Origin: Amphibalanus amphitrite | Lineage: Eukaryota > Arthropoda > Thecostraca > Balanomorpha > Balanidae | Assembly: GCF_019059575.1 (NCBI RefSeq) | Contig: NW_024881502.1 | Span: 1-64,000 of the forward strand | Length of the DNA stretch: 64,000 bases | Reading direction: 5' to 3' | In this document: positions 1-64,000 of the stretch, piece after piece | How the letters are laid out: each line of letters opens with the position of its first letter | Numbering within the stretch: position 1 is the stretch's first letter | Position numbers and translations under genes: made by a program | The notes under the pieces: model-generated | Database searches by the model: none | Told to the model about the DNA's origin: nothing | The model's input: only the letters and a program-made list of their open reading frames with translations

Positions 1-168
1 AGAGAAAAAAATATGGAAGCATGGGGAAGGGAGGTAGAGAATGATAGCCAGGTAAGTTGATAAGTGATATTTGCACCAGATGCTAGGATATTAAAGATCC
101 AAGTAAACATAGTGTGTTTTCCGTCCCTGCCTCTGTGTGTGACGCTGGTGTGCGTGGCGGCGCGGCAG

Positions 169-342
169 GTAACTCGGAGCTGGACCAGAATGTGGAGACG
201 GAGCCCAACTCACCGACCTACACGCGGCTGCTGCTCGAGTACGAGCGACACCTGCGCAACACACTGGCCAAGGGCGACGACGCGGAGTCCTACAGCCTGC
301 ACACGTTCGAGGCGCTGCTCTCACAGTCCACAGAGGACCTCG
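169..342 (+). CDS. sif: sif exon 1 in the window (internal exon)
   Basis: Acceptor cgcggcag before 169, donor gtaggt at 343, phase 1 on both sides. It encodes 58 residues including [16 protein letters not shown] and ending SQSTEDL, a conserved stretch upstream of the first PH of SIF. Its last 20 bases and the donor are the seed of the tandem array that follows. Confidence 0.85.
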
Positions 343-3300
343 GTAGGTGTCCAGTAGTCCACAGAGGACCTGAGTAGGTGTCTGGTGGTCCACAGAGGAC
401 CTGGGTAGGTGCCTGATGGTCCACACAGGAGACCTGGGTAGGTCCCTGATGGTCCACAGAGGACCTAGTAGGTGTCTAATGGTTCACAGAGGACCTCGAT
501 AGGTGTCTGATGGTCCACTGAGGACCTGGGTAGGTCCCCTGATGGTCCACAGAGGACCTAGTAGGTGTCTAATGGTTCACAGAGGACCTCGATAGGTGTC
601 CAGTGGTCCACTGAGGACCTGGGTAGGTGTCTGATGGTCCAACGAGGACCTGGGTAGGTGCCTGATGGTCCACTGAGGACCTGGGTAGGTGTCTGATGGT
701 CCACAGATGACCTGGGTAGGTGTCTGATGGTTCACAGAGGACCTGGGTAGGTGTCTGATGGTCCAACGCCGAGGACCTGGGTAGGTATCTGCCTTAATTA
801 ATACGGATAGGCGTATTAAGTAAGGCGGTGTGTGGCGACCGCTGTTATGCTTTGTGCTTCGTCTCAGGCTGATGTGTTCCCTGTGCTCCGTCTGAGGGCG
901 GTGACTGTTCTGTACTCCATCTTAGGATGGTATGTGCTCCGTCTGAGGGCGGTGTGTGCTCTGTGCTCCGTCTGTGTGTTCCGCGCTCCGTCTGATGTTG
1001 GTTATAACTGCCGCTGTGTCCCCGCTGCAGCCTCTGCCGGGACGGCGCAGCGGCCCGGCGCGGCCCCGGCCCGAGGGACGGCCGCCGCGGCCCCCGGCCG
1101 GCGGGATCAGAGGCCGCCCATGGGCCTCCCGGTCTCCACCAATGCCTCGTTCACACAGCCCACAACCAAGACCATGGGACTCGACTCGAGTCGACAAAAC
1201 ACGCTGCGAAGGTGAGGACAGATCTGCGAGGACAGGTGTGCTGCGTCATTTATATTTGACATAACTACTTGAAAACATTTTGAGCTTAAACTTTTTTACG
1301 ATGCTGGCGTTATTCTTCAGACTATGACCAGACACCCACGCTCCCAGAGTGCGCGCGATGTGCAGGATGTAGTAACTAGTCTGTCTGTCAGTGCGGCTGT
1401 GTCAGCTGGTTCCCGCCGGGTCCCCCAGGCACGCCTCGCTCAGCCGCCAGGACAGCGTGCGCTCGGGGTACGTCAGCGACCGGGAGCGGGGCTACGTGTC
1501 GGACCAGCAGGGCCCGGCGCGGCCCGGCACCCAGCCGCCGGCGCCGCCGGCCGCCCACCAGCGCATCACGCGACAAATCTCCTCCGAGAGCGCCGACTCC
1601 AAACTGTGCTACCTGACGTCATCTGAGGTAGGTAGCACCAGGTCTCTTCCGAGAGCGCCGACTCCAAACTGTGCTACCTGACGTCATCAGAGGTAGGTAG
1701 CACCACGTCCCCTCCGAGAGCGCCGACTCCAAACTCTGCTACCTGACGTCGTCAGAGATAGGTAGCGACAAATCCCCTCCGAGAGCGGCGAGCGCCGACT
1801 CCAAACTGTGCTACCTGACGTCATCAGAGGTAGGTAGCGACAAATCTCCTCCGAGAGCGGCGAGCGCCGACTCCAAACTGTGCTACCTGGCGTGATCTGA
1901 GGTAGGTAGCGACAAATCCCCTCCGAGAGCGCCGACTCCAAACTGTGCTATCTGACGTCATCAGAGGCTAATACAGGGTCTGGCCAGAGTCTGGCTCAAG
2001 TGCAGTTTTCCGTAGTTCCTGTTCCCCTAAACGGGATTAGCTGTTTCCATTACCCTTTTGAAATGATTGCCTGAGATCATATGTATATTGATATGCTGTC
2101 TCGATGAATAAGGCTCTTGGGAGTGGCTTTGGGGTGCAATACTGGCCATGTGAGGCCATTGTGGTTCAGTGGCTGAGTGGGAGGAAAAAACGAATTATCG
2201 CAGCGCCGAAATGCTACTTCCAATGACCTCGCCTGTGCCGGGAGTAATGACCGCTAGTAACACGGTAGCAAATTACTGAATAATTAAAACAACAATTAAG
2301 CACGCAGTTAAATTGATTTTTGGAGCTGATTTCGAATTTAGAAACTATTTGAACATTAACGAAGTAGTTTTTAAATTTGTTTTTATTATTATAAATTTAG
2401 TTCGAATGTTTGAATGGACGGATTGACAGAGCCGAGGCCCACGCTAAGCAGAGCTTGTTGCGTAGACCCCGACTCCTACCGCCCGATCACGCAATTCCGG
2501 GTAACGGGAGAATTTAGATACCAAAGTTTAACGTGCCCTTCAAAGCCGGACACGGCCTGTCCCACTCAACTGACTTCAACTGGCTGCGGATGCTCCCACC
2601 AACCGCAGACCATCCTCGTCAGGAGTCTCAAATATCGAGCGCCGGAGCGTCTCGAACCTCCGGGAGTCCGGTGCTCTACGAACTGAGCTACGGGACAGTT
2701 TTGGTGCCTTCGTAACATGCTACGAAGCTGTCAGAGGCGGTTGACACCTACTACGAATACCCGTCACGACCCCTACTGGTTGACCTGACCTGACCTGACT
2801 CGACCTGGTCTAAATGCTTACAGACATCATCTGTGATCAAAACTAACACGATATTCGTAATCAGCACCCCGAAAAACCCCATAGCAGCCACACTTTACGA
2901 CTTTCTAACAGGTCCCGATTTTCCCGACTTTTGGGTCATTGACCTGACCTGGGAGGTCAACCAATGACCTAGGACCTTAACCCGCGCCCCAGTGGCGGTC
3001 TCAGCCAACTTCGCCCTAGTGGGGGGGGGGGGGCATATGTTACCACCCACGTCTAACTCAAAAACTAAGAGGGCTAGAAAGACGCGGTAAAAAGCAGTCG
3101 ATAGCTCTCAATGCGTACGTTTGAAAATATTTCGGTCATTTTTCATCTTAGAGCAATATTGGGGTCACTGGAGGTCATCAAAGGTCAAAATTTGTCAAAT
3201 GTCATTATATTTCTCAGAAAACATGCATTTGTCTCAGGAACTATGATAGCTAGAAAAACGCATGGAAAAGCAATCGATAGCTTTTGAACTCTTCTTTTGA

Positions 3301-6300
3301 TAAGGTCGCTATCAAAATTGACCTTAGGTCAACGGTTTAGCCTCCAGAGGGCAAATACCCCAAAAATAGCTGTTTTTACGAAATGTGTTTTTCGACAATA
3401 ACTTTTGACTAAAAAAGCACAACGTTTCTATTGTCAGAATCATGTTCCTCTCGCCGAGACGCGTCAAATGCACTATAATTTGACCTTGAAAGGTCAACTT
3501 GAAAATTTGACCTCAGGTCAAGGTCATGACCTGACCGGAAAAGGTCATGTTGCATATCATTCGATGCGTCTCAACAAGACAAACATAATGAGACCATCCC
3601 CAGCGTCCTATCTCTTTCCAATCGAGAGTTATTGGCAAAAATCTGTTTGTAGCCTCAAATGACCTCTGATGACCTTTCTAGAGGCTATCAGCAAAAAAGA
3701 CACCTTGGTCGTCACGGGTGGTCCAAATCATTGTGATTCTGAAATATTTGGACTGTTCCTATGCGTACACACGGATCTAGAGGCATTTTCATTTTTCTCC
3801 ATTGACTTATAATGGTAAGGTCACGCCACTGACCTGACCTTAGGTCACGGATATAAAAAATCCGAGATATACAACTGGTAGGCGCCCATAACATCATGCA
3901 ATCCACCAAGTTTAAAACCTTTCTGACAAACACTGCAGGCTGGACATTTCAAACTTGTTTAGGCTTGGTCAGTTAACTTGACCTGGTGACCTGACCTGAC
4001 ATGACCTGGGGTCAAAAATTTCACACATTGTCCAAAATTGATGTACAAAAAGCTACTCGAAGCGGCGCGGCGCTATGCGCCGCGGTTTTTTATTCACACG
4101 CAAAAAACGCGACAGGGTGTTAACATATGCCCCCCCCCCCACTGGGGCGAAGGTTAAAATTGAGTATCATCGGCTTCGTCTCGTGACGGGCAGCACGCTC
4201 GTTTTTTCCGCGAAGCTCTAGCTCGATCAGGCGCCAAACGGCAAGGGGGGTCCAACCGACCCCCCCCCCTACACATTAGAAGCTGGCAAATGCCGCACAC
4301 ATGCGAGGGTTAAGACGTCGAGAAAGCTGTATTGTCCGGCCCGTAGACTCAGTCCGGCCCGTAGGCTCAGAGAAGAGGGCCTTTTCGAGATGTCGCGCCC
4401 GGACGACCCAGCGAATAGGGGTTTTATCGGGAGACCCAGTTGAGAGGGTCTGTCCCGGAGACGGGTGTCGGGGAGAGGGTCCCGGACGGCCGCACTCGGA
4501 GGCTGGAGAAGAGGGGCTGTCGGGATAGGTTATCGGGTGTCCCGCCCGGCTGCGGCCGGAGACCCGGAGAAGAGGGGCTGTCGGGTGTCCCGGTCGGAGG
4601 CCGGAGAAGAGGGGCTGTCGGGTGTCCTGGTCGGAGACCGGAGAGGAGCGGCCAGGGGCTGTCGGGTGTCGCACCCGGCCGCGGTCGCCCCGATCGATCG
4701 CGGCGCCGTCCGCCGACGGGCAGCTGTTGCATCTCTGCTGGCGAGGTCGCCGCGCGGCCCAGTCGGCCATTGATTCGCAGAGCATCCAGTGCGCCGACGC
4801 GCCGGCCGCCGTCGATCGGGGCCGCCCACCACACCCAGTGGCAGTGACGCCGTCCCGAGCTGGCCCAGTCCGGCCAGAGGCGCAGCACGTCCGCGGCGCA
4901 GCGGCCGGCCGAGCAGCGCGGCGCGGACAGCGGCTGCCGAGGCTGGGACCGCGGCGCGGCCAGCTCCGGCGACAGGGCGCTCCTCCGACCGCGGTCTGCA
5001 CAGAGCGTCCCGTGCTCGGTCAGCGGACGGTGACGTGCCGGCGGTGTCCCGGGTGTCTGCGCGCGACGGTCTCCGTCGTGCGGAGAGTGCCAGGAGGCGG
5101 CTGCAGCCGGCGCTAGCCCGGTCGATCCAGACGAGACGCCCTCGATACTGTGACGAATCGGCTCGGTCGTCGGCGCGGGGCGGCGCTCTGCCGTGCTGGT
5201 TGCTCAGTGATCGGTGTGAGGCGGCGCTCTGCGAGCTGGGTGCTCAGTGATCGGCGCGGGGCGGCGCTCTGTGAGCTGGGTGCTCAGTGATCGGTGTGAG
5301 GCGGCGCTCTGCCGAGCTGGGTGCTCAGTGATCGGTGTGGGGCGGCGCTCTGCCGAGCTGGGTGCTCGGTGTTCGGGCTGAGCTGCTGAGCGGGCTGACA
5401 GAGTGGCGGCGGATCCCCCGCTCTCAGCGGTAGGAGCCACCGGGGCTGGCCTACTCAGTGATCGGGGTGAGCCGCTGAACGGGCGGCGGCGGCGGTGGAT
5501 CCCTGCTCTCGGCCGTGGAGGAGACCCCGGGGGCTGTTTGGTCCGACTAGTGACGTCATCTACCCCAGGCGGAGCGCCAGAGGCCGAAGGTCACGGCACT
5601 ACCGTGACGGTCATTGAGGTCAAGCAACGACCGGCTTCCGATCTGCGAGCCTGCTTATCGAGTGTGCGCCCCTGCAGTCATCGTTACAGTCACAATCAGT
5701 CACAGTCACAGTAACGGCCACAGTCAGTCACAGACACAGTGACAGCCGGTTAGAGGAACATCGAGCGCCGCGGCGCGGCGGCCGGTCGACGGTCCCATTT
5801 CGCTGGCGGAGACGGGCGCTCGTTCAGACTGATGGAGGTGACACCGCCGCCAAATGAGCAACATGGAGACGCTAAATTACCGAAAATGACAGTGGGAGCC
5901 TCCACATCGGTAACGCTGGCGGGATAGCCCAGTGCCATATTTGTGCAGCGATGGGGGAGACGTATATGATTTACAAGGAGCGCCGGCAGAGGAAACAGCT
6001 GGAGTCGGCCCACGAGCGCTCCACGCGCCGGTTCATCAAATTCCTCCAGGTAGGGCGGTGACGGGGGCCAGCGCTGAGCGGCATCTCCAACTGGTAATTG
6101 GTGATGAATTCAGGAATCCACGTAGTGCTTACTGCCTACATATGAGAACGGCCATAGATAACGACCTCATTTATGTAATCCATTGAGCAGCACACTTACG
6201 TGTGACGTTCTGTATGGCTTTGCTGACAGAGCAGGCGCTCCTGAGCCCGAGAAATGAGTACCTATTGTTCAGCCTGTCGCTCAACTTTAGTGGGATAGTT

Positions 6301-9300
6301 GAGGTTTATACGACAGGTGCCTCAGGGCTCCACATAGGGGTGGGTGACGTCAAATGAGACGTTTGAAACTGCGTCACGAATGACTTACTTATCTTGCTGC
6401 CTCGCTCACATGCTCATACCTACACCGCCTCTGGAAACGAATGTTTGCTTTACTGTACCGGCAGCGTTATCGGTCGGGCTCTATTATTGTTCTATTCGTC
6501 GTGTCATTACCAGCTTGAGACTGGATCAGTGTCCTACCTGGCTTATGTCTCGTACCTAGGGCTCTGCTGCCTCAGTGTCCCAAGAACTCTGCCATGTGAA
6601 AGTTTCATACCTGCTGATGTGAGATGTTCTGGGCTTATTCTGGGCTGGAGCTCAGGGTGCGTCGACTTCTAACAATTCATGTTGCACAGATAAAACAAGG
6701 TCGGTCACATATTCACTAGTGGTTCGCAGGAAATGTCACAGTGCAGTGGTCTGTGGGCTATCGAACGACGTGCTTTCGATCGCCATTGTTCTTGCCCGCA
6801 TAGCATAGGCATTCTACTGGTGTGCAATGCTTTTTCGACATGACTAGCAATTCGCAACTGACCGTAGGTCATCTTGTGACGCTTAGAAGTAAAATTGATA
6901 GTAATTGACACCGCGCGTTCGATGTCTCGGACGACGAAGATTCTACGTCGTCCGGCCAGTCCCGTTCAAGTTCAGCGGGGGCTCGGCTGCGGCTATGGAA
7001 CGTGATTAGCCGGACGGCGTAGAATCTTCGTAGTCCGAGAGACATCGAGCGCGGGGCCGTAAGTAGCTTCAGTGCCATTATTGGGCGGGCGACAATTTGC
7101 TGGATGGATACGTATGCGGGCCGTGACCTTTGTTGACCTCTCTAGGTAAAACGACTAGGAATGCCGCCAAATGCCTTGGGCCATGCAATCTGTACTACAA
7201 TAATTTTGTCGTCTGCGGGTTTCAAGTCGATCCGATGTGCCCATAACCTGGTCTGAATGCGGGTTAAATGTGGGCTCACTATGGACTGTTTTCACTAACG
7301 TGAGGTCAGGGTCGTGAGGTCTGGTTGACCTCTGACCCCGGTCCCGCTGCCGGCAGATGTCGGACGACGACCGGATGTCGCTGACCCCTGACCTCTGGTC
7401 TGACCTCTGACTGACCTCTGACCCCTATCCCGCTGACCTCCGACCCCGGTCCCGCTGCCGGCAGATGTCGGACGACGACCGGATGTCGCTGACGACGGCC
7501 GTCAGTGACGAGGACGAGGAGGCGGCAGAGGCGTCGCTGCACGCCTCGCCCTACCGCGTCTCGCGCTCGGGCAGCTCGGCGGCTTCCTTCAACTGCACGG
7601 GCGCCGTCCGCAAGGCCGGGTCAGTCGGCGGGGCCGCGCTACACGCGGACACACGGCTACACCCGTACACAGACACACGGACACACGGCTACACCCGTAC
7701 ACAGACACACGGACACACGGGTACACCCGTACACAGACACACGTCTACACCCGTACACAGACACACGGGCATACGGGTACACCCGTACACAGACACACGG
7801 ACACACGGCTACACCCGTACACAGACACACGGACACACGGGTACACCCGTACACAGACACTCGGACACACGGGTACACCCGTACACAGACACACGGACAC
7901 ACGGGTACACCCGTACACAGACACTCGGACACACGGGTACACCCGTACACAGACACACGGACACACGGGTACACCCGTACACAGACACACGGACACACGG
8001 GTACACCCGTACACAGACACTCGGACACACGGGTACACCCGTACACAGACACTCGGACACACGGGTACACCCGTACACAGACACACGGACACACGGGTAC
8101 ACCCGTACACAGACACTCGGACACACGGGTACACCCGTACACAGACACACGGACACACGGGTACACCCGTATACAGACACACGGACACATGGACAAACGG
8201 TCTCACAGACACACGAACATACAAAGACATAAGACGCAGGCAGGTTTGGGATAATGGGTGCCAACCTGCCTTAGTGTAAGAACGTTTGGCAGAATGTAAA
8301 GAACGTAAGAACGGTGAAGAACGTAAGAACGCTCCTTTCGGTGAGGAAGTGGCTGTTACTGCTGCGTTGGGCTGTAACAGCTGTGCTGTGCTGTGTTGTG
8401 ACTGTAACAGTTGCGCTGTGACTTTAGTTGCTGTGTTGTGACTGTAACTGCTGCGTTGTGTCTCTAACTGCTATAGTGTGGCTCTAACTGCTGTACTATG
8501 GCTGCCACCTCTGTACTCCCGGCTGTAGCTGTTGTGCTGTGGCTCAAATCGATGTGCTGTGACTAACTGCTGTGTTGTAACTGCTGTGTTGTGTTGTGCT
8601 GTGCTGTGCTGTTTGGCAGGTTCCTCTCGGTGAAGAAGTGGCTGTAACCGCTGTGACAAACTGCTGTGCTGTGCTGTAACTGCTGTGCTGTGGTGTAACT
8701 GCTGTGCTGTGGCTCTAACTGCTGTGCTGCGGCTCTAACTATTGTGCTGTGGCTCTAACTGCTGTGCTGTGCTGTTCGGCAGGTTCCTCTCGGTGAAGAA
8801 GTGGCTCCTGCGGAAGAAGCACCAGGTGGAGCTGGCCCGGAAGCGCGGCTGGAAGGGCTACTGGGTGTGTCTGAAGGGCACTACGCTGCTCTTCTACCCG
8901 TGCGAGTCGCGCGAGGGGCGCAGCATCGAGCAGGCGCCCAAACACCTCATCATCGTGGACGGCGCCATCATGCAGTCCATCCCCGAGCACCCCAAGCGGG
9001 AGCACATCTTCTGCCTGAGCACGGCCTTCGGAGACGCCTACCTGTTCCAGGTGACACGCCAAAATGAGAAACAGCGACCGATACAAATCACATAATATTA
9101 ACTATCGTACAATACTATGTATAAGTTTCGCTAAAATTTGATCATAAATTTTGAGCTGACCACAGCTTTCGCCTTTCAATCAGATGGGCTGGAATGTGGG
9201 GGACTGGGTTGACATTATTACTGTACAAATGCCATTCGTTAGCAAGCATTGCGCCTTCCATTTGGTCCGGACCGCGGCGACGCCTGACATGCCGGCGGCA

Positions 9301-12300
9301 CCAGTGACCTGACGCCCCGGCCCCGCCCTGTGGCAGGCGCCGTGCCAAGTCGAGCTGGAGAACTGGATCAACAGCATCCACAGCGCGTGCGCGGCGGCGT
9401 TCGCGCGCCACCGCGGCAAGACGGGCACGCTGCACCTGCTGCAGGAGGACATCTTCCGGCTGGAGCGCTCCATTGAGTCGGTAAGTGACGCGCGCGGGTC
9501 AGTCGGGCCGAGTTTGCCGACCACTGACCGCGGGCCCCGACCTGCGGCTATATGATTCTGTGCGGGGTATGTAGGCCGTTCGAGGCCGGTTCCTCCCGCG
9601 GTCTGTCCGACACTGAGCGGATCTGGCTCCCGGCGGCAGGACTCGAAACTGAAGTACATGGCGGACGTGCAGCTGAGCGTGGTCTCTGAACAGGACCGGG
9701 AGGAGCTGACCTCCCAGCTGGCCAGCTACGACGACAGCCTGGAGCGGCTGCACTGCGAGCAGTTCCGGCTGCGCTGCTACATGGCCTCGCTACAGGGTGG
9801 CGAGCTGCCCAACCCCAAGGTCAGTGGAATACCTACCGCTGCATTTCAGCGACGGGACGTTGGACTATCTATCGGACTTATCCCGCGTCGTCCTAATTCA
9901 GTGACCTTACTGACGCACGTCTGTGTCCCCCAGGGTCTGCTGACGCACGTCCATGTCTCCGAGGATCTGCTGACGCACGTCTATGTCCCCAGGGTCTGCT
10001 GACGCACGTCTATGTCCCCAGGGTCTGCTGACGCATGTCTCTGTCCCCCAGGGTCTGCTGACGCACGTCCATGTCTCCCAGGGTCTGCTGACGCACGTCT
10101 ATGTCCCCAGGGTCTGCTGACGCGCGTCTGTGTCCCCCAGGGTCTGCTGACGCACGTCTATGTCCCCAGGGTCTGCTGACGCACGTCTCTGTACCCCAGG
10201 GTCTGCTAACACACGTCTGTGTCCCCAGGGTCTGCTGACGCTGTCCTCTGTCTCCAGGGTCTGCTGACGCACGTCTGTGTCCCCAGGGTCTGCTGACGCA
10301 CGTCTGTGTCCCCAGGGTCTGCTGACGCACGTCCATGTTTGACGCACGTCCATGTCCCCCAGGGTCTGCTGACGCACGTCTCTGTACTCCAGGGTCTGCT
10401 GACGCACGTCTGTGTCCCCAGGGTCTGCTGACGCACGTCCATGTTTGACGCACGTCCATGTCCCCCAGGGTCTGCTGACGCACGTCTCTGTACTCCAGGG
10501 TCTGCTGACGCACGTCTGTGTCCCCCAGGGTCTGCTGACGCACGTCTGTGTCCCCCAGGGTCTGCTGACGCACGTCTGTGTCCCCCAGGGTCTGCTGACG
10601 CACGTCTGTGTCCCCCAGGGTCTGCTGACGCACGTCTGTGTCCACCAGGGTCTGCTGACGCACGTCTGTGTCCTCCAGGGTCTGCTGACGCACGTCTGTG
10701 TCCCCCAGGGTCTGCTGACGCACGTCTCTCGCGTCACCAAGATGACGCTGAACCGGCTGGGCGTGTTTAACGTCTCCTCGTTCCACGCCTACATCTGCGC
10801 GCGCAGCCCGAGCCTGTTGAACAACCTGCTGGCCGGCCGCGGCGCCACCAAGCGGCGCGCTCCCATGCTGTCGCGCAGCGGCAGCGGCGGCGGCAGTCGC
10901 TCCTTCAGCCACGAGAGCGGCGACGAGCGCACCTACCGCGTCCGCATGCCCGACAATCAGGTGCGTGTGTCAGCCGCGGCAGTTAGGGAGGGCCGCCAGG
11001 TGTATATCCAATGTTTTTGTGTCAGATTAACCGTCTTTCTGACAGCTGTCAGGCGTCGCATATGTTTTAAGTCGACATTTGCTGATTGTGTGCGCCGAAT
11101 TAAAGTCACTCTTGTAACCCTGCTTTTGCATAAATGACAGCGATTTCCTTAAGTGCTGTTTTTAGACTGTTGTTATTCGACTTCGAGAGAGTATGACCGC
11201 TTTTTATGCTGTTTTCAGTATGTTGTTATTCACCTGCGAGAAGGTATGACGGTCGAGGATTTCCTAATATCGGCCTCTCTGAAGAAGAATCTCAATCCCA
11301 TGGAGCAATTCGTGCGCGTCAAGAAAAGAAGAGACATGGAGGCGACCAATTACTTTGTGCCGCATCACTCCGACCTCATCGACACTTACGTAAGTATCAC
11401 TTTTCATCTAATATTTTTAGTTCACTCAGCATTGTCAGCAATGTACTGGTCGTCCGCCGTCCGGTATTCGCCGGCATTGGTCCTCACCAACTACTCCTGC
11501 ACAATACCCAGGCCGATTTTAAGTGAAGTTAATAAGATGAAAAATAATAGAGCTGGATACCCTTTTGGTTTGACCTTCCTGTTTTCAAGAGCAGTGTTAC
11601 GCAGTTTCCGTTGGCTTCGGTAGGGAGTGAATGTTTTTTTTTTTTTTTACCCAGCGACGAGCAGTCGCCACCCATTGCAAAAGTGGTTGTGAAATCCTAG
11701 CCCGGCGCCTCGTCCTGCTAATGCCCCAGTCACACTCCAGAGTCCAGTCCATCCCGCCGGCCGCCTGTGTATTCTCCCAGTCACAGCCCGGTCCATCCCT
11801 CGGCTGACGGGTCGCTGTGTGTTCTCCCAGTCATAGCCCGGTCCGTCCCGCCGGCTGACGGGCTGTGTGCTCTCTCCCAGTCACAGCCCTGTCCATCCCT
11901 CCGGCCGCTGACGGGTCACTGTGTGTTCTCTCTCAGTTGCAGACGCACGAAGTGTGCGAGATCTGCACCAAGGTGCTGTTCCAAGTGGAGCTGTCACGCT
12001 CGGCGCAGGACCAGATGTGGGGCTTCAGCGTGGAGGCCGAGCTGATTGAGAACGTGGACCGCCAGGACGAGCTGTGCTGCTACATCTCCCGGGTGGAGGA
12101 CCGCTCGCGGGCCGCCCACAACGGTGCGTGCCGCGGACGGCCGGCCGGCTGTGTATACAGCTGTGCGCTGCTGGGGGGTGGGGGTGAGGTTTGCTGTTTG
12201 GTCTGCTGTGCGTCTGAGTGTTTGTGTGACCGGAGGTGGTGTGTTTTCTCTCTCACCCAGGCCTGATCCGCGGTGACGAGATCATGGTGATTAACGGCGC

Positions 12301-15300
12301 GATCGTCTCGGACCTGGACATGATGTATCTGGAGTCGGTGCTACAGGAGGAGCTGGCGCTCTGCCTCATGATGCGCTCCTCCCGCACAGAGGTCAGTACA
12401 TGCTTGGTTTGGGGACCGCTCTCCTTTATGAGACGCCGATCGTGCCCTCTCGATATTTTGGACCCTTCAGCTATGCCGGTACTTATATGCCGGAATTTAT
12501 CGTTCGCTCTTTTGCATACTTGGCGGCAAAGGAACTCACACTGAGTCGTCCTACTTCAGTGCGTCAGCAGTCGGGTGTACGCTGTACGGCGTACATACGC
12601 GTCCCCGTGGGTGCCTCGCCCGGTGTGCGCCATACACGTCCCCGTGTGTTGTGCGCTGTACACGTCCCCGTGGGTGCCCTCACCTGATGTGCGCTGTACA
12701 CGTCCCCATGTGTGCTCCCGCGCAGGTGCCGGACGTGGCCAACCTGATGAAGTCGACCGACGACATCATCGAGCGGCTCGTCTGCCCGCCGCCGCCCTCT
12801 GAGAACACCGTGCGAGACGACGACATCGACAACATGATCGTGCCCAGCGTCAAATCCTGGGGTGAGTCGCCGCAACACGCTACCTGCTGAGTGGCCCGGC
12901 GGTGCCCGATCAGGACACGGGGACATCGGACTGAACGGGTGGGCGCGTTAAACTAGAGGCATATGGATTTATAGGATTCAGAGTAATTCGTGATAATTCT
13001 CTGTCTGAGACTGTAAAGTCATATTTAAACCCAGGTATGTTAATGATAAGAAGTTGGCGAGACCGGGCGTCCTAAAAGCACGCGACTTAAAGAACACGTA
13101 GCAGCCATAAAGCATGGGAGGTCAGACACATCCCCTTTAGCTGAACACTGGCTCCAGTGTCGCCAACCATTTGACCCAGGTCAGGCCAGCACGCTGGTGG
13201 TCGAGCCAACATGGTCCCGCGTGTCGTAAGGGAGGCCATCGAGATTCGATTATGCAACCCATCACTGAATCAGGGTGTCGGAAAGTTCTCGCTTAGCCCC
13301 ATATGGGATAGTGTTTTGAAAAAGTAGACCTACTGGAGTACGAACTGTCTGTAAGTTGTGTCACGTGTTTTAGCATCGATCATTTTGAGAATTTCGTTGA
13401 TGGCGGGGATGGCGGTATAGCATGATTATTGCTTGTTTTTTTTTTTTAATCGCATTGCCCCTTTGAAGACCTATCAATAAAGGTCGCAGTACAGGAAAAA
13501 GGCTTCTTTACACCCAGAGTCAGTCCGCTAAACGAATTCTTATCAATTCTCTGTCTGTAAAAGGACTGACGTATGCATCTGGGAAATAATGAAATGCATT
13601 TTTTTTTTGGCATTCTGCTCTACAATCCTATGCATCACCATCTTCAGGTATTTTGGAGAAGGTGATGAGTACGATTTCGATTTTTAAATGCGTTTCCATT
13701 TCTATTTGTTACCCGGTTTATATCTTTCCTCGATTGTCACAATTTGACGTAATCTAACAGCGGGTGTCGGTGTTTGTCAGGTCGTCAGCGGTCGGCCGAC
13801 ATCGAGGGTTGTCCGCCGCCGCCCTCAGACACGTCCGACCGCTCCAATGTCTCCTCCGTCGAGATCGAAAACCTGCTCAAGGTGGGTCACGGGCCGTGGG
13901 CAGCAGAGGTCAGAGCGAGGACAGAGTCTGCGAGCAGAGGTCACCGAGAGGATAGAGTCTGGCAGTAGTCACCGCGAGGATAGGGCCTGTGAGCAGAGAT
14001 CAGGGCATGGGACCAGATCAGAGGCCATGTTAGAGTTTACCGCTGTCTGTTCTCAGAGTGTCACGCTGTCGTTTGTCCTCTCTGGTGACTGGTATCTGTT
14101 CTCACTTCTCAGAATGCCACGCTGGTGAAGGGCTACTGTCGTTAGTTCTCTCAGTGCCACGCTGGTGACTGCTGTCTGTTTTCAGAGCGCCACGCTGGTG
14201 ACGGGCTACTGTCATTTGTTCTCAGAGCGCCACGCTGGTGACGGGCTACTGCCGCTCGCCGGCCGAGTCGGCGCGCGGCCCCTCTCCCACGTCTAGTGTG
14301 GCCTCCAGTCAGAGTCAGACGGCCACGCCCAACCGACACCTGAGCGACGCCGACAAACTGCGCAAGGTTCTCACCGAGCTCATCGACACGGAGCGCACAT
14401 ACGTCAAGGTAAGTACCCGCGGCTGGGCGTGACGTGACGGAGACAGGTGGTCGGGCAAACAAAACTGGAAACATTGTACTGTGGTGCTACTTGGCACTCG
14501 GGTTAGGCGACCACCAGCTGCATTTCTAGGTGCCTGGTCATTGAGTGTTGGCACTGTGACGAGCCCAGCGCTGACTGCCCGTTCTGCCCTCCTGTTCCAG
14601 CACCTGAACTCGCTGATAGACAACTACCTGGAGCCGCTGCGGCGCGAGTCGTTCATCACCCCGGCCGAGATTAACGCCCTGTTCGGCAACATTCCGGAGA
14701 TCGTCGAGTTCCAGCGCGACTTTCTGCAGAGCCTGGAGGAGGCCGTCGAAATGGAGCCCAGCCTCGGCCGGCTCGAGACGCCAACCCAGTTTAAGGTCGG
14801 AATCTCCAATCCCTTCCCGTACACACACTCACATACCCCTTCCTTATTCAATGACGGTCTAATGGCATGATGAGAAAGGATGTACTGTATCAGTTTTTTA
14901 TTGAAATTGGCGTCGATAAACACAAATGTCGAACCCATCCTGCCCTCATCAAGTTGTAACTTTTAATTGCAAACTACAGGTGTTTTACATCATTGACTGC
15001 TACGCATTTTGGTTATGTCACGTCTTTCGGGATACGCTTTTCTATTTCATGACTTGTTATTGGAGTACAAATTGGATTTGCAAAACACGTAATCCCTGCT
15101 TCTTCTGACCACAGCTCTCTTTTTTTCAGAACGTATTATTCTCCATAGGAAACGCCTTTTTATATCACACAAATAGTTTCAAGCTGTATAGTTCCTTCTG
15201 TGCCAGTCACTCGAGAGCTCAAAAGGTTCTTCATCCAAGTGAGTATTCCTCGGTACTGTTTGCGCATATTGCCGTAAGTGCGAACGAATTTCCATTACGC

Positions 15301-18300
15301 AAATTGCACTCAATAATCTCGGTCAACAACTTAATTTATGATGGTCATTATATTCGTGTCATGACCATTGACCAATAAACACTTATTTCGGAAATAAACT
15401 TCACAGATATATTCATTTGATCATCAATCGACATCATAATCAAAGGACAGGTACTTATCCTTGTTTTGTATTAAAGCTCAGTGTCTGCCTCAGTTGGCTG
15501 CCAGCTCCGTCGCCCGGTGGTCGCTCCCGCCGGGCTGTGTCTGTCGGTGTATTCCGCCCCCGTCTGACGCCGCCGGCCCGCCGCCACCCCGGCAGGCGAG
15601 GGGAACCAGCAGCTGCAGCAGTTCCTGCAGCGCCAGAACCCGCGCCAGCAGCACTCCTCCACGCTGGAGAGCTACCTCATCAAGCCGATCCAGCGCATCC
15701 TCAAGTACCCCCTGCTGCTGCAGCAGCTGCGGAACCTGGCGGACCGACAGTCGGGCGAGCACCACCACCTGGAGGGTGCGTACCGGGCCGGTCCCCGGTC
15801 CGGTCCCGGGTCTCGGTACCTGCCCCCGCCAGTCTCGGCCGGGGTGGGAGCTAACGTCTCAACCCGTGTGCTCATTCAACGACGCAGCTTATTTGGCCTG
15901 CGTATGCACTTCTTCTGTGTGCAATGCTTCTGCCAGTTTTTCACGTGTCCTTTTGTGTCCGTCTTCTCGTCTGTCTCTCAGCTGTGTCCGAGGTGATTTT
16001 CCAGTCAATTATCGATAAAATCCACGTCTCTATAGTCTCAGTCGTTACCATTGTGTTGTTCTGTGTTCCGCAGAGGCGCTCAAAGGCATGGAGAAGGTGG
16101 CCGAGCACATTAACGAGATGCAGCGTATCCACGAGGAGTATGGAGCCATCTTCGACCACCTGTTCCGGCAGCACCAAAAGTCCACCAAAATGGTGCTGCC
16201 AGTCGCCTCGGTCAGTACAGTGGTGCCGTCCGATCAGTCGCTCTTATATTCAGGCTTCGTGGATCGGGCGGGGTTGATCTGACTGTCGATTGTATGTAGT
16301 GCTCGTTTGAAGCGCGACTTATGTGATACTTTTGATTACTTGCCTTATTTTTAGTTTCATGGTCGGATTAAATATTCAAATAATATTGTTTTACCCATTG
16401 ACGGAGGTAGCGTGTCCTCCCAGCCGTAAAGAGGTGGCTGCCGTCGCCGTCTGACGTCCCCTCCCCCCCCCCCCCTGTTCGCCGGCCGGTGGATCTGACG
16501 TCCCCTGTCCGCCAGCCGGTGGATCTGAAGGCTCCCCTCTGTCCACCAGCCGGTGGATCTGACGCCCCCCCCCTCTGTCCGGCAGCCGGTGGATCTGACG
16601 TCCCCCCCCCTCTGTCCGGCAGCCGGGGATCTGACGTCCCCTGTCCCCCAGCCGTTGGATCTGACGTCCCCCCTCTCTGTCCACCAGCCTGTGGACCTCT
16701 CGCCGGGCGACCTGCTCTACTATGGCGGCGTCGAGTGGCTCAACATCGCCGACTTCCTAGGAAAGATCAAAAAGGGCCTCGAACTGCACGCCATGTGCTT
16801 CGTCTTCAAGACGGCCGTTGTTTTCTTGTGCAAGGAGCGGCTCCGTCAGAAGAAGAAGCTCATGGTGAGAACCTCTAACTCTGACAGTGAATTTGATTTA
16901 TTGGTTTCATGTAGTGCGATGTGTTTTCAGTCATCTGTCTGCGTTTCGAACTGCGCCCAGCTGCTGCGATTATCACAGCGGCCGGTTCTGACTGTGGCCG
17001 TGCGCCGTTCCGGCAGAGCGCGCCCAGTAAGGGTAACCCGGCCGAGGTGGAGATCATCCGATACCAGGTGCTCATCCCGGTCACCGAGGTGCAGGTACGC
17101 GCCTCATCGTGCCGCGACGTCGAGAACCACTACCTCTGGGAGCTGATCCACCTCAAGTCGCAGATTCACCGGCGCAACGAGAAGGTCTACCACCTCTCCA
17201 ACAGGTACGGGCCGCGCGCCGGGCGGGGAGGGCGGACACTTCAGAGGACCGCGCCGCCCGCGCCCTGTGCGGGGCGGGCGGGCAGTGCGAGCCACACACC
17301 ACGAGCGACATGACATAGGGAAATTAACCACTGATATAGCAAGACGTCCTTGAAGTTATTCAAAGAATATTAGTTTAACGTAATTATGATAATGTGCCCA
17401 TATTTTTTCGGGTAATTGCTTTTATTTTACTGTTTGCATACAAAAGCAGAAACATTGCAGTTTCCTTACTAACACTTCATGACTAATTTGTTTATTTTTT
17501 AGCACAAGTGACTTCCGGAACGCCTTTCTGAAGACGATCCGGCAGATAATTCGGGAGAGCGTGCGTAACATGAGCATCCCGGTGACTAAGGCGTCCAACT
17601 CGACCTACAAGACGGGCACTCTGCAGCCGTCGCGCACACTCAGCATGCGGAAAAAGATGCAGAGCAAGGGCCAACGCTACTCGGCCGGCATGTGTGAGTG
17701 ACCCTGTCCCCGGTCAGAGATCTGACTGCTCAGACTGTATGGCCCGGTTCTGGTTAGATATCTGACTGCTCAGACTGTATGGCCCGCTCCCTAGTCAGAG
17801 ATGTGACTGCTCTGACCCTGTATGGCCCGGTCCCTGGTCAGAGATCTGACCCTGTATGGCCCGCTCCCTGGTCAGAGATCTGACCCTGTATGGCCCGCTC
17901 CCTGGTCAGAGATCTGACCCTGTATGGCCCGGTCCCTGGTCAGAGATCTGACCCTGTATGGCCCGCTCCCTGGTCAGAGATCTGACCCTGTATGGCCCGG
18001 CCCCTGGTCAGAGATCTGACCCTGTATGGCCCGCTCCCTGGTCAGAGATCTGACCCTGTATGGCCCGGCCCCTGGTCAGAGATCTGACCCTGTATGGCCC
18101 GCTCCCTGGTCAGAGATCTGACCCTGTATGGCCCGCTCCCTGGTCAGAGATCTGACCCTGTATGGCCCGGTCCCTGGTCAGAGATCGGACCCTGTATGGC
18201 CCGGTCCCTGGTCAGAGATCTGACCCTGTATGGCCCGGCCCCTGGTCAGAGATGTGACCGCGCAGACTTTATGGCCCGGTCCCTGGCCAGAGATCTGCCT

Positions 18301-21300
18301 GCTCAGACTATAATTTTAAAGCATGGTTAACTTACTGGTAATTTCTTTGAATTTATTTCCCTATGATTAAGTTGGCGATGGTTTTTTAACATCTAATGAT
18401 AATACAGGGAGTATGATTCACCGCTGCCAATATGGCAATATCGACGTCGCTGAATCACGCTATCTTCATCCCAGCTGAATGAATCCGCTGCAATCACGTG
18501 TGTGACGCTGCCGGCCTGAAGAGCTGTGGTCGTCCCCCCTCCCCCGTCCCTATGGCGGCTCACGGCCGTGTGTATGCCCCTGTGACGGCTCACGGCCGTG
18601 TGTATGCCCCTGTGACGGCTCACGGTCGTGTGTATGTCCCTGTGACGGCTCACGGTCGTGTGTATGCCCCTGTGACGGCTCACGGTCGTGTGTATGTCCC
18701 TATGGCGGCTCACGGCCGTGTGTATGCCCCTGTGACGGCTCACGGTCGTGTGTATGTCCCTATGACGGCTCACGGTCGTGTGTTTGTCCCTGTGACGGCT
18801 CACGGTCGTGTGTATGCCCCTGTGGTGGCTCACGGTCGTGTGTATGTCCCTATGACGGCTCACGGTCGTGTGTATGTCCCTTTGGCGGCTCACGGCCGTG
18901 TGTATGCCCCTGTGACGGCTCACGGTCGTGTGTATGTCCCTATGACGGCTCACGGTCGTGTGTTTGTCCCTGTGACGGCTCACGGTCGTGTGTATGCCCC
19001 TGTGGCGGCTCACGGTCGTGTGTATGTCCCTATGACGGCTCACGGTCGTGTGTTTGTCCCTGTGACGGCTCACGGTCGTGTGTATGTCCCTGTGGCGGCT
19101 CACGGCCGTGTGTATGTCCCTGTGGCGGCTCACGGTCGTGTGTTTGTCCCTGTGACGGCTCACGGTCGTGTGTATGCCCCTGTGGCGGCTCACGGTCGTG
19201 TGTATGTCCCTATGACGGCTCACGGTCGTGTGTTTGTCCCTGTGACGGCTCACGGTCGTGTGTATGTCCCTGTGGCGGCTCACGGCCGTGTGTATGTCCC
19301 TGTGGCGGCTCACGGTCGTGTTTTTGTCCCTGTGGAGGCTCACGGTCGCCCCTTCCCCGGTCCTGTGGCGGCTCACGGTCGTGTGTATGTCCCTGTGACG
19401 GCTCACGGTCGCCCCTTCCCCGGTCCTGTGACGGTTCACGGTCGTGTGTATGCCCCTGTGACGGCTGTGACGGCTCACGGTCGTGTGTATGTCGGCTGTG
19501 ACGGCTCACGGCCGTGTGTATGCCCCTGTGGCGGCTCACGGTCGTGTGTATGCCCCTGTGACGGCTCACGGTCGTGTATTTGCCCCTGTGACGGCTCACG
19601 GTCGTGTGTATGTCCCTGTGACGGCTCACGGCCGTGTGTATGTCCCTGTGACGGCTCACGGCCGTGTGTTTGTCCCTGTGACGGCTCACGGTCGTGTGTA
19701 TGTCCCTGTGACGGCTCACGGTCGTGTGTATGCCCCTGTGACGGCTCACGGTCGTATACCCCTGTGACGGCTCACGGTCGTGTGTATACCCCTGTGACGG
19801 CTCACGGCCGTGTGTATGCCCCTGTGACGGCTCACGGTCGTATACCCCTGTGACGGCTCACGGTCGTGTGTATACCCCTGTGACGGCTCACGGCCGTGTG
19901 TATACCCCTGTGACGGCTCACGGTCGTATGTCCCTGTAACGGCTCACGGTCGCCCCTTCCCCGGTCCTGTGACGGCTCACGGTCGTGTGTATGCCGGCTG
20001 TGACGGCTCACGGTCGCTCCGCCCGTTCTGCAGCGGCCACCATCGACTACGACAACCTGGACGGCTACCACGAGGCGGTGTCGGGCAGCGAGACGAACCT
20101 GCGCCGGCGCAGCCGTACAATGGACGCCTCGTCCGGCCACCCAGGTCCGCGGCCCGGCCTCAGACCAGGTCACACGCCGCCCAGCGGTCGACAAACGGCG
20201 CGCGCCTATAGTCGTGTTCCATTTCCCTGACAGCTTCATGTCCCGAGCTGTTGGAGCAAGACGATGCTTTTTCGTTTCATAGTCAGAAATTCAGTAAAAC
20301 ACGTTCTTGCGATATCTTTATCACCATATCCTTGGCAACGCAAGCAGCATGCCTGGACTGACTCGGTGTGTTGTGACGATCCGCCGCGGCCCCAGTCCGT
20401 ATATGTGCCCCCCTCCCCGCCCATGCTCCCGCAGGCCGGGCGTTCCGCCCCAGGCTGTGTCGCTGTGACCCCCCCCCCCCCCGCCCCGCCGCTCCGGCAG
20501 GCCGGCCGGGCGCCCCAGGCCGCGCTGTGACCCCCCTCCCACGCCGCTCCGGCAGGCCGCGCTGTGACCCCCCCCCCCGCCGCTCCGGCAGGCCGCGCTG
20601 TGACCCCCCCCCCCCTCCCCCGCTCCGGCAGGCCGCGCTGTGACCCCCCCCTCCCCCCGCCGCCGCTCCGGCAGGCCGGCCGGGCGCCTGTAACCCAGGC
20701 CGCGCTGTGACCCCCTCCCCCGCCACTCCGGCAGGCCGTGCTGTGACCCCTCCCCTCGCTCCGGCAGACCGCCTGTGACCCAGGCCGCGCTGTGACCCCC
20801 CTCCCCCCGCTCCGGCAGGCCGCGCTGTGACCCCCCGCCCCACCCCTGCAGGCCGGCCGGGCGCGCTGGGCGATGACGGCTCGGACGTGCGGGACGACAC
20901 GTCTCGCTCGGACGTCGAGGAGGAGGAGGAGGCGCTGACGCGCCGCTGCGGCCAGCTGGGCCGCATCCCCAACCACCTCAGCCTGAGCACGTCCAGCACA
21001 CTGTCGGCCGGCAGCACGGGCAGCCAGGCGCGCCTCATCCAGGCCAGCAACGCGCCCGAACACTACCAGCCGCCGCACGCCCGCGCAGCAGGTACCACAC
21101 TGACAGCAGCTCGTATAAGACCTTTTTCACAAAGCTACCTCCAATGTTTGAATTGAAGGATTGACCGAGGCAGAGCTGGAGCCCACGCTATGTGTGCAGA
21201 GCTTGTTGCGCAGACCCTGGCCCCTACCGTCCGATCGGGCAATTCCGGGTAACGGGAGAATTTATGTACTGGAGTGTGTAATAAATGTCCATAAAAGCCA

Positions 21301-22086
21301 GACACGGCCTGCCTCACTCAACTGACTTCAACTGGCTGCAGTTGCCACCAGCCGCAGACCATCCCTGTCATGAGTTTCAAATATTTGGCGCCGGAGCGAC
21401 TCGAACCCGGGCTCTCACTGCCGGAAGTCCGACGCTGTACCAACTGAACTACGGAACGGACAATTAGCCCCGGGACAGTTTTAATATTTGTCTTAACATT
21501 GAAACATCTGTTAAATTACACGGCGATTATAGGGTGCTGTTTTTCCGATCCCTTGGTTTTGTGGGATTCGGCAAATTGCGGAAAGCTTTTGTCGGCTTTG
21601 TATTTGTGTGACATAGCTCTATGTGCTTTATTTACTTGATTATAGTGTATGGCATATGGTGAGGCGCTGGTTCTTGTTGGTCTCGGGCGCTCAGAGTGCG
21701 GCCGACTCATATGTAGAACATTTTGACCGGCGGCCGGGCGCTGAAGTGTGTCGCTATCGGGCGCGGCCCTGTGTGTCCCGGGGAGCCATGGGCCGGTGTG
21801 ACCCCTGCTGTCTGACCGTCTGCCTGCCGGGATCGCCTCTGGCCCTGTATGTCCCCGGGAGCTCGTCTGACGCGGCCCCGCTGACCCTCCCCCTGTCCGC
21901 CCGCCAGGCTCGCCGGTCTGGAAGCCGCGCGGCCCGCTGCTGCACGAGGCCCGCACGCTGCCGCCGTGCTCCCGGGAGCGGGTGATATTTGACGACCACC
22001 CCGCGTACGCGCCGCGGCCGCACCCGGCGGCGACCGGAGCGCGCAGCAAGACTGACTCGCTCCGACTGGCCGGCAAACACGAGTAG
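169..22086 (+). CDS. sif: still life / TIAM-family Rac guanine-nucleotide exchange factor, 24 exons, N-terminus outside the window
   Basis: Spliced from 24 exons whose phases all match, giving about 1,388 residues and a TAG stop at 22084-22086. Domains in order: an N-terminal PH (exons 5-6), coiled-coil/extension (6-8), a Ras-binding domain (9), PDZ (10-11), the catalytic DH domain (14-18) with the CR3 helix [20 protein letters not shown], a second PH (18-21), then a Ser/Arg/acidic tail. In the family, DH-PH loads GTP onto Rac, and PHn-CC-Ex targets the protein to membrane and scaffolds. Drosophila SIF acts at synapses and TIAM1 in cell adhesion and motility. Drosophila SIF is roughly 2,000 residues, so several hundred N-terminal residues are upstream of base 169. 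The first exon starts in phase 1 after an AG, so it is not the start of translation. Splice sites are canonical GT-AG throughout. Assignment rests on motif-by-motif recognition of the family, not on a search. Confidence 0.95.
343..785 (+). repeat. minisatellite of the exon 1 / donor junction, unit about 31 bp, about 14 copies
   Basis: Units of the form ggtccacagaggacctgg followed by gtaggtgtctgat run directly on from the exon. Each unit repeats the end of exon 1 (cacagaggacct) and a GTAGGT donor, so the intron begins with a ladder of donor-like sites. Confidence 0.9.
786..1030. other. rest of intron 1, short imperfect repeats
   Basis: Non-coding. It contains a few imperfect copies of ctccgtctgagggcggtg between about 880 and 1000 and ends in the acceptor ccccgctgcag. 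Confidence 0.7.
1031..1211 (+). CDS. sif: sif exon 2 (low-complexity linker)
   Basis: Acceptor ctgcag at 1025-1030, donor gtgagg at 1212. It enters with two bases completing the codon of exon 1 and leaves in phase 2. It encodes an Ala/Pro/Arg-rich linker followed by [21 protein letters not shown] second AG at 1048-1050 is rejected because it would break the phase. Confidence 0.75.
1429..1627 (+). CDS. sif: sif exon 3
   Basis: Acceptor cccccag before 1429, donor gtaggt at 1628, phase 2 in and phase 0 out. It encodes [17 protein letters not shown] and ends [13 protein letters not shown], which in SIF runs directly into the MSDDDRMSL sequence of the next exon. Confidence 0.9.
1628..1968 (+). 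repeat. tandem array of the exon 3 / donor junction, unit about 63-73 bp, 5 extra copies
   Basis: The last ~46 bases of exon 3 (from ctccgagagcgccgactcc) plus gtaggtagc are repeated five more times, each starting again after the donor. The core gccgactccaaact recurs near 1660, 1720, 1795, 1866 and 1930. Copies keep the GAG|GTAGGT donor or a one-base variant, but the reading frame is lost after the first copy. Confidence 0.92.
1969..2377. other. unique AT-rich intron sequence
   Basis: No open frame, repeat or RNA recognised. It is ordinary AT-rich DNA separating the exon 3 array from a SINE. Confidence 0.6.
2378..2692 (-). mobile_element. tRNA-derived SINE, copy 1
   Basis: Read on the - strand it starts with a tRNA-like head: A box TAGCTCAGTTCGTAGAGC and B box GGTTCGAGAC. 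A body then contains a conserved block GTCAGTTGAGTGGGACAGGC and an AT-rich tail. The same family recurs at 21139-21475 (-) and 27575-27950 (+). It lies in a large sif intron. Confidence 0.85.
2697..4313 (-). mobile_element. AGGTCA-rich TTAA-type element, 5' truncated, interrupted by a second TTAA element
   Basis: Bases 2697-2976 and 4158-4313 match, in reverse complement, the element starting at 63269. Shared words include cttcgtaacatg, gggtttttcgggg and aagctctagct. Its end gcgagggTTAA (4310-4313) corresponds to TTAACCCTCGC at 63269. It keeps the G-run/C-run hairpin ggggggtccaaccgacccccc near 4245. No coding capacity is seen. A further partial copy lies at 43133-43640. Confidence 0.8.
2977..4157. 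mobile_element. TTAA-flanked non-autonomous DNA element (nested insertion)
   Basis: TTAA at both edges and inverted ends TTAACCCGCGCCCCAGTGG / CCACTGGGGCGAAGGTTAA, followed by a long G run at the left and a C run at the right. The paralogous site at 63434-63437 has a single TTAA and continuous flanks, so this is a TTAA-duplicating insertion as in the piggyBac superfamily. The interior is rich in AGGTCA/TGACCT, has a GC-rich hairpin near 4057-4087, and has no transposase. Confidence 0.88.
4314..5750. other. CpG- and GC-rich region upstream of a putative alternative first exon
   Basis: GC-rich, CpG-rich sequence with three tandem arrays: about 4440-4680 (unit near ggagaagaggggctgtcggg), about 5150-5370 (unit about 42 bp, near gagctgggtgctcagtgatc) and about 5670-5740 (cagtcacagtcaca type). 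Long open frames here are low-complexity Arg/Pro/Gly and occur on both strands, so they are not believed. It may be a promoter region for the exon at 5951, but no TATA box is seen. Confidence 0.5.
5951..6049 (+). CDS. sif: putative alternative first coding exon of sif
   Basis: ATG at 5951 opens 33 codons starting [16 protein letters not shown] and ending [10 protein letters not shown], then a donor GTAGGG at 6050. It ends in phase 0, exactly what exon 4 (7465) needs, so it could replace exons 1-3 and give a protein of about 1,237 residues that keeps all domains. Codon pattern and basic/amphipathic composition look coding. An AG lies just upstream of the ATG (5947-5948), so an internal exon is also possible. 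Confidence 0.55.
6050..7464. other. intron sequence before exon 4, with a hairpin and one duplicated acceptor
   Basis: Mostly unique. An imperfect hairpin lies at 6911-7054. At 7335-7383 the acceptor and first ~30 bases of exon 4 (ctgccggcagatgtcggac) are present as an extra copy exactly 108 bases upstream of the real one. That copy runs into TGA after about 17 codons. Confidence 0.7.
6911..7054. repeat. imperfect inverted repeat, arms about 45 bp, loop about 50 bp
   Basis: Left arm contains gatgtctcggacgacgaaga and the right arm its near complement near 7020-7050. It may be a small MITE-like hairpin; no target duplication is evident. Confidence 0.65.
7465..7619 (+). CDS. sif: sif exon 4
   Basis: Acceptor ccggcag before 7465, donor gtcagt at 7620, phase 0 in and phase 2 out. 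It encodes [18 protein letters not shown] through NCTGAVRKA, the conserved lead into the first PH domain. Confidence 0.92.
7631..8195. repeat. minisatellite in intron 4, unit about 30-32 bp, about 18 copies
   Basis: Units of acacgggtacacccgtacac plus agacac(t/a)cgg start only about 12 bases after the exon 4 donor. Long open frames exist on both strands (about 150-250 codons of TRTQTHGH or VCVRVYPC type), but they are by-products of a repeat with no stops. Confidence 0.95.
8330..8782 (+). repeat. CTG-type array with decoy copies of the exon 5 acceptor
   Basis: Units like ctgctgtgctgtggctctaa lead up to the true acceptor. A near-exact extra copy of the acceptor and exon start (ggcaggttcctctcggtgaa) sits at about 8614-8645 and is followed by an in-frame TAA. 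A weaker copy lies near 8333-8355. Confidence 0.88.
8783..9050 (+). CDS. sif: sif exon 5, N-terminal PH domain
   Basis: Acceptor ttcggcag before 8783, donor gtgaca at 9051, phase 2 in and 0 out. It encodes [20 protein letters not shown], then [18 protein letters not shown], the beta1-beta3 strands of the PHn domain, and ends FGDAYLFQ. It is one of the most conserved parts of SIF/TIAM. Confidence 0.96.
9337..9480 (+). CDS. sif: sif exon 6, end of PHn and start of coiled coil
   Basis: Acceptor ctgtggcag, donor gtaagt at 9481, phase 0 both sides, 48 codons. [20 protein letters not shown] is the C-terminal helix of a PH domain. [18 protein letters not shown] begins the CC-extension. Confidence 0.95.
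9640..9819 (+). CDS. sif: sif exon 7, coiled-coil extension
   Basis: Acceptor ggcggcag, donor gtcagt at 9820, phase 0 both sides, 60 codons. It encodes [18 protein letters not shown] and a Leu/Glu-rich helix ending ELPNPK. In TIAM this CC-Ex segment with PHn binds scaffold partners. Confidence 0.95.
9908..10708 (+). repeat. array of the exon 8 acceptor junction, unit 29-30 bp, about 27 copies
   Basis: Units of cagggtctgctgacgcacgt plus ctgtgtcccc. Each contains the intron end (ccccag), the AG and the first 17 bases of exon 8. Some units are 29 bp. The last block (about 10412-10708) is made of 30-bp units and stays open in the frame of exon 8, reading [10 protein letters not shown] per unit. 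Confidence 0.95.
10709..10960 (+). CDS. sif: sif exon 8
   Basis: Acceptor cccccag, donor gtgcgt at 10961, phase 0 both sides, 84 codons. It encodes [20 protein letters not shown], then [20 protein letters not shown] and a Ser/Gly-rich stretch, ending YRVRMPDNQ. The start choice among many identical upstream AGs is the one nearest the unique coding sequence. Confidence 0.93.
11219..11389 (+). CDS. sif: sif exon 9, Ras-binding domain
   Basis: Acceptor tgttttcag, donor gtaagt at 11390, phase 0 both sides, 57 codons. [18 protein letters not shown] and [16 protein letters not shown] match the RBD of SIF/TIAM. The exon and its flanks are AT-richer than neighbouring exons. Confidence 0.95.
11750..11936 (+). 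repeat. short array before the exon 10 acceptor, unit about 50-58 bp, 3-4 copies
   Basis: Units contain tcacagcccggtccatccc and a pyrimidine-rich tctcccag, so each carries an acceptor-like AG before the real ctctctcag. Confidence 0.8.
11937..12123 (+). CDS. sif: sif exon 10, first part of PDZ domain
   Basis: Acceptor ctctctcag, donor gtgcgt at 12124, phase 0 in and 1 out. It encodes [20 protein letters not shown], then [20 protein letters not shown] and [19 protein letters not shown] takes the place of the PDZ carboxylate-binding loop region. Confidence 0.95.
12261..12391 (+). CDS. sif: sif exon 11, second part of PDZ domain
   Basis: Acceptor tcacccag, donor gtcagt at 12392, phase 1 in and 0 out. 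[20 protein letters not shown] and [20 protein letters not shown] are the PDZ core strand/helix ([10 protein letters not shown]), ending RSSRTE. Confidence 0.96.
12560..12720. repeat. imperfect minisatellite at the 3' end of intron 11
   Basis: Four to five imperfect copies around gtacacgtccccgtgggtgc ending just before the acceptor cccgcgcag. Copies share gtgcc with the start of exon 12, but the match is too short to be sure it derives from the junction. Confidence 0.75.
12726..12861 (+). CDS. sif: sif exon 12, linker
   Basis: Acceptor cccgcgcag, donor gtgagt at 12862, phase 0 in and 1 out. It encodes [20 protein letters not shown], a Pro-run, then [15 protein letters not shown]. Confidence 0.92.
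12862..13780. other. intron 12, nothing recognised
   Basis: Unique, AT-moderate intron with a few T runs. No gene, array or element is seen. The acceptor gtttgtcag ends it. Confidence 0.6.
13781..13881 (+). CDS. sif: sif exon 13, linker
   Basis: Acceptor gtttgtcag, donor gtgggt at 13882, phase 1 in and 0 out. It encodes [20 protein letters not shown] and [13 protein letters not shown] between PDZ and DH. Confidence 0.9.
14053..14225 (+). repeat. decoy copies of the exon 14 acceptor
   Basis: About four imperfect copies of tctcagagcgccacgctggt plus gacgggctactg stand near 14053, 14112, 14150 and 14182, before the true acceptor at 14221-14225. The unit again joins intron end, AG and exon start. 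Confidence 0.88.
14226..14408 (+). CDS. sif: sif exon 14, start of DH (RhoGEF) domain
   Basis: Acceptor tgttctcag, donor gtaagt at 14409, phase 0 both sides. It encodes [12 protein letters not shown], a Ser-rich linker, and [20 protein letters not shown] followed by TYVK, the CR1 helix of the DH domain with the conserved glutamate of the ERTYV motif. Confidence 0.95.
14601..14795 (+). CDS. sif: sif exon 15, DH domain
   Basis: Acceptor ctgttccag, donor gtcgga at 14796 (GT but weak consensus), phase 0 both sides. It encodes [20 protein letters not shown], then [20 protein letters not shown]. Confidence 0.95.
14796..15129. other. intron 15, nothing recognised
   Basis: AT-rich unique intron ending in a strong polypyrimidine tract and TTTTTTTCAG. 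No tandem array. Confidence 0.6.
15130..15238 (+). CDS. sif: sif exon 16, DH domain
   Basis: Acceptor tttttttcag, donor gtgagt at 15239, phase 0 in and 1 out. It encodes [20 protein letters not shown], then [13 protein letters not shown]. Codons are clearly AT-richer than in neighbouring exons. Confidence 0.93.
15596..15775 (+). CDS. sif: sif exon 17, DH catalytic helices
   Basis: Acceptor ccccggcag, donor gtgcgt at 15776, phase 1 both sides. It encodes [20 protein letters not shown], then [20 protein letters not shown], the CR3 signature of Dbl-family exchange factors that contacts the Rac switch regions. Confidence 0.97.
16074..16210 (+). CDS. sif: sif exon 18, end of DH
   Basis: Acceptor tgttccgcag, phase 1 in and 0 out. 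It encodes [20 protein letters not shown], then [20 protein letters not shown]. The strong donor gtcagt at 16211 is chosen. An alternative donor gtgctg at 16193, also phase 0, would drop VLPVAS and come closer to the insect protein. Confidence 0.9.
16470..16687 (+). repeat. array of the exon 19 acceptor junction, unit about 31 bp, 7-8 copies
   Basis: Units of gtccaccagccggtggatct plus gacgtcccccc repeat the intron end, the CAG and the first bases of exon 19 (CCTGTGGACCTC). From 16553 the array is open in the frame of exon 19 and reads variants of [12 protein letters not shown]. Confidence 0.9.
16688..16864 (+). CDS. sif: sif exon 19, C-terminal PH domain
   Basis: Acceptor gtccaccag, donor gtgaga at 16865, phase 0 both sides, 59 codons. 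It encodes [20 protein letters not shown], then [20 protein letters not shown] and [12 protein letters not shown]. Confidence 0.96.
17017..17204 (+). CDS. sif: sif exon 20, C-terminal PH domain
   Basis: Acceptor ttccggcag, donor gtacgg at 17205, phase 0 in and 2 out. It encodes [20 protein letters not shown], then [20 protein letters not shown]. Confidence 0.96.
17503..17693 (+). CDS. sif: sif exon 21, last helix of PH and basic tail
   Basis: Acceptor tttttttag, donor gtgagt at 17694, phase 2 in and 1 out. It encodes [20 protein letters not shown], then NMSIPVTK and a basic stretch ending GQRYSAGM. Confidence 0.95.
17694..18305 (+). repeat. minisatellite starting at the exon 21 donor, unit about 34 bp, about 17 copies
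   Basis: Units of ggtcagagatctgaccctgt plus atggcccg(g/c)(t/c)ccct begin inside the first 20 bases of the intron. They do not contain exon sequence. Confidence 0.93.
18306..18549. other. unique spacer between two intron 21 arrays
   Basis: Nothing recognised. Confidence 0.5.
18550..20030 (+). repeat. minisatellite in intron 21, unit 30 bp, roughly 45-50 copies
   Basis: Units of tgtgacggctcacggtcgtg plus tgtatgcccc. The unit length is a multiple of three and lacks stops, so frames of 451 (+) and 361 (-) codons run through it as [10 protein letters not shown] and [10 protein letters not shown] repeats. It reaches to within about 20 bases of the exon 22 acceptor. Confidence 0.96.
20034..20144 (+). 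CDS. sif: sif exon 22, C-terminal tail
   Basis: Acceptor gttctgcag, phase 1 in and 1 out. It encodes [20 protein letters not shown], then [16 protein letters not shown]. Donor gtccgc at 20145. A second donor in the same phase, gtcaca at 20169, would add eight residues. Confidence 0.8.
20410..20848 (+). repeat. array of the exon 23 acceptor junction, unit about 30-40 bp, about 9 copies
   Basis: Units of ccgctccggcaggccgcgct plus gtgaccccccc. Each carries C-rich tract, GCAG and gccg(g/c), as in the real cctgcag|gccggccgg. The units contain tga, so using an upstream copy would usually terminate the protein. Confidence 0.9.
20852..21091 (+). CDS. sif: sif exon 23, acidic/Ser tail
   Basis: Acceptor cccctgcag, donor gtacca at 21092, phase 1 both sides, 240 bases. 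It encodes [20 protein letters not shown], an acidic run, then [20 protein letters not shown]. Confidence 0.88.
21139..21475 (-). mobile_element. tRNA-derived SINE, copy 2
   Basis: On the - strand, head with A box TAGTTCAGTTGGTACAGCG and B box GGGTTCGAGTC, then the same body as the copy at 2378-2692 (shared block GTTGAAGTCAGTTGAGTGAG). It lies in the last sif intron. Confidence 0.85.
21908..22086 (+). CDS. sif: sif last coding exon (exon 24)
   Basis: Acceptor cgcccgccag before 21908, phase 1 in. It encodes [20 protein letters not shown], then [20 protein letters not shown], ending LRLAGKHE and TAG at 22084-22086. The C-terminus is not a typical PDZ ligand. This exon is less conserved, so its assignment rests on phase, position and composition. 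Confidence 0.78.
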
Positions 22087-22758
22087 CGGCCGCCGTGGAC
22101 GTCTGTCTGCACACAGACTTCTCCCAGAGCTCTGCCAGCCAGAGGACCGCACAGGTGACTGCGGCGCCGCGCCGACTGAGGCCGCTAGCCCGGTGGTGGC
22201 TGAGACCGAACCCAGGGCGGCCCGTCGGAGGCTGCCGGCCGGACCGAGAGCTCCAAAGCTGAACCAGTGTTGGCTGCCGGCGGAGCCCAGCCCGGCCTGA
22301 GCCGGCGGTGGCGGCTGGCCGAGCCCAGAGCTCCGTGCTGAGCCAGTGGTGACTGAAGACCTAACCCCGTGCTGGCCTGACGGCCGACGGCCCATACAGT
22401 TGTTTGTAATTTTTTAGTTGCTCATTGGCGCTGTTGAGCGGTAGGGCGGACATCAGAGCGCCGGGCCGGAGTCGGCGCTGCGCGGGTGCGCGCCGGCGCT
22501 CGGCGGGGCTCCGTGCCCCGGCACCCCGGCACGGCCGGGTTCAATACGTGCTCAAAGCTGCTATGCGTTTCCCGACACGTCTTAATGGCTTATTTAAGAG
22601 CGGCGCGGCCGGGACGGGCGCGACCGGACCGCAGGAGCCGGGGACGGCGCGCGGCGATACTGAGACGGGCTGCAGCGTACTGGTCTAGTCCAACTATTTT
22701 CATCCAGATCTCCCTCTGCCACATCGCGGTTGTGTTGAGATGTGACTGTTGTTCTTTC
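22087..22758 (+). other. probable start of sif 3' UTR
   Basis: GC-rich sequence after the stop with no convincing gene. No AATAAA is seen before the (AT)n tract. Confidence 0.5.
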
Positions 22759-22921
<163 letters not shown>

Positions 22922-22982
22922 GTATATGTTGGCTCACTGAAATGCCCTGAGTTTGTGCCAAACGGAGTGGGTGGGACGGGGC

Positions 22983-25838
22983 GATTCCCGGATGAAAAGT
23001 CAAAACGTTAAAAGTAAACGGATAAAAAGTCAAAGGACATTAAGTCAACAGACAGAAAGTCAACATCGCAAGAAGTCAAAGGACAAAATGTCAAATGAAC
23101 AAAAAGTCAACCTGCCAAAAAGTCAACACGCCAGAAGTCAACAAGCTAAAAGTCAACACGCAAGAAGTCAAAAGACAAGAAGTCAAAGAGACAAAAAGCC
23201 GACATGTCAAAAAGTCAACGCGCTAAAAGTCAACACGCTAAAAGTCAACACGCATAAAGTCAACACGCAAAAAGTCAAGACGCTAAAAGTCAACACGCCT
23301 AAAAGTCAACACGCTAAAAGTCAACACGCTAAAAGTCAACACGCGAAAGGTCAGCATGCTAAAAGTCAACACGCTAAAAGTCAACATGCTTAAAAGTCAA
23401 CACGCTAAAAGTCAACACACAAAAAGTCAACAAGCAAATAGTTTATAGGTGCGCGAAAAGTTGATGCGCAAAATGTAGTCAACAGCAAAAAGTAGTCTTC
23501 AACAGCAGTCGTTAACTAAGTCGGTACAAGTACGCCGCAGCCCGCGTCTCCGGTCGGCGACTGACCCGCGCCGGGCCACCTGATCCCCGGCCGCCGCTCG
23601 CTGGGCGCCGGCTGCACCGCATAGCGCGTCTCGGCGCGTCCCCGTACGTGCCCCGACACTACCGATAAGAACGCTCCTACCTATTTTTACTTTGCTTTAA
23701 AAAGTATATTGGGAATGTGAACTTATCTATATAAAGTTGGCGTACTGTGCCTGCTGGTGGCGGGGGGGGGGGGGGGGGGCAGTTCCGATAAGGAGACGTA
23801 GGGCGGAGGCGAAGATGAAGGAGAGGGACAGTAACTGGTGGCCACAATGCGCTATACTTGTCACCTCTCTTTGGACGTCACAGCTCCGAGGTCCTAGAAA
23901 ATTGTGTTTTTAGCAATCGCATCTCGATAACTTAATTGACCTTTACATTTCGATGAAAATTGGTCACCTTGATTGTATGCAGTCCGTGAATATTAACAGG
24001 TTGTTGTCTGTTGATGCTGATATGAGCGTTCCTTTCAAGGCAGGACAATCCGACAATCACACAATTGCCTCTCGTTGAAACTTCCACCTATCTAAAAAAA
24101 CGACGCGCTTTACTATTGTACCAATTGTACCATACAATACGCTTGAACTATAATAAAAGTGTGAAATCGCTAAAAGAACCCGTGACGGAATCAATTGATG
24201 AGAAACGTCTCCCTAGTCCCTACTCAATATAGGAAATTTGAACAAGCGAACCTTTCGTATCGATGACATTCCGGGTTACTATATTTGTTGAAATAATTCC
24301 AGTAAACTGCGCCTGGGACAGCCAGTTGTCTCGAAGGATCATGTAACGCTGCCTCATGACAACCTTACGATGCGAGCGAGCTCCCACCTAGCACGTAAGT
24401 GTCAACGGATGTGGTCAGATTTCAGCCAAGCATGCCCGTGTGACCAGCTGAGTCGCGGTTGCGGGCCATGGGAATCCCCATCAGTCGCGCAATGGAGGCA
24501 GTCTCGCTTCAATGTCCAATGATGCAGGTTATATTGTGCAGCATCCTGCTTAATTGTGTACAGCTGTTTGTAAATGTTATCTCATGTATGTAATGACTGA
24601 TGATCCAGGTGTCATTGACTTTGTCTCTTTGACTTGTCCTTTTGAGTTTTTGGATTTTTGGCTTTTTGTTGCGGTTATGTAACGCTCTCCGTCCGGCGAT
24701 TGCGGCTTCGCTCGGCGCTGTGGCGGGGTGCACTTGTATTTGAGCGCGCCTCGCGCGGTCGCTCCGCGCGGCCACCGGTGCGGGTGCCCGCGTATGTGAA
24801 ACGAGTGTGCTGTCACGTGATGACCGAGCCGAGGTCAGGGTCTCCCGCCGGACGGTGCGTCAGTTAGTTTGCAGTACTGACTCAGACACCACCTCCCGCC
24901 GACCTCTGACCGCCGCCCATCCGATAGCCAGGCCGATTGGTTTATGGTACCATGAAGGCTGGTATTCTCTGCTTTTAAAGACCTGGGATTTCGTTCCGGG
25001 TTTTTAAGCACTCATTTATTGTATCGTTAATTTTATTATCGTATGCTTTTGTTTGCCCGCACGTTTTCATAGCCCGCATACGGTCTAGAGGCAATGCAGA
25101 CCTATTTTGCATATATTCTTTCCGTTAAGGGGTATAACAAGGAGAACCGACACACGGGTATTTTGTACCTTCTTTGGCTGACGTTTAAGCATACAGTCCA
25201 CGTTCTCTCACACGCAGCGAGCCGCCGGCAACACTTTTTTCCTTTGGATTTTTCGTAATTTGACTTTATGTCCTGTTGACTTTTCGTCTTTTGACCTTTG
25301 TCCTCTTCACTTTTTGTCCTTTTGACTTTTTGTCCCTTTGATTTTTTGTCCTTTTGACTTTTTGGACTTTGACTATATGTCTTTTTGACTTTTTGAACTT
25401 TTGACTTTTTATTTTGACTTCATGCCCGGTTGACTTGTTGTTTTTTTTGACTTTTTGTCCTTTTGACTTTCTGTCCTTCTGGTTTTTTTGATTTTGACTT
25501 TATGTCCTGTTCACTTTTTGTCTTTCGACTTTTGTCCTTTTTACTTTTTGGCAATTTGACTTTTTGCCGTTTTTACTTTTTGTCTTTTGACCTTATGTCC
25601 ATTTGACTTTTTGTCTTTTGACTTCTATGCTAGTTGACTTTTTGTTCATTGACTTTTTGGCAATTTCACTTTTTATCTTTTGACGTTTTATCCTTTTTGA
25701 CTTTTTGCCTTTTGACTTTCCTCTTTGTTGACCTTTTACCTGTTGACTTTTAAGATTTTTGACTTCGTGCTTTTGACGTAATGTCTGTTGACTAATCATC
25801 CTTTTACCTTTTATTATTTGACTTTTTGTCCGGAACCC
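22983..25838. mobile_element. foldback-type element with tandem-repeat inverted arms and 10-bp target duplication
   Basis: The 10-mer GGGACGGGGC stands directly at both sides (22973-22982 and 25839-25848). Ends are alignable without gaps: GATTCCCGGATGAAAAGTCA at the left, GGGTTCCGGACAAAAAGTCA as the reverse complement of the right. The left arm (about 22993-23520) is a tandem of AAAGTCAACACGCTA-like units. The right arm (about 25240-25832) is the inverse, GACTTTTTGTCCTTT-like. The 1.7-kb middle is unique, with no transposase. Arms made of tandem repeats plus a 9-10-bp duplication recall Drosophila FB and Mutator-like elements. Confidence 0.82.
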
Positions 25839-25848
25839 GGGACGGGGC

Positions 25849-26340
25849 CGACCTGACGGCGTGGCCGCCGCGCCCGCCGGCTGGACCACCTACTGCAGCA
25901 TTCCATTGATGTATTATCTTCCAGAGTAGCTAGTTTTCTATCCGTAGCCATTGTTCATTGCTGGTTCTGGTTAATATGTAGGGTAGCCTGCGTTGGTTTG
26001 GGACCCTGTGCGTTTGGTTTTTGGTGCGGTGCGCCGGTGCAGGGGCGCCGGCCGGCCGGACTCGTGGCGGGGCGCTGGCCGGCGGGTCGGGCCGTCAACT
26101 GGGGCAGCGGGCGCCGCCGACCCGCCGCGCTGCCAGCCAACTCTTACAGCACTTCACACACGGCAACTCAGGAGGACACCTTTTCTATTGTTTGGTTTGT
26201 GCTCAATAATCTCCGCATCTGATCCTGACTTACGTGTGTGACGATTGCCAAACAGTTATTGGTTCAATAAATTTTTCCACGTAATTGTGACCAGCGTGTG
26301 CTGTCAGTGCTGCGATCGCGAATTGGCCCCGTTCGGCGTA
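25849..26340. other. GC-rich flank of the foldback element, candidate sif 3' end
   Basis: This continues the sequence interrupted by the foldback element and ends near the candidate AATAAA. No gene is recognised. Confidence 0.45.
26266..26271 (+). promoter_or_regulatory. candidate polyadenylation signal AATAAA
   Basis: AATAAA followed within about 30 bases by the GT-rich gcgtgtgctgtc. It is about 4.2 kb after the sif stop, or about 1.3 kb once the foldback insertion is removed, so it could end the sif transcript. This is inference only. Confidence 0.35.
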
Positions 26341-26359
26341 TGTGGGTGATGGCGTGTAA

Positions 26360-26625
26360 TAGAGATGTCAATTGGATACCAACTTTTTGGTATACCGATA
26401 CCAAACCGATACTATCTTGGTATTTGGTATTTCAAGACGAGTAAATTTGGTATTTTGTTGGTATTATGAATCCTCATTCCTCGCTAATATAAAAGAGGCT
26501 GCAAATTTGGTAAAAAGTTGGCATTTCCTAATATTTCAAAGTTGGATTGGTTTCGGCATTTTTCCACGGATATTGTTGGTATTTGGTTTGGTATCGGTAT
26601 CACGATTTTAATTGACATCGCTTGC
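26360..26625. mobile_element. small palindromic MITE-like element
   Basis: Ends gatgtcaatt (about 26365) and aattgacatc (about 26610) are inverted. The interior is made of repeated ggtat/atacc words (ttggtatttggtatttc type) that can fold back on each other. Confidence 0.65.
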
Positions 26626-27574
26626 GTGTAAGGAGTGGACATACCATAGAATGCTGGCTCGAATGAGTCGAACCCCATCTCCAAATGATGCGCATGTATG
26701 TACCTACATCCACTTATCGCAAAAAAGTATGTTTTCTTTAACCCACGCCCTGGTGGGGTTCATTTATAACGCGGTGGGGGGGGGGGGGCTATTTTTGTTC
26801 CCGAAAGTTACGTATCTTCGAAACTACTGGAGGGATCCGCAAAATTCAAGCGGCGTTCGAAAGCCCTGTCAAATTTGCCGAAGGAACTCCAATTTCATTG
26901 ACCTCGGAGTCACCGATGACGACACAGGTCTGGTCAAAGATAAAATGTTTTGCCGGTCAAGGGTCTTCTAGAGAATGCGCTATAACATCGAATGCAACGC
27001 ATTTTTTTCGAAAATCAGCGATAGGGCGTCAGTTGCCTAGTAGGTACATATGTTGCTATTAGAGGTCACTGATAATACCAGGTCAGGTCAGAGACCAGGT
27101 CACCAAGGGTCAACACTCAGCACATGAACCCACTGTGTGGTGCACGTTTTATGACCAATTTCTCATTTCAAACTCAATGGCATTGATTATAAGACCATCA
27201 GGAACGGTTTTGGTCACTTCCTGGTGGAAGGTCAGGGAAAAAAAGGTCAAATTTCAAAGTTGATATTTTTGCATAAAATGGGTATTGATTCGATGCAGCT
27301 CGTCATGGCGAGTCTAATGGTGGTCTTTGTTTTGCTCCACGTGGTCTAGAATTGCTAAAAGTTGAGCTATAAATTTGACCTAATCAATTACAGTTTTATC
27401 GCTATAACTTGGCCTAAAAAGAGGTACCTATCGATCTAACTTGGTATGTGAATAGAGGTCGGTAAGGGCTATCACATACATTCCGGTTTTTTTTCGAAAA
27501 TCGAAAAACTTTTGGAATTTTTGTCAATTATTTAAAAAATTGATTTTCGGGGGTCTAAATTCCGGTCTAAATAG

Positions 27575-27950
27575 CCGGTCCCGTAGCTCAGTTGGTAGAG
27601 CGTTGAACTCCGCGTGGTGAGAGCACGCGTTCCCGGTTACAACAGTCCGGGTTCGAAGCGCGACGGGCGCTTGACATTTATGGGCCTCCTGACAGGTATG
27701 GTTGCGGTTGGTGGCAGGCAGTAGCCAGGTGAAGTCAGTGAGGGGACCGGCCGTGCGCGGCTATGTGCGCACGTTAAACTTTGGACTCTAAATTCTGCCA
27801 TAGAACTGGGATTGCGCGATCGGAGGGTGGAGGGCAGGGTCACCGCAACTATTTATAGTCACCGTGACCGCAACAAGCTTCGCTTAGCGGTGGCTCCGTC
27901 CTTGTGAATCCTTCCCATCAAAAGGTTCAGACTAAATTTATAAAAAAAAT
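27575..27950 (+). mobile_element. tRNA-derived SINE, copy 3
   Basis: A box TAGCTCAGTTGGTAGAG at 27584-27600 and B box GGGTTCGAAG at 27649-27658, then a body related to the other two copies and an AT-rich end aaatttataaaaaa. Confidence 0.82.
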
Positions 27951-28680
27951 TGATAATATTCAAGTTCGAGATGGCCGTTTTGTAGCACTGGTAATTATGT
28001 ATCTATGTATTGTATACCCAAATCTTTTATGTCTTAAACGTTTTTCTGTATAGTCAAAGCTATAGGCTTTGACTTTTCCCGCGAAACTTTTTTTTGGTCG
28101 AAAAAGGCAGAACATGACGTCCCTCTGACGTCATTTAACCCGCGCGGGGCTGGGGTCTCCAGCCGAACGCGCGGGGCTGGGGGGGGGGGTAAATTTTACC
28201 CCCCCCCCCTGTTATCTCCCGAACTAATGGTCCGATTTGGAAAATTCAAACGCCAATCGAAATATCTCATCACGAACAACTAAAAACATGTACTTAATTT
28301 TAAGTTTGAGGTCAAGGTCAGGTCAAGGGTACAAATTGCAAGTTCCTACAGTATCGGCCTAACACCGTAGTTGCCGAAGAATGGAGTCATGGACTGAGAC
28401 TGATCGCCCAAAACGTGTTCTTAGGCTACCAAGACAATATTCGTTGCATACAATATCAGTCAGAGGTCAAGGTCAAGGTCAGGTCAGGTCAGGTCACCAA
28501 AAACAAAATATAGAAAAGGGCATGTGCGACACATGTTTTATGGGTCATTTTACTCATAGAATTCAATAGGCACACTCAATAAGTGATATGGACCACCTCT
28601 GGATGAATTTCAGGTCGAGGTCAGGTCAAGGTCAGGTCAAGTGAGGTCAAATTTTGAAGTTGGTTGTTAAGGCCTAAAAA

Positions 28681-28925
28681 CCCAGTAAACATGCCGACGT
28701 CGGCCGACGTCGGGGTGACGTCGGCAACTCGGCATCGACATGCCGACGTCGGCCCGACGTCGGTCCAACCTCGGCACGACGTCGGCTGGGTGTCGGATAT
28801 GCCCGCATGTTCCGACGTCCAGCCGATGTCCAGCCGACGTCGGGCCGACGTCGGACCGAGATCAATTGCTGAGGTCCAGCCGACGTCGGGCCGACGTCGG
28901 AGCGACGTCGGACCGACATCGGCCG
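28681..28925. repeat. CCGACGTCGG-type array, copy 1
   Basis: It opens with cccagtaaacatgccgacgt and continues with many copies of the self-complementary word ccgacgtcgg and variants. A second array at 29984-30185 starts with the same words. Confidence 0.88.
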
Positions 28926-29194
28926 CTGTTTTGACCGTTAAAATAATATAAAATACTTGTTTCATGTTTCATAAAGAGCTTCTGTATTCAAAATATCCTC
29001 AGAAAACTCAAATCTTCCTCCACGCCGCAACCCCCTAATCCGGACTGGACGGGAAACTTTATCCCATTTGGGATTGCCCGTAAGCCGAGCTCGCCCGTAG
29101 CCGGGTGCGGTGAGTGCTTGGTGGCTGCTTGGCATATCCTGGCTTTGGTCAGGCTCAGCCCCGGCAACTCACCAGGACCGGGCCCAGTTCATAT

Positions 29195-29531
29195 ACACAC
29201 AGAAAAATATTGACACCGTTAGCGGTGTAATTGCACAGTACATATCTGAGCACTTGAGGAAAGTTAATTTAGTCCCTTCCCCGCTTAAATTACTCGCGCT
29301 TCCAAATGAACACCAGGAAGAAGGTAATAGAACACTGTTAGGAGGGTTGGGTGTTTTACTACATGTAGCAAAACACCCAACCCTCCTAACAGTGTTCTAT
29401 TACCTTCTTCCTGGTGTTCATTTGGAAGCGCGAGTAATTTAAGCGGGGAAGGGACTAAATTAACTTTCCTCAAGTGCTCAGATATGTACTGTGCAATTAC
29501 ACCGCTAACGGTGTAATATTTTTCTGTGTGT
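29195..29531. repeat. near-perfect 337-bp palindrome
   Basis: The two arms of about 168 bases are reverse complements with only a couple of mismatches visible, and there is essentially no spacer (centre ctacatgtag at 29359-29368). Open frames of 110 (+) and 95 (-) codons read the same peptide from both strands because of the symmetry. It is flanked by TA at both ends (29194-29195, 29531-29532). Confidence 0.95.
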
Positions 29532-29817
29532 AGAAAGGCCAGTCGGCAAGTGTCACTTTGCCAAAGTGCCACTTATCAAAGGGACACTTTGGGAAACGTT
29601 GGCGCAGGTGTGTAAGAGTGGCTATATGAATCCATTGTGGGGTCGCCCTTTCCAATAAGTGTCACGTAACAGCAATGGGACCAGGGACTCTATATGAACT
29701 GGACCCAGGGTGCTCGCCAAGAAGACCAATGTCTCCATCCTATGATCCTTCCGGCTCTGAAATGGTCTCGTCAGACCGAAAGGGCATAACCCAACAAAAC
29801 AAACCAAATTCGTTAGC

Positions 29818-29894
29818 TGGCTGCGTGGTGTAGTGGTTAGCGCACTAACCTCGCGTTCGAATGATACGGGGTTCGAGTCCCATCGCCGGCTGAT
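29818..29894 (+). mobile_element. tRNA-like sequence (SINE head or tRNA pseudogene)
   Basis: A box TGGTGTAGTGGTTAGCGC and B box GGGGTTCGAGTCCC with complementary 7-base ends agctggc / gccggct. The anticodon stem does not pair well. A partial second copy of the 3' half and its tail (ggttgatatttttggcg) follows at about 29940, so a SINE is likelier than a working tRNA gene. Confidence 0.6.
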
Positions 29895-29983
29895 GCTTTT
29901 GGCGTGTTGTCCCAGTAAACATGCCGACGTCGGCGACTGGGGGGCTCGAATACCGCCGCCGGTTGATATTTTTGGCGCAATGT

Positions 29984-30185
29984 CCCAATAAACATTCCGA
30001 CGTCGGCCCCGTCAGTCCAACGACAAACGATCTCGTCAACCTCGGCAAACGATCTCGGCCCGACGTCGGCTCGACGTCGGCTGGACTTCGGCTGGACGTC
30101 GGAACATGCGGGCATATCCAACGTCCAGCCGATGTCGGGCCGATGTTGAACCGACGTCGGGCCGACGTCGTCATGTTTACTGGGA
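29984..30185. mobile_element. palindromic MITE made of CCGACGTCGG words
   Basis: Begins tcccaataaacattccgacg and ends with the inverse cgtcatgtttactggga. The interior is a mosaic of gacgtcggc words in both orientations, so the element is largely self-complementary. Confidence 0.75.
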
Positions 30186-30817
30186 AGGTGTCTATCTGAT
30201 GCATTTTTTTACGGCGAATCGAATGGTGCTATTTTTGTTTCCGTACAAGGTCTAGAACTTCCAAAAAAGTCATTTTTCAAAAATTTTGTGTGTCGTGACG
30301 TCATACAATTTTTAATAACTCCCACATTTTTGAACCGATTCTTCTAAAGCTTGGTATGTAGGTGCACATAGACCACTTCTCTGACATATATTCCGTTTTT
30401 TTATACACTCAAAATTTTGGATTTTATAGCTATTTTCCCAAAAAAGTCAGTTTTTTTGAAAAAAAATTGGGCCAAAATCCAAAATTTTCAAAAAAAACCG
30501 AGATAGCCATTTGATAGAAAAAGTAGAATTACGTATACCCTTTTTTGTTACGTCTTGATTCCTTTAAAAATAAAGATGTGAGCGGCGTTTGAACTTTTGC
30601 CGTTTTTGAGGCGAAAATGGCGAACATGACGTCACTAAAACGTCAATTTCTCAAAAATTTCCGACGGATTTCGCTCAAATTTTCAGGGAACGTGTCAAAT
30701 TGATGTAAGAAAAGGTACTGAAAGTTTGGCGGCGCTGCGCGCCGCCGTTTTTCAGATATTGCAAAAGTTCGCGAGGGGGGGGGGGTAAAATTTACCCTCC
30801 CCCCAGCCCCGCGTGGG
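30186..30817. other. right part of the inner TTAA element
   Basis: AT-rich interior with the shared words gaaccgattcttctaaagct (about 30335) and a GC hairpin ggcggcgctgcgcgccgccg at about 30729. No gene. Confidence 0.6.
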
Positions 30818-31052
30818 TTAAGGCCAACCTATCATAGCCTTTGGAAAAGGTTTGGTCACAATGTGTAAAATTGATGCCCGAGAGGCTGCTGAAAGTTTGG
30901 TGACGATCGGCGCAGCGGTTCTGGAGATATATCGAAAAGTCTGGAGGGAGGGGGCAAAAAATAGCCCCCCCTCCACCAGGGCACGGGTTAATACTAGCTT
31001 GGCCTCACGTCACGAGCAGTGGTAGTTTTAAAGTGCCCTTATAGTACAGTTA

Positions 31053-32240
31053 TTAACCTGCGCCGTGCTGGGGGGACGTTTTTACGCCCCTACCCCCCTC
31101 TCAGGCTTTTCGCGAATATCTAAAAAAAAAAAAAAAAAAAAACGGCGGCGCGCTGCAAGAATTTCAGACCAGTGTCGTTCAAGGTCAGGTCACTCGGCCA
31201 CGTCAAGTGACCTTATCTCAGAAAGAAATTCAAAGGCTCACTGTAGCTACACCGACTTAAAGATCGCTTTAAAAACTTTCAGCGATTGATAAGAGTATCA
31301 GTAGGTATGTATAAGATGTATGCCTCGGAATTTTGATATCTGTGACCTAAGGTCAGGTCAATTTTACGACCTCTCCATTGTAAGTCAAGCAATGGGATAA
31401 AATTTAAATGCGCCTCTGTTGGACGAATGTCGTTCTATACACTCTAAAATCGGTTTATAGGCAAGCATGACACACTGGATCGGAAAATTGTACCCGTGAC
31501 CCCTCTGTATGCCCCTGAGGTCATCTCAGGTCATGAAAGGTCACAAACAGTTTTTTTTTTACTAGGCATAACTTTTGACAGAGACGTGCTAGAGCGGTGA
31601 AAATGCACGTCAGATGTATTAAGCTAAGCCCGACGATACGGATCGACTGCTATGCAACATGACCCTTTCCGGTCGACTCATGACCGGAATGTGACCGACT
31701 CATGACCGGTCATTTTTCAAAAGAGGCGAAATTTTAGAATGACCGTTTAAGGTCAACTTATAGTTCATTCAACGCGTCGACGAGAGGAGCACGATACTGG
31801 CAAAAGTAATGCCGTGACTCTGGAGTCAAAAGTCATCATCGAAAAACATTTGTAGTAAAAACGGCTGTTTCTTATTTTTGCCCTCGGGAGGCTAAGCCGT
31901 AGACCTGAGGTCAATTCTGAGGGCAAAATTCAGAAAGGCTTGTAAAAGAGCTGTCAAATAAGCTTTTCCGCGGTACCGTAGCTCTATTTGTTCCTAAGTT
32001 ATGCGTCGGGTGTTTCGAAAATTGTTGAAAGACAAAATTTGACCTTTGATGACCTCTGGTGACCTGACCTTTGACCTGACCTAAAAATGACGGATGTATT
32101 TCCGTCATTATTATTGACGCTCTTTCTAGTGCCGCTTACCGTGTGTCGCTACGTCATGTCCCAGGAACCAAGTTGGACGGGGGAACGCCCCCTCCCCCCC
32201 CCCAGACGACACGGAAAGCTCAGACCATATTTTTCACTGT
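31053..32240. mobile_element. AGGTCA-rich TTAA-type element, left arm of a long inverted repeat
   Basis: Starts TTAACCTGCGCCGTGCTGG with a G-run hairpin (ggggggacgtttttacgccc). From about 31140 to 32152 it is a diverged inverse of 36757-37800. No clean right TTAA end is seen, and the right arm ends in a C run at about 37815. No coding sequence. Confidence 0.65.
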
Positions 32241-32241
32241 T

Positions 32242-32328
32242 AACCCGCGCCGGCTGAGATTCCGCGTCGGGCCGGGGTGGGGGGGGTCTGAACACACACC
32301 CCCCTTCTAACTCGGCTTCTGGGCCACG
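32242..32328. mobile_element. fragment of a further TTAA-type end
   Basis: TTAACCCGCGCCGGCTGAG followed by a G run and an ACACCCC stretch. The partner end was not found. Confidence 0.45.
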
Positions 32329-32431
32329 TAGGGGAAAGTGGGGTAAGACGGTCAGGGTAGGTAAGACGGGCACTCCTTCTGCAGACCAAACCAATAGCGC
32401 TACGAGCGAGAAAAATTAGGACCAGAATTGC

Positions 32432-35400
32432 CAGGGCATATTTTAACATACTGACTGCGTCCCATTTTGGGACGCAGCCCCCTGCCTTTGGGACGTAGCA
32501 CTCGCGAAATTTGGACCACTGCGTCCCACACTGGAATGTCACGGTTTCAGTGGAAAAGTGCAAGCAATAATTACGAGCGAGCGAGCGCAGCGAGCGAAGC
32601 GAAGTCTTTTCAATATAACGGAAAAATCTCAGTATGAGCGGCCCGGCCCGGCCCGGCCCGGCCCGGCCTGTAACGCTTTTGAGAGGCTTATATCTCAGCA
32701 ACCGCTTGACCGATTGGCCTGCGGTCTTTTTTGCTGGGTAGCCCCATCCCTTCTACCCCGTAATTGACTACTTTTGATACATCTCAGTGACCGCCGTGGC
32801 ACGTGCCACGTGAAAAGTCAAGGGTGTTCAAGCTGTTTTGCAAAAGTAGTGATTTTGAGAGGCCCATATCTCAGCAGCCGCTCGGGCGATTGTCTTGCGG
32901 TAATTTTTGTAGGGTAGCTGCATCCCTTCTTCCAATGGTCGGATACTCTTGATCTATGTGAGTGACCCCCACTGCACGTGCAAAATGCAAAAAGAAGAGG
33001 TGCCAAATTTGTTCCCATTTCAATAACTCGGTAATTACTGGGGCGATTTCGCTGAAACTTGGCATACAGGTAGGCACCCACCAGGCAATGCATTCCCATG
33101 TGCTGCGGTTAGGGTGCTACTGCACGTGCGCACGTGCAGGGGGCGTTTCCAGATCTCGAGAACGGCTGGGCCGATTGCGCTCAAATTTGGTACACGGTTG
33201 AGGACCGGTTAGTAGGGTGCCGTGCAAAAGTCATTTTGGACCCTGTTTGCACGTGCGCACGTGCAGAATGCCGCTTCCAGATCTCAGGAACGGCTGGGCC
33301 GATTGCGTTCAAATTTGGCACACCGCTAGCGACCGGTTAGAAGGGTGCTTTGCACAAGCCCGTTGGAAGTACCCTCTCGCCCTTCCGCACGTGCAGGGCT
33401 CACTATCTCGCTCGCTCGTTCTTCGCCCAAAAGGCGTTTTACTGGTAATTAGCATGCCTCGGTCTTTTACTATGCAACAGATGTTGCCTTTCTGATTGCT
33501 TTGTGCCCTGATTTACTATGCACCTAAGCACATACATGCGCTCTCCAGTCCTTGTGCCCTGCCCTATCCTAGGGTCGTACACCTTGTTATGTCCCATGCC
33601 CTACTATACCCCTAGGATATGTGACCTGCCCAGTGCCCTGTCTTAAGGTCTTGTACCTTGCCCTGCCCTTCCTTCAGGCCTTGCGCCCTGCTCTGCATTC
33701 AGGCCCTGTGGCCCTCTCTGCCCTGCCCAGTGCCCTCAAACCCGATACCTTGTTGTCGTCCCGTCTTAAGGACCCCTTCGGTGCTGCTGCCGGTTCGGTG
33801 CTGGGTCCGGATTTCGGGAATATTGTGCATATCTAGTCATGTTCCTTGCCCTGCCCTCAGATCCAATAATACTGATATTGATAAAAAATCAAATGTAAGA
33901 CTTTAGCTAAAGCTGGAGAAGATTATCCATCCCTGAACCTGGGCGGAACCCAGGGAGGCGAGGCGAGTTATCACAAGCAACATAAGTGTCACCTTTAATC
34001 CCCTCCGCTCCCCCTCCCCTGTGGCACCATCCGCCGCCCACCACCCATTCATGATTCACATTCGCGTAGTCGCCGTGCTGGACCTGTCGGAGCCGAGGCG
34101 GACGTGCGAGCCTGAATGTTAGGCTGACCCGGGCGGAATCGGCGCCCGCCTTTCCGGGGATTCCCGGCCATTGAAACCAAGGCCGTATAAGAGAGGTAGA
34201 ATCATCCCGCGATTTCCAATGGACCGGTCGCTAAGCATTAGCGTGACGTCACTGGTGGAGACCGGGCGGCGCCCAGCTCCAAGCTGTACGTCGGGTACAT
34301 TTGGCACCGTATAGTTGCTATTACTGAACGACGAACGTAACGACAACTAATGACTCTTAATAACTTTTTTACTCACCTAAAGCTGATTTCCTTGCCGGTA
34401 CATTGCCGACATTGCCCCAGGGTTGACAATCATGGGATATGGGTCGGATGGGCGACCTCGCGACGGGAGGAGGAACGATTGCAATTGTTGTGTTCCGCAC
34501 CGCCGATTGCATTCTCTATCTGCACCCGGGGGGAGGGGAAGCAGGGGGCACGTGCCCCCATCGGATCAGGGGGCCTCTCGGGCCCGAGGGGCCTTGCGAC
34601 GCCAATTGGCGGCTGAGGGTCCACGCTGGCATCTTTCGACTCAGAAGGGCCCCACAGGGCTCGGAAGAACACCTTATGTGCTCCGAAGAGCCACACTTCT
34701 CTCCATAAGAGCCACACACCGGCTTTTTAGTGTCCCTTGTCGGCCTTTGAGTGCCCTTTGCCGGCTTCTCAGGGCCTATTGGCGACCTCTGAGAGCTACT
34801 TGCCGGCCTCTGAGGGCCCTTACCGGCCTATCAGGGACCAGCAGCTCTAAGGGTTCCACACACGCCTGCGATGACCCCCTAAACCAGTGGTTGAAGGCCC
34901 CCACAACGGCGCCTGCGAGGGCCCTCACCGGCGGCTGTGAATGCCCCACACCGGTGCCTAGCTGAGGGTCCAACACTGCCACCTCTGAGTGCAAGCGGCA
35001 CCCCTGAATGAGGTCCCGAAACCAGTGCTTCTTAAGACCATATATCGGCGGCTCTGGGGGCTCAACGCCGGAGCCGCATCGGACGGCCACTCACCGGTGA
35101 CTTTTGAGGGCCCCACACCGACGACTCTGAGGGCCCCACTGGCGTCTGAGTGTACCTTGCTGGTCTCTAAGTACTCCACAGGGCTCCTGAAGGCACCGCA
35201 GACCTCTTGAGAGCCTCTTGTCGGTCTCTGAGAGCCCCTGTCGGCCTGTAAAGGGTTCGAGCCAGCAGCTCTAAGGGTCCCACACCGGACTGTGACAACC
35301 CCACACTGCAGTGTCTCTGAGGGCCCACAACGGCAACTGTGAGGACCCTCACCGGCGCCTCTGAGGGCCCACAGCGGCACCTCTGGGGGCCCGCACCAAT

Positions 35401-35902
35401 GCCTCTGAGAGCATCACACCGGTACCTGTGAGCTGTGAGGGCCCACACCAGTGCCTCCAAAGGCTTCATAACCGGCGGCCCTGAGGGCCCTAGGCCTACA
35501 CGGGTGATTTTGAGGGGCGTACCGAAGGCACCACACAATCCCTTCGTCTCGCTGAGCTTCTATCCCAATCCCATACCGGCTTCTATCCCAATTCCGGCTC
35601 AACTAATTATCAGCCCCCCTCCCCCTCCATGGGTCAGCAGCGCCGCGCCGGTGTCGGGGGCCAGCGCCATTGGGGCGGCAGTCGGCCACGCGCACTCAGT
35701 GGTTAGCGCTTGCACCGGCGGCTAGCGCACGCCCGGTGTGTTATCGGCCGTGAGCCGCTCCAAAACGGCTGCAGTAACTGGTCGATATAGGTAGTAAGCA
35801 GATGCAGAGATGCAGGTGGATAAGGTATGTGCCCTTTCCGATCGAAGCATGTGCCCTATGCCACCTTTGGGACGCAGTAAAAAATCCTTAAAATATGCCC
35901 TG
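32432..35902 (+). mobile_element. hAT-like non-autonomous element, copy 1 (3,471 bp)
   Basis: Flanked by the perfect 8-bp duplication AGAATTGC (32424-32431 and 35903-35910). Ends CAGGGCATATTTTAA / TTAAAATATGCCCTG, the CAG...CTG termini and 8-bp duplication of hAT elements. The left third has diverged repeats of a phrase near ccgattgcgctcaaatttgg with CACGTGC hairpins. The part around 34690-35520 is a degenerate array of words like ctctgagggccccacaccgg. The longest frame is 180 codons and shows no hAT dimerisation or catalytic motif, so transposase must come from elsewhere. Confidence 0.92.
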
Positions 35903-35910
35903 AGAATTGC

Positions 35911-36730
35911 CTTTCCCACTACACACCACCATGGAAGTCTGGTGAATTTGTGTTCTGTCGATAATCTTATATTTTGATTTCTTTAAAACACGCATTTCAT
36001 TGAAAACATCCATAATGTATTGTGCAAGCTTTTGTGTGCAGCACTATAGAGTTAAAAACTCGCAATCACTTGTGGTACACCATATGCCCGACCAGTGTTC
36101 ATTTACCGCGGATTTGCTTTGTCTGCATCAAATTGTCCACAGAGAAAAATCGTGCTGAACTTCTGACATTGAGGTTGGGGTAAGACGGGCAACTATGGAT
36201 CCAATGGGTCTGTAATGGTGAAAATATTTTTGTTGCTGTAGGAAAAAAGAAGCATTTCTAATAAGAATCTGTTCGATTCCGATACTCAAAGACATGTTAG
36301 CAATATTCCTTCGGCATAGTTTATTCTCGAATAATGAATGTAAAAAACGGTTCTACATGGCTTCTGAACTAGGGCCTGTATACGAGCATACGCCTTCTGC
36401 ACGAATATCGTATACTGCCATTTCCGAAGCACTTGAGACCAACGATCGACTGTATCAATGCGGGTAATCTCGAGCATTTGTTGCGAGCTGTGCTGGTCGG
36501 TGAAAAAAGCTGGCCGTCTTGCCCTACCCATGTGACCGTCTTACCCCATGGGGTGGGTAAGACGTGTTTTTGCAAGGTTTGGCAAAAATAGCTGCAGTTT
36601 ATTTGTTGAATCAGGTCTAAGTCTCATCTTCTGGCAAATGGAAGTAAAATGTCTAAAAAAAAGTTTTCACTCAGTTCCCCGTTTCTATGATGTTTCTAAA
36701 ACCGGCCGAAAAATGGCTCCAAAGTTAAGG
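35911..36730. other. right part of the TA-flanked element
   Basis: AT-moderate, non-coding, with several copies of the terminal word gtaagacg in both orientations near 36525-36560. Confidence 0.6.
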
Positions 36731-36756
36731 TGCTCGTCTTACCCCACTTTCCCCTA

Positions 36757-37830
36757 GCGACACACGGTAGGCGGCAATCGAAAGAACGGTTAAAATAAGG
36801 ACGAAAACACTTGGTCATTTTTTGGGTCAGGTGAAAGGTCAGGTCACCAGAGCCCAGAGGTCACCAAAGGTAAAATGTTGACTATTTCAACATTTTGGAA
36901 ACCGCCGACGGCTATCTCGGGAACCGATAGAGCGATAGAGCTACAGCGCCACGGAAAAGCGCATTCGATAGCCCTTTTACAGACCTTTCTGAATAATGTT
37001 CTCAGATTTGACCTCAGGTCAACGGTTTAGCCTCCAGAGGGCAAAAACTCCAAAAATAGCCGTTTTTACGAAAAACCGTTTTTTGGCAATAACTTTTGAT
37101 TAAAAAGAGCCATGACATTACTTTTGCCAGCATCGTGTTCCTCTCGTCGAGACACGTCGAATGACCTATAATTTGACCTTGAAAGGTCAACTTGAAAATT
37201 TGACCTCAGGTCAAAGTCATGACCTGACCGGAAAAGGTCATGCTGCATATCAGTCGATCCGCAACGTCGAGCCGAACACATCTAAGGCGTTTTCAGCGCT
37301 CTAGTACGCCTCTATCAGAAGTTATTAGCGAAAAACTGTTAGATTCTGTTCGTGACCTGAGATGACCTCGGGGACATAATGAGGGGTCACAGTTGCCATT
37401 TTCGGGTTCAGTGTGTCAATCTGACCTATATTTCGATGTTTGAGAGTGTCTAGAATAGCGTTCGTGATTTTCTCCCATTGACTTATAATGGAGAGGCCGC
37501 AAAATTGACCTTGCCTTAGGTCACCGATATCAAAATTACGAGATACACATTGTATAGATGATGTTGCTCTAATCAATCGCTGAAAGTTTCAAGGCAATCG
37601 ATCAATCGGTGTAGCTATGACGAGCATTCTTATTTTTTCTTAGGTGAGGTCACTTGGCGTGACCTGGTGACCTGACCTAAGACGACCTGGGTCTGAAATT
37701 TTCACATGTGCGGAAAAGATGCACGAACAGGTGTACCAAAAACGGCGGCGCGGAGCGCCGCCGTTTTTGAGATATCTGCGAAAAACCGCAGTAGGGTGTT
37801 CAAACACCCCCCCCCCCAGTGAAAAATGTC
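36757..37830. repeat. AGGTCA-rich right arm, inverse of 31140-32152
   Basis: gcgacacacggtaggcggca at the start is the inverse of the sequence near 32125-32150, and matches continue outward (ggtttagcctccagagggca versus its complement near 31880). It ends with the hairpin cggcggcgcggagcgccgcc at about 37743 and a C run. Confidence 0.7.
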
Positions 37831-38299
37831 AGTCGTAATTGTTTTCAGATAACAACAAACCAATGTACTAGGTCGTTCAATAAATAAGGTAAAATGTGCT
37901 ATAGCTCATTAACCAAGTTAAACAAAATAAGATATGTCATCTGAATCTACGAAAAATTTGCTACACAACGTATCCAACCGTTTTTAGGAGTTTAAAAATT
38001 GTCCGAACACGGTCGGTATGAAAACATTGATGCAGCACCGTTCCGTTTGGGAAGTGCCGTTTTGTCAGGTGGGCCTCGAGTTCATCTCAAAACCGGCGTC
38101 GGCAGCAAATTGTATAGTCTCTCTTGAAAAGTATCGCGCCATGGGCTGTGGCGGCTCTGTGAACTATTCCATTCAGTTTGAGGACCCCAGCAGTGAGGTC
38201 ATGGCCTGTATCATAAAAAGTACGGTGTAACACGATTCTACGGCAGCGGTAGGAGGGAAAACTGCTATATGACGCAGGCACCAGCGGCTGATTACTGGG

Positions 38300-39292
38300 T
38301 TAACCCTATTCCTGGCGGGGGGGCCTCAGGAGCCCCCCCTGAGGTTTTTTGGTTATTTCTCCCAAACGCGTTGAGCTAGGAAGCTCAAATTTTCTGACTT
38401 TTCCTAAAAGGCTTCTACGCAACATGTCTGAAAATTTTGAGTTGATCTGACCTCAGGTCAGGTCACCAGAGGCGGTTTGGTGACCCTACCTCAGAAAAGT
38501 TTGCAATCACGCCAGAGCTAGAGTTTTTGACCGATCAATTTCTTCTCTTCAGGCTTTAGTTAGTGTACCAGTATGTGCAATTTGTATATCTCGGAATTTT
38601 GATATCGGTGACCTAAGGTCAGGTCAGTTTCGCGACCTCCCCATTATAAGTCAATGGGGGAAAAATCAACTCCCTGTTTTTACCACTAAAACGGGTCGGA
38701 ATGGCCCCATATACCATACATGACTTCATATACGATCAACCTTCACTACCTTGAGGTCTGTTTTGCTGTTGGGCAGCTGTGAGGTCATGTGACGTCATCA
38801 AAGGTCACCAAAGGTTTTTGGCCAATAACTCCGTACAGGAACAAGATACAGACGCGTGGATGGTCTCATTGTGTTCAGTTCGTCAAGACGCATCGAATGA
38901 TATACATGATGACCTCGAGGTCACGTGACCTGAGGTCAACCTTTGACCTTGACCTTTCGAGGTCAACATATATATCATTCGATGCGGATTGACGAGAGGA
39001 TCACGATGATGCCCTTAGTTTGTTCCTATCTTGACTAATTCGAAAGTTATTCGAGAAAAACTCTCTCCATATCTAGCGCCGCCATTTTGACTTTTTCGAC
39101 CCCTGTGACGTCATCTTTGACCTGACCTGAAAATGACCTTTGTAAAAATTGTAGATCTTGACCGTGCGTATCCGATGCCGTTTACCGCTTGTCGCTATCT
39201 TGCTTCGTTCTCGAGATCTCAGGGGGGGGGCCGAATCGGCCCCCCCCCCGCCAGTTTCTTGTCCCGGCGGAGCCCGCCAGGAATAGGGTTAA
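38300..39292. mobile_element. TTAA-flanked element nested in the mariner remnant
   Basis: TTAA at 38300-38303 and 39289-39292. Perfect inverted ends TTAACCCTATTCCTGGCGGG. Subterminal hairpins gggggggcctcaggagcccc at the left and ggggccgaatcggccccccc at the right. The interior is full of AGGTCA/TGACCT, about 0.99 kb, no coding sequence. Confidence 0.9.
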
Positions 39293-40439
39293 AACAGGTG
39301 GAGGCTGACCAACGGTCATGCTCGTATCGCTCGCCTTGACCCCGCCCCCCGCCCCAGGCGGATACAGGCGCCGCTAGGGTTCACCAGCCGAGCGCTCATT
39401 GGTCTGCCTTAGTGGGCGCTAATCACTCGTGTGCGTGACGCGTAAAATCACAACGAAGCAAAGTTCCGCCATAATCCTACTGTGAAGAGACCTTCTGAAC
39501 GACGTAAACAGGTCATGAGAGGGGGGCAGCCCGGCATCAAATAGGATTTTTAAAAAGAAGACAGCAGAACGGTAAATATTTTTATCACCGTTCCCTAACC
39601 GGCTCGTTAAAAAAAAGAGAACTTCAATTATAGGACTAATTGGCTAGAGAGAGATTTTTGTGATTTGAATCCGCTCGCGGGTGCATCTGCAACCACGGAT
39701 GCATTCTGTTAGCGGGCGCAGCTGATGATTTTTTTCGTATTCAGGCACGGGTTTCCGCATTTTACCAAAAACCTGTGACAGTCGTGTCGATGACGGGTCA
39801 AATTATTAACTTTGCAACCAAGCAAATCTCAACAAAATCTCTGCGAGTAGGGTGGCTTCCGTTGACCACATGCCTGCTGCCATCACAAGTTACCGGACGG
39901 CGACTGCTACCTTCCCCTATCCCTCCGCAGTTGCAGTCCGCAACCACTTCCCTCGCCCCGCCGCGCTCGCGCTGGCTGACTCCGCGTGCCAGGCTTCGGT
40001 CAATCGGTCAGTGCTACCAGCGGCTCTCAAACTTTTCCGCCCAACGGTGGCTGGAACAGGTGGCGCCTTGGCTCAGAGTCGCGATACTTTCAAGAGAGAC
40101 TATACCCTGATGACGCCATATGGCCATTAACAATGCATAGTGGTGGGCAGTGGGTAGTGATGCGGCAATGTAAGAGACTACGGCAGGCGGACCTATGCTT
40201 GCAGGACCCTCTGGATCTGGCACAATCCGTGAAGTCAGCGAGGTGATGATGGAGACCCAAAGCATATGTGTGAATAACTTCATTTACGGAGTGAAGTGTT
40301 ATGTCAAATCAACTACAGCCTACAGGCATCATCAGATACGTTAAATATTTTCAAGGTCTGCCTGAGATGGATTGACCGAAAGATCTCACTCAACAGCAGA
40401 ACGACGCTCGACTAGGCATCAGTGCGGGGGCAGCTTTGC

Positions 40440-40599
40440 TCTGTCAGCACAGGCATGCTGGAGTAGGTATAGCCCTGATCTGGCGCCGTCCAGCTTCAAG
40501 CTGGTCGGATCGCCGGAAGACATTCTGTTTCTGGGAATAACTTTTTTACGGATGATGCAATCAAGAGAATACAAACACATGGTCAAAAAACATCAATAA
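40440..40599 (+). pseudogene. mariner transposase C-terminal remnant
   Basis: A frame reads WSRYSPDLAPSSFKLVGSPE and continues to a TAA at 40597-40599. YSPDLAPSDFHLF-like words with the third catalytic aspartate region are diagnostic of mariner transposases. Upstream the frame is broken (QNDARLGIS in another frame), so the gene is dead. Confidence 0.82.
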
Positions 40600-40843
40600 G
40601 GAGTTTTCCGAGCGGGTTCTCAGTGCTTGGTGGAGTGCTGAGATGAGCACGTGCGCCTGAACGGTGATTGGAAGTAGGTGCGAGTTCTGAAGGCTGGGGT
40701 GGTTGACCGATGAGACCTGCTACTGAATGCTTATAGCCATTTTGTAGACAAAATTTTAGTTGACATATGTTGCAAGTTTCATGTCGTTACACCAAAGGTG
40801 GACTGAAATAAATGCGATTTTACCTTACTTATTGAACGACCTA

Positions 40844-41455
40844 GTATAGTCCACTACAGAATGATGTTCCACTTTTCACAGGCAATTATTTGCCTGGAGT
40901 GGTAGGCTGTGCCGCATCACACGGGCTGAGTTCACAAATTATAGCTTTATCTCAATGCTTACAATCGACACGCTTAATTGCGTGATAAACGGCACAACTT
41001 AGCGCTCCGATCAACTGATAGCTTCTGAGGAGTGGAACATCATCCTGGAGTCGACTATACAATAAATACATGCGTGAGTATCCAGAAACTGTATTAACGT
41101 AAGTGGGCAAAAAAAGGGGAAAAAATGCCCGCGAGGAAAGCGCTACGGTCAGGTACAGAACACATAAATATCCCCTAATTAGCAACACAGTAAGGCACAA
41201 TATAAACCCAAACAGGAAAAAAATGTCCACCCGTGGTCCTCGGGCCGAGATCGGGCCGACGAAGGCGATGCAGGCGACATGGGAGATGCGTGTCAGATGA
41301 CGACGTCTCAGCAAACATTCGCCCAAGGAGAGCAAGAGACGCGTAAGCCATATGTCAATTAACACTTATAAACTCAAGGTTGTGGTCAAACTGTTCAACC
41401 ATCAGAGACAGAAACCGTCATAAGCACACGCACCATTTGCGGCTACGTATTGATG
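40844..41455. other. intergenic, nothing recognised
   Basis: AT-moderate unique sequence between the mariner remnant and the next gene's repeat array. No element ends or reading frame were recognised. Confidence 0.5.
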
Positions 41456-41942
41456 AGCAGCGCGGGTACCTACTGGGTGGCCAGTACACGGACTGTAGTC
41501 AGCAGCGTGGGTACTGGGTGGCCAGTACAGGGACTTGTGTCAGCAGCGCGGGTACTGGGTGGCCAGTACATGGACTGGTGTCAGCAGCGCGGGTACTGGG
41601 TGGCCAGTACTCGGACTGGTGTCAGCAGCGCGGGTACTGGGTGGCGCCGGTGGCCAGTGTAGGGACTGGTGTCAGCAGCGGGGGTACTGGGTGGCGCCGG
41701 TGGCCAGTGTGCAGTACACGGACTGGTGTCAGCAGCGCAGGTACTGGGTGGCACCGGTGGCCAGTGTGCAGTACACGGACTGGTGTCAGCAGCGCGGGTA
41801 CTGGGTGGCGCCGGTGGCCAGCACACGGACTGGTGTCAGCAGCGCGGGTACTGGGTGGCGCCGGTGGCCAGCACACGGACTGGTGTCAGCAGCGGGGGTA
41901 CTGGGTGGCACCGGTGGCCAGTGTGCAGTACACGGACTGGTG

Positions 41943-45242
<3,300 letters not shown>

Positions 45243-45297
45243 CCCGGCAGCGCTGCGCGGCGCACCCGACCTCCGAGAGCCGCGGCAGCTCCTGCCT

Positions 45298-45305
45298 CTT
45301 ATAAA
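45298..45305 (-). promoter_or_regulatory. TATA box of the minus-strand gene
   Basis: TTTATAAG on the - strand, 56-63 bases upstream of the ATG, which leaves room for a transcription start about 30 bases downstream and a short leader. Confidence 0.7.
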
Positions 45306-45309
45306 CCGC

Positions 45310-45962
45310 CCTTAGGAAGTGCCCGCTGCTGCTCGTCCCGGTCCCGGACACCGACCCCTGGTGGTGCCGATATCGCCGGGGGCTTCTCGAGCACCCACAC
45401 GGCGGGCGGCAAAAACCAACGCAGCTTGACAACGCCATTAGGTTTTTACCAGACCGTACGATCAAATTAGCACGGAAGAACATTCAGTGTTTAAGGCACC
45501 GTTACGGCCGGGGAGGGGGGGGGATGAGCTTCCTCTGATATTTTCTCTCTCTCTCTCTCTCTGTGTCTCGGGAATAGAGCCGTGGACGAAATGAGCAGAA
45601 CTTAAATTCTGCTTTGATTCCCTGAACGAGATCTTTGAAAACTTTAGGTCTCTTCCAGGTCAGATCAATAGAGTATGAAGTCATGTAGGTACGGACGAAA
45701 TATGTGTTCTGTGTTGTGTTATAATGTTCTGAGCAGAGGTAATCCGCAGTACCTATTCGTTTACATATGTACTCACACAACATATATTCCACTTTCTATC
45801 GTATATTTTTGCGATGCAATCGCGATAATTGGTGACAGGTAGCGCAGATTCTAAGAGCCACGATACGGCCAAGTTCATACCAGGTCATGGATGACAGAGG
45901 ACACGCCTTTTCCGGACTATGTCAGCCGTAGTTGCTCTTACATCTGGGTCTCTGGTCACTGC
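45310..45962. other. upstream region of the minus-strand gene
   Basis: GC-rich near the TATA box, then AT-rich with a short (CT)n at 45543-45563. Nothing else recognised. Confidence 0.5.
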
Positions 45963-46092
45963 TTAAAGGTAGTGTGCCAGCTTTCTTGGACCATATGGAG
46001 TTAATGACCCGGATAAGGAGAACCGGATTTTTAGAACTTATCCATACCTTCAAAACTTATGGAAACGTCTTAAATTCTTCAAATTTTGAGTA

Positions 46093-47114
46093 GGGGAGAG
46101 CGGGGCCAGTTGAACCACTTTTTATATATTGACATGCACAGCGAGATCTAGTTGTTATATCGAAAAATGCACAATGCCATGAAAAAATATGCTCTTTTGG
46201 CTTTATTTTAATATATGTAAAATTATGTTTCAAACATATTTTGCTGCCAAACGCACGCTTATAAAACAGCTCTACGCCCGTTTCAAATGACCCCGATGCG
46301 AGGGTCAATTGAACCAGCCCATGGGGTCAATTGCACCTATCCTTAACAATGGGATGTTTTCCTCTTTAAGGCCACTTTTTAAAGATATATTTTGTCCGGT
46401 TTACTTTTCCAAATGCTACATTCAATAGGTCGTTGGAAAGCTAAAAGTGCAAAGCTCCTCATAATAGGTGACATAAAGTACATAGACTATGGTAAAATGG
46501 GCGGATGAGAAAAATGAGAAATATCTCAGGCTATAGTGTGCTTTCAAGCAAAAGGCTGGAGAAAAAGGGGTCAAAAATTGAGCTCTATTAAACTACTATT
46601 TCAGTTTAAAAGCTCATTTCAAAGGTGGACTATTTCCTTTAATGTTTACAGCCCCTGAACAATAACCATTGCAAAGGTCACCGGGGTCCATTGAAACGGC
46701 CTTTGGCCCTGTTTCAACTGACCCTCAGAGAAGCGTTTCAATTGACCCCATCCGCTCCCGCCATCTCGCACGCACCGTAAAGCACATGTCAAACGAGCTG
46801 GAGGGACGGCATCATGCTGAATGAAGGGCTAAATAAGGTGTTATTCCGGAGCCAGGAGTTCTTCGTACAGCAAACAAAGGTATATGCAGATATCACAAAA
46901 TATTCATAAAAACGATTTCTCCCAAACACCCCTCAAAAACACAAAAACAAGTGTCAAATCAAAATTACCGTCCGCTTGCCGCCCAACCGCCGTTGTCAAA
47001 GGAAGTGGTCGAGCGCGGATGCGCAGTGGTGTCGGCAACGCCATATGTTGCATACTGTTGAAAATAAAGCCATGTTTCATCTGACCCCGTGTTTCAACTG
47101 GCCCCGCTCTCCCC
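46093..47114. mobile_element. TA-flanked short-TIR element, 1,022 bp
   Basis: Inverted ends of 22 bp, beginning GGGGAGAGCGGGGCCAGTTG, are perfect, with TA on both sides (46091-46092, 47115-47116). The terminal word (c/g)aattgaacc / ggttcaattg recurs many times inside (46310-46340, 46690-46750). It is a sister of the element at 32331. Non-coding. Confidence 0.87.
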
Positions 47115-48279
47115 TACCCCAGTGCGAAATTTGCCCCGACGGGTTGTCGGTCGTACCCCAACCACATTTCACACCACTATGAACAATAAATGCACACACT
47201 AAAATCGCTATTACCGATAGGCTCATCCAATCAAGTTTCGATAAACCCGTTCATCATCATCTCCTGCGGTTTCGAACACGCCTGTTAGGTGGCTTCTGAT
47301 GCTCGTCGAGGTCGGAATTTCCAAATACGCGTGGTGCGTCGGGCCGCGCGCTCTGACTTCGGCCAAGAAAAATGCGTCAGCTGATCATTGTCATTTCTGC
47401 CACTTGCGTGTGGTGTAATGGGGTCATAACTTAAGAGACGGCTGTTTCATATCAATTATTTTACATAAAATCATATCAGTAGGCGGAACTATGGTCATGA
47501 GTACCCAAATATAGGAACGTTCCCATTTTTGGGAACGGAGTTCCCAAATATGGGAACGGGCGTTCCCATTTATGAGAACGGAAGGCAATTTTTCGGCCGT
47601 TCGCCCACTAAAACTCAAAAGTGCATCACGTCTCAAAAAAGTGCACGCTGATTTAAGTATCTACTAAATCTCCATAAAGTTATCTTTAATCTGACCGTGG
47701 AACAAGGAAATTGACCGTGGAATGATATTTTTAATGATTTTTTAAAAATGACAGAATGGTGGAAATATGGGTTATACGACATTTAACATGCAATTTTAAG
47801 GAAAATGAAGCATTTTTTACATTTTGAGGTCAAGTATAATAATTTTCGCCTGGTTATGAAGTTTCATTCTAGCGACACCAGATGCTGACATATGCAAGCG
47901 AACACGCGGACAGTCCCGAGGTAATATTGTTGACTTTTGGTGTCGGGGCGATCGACCGCGTGAAACGTCAGTGATTTTACCGAACTACTGTTGTAAACTC
48001 AGTTTCAGTGGTTTAAAATCATTCAGCTGTATTTTATCAGCCCTGAAAGCCATATTTTATTTGGATGCTAGCTGTTTAGCGTTGTTTTATAAGCAGCGTC
48101 ATGAGCGTGGTTTTTGTCTTCGGCGTTTCTAAGCATGATCGTTTGGGGGGAATTTCTCTGATATAGGTCGCTCTGTGTGGCTTATTTATAATTTTTATGC
48201 TGATTTCGATCATTCCTCGTGCCCATCCTACCAGGCCTTTTGCCACTTACACTCATTAAGAAAGGAAAAAACTAGATTT

Positions 48280-51200
48280 CAGGGCATATTTTAAGGATTT
48301 TTTACTGCGTCCCAAAGGTGGCATAGGGCACATGCTTCGATCGGAAAGGGCACATACCTTATCCACCTGCATCTCTGCATCTGCTTACTACCTATATCGA
48401 CCAGTTACTGCAGCCGTTTTGGAGCGGCTCACGGCCGATAACACACCGGGCGTGCGCTAGCCGCCGGTGCAAGCGCTAACCACTGAGTGCGCGTGGCCGA
48501 CTGCCGCCCCAATGGCGCTGGCCCCCGACACCGGCGCGGCGCTGCTGACCCATGGAGGGGGAGGGGGGCTGATAATTAGTTGAGCCGGAATTGGGATAGA
48601 AGCCGGTATGGGATTGGGATAGAAGCTCAGCGAGACGAAGGGATTGTGTGGTGCCTTCGGTACGCCCCTCAAAATCACCCGTGTAGGCCTAGGGCCCTCA
48701 GGGCCGCCGGTTATGAAGCCTTTGGAGGCACTGGTGTGGGCCCTCACAGCTCACAGGTACCGGTGTGATGCTCTCAGAGGCATTGGTGCGGGCCCCCAGA
48801 GGTGCCGCTGTGGGCCCTCAGAGGCGCCGGTGAGGGTCCTCACAGTTGCCGTTGTGGGCCCTCAGAGACACTGCAGTGTGGGGTTGTCACAGTCCGGTGT
48901 GGGACCCTTAGAGCTGCTGGCTCGAACCCTTTACAGGCCGACAGGGGCTCTCAGAGACCGACAAGAGGCTCTCAAGAGGTCTGCGGTGCCTTCAGGAGCC
49001 CTGTGGAGTACTTAGAGACCAGCAAGGTACACTCAGACGCCAGTGGGGCCCTCAGAGTCGTCGGTGTGGGGCCCTCAAAAGTCACCGGTGAGTGGCCGTC
49101 CGATGCGGCTCCGGCGTTGAGCCCCCAGAGCCGCCGATATATGGTCTTAAGAAGCACTGGTTTCGGGACCTCATTCAGGGGTGCCGCTTGCACTCAGAGG
49201 TGGCAGTGTTGGACCCTCAGCTAGGCACCGGTGTGGGGCATTCACAGCCGCCGGTGAGGGCCCTCGCAGGCGCCGTTGTGGGGGCCTTCAACCACTGGTT
49301 TAGGGGGTCATCGCAGGCGTGTGTGGAACCCTTAGAGCTGCTGGTCCCTGATAGGCCGGTAAGGGCCCTCAGAGGCCGGCAAGTAGCTCTCAGAGGTCGC
49401 CAATAGGCCCTGAGAAGCCGGCAAAGGGCACTCAAAGGCCGACAAGGGACACTAAAAAGCCGGTGTGTGGCTCTTATGGAGAGAAGTGTGGCTCTTCGGA
49501 GCACATAAGGTGTTCTTCCGAGCCCTGTGGGGCCCTTCTGAGTCGAAAGATGCCAGCGTGGACCCTCAGCCGCCAATTGGCGTCGCAAGGCCCCTCGGGC
49601 CCGAGAGGCCCCCTGATCCGATGGGGGCACGTGCCCCCTGCTTCCCCTCCCCCCGGGTGCAGATAGAGAATGCAATCGGCGGTGCGGAACACAACAATTG
49701 CAATCGTTCCTCCTCCCGTCGCGAGGTCGCCCATCCGACCCATATCCCATGATTGTCAACCCTGGGGCAATGTCGGCAATGTACCGGCAAGGAAATCAGC
49801 TTTAGGTGAGTAAAAAAGTTATTAAGAGTCATTAGTTGTCGTTACGTTCGTCGTTCAGTAATAGCAACTATACGGTGCCAAATGTACCCGACGTACAGCT
49901 TGGAGCTGGGCGCCGCCCGGTCTCCACCAGTGACGTCACGCTAATGCTTAGCGACCGGTCCATTGGAAATCGCGGGATGATTCTACCTCTCTTATACGGC
50001 CTTGGTTTCAATGGCCGGGAATCCCCGGAAAGGCGGGCGCCGATTCCGCCCGGGTCAGCCTAACATTCAGGCTCGCACGTCCGCCTCGGCTCCGACAGGT
50101 CCAGCACGGCGACTACGCGAATGTGAATCATGAATGGGTGGTGGGCGGCGGATGGTGCCACAGGGGAGGGGGAGCGGAGGGGATTAAAGGTGACACTTAT
50201 GTTGCTTGTGATAACTCGCCTCGCCTCCCTGGGTTCCGCCCAGGTTCAGGGATGGATAATCTTCTCCAGCTTTAGCTAAAGTCTTACATTTGATTTTTTA
50301 TCAATATCAGTATTATTGGATCTGAGGGCAGGGCAAGGAACATGACTAGATATGCACAATATTCCCGAAATCCGGACCCAGCACCGAACCGGCAGCAGCA
50401 CCGAAGGGGTCCTTAAGACGGGACGACAACAAGGTATCGGGTTTGAGGGCACTGGGCAGGGCAGAGAGGGCCACAGGGCCTGAATGCAGAGCAGGGCGCA
50501 AGGCCTGAAGGAAGGGCAGGGCAAGGTACAAGACCTTAAGACAGGGCACTGGGCAGGTCACATATCCTAGGGGTATAGTAGGGCATGGGACATAACAAGG
50601 TGTACGACCCTAGGATAGGGCAGGGCACAAGGACTGGAGAGCGCATGTATGTGCTTAGGTGCATAGTAAATCAGGGCACAAAGCAATCAGAAAGGCAACA
50701 TCTGTTGCATAGTAAAAGACCGAGGCATGCTAATTACCAGTAAAACGCCTTTTGGGCGAAGAACGAGCGAGCGAGATAGTGAGCCCTGCACGTGCGGAAG
50801 GGCGAGAGGGTACTTCCAACGGGCTTGTGCAAAGCACCCTTCTAACCGGTCGCTAGCGGTGTGCCAAATTTGAACGCAATCGGCCCAGCCGTTCCTGAGA
50901 TCTGGAAGCGGCATTCTGCACGTGCGCACGTGCAAACAGGGTCCAAAATGACTTTTGCACGGCACCCTACTAACCGGTCCTCAACCGTGTACCAAATTTG
51001 AGCGCAATCGGCCCAGCCGTTCTCGAGATCTGGAAACGCCCCCTGCACGTGCGCACGTGCAGTAGCACCCTAACCGCAGCACATGGGAATGCATTGCCTG
51101 GTGGGTGCTTACCTGTATGCCAAGTTTCAGCGAAATCGCCCCAGTAATTACCGAGTTATTGAAATGGGAACAAATTTGGCACCTCTTCTTTTTGCATTTT

Positions 51201-51750
51201 GCACGTGCAGTGGGGGTCACTCACATAGATCAAGAGTATCCGACCATTGGAAGAAGGGATGCAGCTACCCTACAAAAATTACCGCAAGACAATCGCCCGA
51301 GCGGCTGCTGAGATATGGGCCTCTCAAAATCACTACTTTTGCAAAACAGCTTGAACACCCTTGACTTTTCACGTGGCACGTGCCACGGCGGTCACTGAGA
51401 TGTATCAAAAGTAGTCAATTACGGGGTAGAAGGGATGGGGCTACCCAGCAAAAAAGACCGCAGGCCAATCGGTCAAGCGGTTGCTGAGATATAAGCCTCT
51501 CAAAAGCGTTACAGGCCGGGCCGGGCCGGGCCGGGCCGGGCCGCTCATACTGAGATTTTTCCGTTATATTGAAAAGACTTCGCTTCGCTCGCTGCGCTCG
51601 CTCGCTCGTAATTATTGCTTGCACTTTTCCACTGAAACCGTGACATTCCAGTGTGGGACGCAGTGGTCCAAATTTCGCGAGTGCTACGTCCCAAAGGCAG
51701 GGGGCTGCGTCCCAAAATGGGACGCAGTCAGTATGTTAAAATATGCCCTG
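48280..51750 (-). mobile_element. hAT-like non-autonomous element, copy 2 (3,471 bp)
   Basis: Reverse complement of the copy at 32432-35902 with identical length (position i maps to 84182 minus i). Flanked by the perfect 8-bp duplication CTAGATTT (48272-48279 and 51751-51758). The only difference I noticed is at 33073 (G) versus 51109 (A on the corresponding strand). Confidence 0.93.
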
Positions 51751-51758
51751 CTAGATTT

Positions 51759-52470
51759 TCATTGGGACTAGGTGTTTTGAGGGTGTAACATATTCAGCGT
51801 TCCCATTTTTGGATACTTCTTGTGCTCGTCAACTCTCGGTGATTAGCAGACAGGTGCTTGACATGTCTCCACCCTCGGCGCGGACGGTGGATATAGGTAT
51901 GGAAGACCTTGTTGAACATCGCTGAGCGTTGTGGATTACGTAATCCTGCAGAGGGGGGGGGGCGTGCCCGCTGCGAGATCGACGGGAATAAAAGCGCAGA
52001 AGACCGGGCGAAACATGCAACGGTCTTGCCGGAAAGGTCATCTGATGATTGTTGCGTTAACAATAATTTGCGGCGTTGGACGTGATGCTTGTTAATGAAA
52101 AGAGCCCCTGAAAGGCGTCGGTGAAATCGTTCCCAATTTTGGGTACGCCGTTCCCATAATAAGGAACGCTTGCAGCGCCAGTGTACGAGAGCGTTCCCAA
52201 ATTTGGGCTCGCGGCCCGGGTGATGGACTGCTTTAGAAATAGGGGAACGATTTGAAACTACGATGGGCCTTACAATATCAAACTCTTTCCCAACAATATT
52301 GAGACAACTATCAGGCGGTTCACGATCGTTTTATATTTTTTGGACGTCATTTAACGGTTCTTTTTCTTGTTTTAAATAATGCCTACATGGCGTTCCCATA
52401 TTTGGGTTTATCGTTCCCAATAATGGGAACGAAAATGCGTTCCCGAAAATGGGTACGCTTGACCATAGTT
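51759..52470. other. right part of the 47476-52481 element
   Basis: Non-coding, with repeated gttccca...tgggaac words at about 51798, 52125-52200 and 52390-52450. Confidence 0.6.
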
Positions 52471-52859
52471 CCGCCTACTGATATTTCAAACCACAAATTA
52501 ATGTTCGACAGCCAAATTTAAGAAACAATACCAATACAGGCTTACAGTTTAAGGCTCGACATTGTGTTGTCTACGATTAGACAGCTGATAACTCATTCCC
52601 GTACGTCGTATGGTCGTAACACTATAATGACCTTTGCTTATTGTCACAAGTGCGCCGCATTCGCGATTGTTGCCCGACGCCTGTTTGCAGGTGAGCCCAC
52701 TACAGTTGTTATACATATCTAAAAACCGATAAACTTTTAGGCGAAAAAGGCACTATTCCAGGCCCATTTTTGATTTTTTTTGCGGTATTAGGTAAAAACA
52801 GAAGCTTCTTATCCTAGGAAAAATAAAACGGGAAATCTTTCAAAGGTGGCACACTACCT

Positions 52860-53170
52860 TTAACCCGCCAAACGCGCCGGGCCGGAGAGGAATGTTAACC
52901 TTCGCCCGGGCAGGTCATTTTTTATAACACGGCCTGGCAGGGGGGAGTCGATGCGACCCCCCCTCGCGATTGGCTCCTATGGCACATAGAAACACCAAAT
53001 TTAGTAGGTAGGTGGGTCCCCTGGATTTCTCGCCCCTGTGCAAGTTTGGCTGCTCTAGGTCAATATTTAGGGAGGGTTTGGGGCGAGACCTCGCCTAACA
53101 TGTTAACTGGGGGGGGGGGGGGGCAAACCCCCGCAGTCACCGGCCTGCCCCCCCCCCAGTCAGGGCAAAA
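52860..53170. mobile_element. adjacent ends of TTAA-type elements, truncated
   Basis: TTAACCCGCCAAACGCGCC at 52860, then TTAACCTTCGCCCGGGCAGG at 52895. The second closely matches the start of the element at 57318 (tcctatggcac and aggtaggtgggtcccctgga follow in both). The right ends are missing, so these are fragments. Confidence 0.7.
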
Positions 53171-54394
53171 ACGTCCCTACTGGGGGGACCGGCAACAGCG
53201 AAAAGGCAAATGCTTTTTTTCTGCGAGGCGTCAGCGCACATAAAGCAAACGAGTCAAGAAAACGTCGATGCAATGTAAGCATATTGATATACCCGATTAC
53301 CGTGGCTGTTATCGCAATGTCAATCAATCTTTTTCGCTCAGCAAGATGTTACATTTCGTCTTCTCAGGCCACCCAACTCCGTGTCCTGGACATTCTCCTT
53401 TACGTGTCAATCTGCTGTTTATGTCCTCGGGGCGTCAGTCTGTTGTTTTTACCTATCTGTTCCCACTACGCGACGTCTAGCTTCTGGTTTGAAGGTCGCT
53501 GTGAGAGTAGTCCGTGATCGTAATAAAGCAAGCTCCCGTTTTTGGCGATCGTAAGCGGAGATTGGTGGCCTGTCGGCTGTCTCTTCAGGAGATATATAGC
53601 AACATGAACTGTCAACTGAGTTAACTAAAGAAGTCGGCATACGCATGAGTTTTCGGAGGGCATATGCCAGCTAATTTTGGGTCTACACCGGCCTCAAAGT
53701 GCACTACTACACCGGTCCCTGATTGTCTCGCGCTATAGCCTCTGACAACTCTAATGGCTAATTATATGTCTGAGATTCACGGCGATTAGGGAGAATCCAT
53801 CTGAGAAGCCCTCAGTCTCCAAGCTGTCACACAGGCATTATCCTGGCCTGGTAGGGCCCTACGTGGGAATACGGTCTCAACTCAGATTTGACCTCAAAGC
53901 GTAGTATGGATCATCAGAGACCAGTATTTGCTACCAGAGGCAGACGTGGGCCCAGAAGTCGGCATTGGCCCTCCGAGATCGGCATCGGACGGTCAAAAGC
54001 CGGCGGGGACTCATCAGGAAACGATTCACAAAAAAGAAAGGTTCAGGCCCTCGGCATAAGACCCACAGGAGCCGCCCGCCAGCCGGCGAAGGCCCACAGA
54101 GGTAGTATGGGACACTTGATGTCGATAAGCTACAAGGTATGTAAGTACCTGGGACCTCAGATACCAGTGTAGAGTCGTCGGAGAATGGCGCAGGGTCGTA
54201 TAGGGTCCCTCCTTATAAGCCGGCATAGGCTCTCAGAGATCGGCGTGGTGCCCAAAAAGTAAGTGTGGCTCTTCTCCGTCAGAAACCTACGTGGGGCTTT
54301 CAAAGGCTGGCACTGAGCTCTCAAGCTATCAGTTGGCCAACAGACTACATACACTAATTTGGAGCCAACAGAGCTCAGCGTGAGCTCCTAACCC
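53171..54394. other. unrecognised intergenic sequence
   Basis: No gene. The part at about 53900-54340 has loose repeats of words like ctctcagagatcggc that resemble the interior array of the hAT-like elements, so it may be a decayed relative. Confidence 0.4.
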
Positions 54395-55405
54395 TTACCC
54401 TCGCCGGACCTATTGGTTTTCTACATACGCGCCGGCCGGGGGGGGGGGGGGGTACGACCCCCCTCGCCGTTTCGCCCCTGGTGGAGCTAGTGCGTCGCGG
54501 AAAAACCGAGCGTGTGCGCCGTTACAAGACGCAGAGATTGGTACCCGATTTTAAGGTCCTAGGTCAACCGGTGACCTCAGAGGTCAGGTCAAGTGTCCCA
54601 ATGTACGGTTTAGTTTTTGGAGAATAACTTCGCAAAAAAACGCCCGCAGAGCCGTGATTTTAGCAGCATCGTGTTCGCCTCGCTCAGGCGCGTCGAATGA
54701 TATACTTTTTGTTTGGGTCAGGTCAACTTGGGGTGTTGACCTCAGGTCAAGGTCAGGTCAGCACCCCCAGGTCACGAAGCTGGTTGAAAGAGGTCATGTC
54801 GCATATCATTCGATTTGGCAGGTCTTCCTGAGTCCATTGGTGGCTTTCCCGACTTGCTAGCTCAATTTGATCAAGAGTTATTGACGAAAAACTAATATGA
54901 CCTTGATGAGATCAACATTGCAAAAGTGACGCATCTAACCTTGCAAGGAGTGCATCAAATCACGATTCTGTGTGCTTGGGATAGCTGGAGATCGTTCCCG
55001 GCGCCAGAATAGCAGTTTTCATTTTTCCCCATTGACTTATAATGGTGAGGTCACGAAAATGACCTGGCCTCATATGACCTTTAGGAAAAATCCGAGATAT
55101 ACAAGTTGTGAGACTCATAATGAATACTAGATCCTGCAAGTTTCATTTCCCTGTGACATTCCTCTGGCAGTGAGGGCGTTGCGAAGTTGCGACATCTGAA
55201 GACCGTGCAGAGGTTCACTTATGACGTCATAGGTCAGTGACCTGACCTGAGCCAAAAATGCGGTTGGTGTCAAAAGATCCGGCTTGAATCAAAGGTCAGG
55301 TATGCCAAGTTTCAGCTCTCTATCGCCGGCGTGTTCGGAGCTATCGTGAAAAAAAAACCCTATGGGGGCGGCACCCCCCCCCCCTCCTCGGCCGGCGAGG
55401 GTGAA
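54395..55405. mobile_element. TTAA-type element with degenerate target site
   Basis: Inverted ends CCCTCGCCGG / CCGGCGAGGG. Flanking TTA at the left and TGAA at the right suggest a mutated TTAA. G-run followed by tacgacccccctcgccgttt as in the family at 63269. The interior carries many AGGTCA/TGACCT words. Confidence 0.7.
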
Positions 55406-55489
55406 CTTTACGATTAAGCACGACCACAGTGCAGGGCGCAGCGTCTCGTTTCAGGGCCCACCTTTGTCTTAACACCGCCTTTAACTCGC

Positions 55490-56000
55490 CTTAAACCCGC
55501 GCCCCGCTGGGGTATTCAGCCATACGCGCCCTGCTGGGGGGGGGGGGGCAGTTTCTGCCCCCCTGTCTAACTTCTGAACCGATGGTCGTAGAAAGACGGG
55601 GAAAACGGGAATCGAAAGCTCTCAAAAAAGCGGATCTTAAGAGTCCACTTGTTTGCTTAAGTAGGTCAGAGGTCAGGTCAAAGTCAGGTCAAGGGTACAA
55701 AACGCAAGCTTCTACATTATCGGCCTTGCACCGTAGTTGCCGAAGAATGGACTGAGACTGATTGCCCAAAACGTGTTCTTAGGCTACCAAGACAATATTC
55801 GTTGCATACAATATCAATCAAGGGCAAGGTCAAGGTCAGGTCAGGTCAGGTCAGGTCACCAAAAACAAAATATAGAAAAGGGCATGTGCGAGTGACTACT
55901 GAGAGTTTCGCTTTCCTATCCCTAAGAGTTCAGGAGCTATCGCCAATATTCCCGGGGGGTGGGGGCCGAAAAACGCCCCCCGGGCCCGCGAGTGCTATAT
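55490..56000. mobile_element. fragment related to the inner element at 28135
   Basis: ttaaacccgcgccccgctgg and a G run, then a stretch from about 55670 closely similar to 28310-28510 (caccgtagttgccgaagaat, ctaccaagacaatattcgtt). It ends near a G-run/C-run at 55953-55985 without TTAA. Confidence 0.75.
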
Positions 56001-56239
56001 CATCCTTAGACCTCTAATATAAGATAAGGTTAACAAAAGGCAACATTTTTCTCAAAAACTCAAAATCCATGCGTTCTGGCTCCATGAGCCTTAGGTTAAA
56101 GGTGGCCATTAGCGCGAAGGAAAACAAAGGCAGTTAGTGCATAAGGCAGCAGATAACAGCAGCGGTTCAGCCGGGAAGGCTGCTGGTCCGTCTTGCCCCA
56201 CCTTCCCCTTCCCCGTGTTGTGCGCGCTTACGAGGTTCA

Positions 56240-56870
56240 GTGATCCCGCTGAGCCGCGTCGAACCTCTCGTAATGCTGTGAGCTGCGTTGCAGTCTCTTG
56301 TACTGCTGTGAGCTGCGTTGAAGCATCTCGTGTTGTGTGCTGCGTTGCAGTCTCTCGTGCTGCTGTGTGCTGCGTTGCAGTCTCTCGTGCTGTTGTGAGC
56401 TGCGCTGAAGTCTCTCGTGCTGTTGTGAGCTGCGTTGAAGTCTCTTGTACTGCTGTGTACTGCGTTGAAGTCTCGTGCTGCTGTGTGCTGCGTTGAAGTC
56501 TCTCGAGCTGTTGTGTGCTGCGTTGAAGTCTCTCGAGCTGTTGTGTGCTGCGTTGAAGTCTCTCGTGTTGTGTGCTGCGTTGGAGTCTCTCGTGTTGTCT
56601 GCCACGTCGAAGTCTCTCGTGTTGTGTATTGCGTGAGTCTAGTGTCGCTGCTGTGTGCTGCATTGAACTCTTTCGTGCTGTTGTACGATGTGTTGAAATG
56701 TTTATCGTGCTGCCGCCTGATGCTGTGTGCTGCGTCGGGGTCTCTTGCTGTTGTGTGCTGCGTCAGAGTCTATATCATGCTGTTGTGTGCTGCGTCGGAG
56801 TTTCTCGTGTTTTGTGCTGCGTTGTAGTCCCTGTGCTACTGATGTGTGCTGCGCTGAAGCTTAGTTATAT
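56240..56870. repeat. minisatellite, unit about 28-32 bp, about 20 copies
   Basis: Units of ctgcgttgaagtctctcgtg plus ctgttgtgtg, more divergent at both ends. Frames on both strands (QRSTQQLERL, VCCVEVSRAV) are artefacts. Confidence 0.93.
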
Positions 56871-57317
56871 CGTGCCAATGTGTGATGTTGATCAAGACAG
56901 CCCATATTCAGCCCAGATTCAGCCCGGATTCAGCCCAGATTCGGGACACCTCCGATCAAGCTGAAACTCGCACACAATGTAGGCCATGACATGCCCAATC
57001 CACAGTCCAAGTCATTCAGCGGCACTCCCAGCCGTTTGACCTACAGAGGTCAGCAAAGGTCACGTGGCCCAAATTTGCACAGCAGATTGTGGCCCACCCA
57101 GTAGAGCTAGAGCGCTAAAAATGGCACCAATCGACTCGCTAGCATCTAATCTTACTTTCCCAACACTCATTTGACCTCTCAAGGTCATGCGATGACCTAA
57201 GGTCATTTGTGGGCTATGTCGAAAATACACTTGCACAGCAGTTTTCGAGTAGAGGAATTGACCGAATTCCAAATCAAAGCACATCATAGGGTAGCCCATA
57301 GGCCGTAGTAACTTTCC

Positions 57318-58346
57318 TTAACCCTCGCCCTGGCAGGGCATTTTTCATAACACGGCCTGGCAAGGGGGGGGGGTCGATGCGACCCCCCCCCTCGCGATTG
57401 GCTCCTATGGCACCTAGAAACACCAAATTTGGTAGGTAGGTGGGCCCCCTGGAGTTTTCGCCCCTGTGCAAATTTGGTTGCTCTAGGTCAATATTTAGGG
57501 TTTTTTTTGGGGAAATAAATGTAAAAATTTCGCTAAAAACAGGTCAAAAGTTTTTCGTTTATAACTTTTGATCTAATTAAGATAGAGCAAAAAGAAAAGC
57601 ACCAGTGAACTCAGCACGTCAAGGCGCGTCAAATGATATACTTTTTAGCTTGCTTAAGTGTACTTAAAGTTTTTCTTAACTTTTAAGTAAACTAAAGTTA
57701 ATGAATTAAGTTCAAGTTACCCAAATTGCATCATATTGCATATCATTCGATTTGGCTGATCACCAGGAACACAATGATACCATTTTTAAAGCTCTAGCGT
57801 CATTATGTGCCAAGTAATTGGCAAAAACGTCATTTGACCTCAGTTGACCTCATTTGACCTGACCCATGGATAAGTACACCAAAAAAGAAGCACCAAGTGA
57901 CCTGCTGTTAAGTACTGTGGTTTCAAAGCACAAAAGTGATAGAACCAAGCGGATATCTTCAGTATTTTCCGAATTTAGTATTTTCCCATAGGCTTAACAT
58001 TACGACGTAATGACCTCTAACTGACCTCAGGTCAGTGACCTAAAAAAAAAACGAACGATATGTTATACAACTCGGTGAACGTAGCACATCCTGAAAGTTT
58101 GAAGGAAATCAGCCCAAAACTGTGAGCTAGACAGGTGCAAAAAGAAAATTGAAATTTGACCATGACCTTGTACCGGTTTTTCTGACCTGGTGACCTGACC
58201 CCAGGTCACTCGGACCTGAAATTTTCAGGTCATATGTAAAAAGGTTGCCCCATAAGCTGTGCCAAATTTGGCGGCCGTTTTTACGCTATCTTCGAAAAGC
58301 CTTAGGGGGGGTCGCATCGACCCCCTCCTGCCAGGGCGAGGGTTAA
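57318..58346. mobile_element. TTAA-flanked element inserted in the satellite (first of two)
   Basis: Ends TTAACCCTCGCCCTGGCAGG and (inward from right) TTAACCCTCGCCCTGGCAGG are perfectly inverted. Subterminal hairpins ggggtcgatgcgaccccccc (about 57368) and ggggtcgcatcgacccccct (about 58306). The satellite monomer has a single TTAA at the matching place (60232-60235). Interior AGGTCA-rich. Confidence 0.92.
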
Positions 58347-59273
58347 CCCGCGAGTTGCTGGGGGGGGGGGGCGTTAAACGCCACCACTTTTTTCGCCGGG
58401 CCATAGCATAAAAACGGCGCGCCGCAGGCGCGCCAAATTTTGGGTACCTGTAGGGAATTGATTGAAGTTTATTGTGACAAAGTTTAAAAAAAAAATCGGT
58501 CGGAAAATTTTTGAGATATCGAGGTTTTAGTGACGTCATGATTTCTGAGTTTTCGACCAAAAACGGCATATGTTCAAAAAATCATATAAAATCACAGAAT
58601 AGACATACAGAAATGCCGTAAACGCCATTAGACTGCCAATACCATGATCAATCAAATGGCTATCTTCGATTATTGATTATCGTTCCTCATTTTCCATAAT
58701 CTTGAACTGAATCTTGACAATTTTTCGTTACTACTTCACGACCATGATACATGAATTTCTTAAATTGAACTTTTTGAGCCAAACACGTACACATATGATA
58801 AAATGCATGTCACCATCGTGTTCTACGCCCCAAATTACCTATAAACCATGTGTCACAGGCTGCGAATATCAGTTTTGATTTTCGGGGATATGTGCCTACC
58901 CGGTTGACCTGACCTTGACCCTGACCTATGCTTGACTGACCCCTACATGGAGCTGACACTCTTGTAGGCCTTATAAGATGGATTGTGCACCGTTTTGACA
59001 GAGTTTATGGCGAGAGGCGCCCATTGCGAAGTCCTGAAGTCCATGCTACTGAAAGCCCGATTTCAGGTGTTTGACCTGACCTTGACCCGACCTGTGACCT
59101 CAAAATTCAACTTTAAAGTACTCATCTGAAGCGTCTCGTCGCGCTCTTTCGTTTGCCGCCTCGTGCATTTCGCTGCGCCTATTGGTTCTCGAGTTATCGG
59201 CTGGGGGCTTTTAACGCCCCCCCCCCCCCAGCAATTGGTGGGTGGCGAAATACCCCAGCAACTGCCGGGTTAA
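58343..59273. mobile_element. TTAA-flanked element directly adjoining the previous one
   Basis: Shares the middle TTAA (58343-58346) with its neighbour. Left end TTAACCCGCGAGTTGCTGGG, right end (inward) TTAACCCGGCAGTTGCTGGG. Hairpin-type words gggcgttaaacgccacc at the left and gcttttaacgccccc at the right. Beyond the right TTAA the satellite resumes (ccacttttcgatatgtgacc). Confidence 0.88.
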
Positions 59274-62200
59274 GAACCACTTTTCGATATGTGACCCCAT
59301 TTGACCTCGGCAGGTCAAAATGTGCAAATAAACGACACTCCATAGTCCATACGTCGCGCCCAGATTCAGCCTAGATTCGGGACATCCCCGATCAAGCTGA
59401 AAATCGCACACAATGTAGGTCCTGACATGCCCAATCCACAGTCCGAGTCATTCGGTGACAGTCCCAGTCGTTTGACCTAGAGAGGTCAGCAAAGCTCACG
59501 TGGCCCAAATTTGCACAGCAGATTGTGGCCCACCCAGAAGAGCTAGAGCGCTAAAAATGGCACCAATCGACTCACCAGCATCTAATCTTACTTTCCCAAC
59601 ACTCATTTGACCTCTCAAGGTCATGTGATGACCTAAGGTCATTTGTGGGCTATGTCGAAAATACATTTGCACAGCATTTTTCGAGTAGAGGAATTGACCG
59701 ATTTCCAAATCAAAGCACATCATCGAGTAGCCCATAGGCCGTAGTAACTTTCCTTACAAACCGCTTTTCGATAAGTGACCCCGTTTGACCTCGGCAGGTC
59801 AAAATGTGCAAATAAACGACACTCCATACGTCGCAGCCCGGATTCAGCCCAGATTCGGGACATCTCCGATCAAGCTGAACATCGCACACAATGTAAGTCT
59901 TGACATACCAAATCGACAGTCCGAGTCATTCGGTGGCACTCTCAGCCGTTTGACCTACAGAGGTCAGCAAAGGTCACGATGCCCAAATTTGCACAGCAGA
60001 TTGTGGCCCACCCAGTAGAGCTAGAGCGCTAAAAATGGCACCAATCGACTCGCCAGCATCCAATCTTACTTTCCCAACACTCATTTGACCTCTCAAGGTC
60101 ATGCAATGACCTAAGGTCATTTGTGGGCTATGTCGAAAATACATTTGCACAGCAGTTTTCGAGTAGAGGGATTGACCGATTTCCTAATCAAAGCACATCA
60201 TCGGGTAGCCCATAGGCCGTAGTAACTTTCCTTAAAAACCGCTTTTCGATAAGTGACCCCGTTTGAGGTCGGCAGGTCAAAATGTGCAAATAAACGACAC
60301 TCCATACGTCGCAGCCCGGATTCAGCCCGGGGCTGCGATCAAGCTGAAAATCGCACACAATGTAGGTCCTGACATACCAAATCCACAGTCCGAGTCATTC
60401 GGTGGCACTCTCAGCCGTTTGACCTACAGAGGTCAGCAAATGTCACGTGGCCCAAATTCGCACAGCAGATTGTGGCCCACCCAGTAGAGCTAGAGCGCTA
60501 ACATGGCAAGAATCGACTCGCCAGCATCTAATCTTACTTTACCAATACTCATTTGACCTCTCAAGGTAATGCGATGACCTAAGGTCATTTGTGGGCTATG
60601 TCGAAAATACACTTGCACAGCAGTTTTCGAGTAGAGGAATTAACCAAATTCCAAATCAAAGCACATCATCGGGTAGCCCATAAGCCGTAGTAACTTTCCT
60701 TACAAACCGCTTTTCGATATGTGACCCCGTTTGACCTCCGCAGGTCAAAATGTGCAAATAAACGACACTCCATACGTCGCAGCCCGGATTCAGCCCAGAT
60801 TCGGGACATGACCGATCAAGCTGAAAATCGCACACAACGTAGGTCCTGACATGCCCAATCAACAGTCCGAGTCATTCGATGGCACTCCCAGCCGTTTGAC
60901 CTACAGAGGTCAGCAAAGGTCACGATGCCCAAATTTGCACAGCAGATTGTGGCCCACCCAGTAGAGGTAGAGCGCTAAAAATGGCACCAATCGACTCGCC
61001 AGCATCCAATCTTGCTTTCCCAACACTCATTTGACCTCTCAAGGTCATGCAATGACTTAAGGTCATTTGTGGGCTATGCCGAAAATACATTTGCACAGCA
61101 GTTTTCGAGTAGAGGGATTGACCGATTTCCTAATCAAAGCACATCATCGGGTAGCCCATAGGCCGTAGTAACTTTCCTTAAAAACCGCTTTTCGATAAGT
61201 GACCCCGTTTGAGGTCGGCAGGTCAAAATGTGCAAATAAACGACACTCCATACGTCGCAGCCCGGATTCAGCCCGGGGCTGCGATCAAGCTGAAAATCGC
61301 ACACAATGTAGGTCTTGACATACCAAATCCACAGTCCGAGTCATTCGATGGCACTCTCAGCCGTTTGACCTACAGAGGTCAGCAAAGGTCACGTGGCCCA
61401 AATTTGCACAGCAGATTGTGGCCCACCCAGTAGAGGTAGAGCGCTAAAAATGGCACCAATCGACTCGCCAGCATCCAATCTTGCTTTCCCAACACTCATT
61501 TGACCTCTCAAGGTCATGCAATGACCTAAGGTCATTTGTGGGCTATGTCGAAAATACACTTGCACAGCAGTTTTCATGTAGAGGGATTGACCGATTTCCA
61601 AATCAAAGCACATCATCGGGTAGCCCATAGGCCGTAGTAACTTTCCGTAAAAACCGCTTTTCGATAAGTGACTCCGTTTGACCTCGGCAGGTCAAAATAT
61701 GCAAATAAACGACACTACATACGTCGCAGCCCGGATTCAGCCCAGATTCGGGACATCTCCAATCAAGCTGAAAATCGCACACAATGTAGGCCCTGACATT
61801 CATAATCCACAGTCCGAGTCATTCGGTGGCACTCAAAGCCGTACAGAGGTCAGCAAAGGTCACGTAGCCAAAATTTGCTCAGCAGATTGTGGCCCACCCA
61901 GTAGAGCTAGAGCGCTAACATGGCACCAATCGACTCGCCAGCATCTAATCTTACTTTCCCAACACTCATTTGACCTCTCATGGTCATGTGATGACCTAAG
62001 GTAATTTGTGGGCTATGTCGAAAATACACTTGCACAGCAGTTTTCGAGTAGAGGGATTGACCGATTTCCGAATCAAAGCACATCATCGGGTAGCCCATAA
62101 GCCGTAGTAACTTTCCTTTAAAACCGCTTTTCGATAAGTGACCCCGTTTGACCTCGGCAGGTCAAAATGTGCAAATAAACGACACTCCATACGTCGCAGC

Positions 62201-62565
62201 CCGGATTCAGCCCAGATTCGGGACATCTCCGATCAAGCTGAAAATCGCACAAAATGTAGGTCCTGACATGCCCATTCCACAGTCCGAGTCATTCGGTGGC
62301 ACTCCCAGCCGTTTGACCTACAGAGGTAAGCAAAGGTCACGTGGCCCAAATTTGCACAGCAGATTGTGGCCCACCCAGTAGAGCTAGAGCGCTAAAAATG
62401 GCACCAATCGACTCGCCAGCATCTAATCTTACTTTCCCAACACTCATTTGACCTCTCAAGGTCATGTGATGACCTAAGGTCATTTGTGGGCTATGTCGAA
62501 AATACACTTGCACAGCAGTTTTCGAGTAGAGGAATTGACCGAATTCCAAATCAAAGCACATAATC

Positions 62566-63268
62566 GGCCACGTGACCTTTTCTGACCTCTGTAGGTCAAA
62601 CGGCTGGGAGTGCCACCGAATGACTCGGACTGTGGAATGGGCATGTCAGGACCTACATTTTGTGCGATTTTCAGCTTGATCGGAGATGTCCCGAATCTGG
62701 GCTGAATCCGGGCTGCGACGTATGGAGTGTCGTTTATTTGCACATTTTGACCTGCCGAGGTCAAACGGGGTCACTTATCGAAAAGCGGTTTTAAAGGAAA
62801 GTTACTACGGCTTATGGGCTACCCGATGATGTGCTTTGATTCAGAAATCGGTCAATCCCTCTACTCGAAAACTGCTGTGCAAATGTATTTTCGACATAGC
62901 CCACAAATGACCTTAGGTCATCACATGACCATGAGAGGTCAAATGAGTGTTGGGAAAGTAAGATTAGATGCTGGCGAGTCGATTGGTGCCATGTTAGCGC
63001 TCTAGCTCTACTGGGTGGGCCACAATCTGCTGTGCAAATTTGGGCCACGTGACATTTGCTGATCTCTGGAGGTCAAACGGCTGGGAGTGCCACCGAATGA
63101 CTCGGACTGTGGATAGGGCAGGTCAGGACATACTTTGTGTGCGATTTTCAGCTTGATCGGAGATGTCCCGAATCTGGGCTGAATCCGGGCTGCGACGTAT
63201 GGAGTAACGTTTATTTGCACATTTTGACCTGCCGAGGTCAAACGGGGTCACATATCGAGAAGCGGTTT
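62566..63268 (-). repeat. inverted satellite arm
   Basis: Reverse complement of about 61644-62346, sharing private variants with it (tcatggtcatgtg type, aacatggcacc and tgacatgcccattcc). The symmetry centre is near 62456 with about 220 bases of single-copy loop. Confidence 0.9.
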
Positions 63269-64000
63269 TTAACCCTCGCCCGTATTGGTGTTTTTCCAGC
63301 CGCGAACGTATAAGGGGGGGGGGGGGGGTCCGTTGGACCCCCCCCTTGCCGTTTCGCCCCTGATCAAGCTAGAGCTTCGCGGAAAAAAACGAGCGTGTTG
63401 CCCGTGACGAGAGGAAGCCGATGATACCCAATTTTAAGGTCCTAGGTCATTGGTTGACCTTGCAGGTCAGGTCAATGACCCCAAAGGCGGGAAAATCGGG
63501 ACCTGTTAGAACGTCGTAAAGTGTGGCTGCTATGGGGTTTTTCGGGGTGCAGATCACGAATATCATGTTAGTTTTGATCACCGATGATGTCTTCATGTAT
63601 TTAGGCCAGGTCGGGTCAGGTCAGGTCAGGTCAACCAGTAAGGGTATTCGTAGTAGGTGGCAACCGCCTCTGACAGCTTCGTAACATGTTACGAAGGCAT
63701 CAAAACTACTTCGTAAATGTTCATATGGTTGCTAAATTCGAATTCAGCTCCAAAAACTGGCCTAGAAACATGTAAAACTCGAAAAAGTGAACCGAGGTCA
63801 CCAAAGGTCAATGACCTGACCTGACCTTCAGGTGACCTTGACACCCACCCTAATGCATGGGGGCAACATCATATCACATGTTTGAACGCTTGAAACCACG
63901 AAAAGACTGCAAACGCGCGGCTAATGCGAGCCGACATACGCCGAATCGCGATTCCAGCCAAACATGGTCTCGAAAAGTAGGTCACAGGTCAAAGGTCATT
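63269..64000 (+). mobile_element. TTAA-type AGGTCA-rich element, runs out of the window
   Basis: TTAACCCTCGCCCGTATTGG at 63269, then the hairpin ggggtccgttggaccccccc at about 63321. Uninterrupted version of the element at 2697-4313 (inverse) and related to 43133-43640. The TTAA at 63434-63437 is the empty counterpart of the insertion at 2977-4157. Confidence 0.85.

Follow-up and report, generated by a model that had tools for sequence, protein, structure and literature searches.

In the human gene 6-16 (IFI6), a minisatellite provides multiple splice donors, the tandem unit carrying the donor beside the exon. Minisatellite-like repeats lying across a donor or an acceptor are known in amphioxus as 'mirages'. 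The portions of two reports used here (PMC3087553, PMC3902484) describe them in Adh3, troponin C, the globins BflGb6 and BflGb9 and PGBD5, with units of about 10-160 bp and with the AG or GT kept in many, not all, of the copies; allelic and somatic instability as well as RNA have been studied there. According to the part of PMC2812944 used here, internal tandem repeats of about 30 bp occur at exon-intron boundaries in human segmental duplications, sometimes with the use of novel splice sites. Intron gain through the tandem duplication of an AGGT-containing exon, the Rogers model, is named in the cited part of PMC3087553; a case in the potato RdRp gene is the subject of PMC4974935. In our search of the crustacean and barnacle literature no description of such arrays was found, and a tandem-repeat study of Daphnia (PMC3152781) contains neither 'splice' nor 'exon-intron'.

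Could arrays of this kind occur in an arthropod, and do they mark exon edges as special? Here, we analyse positions 1 to 64,000 of contig NW_024881502.1 of Amphibalanus amphitrite (assembly GCF_019059575.1), referred to as the window. A sequence-only reading of the window had noticed tandem arrays across the splice junctions of one gene and knew of no earlier description of them, which the amphioxus mirages provide.

Arrays at gene boundaries in the window

The plus-strand gene is identified by its predicted product as sif, a TIAM-type RhoGEF gene. The product carries the Pfam domains PH, Tiam_CC_Ex, RBD, PDZ (below the cut-off), RhoGEF and PH_Tiam1, and its top PDB match is 1foe, TIAM1 (E 1.9e-113). 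The model contains 23 introns, GT-AG in 23/23, and, built with the exon-side splice sites, has a single open frame throughout (1388 codons). The gene and its arrays, with exons numbered E1 to E24, are as follows.

169..22086, plus strand: sif/TIAM-type RhoGEF gene (by its predicted product), 24 coding exons, 5' part beyond the contig end, stop codon 22084-22086
326..791, plus strand: E1 donor array, exon end 342, 31-bp unit, true junction and 12 copies, GT in 10/12
1570..1967, plus strand: E3 donor array, exon end 1627, unit of about 65 bp with 58 bp coding, 5 extra copies, GT in 3/5
7314..7500, plus strand: E5 acceptor duplication, exon start 7465, junction copy at 7357
7641..8219, plus strand: 32-bp intronic array, begins about 21 bp past the E5 donor, no exon copied
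8330..8790, plus strand: array before E6, exon start 8783, 20-bp intronic unit with exon-edge copies at 8620 and 8331
9910..10727, plus strand: E9 acceptor array, exon start 10709, 30-bp unit, 25 extra copies, AG in 25/25
11152..11232, plus strand: E10 acceptor duplication, exon start 11219, diverged copies 53 bp apart, copy at 11166
11737..11942, plus strand: array before E11, exon start 11937, polypyrimidine tract and AG copied, exon part weakly alike
14053..14251, plus strand: E15 acceptor array, exon start 14226, unit of about 40 bp, 4 extra copies, AG in 3/4
16466..16700, plus strand: E20 acceptor array, exon start 16688, unit of about 36 bp, 5 extra copies, AG in 4/5, 3 in frame and stop-free
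17702..18309, plus strand: 34-bp intronic array, begins about 8 bp past the E22 donor, no exon copied
18548..20017, plus strand: 30-bp intronic array, stops about 16 bp short of E23, no exon copied
20408..20855, plus strand: E24 acceptor array, C-rich, exon start 20852, 9 extra copies, AG in 9/9, short exon part

By both TRF and self-comparison, arrays were present at every place where the sequence-only reading had put one, with slightly different limits, and the main sif arrays have TRF periods of 30-65 bp. Five of its seven sif junction arrays stand as described, while the other two are weaker. The array before E6 consists mostly of a 20-bp intronic unit, with the acceptor copied at two places, 8620 and, in degraded form, 8331. 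E24 is the weakest case, because little of the exon is copied and the probe is unspecific, with 33 background hits in 41.8 kb against 0-7 for each of the nine other probes. The acceptor duplications at E5, where the copy is identical at 22/22 probe bases, and at E10 had been overlooked. Under a strict junction test, in which a 24-mer centred on the junction must be matched at 20 or more of 24 positions within 160 bp, 7 of the 47 sif exon ends were positive, the rate in block-shuffled sequence being 0.0000; beyond this test, E6 and E24 are partial cases and E11 a weak one.

Decoys were tallied by a sliding count with probes for 10 preselected junctions of the 47 in sif. The copy counts uphold the earlier proposal that the unit combines coding sequence with a splice signal, so that true sites stand beside near-identical decoys: the GT or AG is kept in 59 of the 66 copies, and 35/66 score equal to or above the true site. 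The match rate is 0.939 at the splice dinucleotide and 0.875 elsewhere in the probe (Fisher P 0.03), a small difference among non-independent copies. As to frame, 29/66 are in frame (44% vs one third expected, with unit lengths linked within an array) and 37 are predicted to shift it. Among the in-frame ones 17 would introduce a stop, and 12/66 would lengthen the coding sequence in frame with no stop (8 at E9, the copies nearest that exon, 3 at E20 and 1 at E24).

It had also been claimed that, in the minus-strand gene, the intron beside the last exon and the 3' end of that exon are amplified. Both arrays were found, at presumed exon limits; the gene model is partial and gave no Pfam match.

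41471..41994, minus strand: array over the presumed coding end, 10 copies of last codons, TGA (41945-41943) and 3' flank
42223..42776, minus strand: intronic array lying 9 bp off the last exon's presumed acceptor, exon start 42213

Exon ends in other genes and GC content

We then consider exon ends elsewhere in this genome. From 178 exon-match entries, 8 that read through introns were dropped; the remaining 170 gave 141 distinct places with 200-bp flanks and, after near-identical copies were collapsed, 102 exons (204 exon ends) from 33 genes for myosins, kinesins and phosphatases. The regions were chosen by exon matches, not by repeats, except that parts of contigs C52 and C1610 (L017, L036) were repeat-scanned before further stretches were taken. 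Junction-spanning repeats occur at 7/204 exon ends (95% interval 1.4-6.9%) and in 0/1020 shuffled flanks; five of the seven are clear, and two (C282, C1610) are weak, with a single 24-mer each. They belong to 6 of the 33 genes (4 clear, 2 weak), the ends on C975 and C865 being counted as one gene. These two kinesin contigs, 93.8% identical and perhaps paralogs, carry 3 and 2 acceptor copies, respectively, and in the gene on C975 the repeat unit contains the C-rich tract immediately before the acceptor, as it does at sif E20 and E24. The six spanning arrays of the sample, in a scan range of 14-160 bp, have shifts of 45-88 bp, one with a TRF period of 113.

Junction-copied arrays are thus not special to sif. 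By the same test copied exon ends are 4.3 times as frequent in sif as in the sample (7/47 vs 7/204, Fisher P 0.006), and repeated noncoding 24-mers near exons 7.5 times (0.313 vs 0.042); what sets sif apart is the unusual abundance of arrays in its introns.

Exon edges are GC-rich, and array density is roughly ten times higher in GC-rich than in AT-rich noncoding DNA. From AT-rich to GC-rich bins the pooled density rises from 0.13 to 1.2-1.7 per kb; in the sample alone it rises from 0.10 to 1.36 and is 0.52 in the richest bin. Seeding was compared with a null covering 42 of 74 loci and 220 exon ends. It should be noted that C789 (L045) and C865 (L065) are within the 7/204 and their loci outside those 42, and that a clear acceptor array at L037, absent from the 7/204 because its match was dropped, is counted among the null's six. 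For sif plus the sample, junction arrays exceed the unstratified expectation (13 vs 4.7), whereas after stratification by GC 8.1 are expected (P 0.07). Stricter thresholds give 11 vs 6.1 (22/24, P 0.047) and 9 vs 5.6 (23/24, P 0.11), and sif alone gives 7 vs 1.9 under uniform seeding (P 0.004) and vs 4.0 with GC stratification (P 0.11). Near exons, up to 60 bp from an exon end, arrays exceed the GC-stratified expectation 1.8-fold (29 vs 16.4, P 0.003; sample 14 vs 9.0, P 0.07; sif 15 vs 7.4, P 0.009), half of them from sif, a gene picked for its arrays.

The position profile of sif points the same way as the stratified counts. Repeated 24-mers make up 30.8% of intron-only and 1.7% of exon-only ones; the rate is 0.10-0.13 within 12 bp of a junction, 0.19-0.25 deeper in introns, and declines from 0.06 to 0.00 deeper in exons, so that in sif junction repetition is not above the intron level. 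On present evidence a junction hotspot is rejected by this profile and the GC-stratified counts, despite the near-exon excess and the P of 0.047 at the 22/24 threshold. A preference for acceptors was likewise rejected as weak, acceptor and donor counts being alike (P 0.42 and 0.21).

Origin of the arrays

We consider the arrays, at a probability of about 0.7, to be minisatellites of the mirage type, GC-rich and tolerated where one true boundary survives. In this genome short tandem duplications, mostly of about 20-110 bp, would form frequently and mainly in GC-rich DNA, and would enlarge by slippage or unequal exchange. Exon edges share the high GC content that arrays favour, so that many duplications would land on them. 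Those within coding sequence would be purged by selection, in keeping with the scarcity of repeats inside exons, while a duplication with one end in the exon may survive, because a complete true boundary remains beside the exon body, and may expand into the intron or the 3' UTR. The copies would keep the splice signal through their general mutual likeness, with no clear selection on decoys, and splicing would mostly use the exon-side copy, some decoys possibly yielding alternative products.

A mutational process at exon edges, which could be transcription- or R-loop-linked breaks or replication stalled by C-rich polypyrimidine tracts, would seed the duplications in a different way. The near-exon excess, the spanning excess at the 22/24 threshold and the C-rich tract inside the kinesin and sif units speak for it, but junction repetition is at no more than the intron level, the spanning excess has P 0.07 at the main threshold and acceptors and donors are alike. 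Part of the near-exon excess could also arise because a copy frozen in the exon keeps an array detectable for longer. Moreover, the presumed stop codon of the minus-strand gene, which is not a splice boundary, has the same array architecture, so that an array of this build needs no splice site. We therefore regard an exon-edge process as unlikely. The sequence-only reading had suggested a junction-tied process or selection; neither is required by the profile, the stratified counts or the stop-codon array, and what persists of the suggestion is the 1.8-fold excess, which leaves room for a weak tie of the arrays to exon edges. The bolder version, in which minisatellites are genuinely born at exon edges genome-wide, through transcription or the GC- or C-rich splice context, with introns lengthened, alternative splice sites stocked and splice-selected coding repeats at E9 and E20, seems to us quite doubtful.

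Could the arrays instead be retained for some use, with decoy acceptors serving as alternative exon starts that add in-frame peptide repeats or tune splicing? The 12 decoys that would add in-frame, stop-free sequence are in favour, while the frame counts given above, with 37 frameshifting copies and 17 stops, and dinucleotides barely better conserved than other positions are against; selection for in-frame decoys and selection on their dinucleotides were both rejected as weak, and usefulness appears very improbable. Assembly error is unlikely too. The region is highly repetitive and sif is situated at the very start of its contig (C5), as might be expected if the assembler had expanded or misplaced repeats; copies within arrays, however, are diverged and the units irregular, and arrays built alike are seen clearly in 4 other genes and weakly in 2. 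Between contig C2438 and the window there are three kilobase-sized insertions; spans are equal for 12 of the 15 arrays measured and within 5 bp for the other 3, although this agreement is weak independent evidence because the large aligned blocks of the two contigs are 99.3-99.97% identical. A search for sif paralogs (72 candidates, 34 scored) gave 40 matches, every one of them on C5 or C2438; a distant paralog may exist. Such an artefact is given hardly any weight here.

Comparison with known systems

Minisatellites of the mirage type, as we read these arrays, would offer a natural experiment, in which up to 25 near-identical splice sites compete at one junction and the choice of the spliceosome can be tested, as can a role of arrays in intron growth or gain and a raised birth of arrays at exon edges. 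They also call for caution in gene prediction and short-read mapping. Their presence at 7/204 exon ends sampled in this arthropod genome suggests that minisatellites across exon boundaries are more than a peculiarity of amphioxus.

The single array of the human gene 6-16 (IFI6) lies in a single gene, unlike the situation here. Gain of introns by AGGT duplication is similar in that tandem duplication generates additional splice signals, but there a new intron forms within an exon between a duplicated AG and GT, whereas here one intron boundary is copied; no intron with a duplicated proto-splice site at either end was found in the scanned sif arrays (10/47 junctions) or the sample arrays, which carry one boundary. 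The human internal tandem repeats share minisatellite units of about 30 bp at gene boundaries with sif, and differ in belonging to recent human paralogs, with about half lying within coding sequence, in the part of PMC2812944 used here. The amphioxus mirages are the closest match: the unit spans the exon-intron boundary (7/47 in sif by the strict test, 7/204 in other genes), the splice dinucleotide is present in many, not all, copies (59/66 in sif), and units of 30-65 bp in the main sif arrays fall within the 10-160 bp seen at amphioxus donors or acceptors. As regards allelic differences in copy number, an amphioxus trait, the sif spans of the two contigs are equal or at most 5 bp apart, and the kinesin contigs, which may be paralogs, have 3 vs 2 copies; undisturbed normal splicing and somatic length polymorphism belong to the amphioxus mirages, the arrays here being known from genome sequence alone. 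Unlike the cephalochordate cases, those described here have an arthropod host, up to 25 extra junction copies per site and at least 7 affected junctions in one gene, and their frequency has been estimated here from a sample of exons.

Structure and contigs of the sif gene

The arrays considered here lie mainly in one gene of the window, which was reconstructed exon by exon:

169-22086 (+): sif/TIAM-type RhoGEF gene, stop codon 22084-22086

The model comprises 24 exons (E1-E24) and 23 introns, all 23 of them GT-AG, with a single open frame of 1388 codons. The name sif, given in the sequence-only reading, is correct, because the product contains the Pfam domains PH, Tiam_CC_Ex, RBD, RhoGEF and PH_Tiam1 (PDZ is sub-threshold) and its top solved relative is TIAM1 (1foe, E 1.9e-113). 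The gene is located at the start of C5, a 2.68-Mb contig of the 807.6-Mb assembly (2644 contigs). The same gene is present on a second contig, C2438. Compared with the window, C2438 is longer by about 1.7 kb at 11620 and shorter by about 2.9 kb at 22983-25838 and by about 3.5 kb at 32433-35902; these differences are probably insertion polymorphisms between haplotypes. Within the long E3-E5 intron, a possible alternative first exon ending in a GTAGGG donor (5951-6049, +) and an inverted repeat resembling a small hairpin element, each arm about 45 bp long (6911-7054), were noted by eye.

Elsewhere in the window, TRF lists a satellite at 59270-62567 (unit 478 bp, 6.9 copies, 91% matches) and mirror tandem-repeat sets at 32639-35432 and 48750-51543, with CGGCC/GGCCG runs and oppositely oriented units of 22 bp and 25 bp. 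The mirror arrangement points to a large pair of inverted repeats, which may be two copies of a single mobile element.

Junction copies in sif and in other genes

All the arrays named in the sequence-only reading are listed by TRF. In a strict test applied uniformly to the 47 sif junctions, which required the central 24-mer of a junction to be repeated within 160 bp, seven were positive (donors of E1 and E3; acceptors of E5, E9, E10, E15 and E20), while the rate at this threshold on block-shuffled sequence was 0.0000. Copies of the true junctions (decoys) were then counted at 10 preselected junctions of the 47.

Extra junction copies in sif (plus strand, copy scan)
E1 donor: 12
E3 donor: 5
E5 acceptor: 1
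E6 acceptor: 2, one degraded
E9 acceptor: 25
E10 acceptor: 1
E11 acceptor: 2, weak
E15 acceptor: 4
E20 acceptor: 5
E24 acceptor: 9, short probe

Background matches in 41.8 kb numbered 33 for the E24 probe and 0-7 for the other nine. The existence of the arrays is thus upheld by TRF, strict test and copy scan, but not the strength claimed for E6 and E24; the copies at the E5 and E10 acceptors had been overlooked.

GT or AG is kept in 59 of the 66 decoys, and 35/66 equal or exceed the true site in score when rated with a splice matrix derived from array-free sif junctions (21 donors, 16 acceptors). In frame are 29/66, and 12/66 are also stop-free, including eight at E9 and three at E20. Selection on the decoy dinucleotides was considered and dropped, since the gap in probe match rate (0.939 at the splice dinucleotide vs 0.875 at the remaining positions) is too small and the copies are non-independent.

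Junction-spanning arrays are not confined to sif. Exons of myosin head, kinesin and tyrosine phosphatase genes were picked without regard to repeats; from 178 exon-match entries, eight that read through introns were dropped, and 102 distinct exons of 33 genes remained. Junction-spanning repeats occur at 7/204 exon ends (3.4%, 95% interval 1.4-6.9) in 6/33 genes, where exon ends are profile-match ends that may be off the true edge by about 10 codons (two cases, C789 and C282). Shuffled flanks gave 0/1020 and random noncoding points nearby 68/1044. Read by eye, five of the seven are clear and two weak.

Positive exon ends in the sample, by contig
C688: phosphatase gene, donor array, four exact core copies; clear
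C63: another phosphatase gene, acceptor duplication, 88 bp; clear
C789: kinesin gene, acceptor array, 45 bp; clear
C975: kinesin gene, donor array; clear
C865: kinesin gene, acceptor array; clear
C282: single 24-mer, decoy without GT; weak
C1610: single 24-mer; weak

C975 and C865, both counted in the 7/204, carry two copies of one kinesin gene (93.8% identical); an acceptor array on C975, outside that count owing to a dropped match, has three copies vs two on C865. An intronic array adjoining a kinesin exon (loci L038/L039, 2396-2626) is 16 bp longer on one of two contigs that are 99.4% identical, likely as allelic length variation.

Array positions relative to exon ends

The sequence-only reading had proposed a mutational process tied to junctions, or selection on the arrays. 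In the position profile of sif, no repetition at junctions above intron level was found: the rate of repeated 24-mers is 0.13 immediately exon-side and about 0.10 over the 12 intron bases next to the junction, against 0.19-0.25 further into introns and 0.06 dropping to 0.00 deeper in exons. For sif and sample together, 13 spanning arrays were observed vs 4.7 expected under uniform seeding of units (P 0.001), and vs 8.1 with GC stratification (P 0.07); stricter repeat thresholds gave 11 vs 6.1 (P 0.047) and 9 vs 5.6 (P 0.11). Split, the sample has 6 vs 5.4 and sif, which entered the analysis because of its arrays, 7 vs 4.0. Arrays that span an exon end or lie no more than 60 bp from one total 29 vs 16.4 expected (GC-stratified, P 0.003), with 14 vs 9.0 in the sample (P 0.07) and 15 vs 7.4 in sif (P 0.009).

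Therefore, from position, count and distance, much of the array pattern follows from GC-rich array birth and the non-persistence of arrays within coding sequence. An excess of about 1.6-2 times is left over. A copy frozen in the exon would keep an array recognisable longer, and transposon-derived sequence of more recent origin may lie in the interiors of introns; either would increase this excess.

The minus-strand gene bears on the same question:

41965 down to 41521 (-): ten-copy array at the end of the last exon, in a long open frame

Each unit covers the final codons together with the stop at 41945-41943 and 3' flanking sequence. The amplified 3' end reported from the sequence is thus confirmed, with ten copies including the presumed stop codon; the frame is presumed coding, the joined gene model is without closure, and no Pfam family match was found for the gene. 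If the frame is coding, such an array is predicted by tolerance at coding boundaries and not by a splice-specific process.

Comparison with known boundary repeats

The suggestion that such arrays had not been described fails, since tandem repeats over exon-intron boundaries are already on record in amphioxus as 'mirages'. They are reported from Adh3, troponin C, globins and PGBD5 (PMC3087553, PMC3902484). Their units measure 10-160 bp, many of the copies carry AG/GT, and splicing is apparently undisturbed; copy number differs between haplotypes of a globin gene, and the Adh3 mirage shows somatic instability. In human segmental duplications, boundary minisatellites can give rise to new introns (PMC2812944). 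Searches of open-licence PMC full texts directed at crustaceans or barnacles turned up no description of such arrays. The junction-spanning arrays belong to the known class of amphioxus-type mirages, to which they add the occurrence in an arthropod, the density within one gene and a frequency over sampled exon ends.
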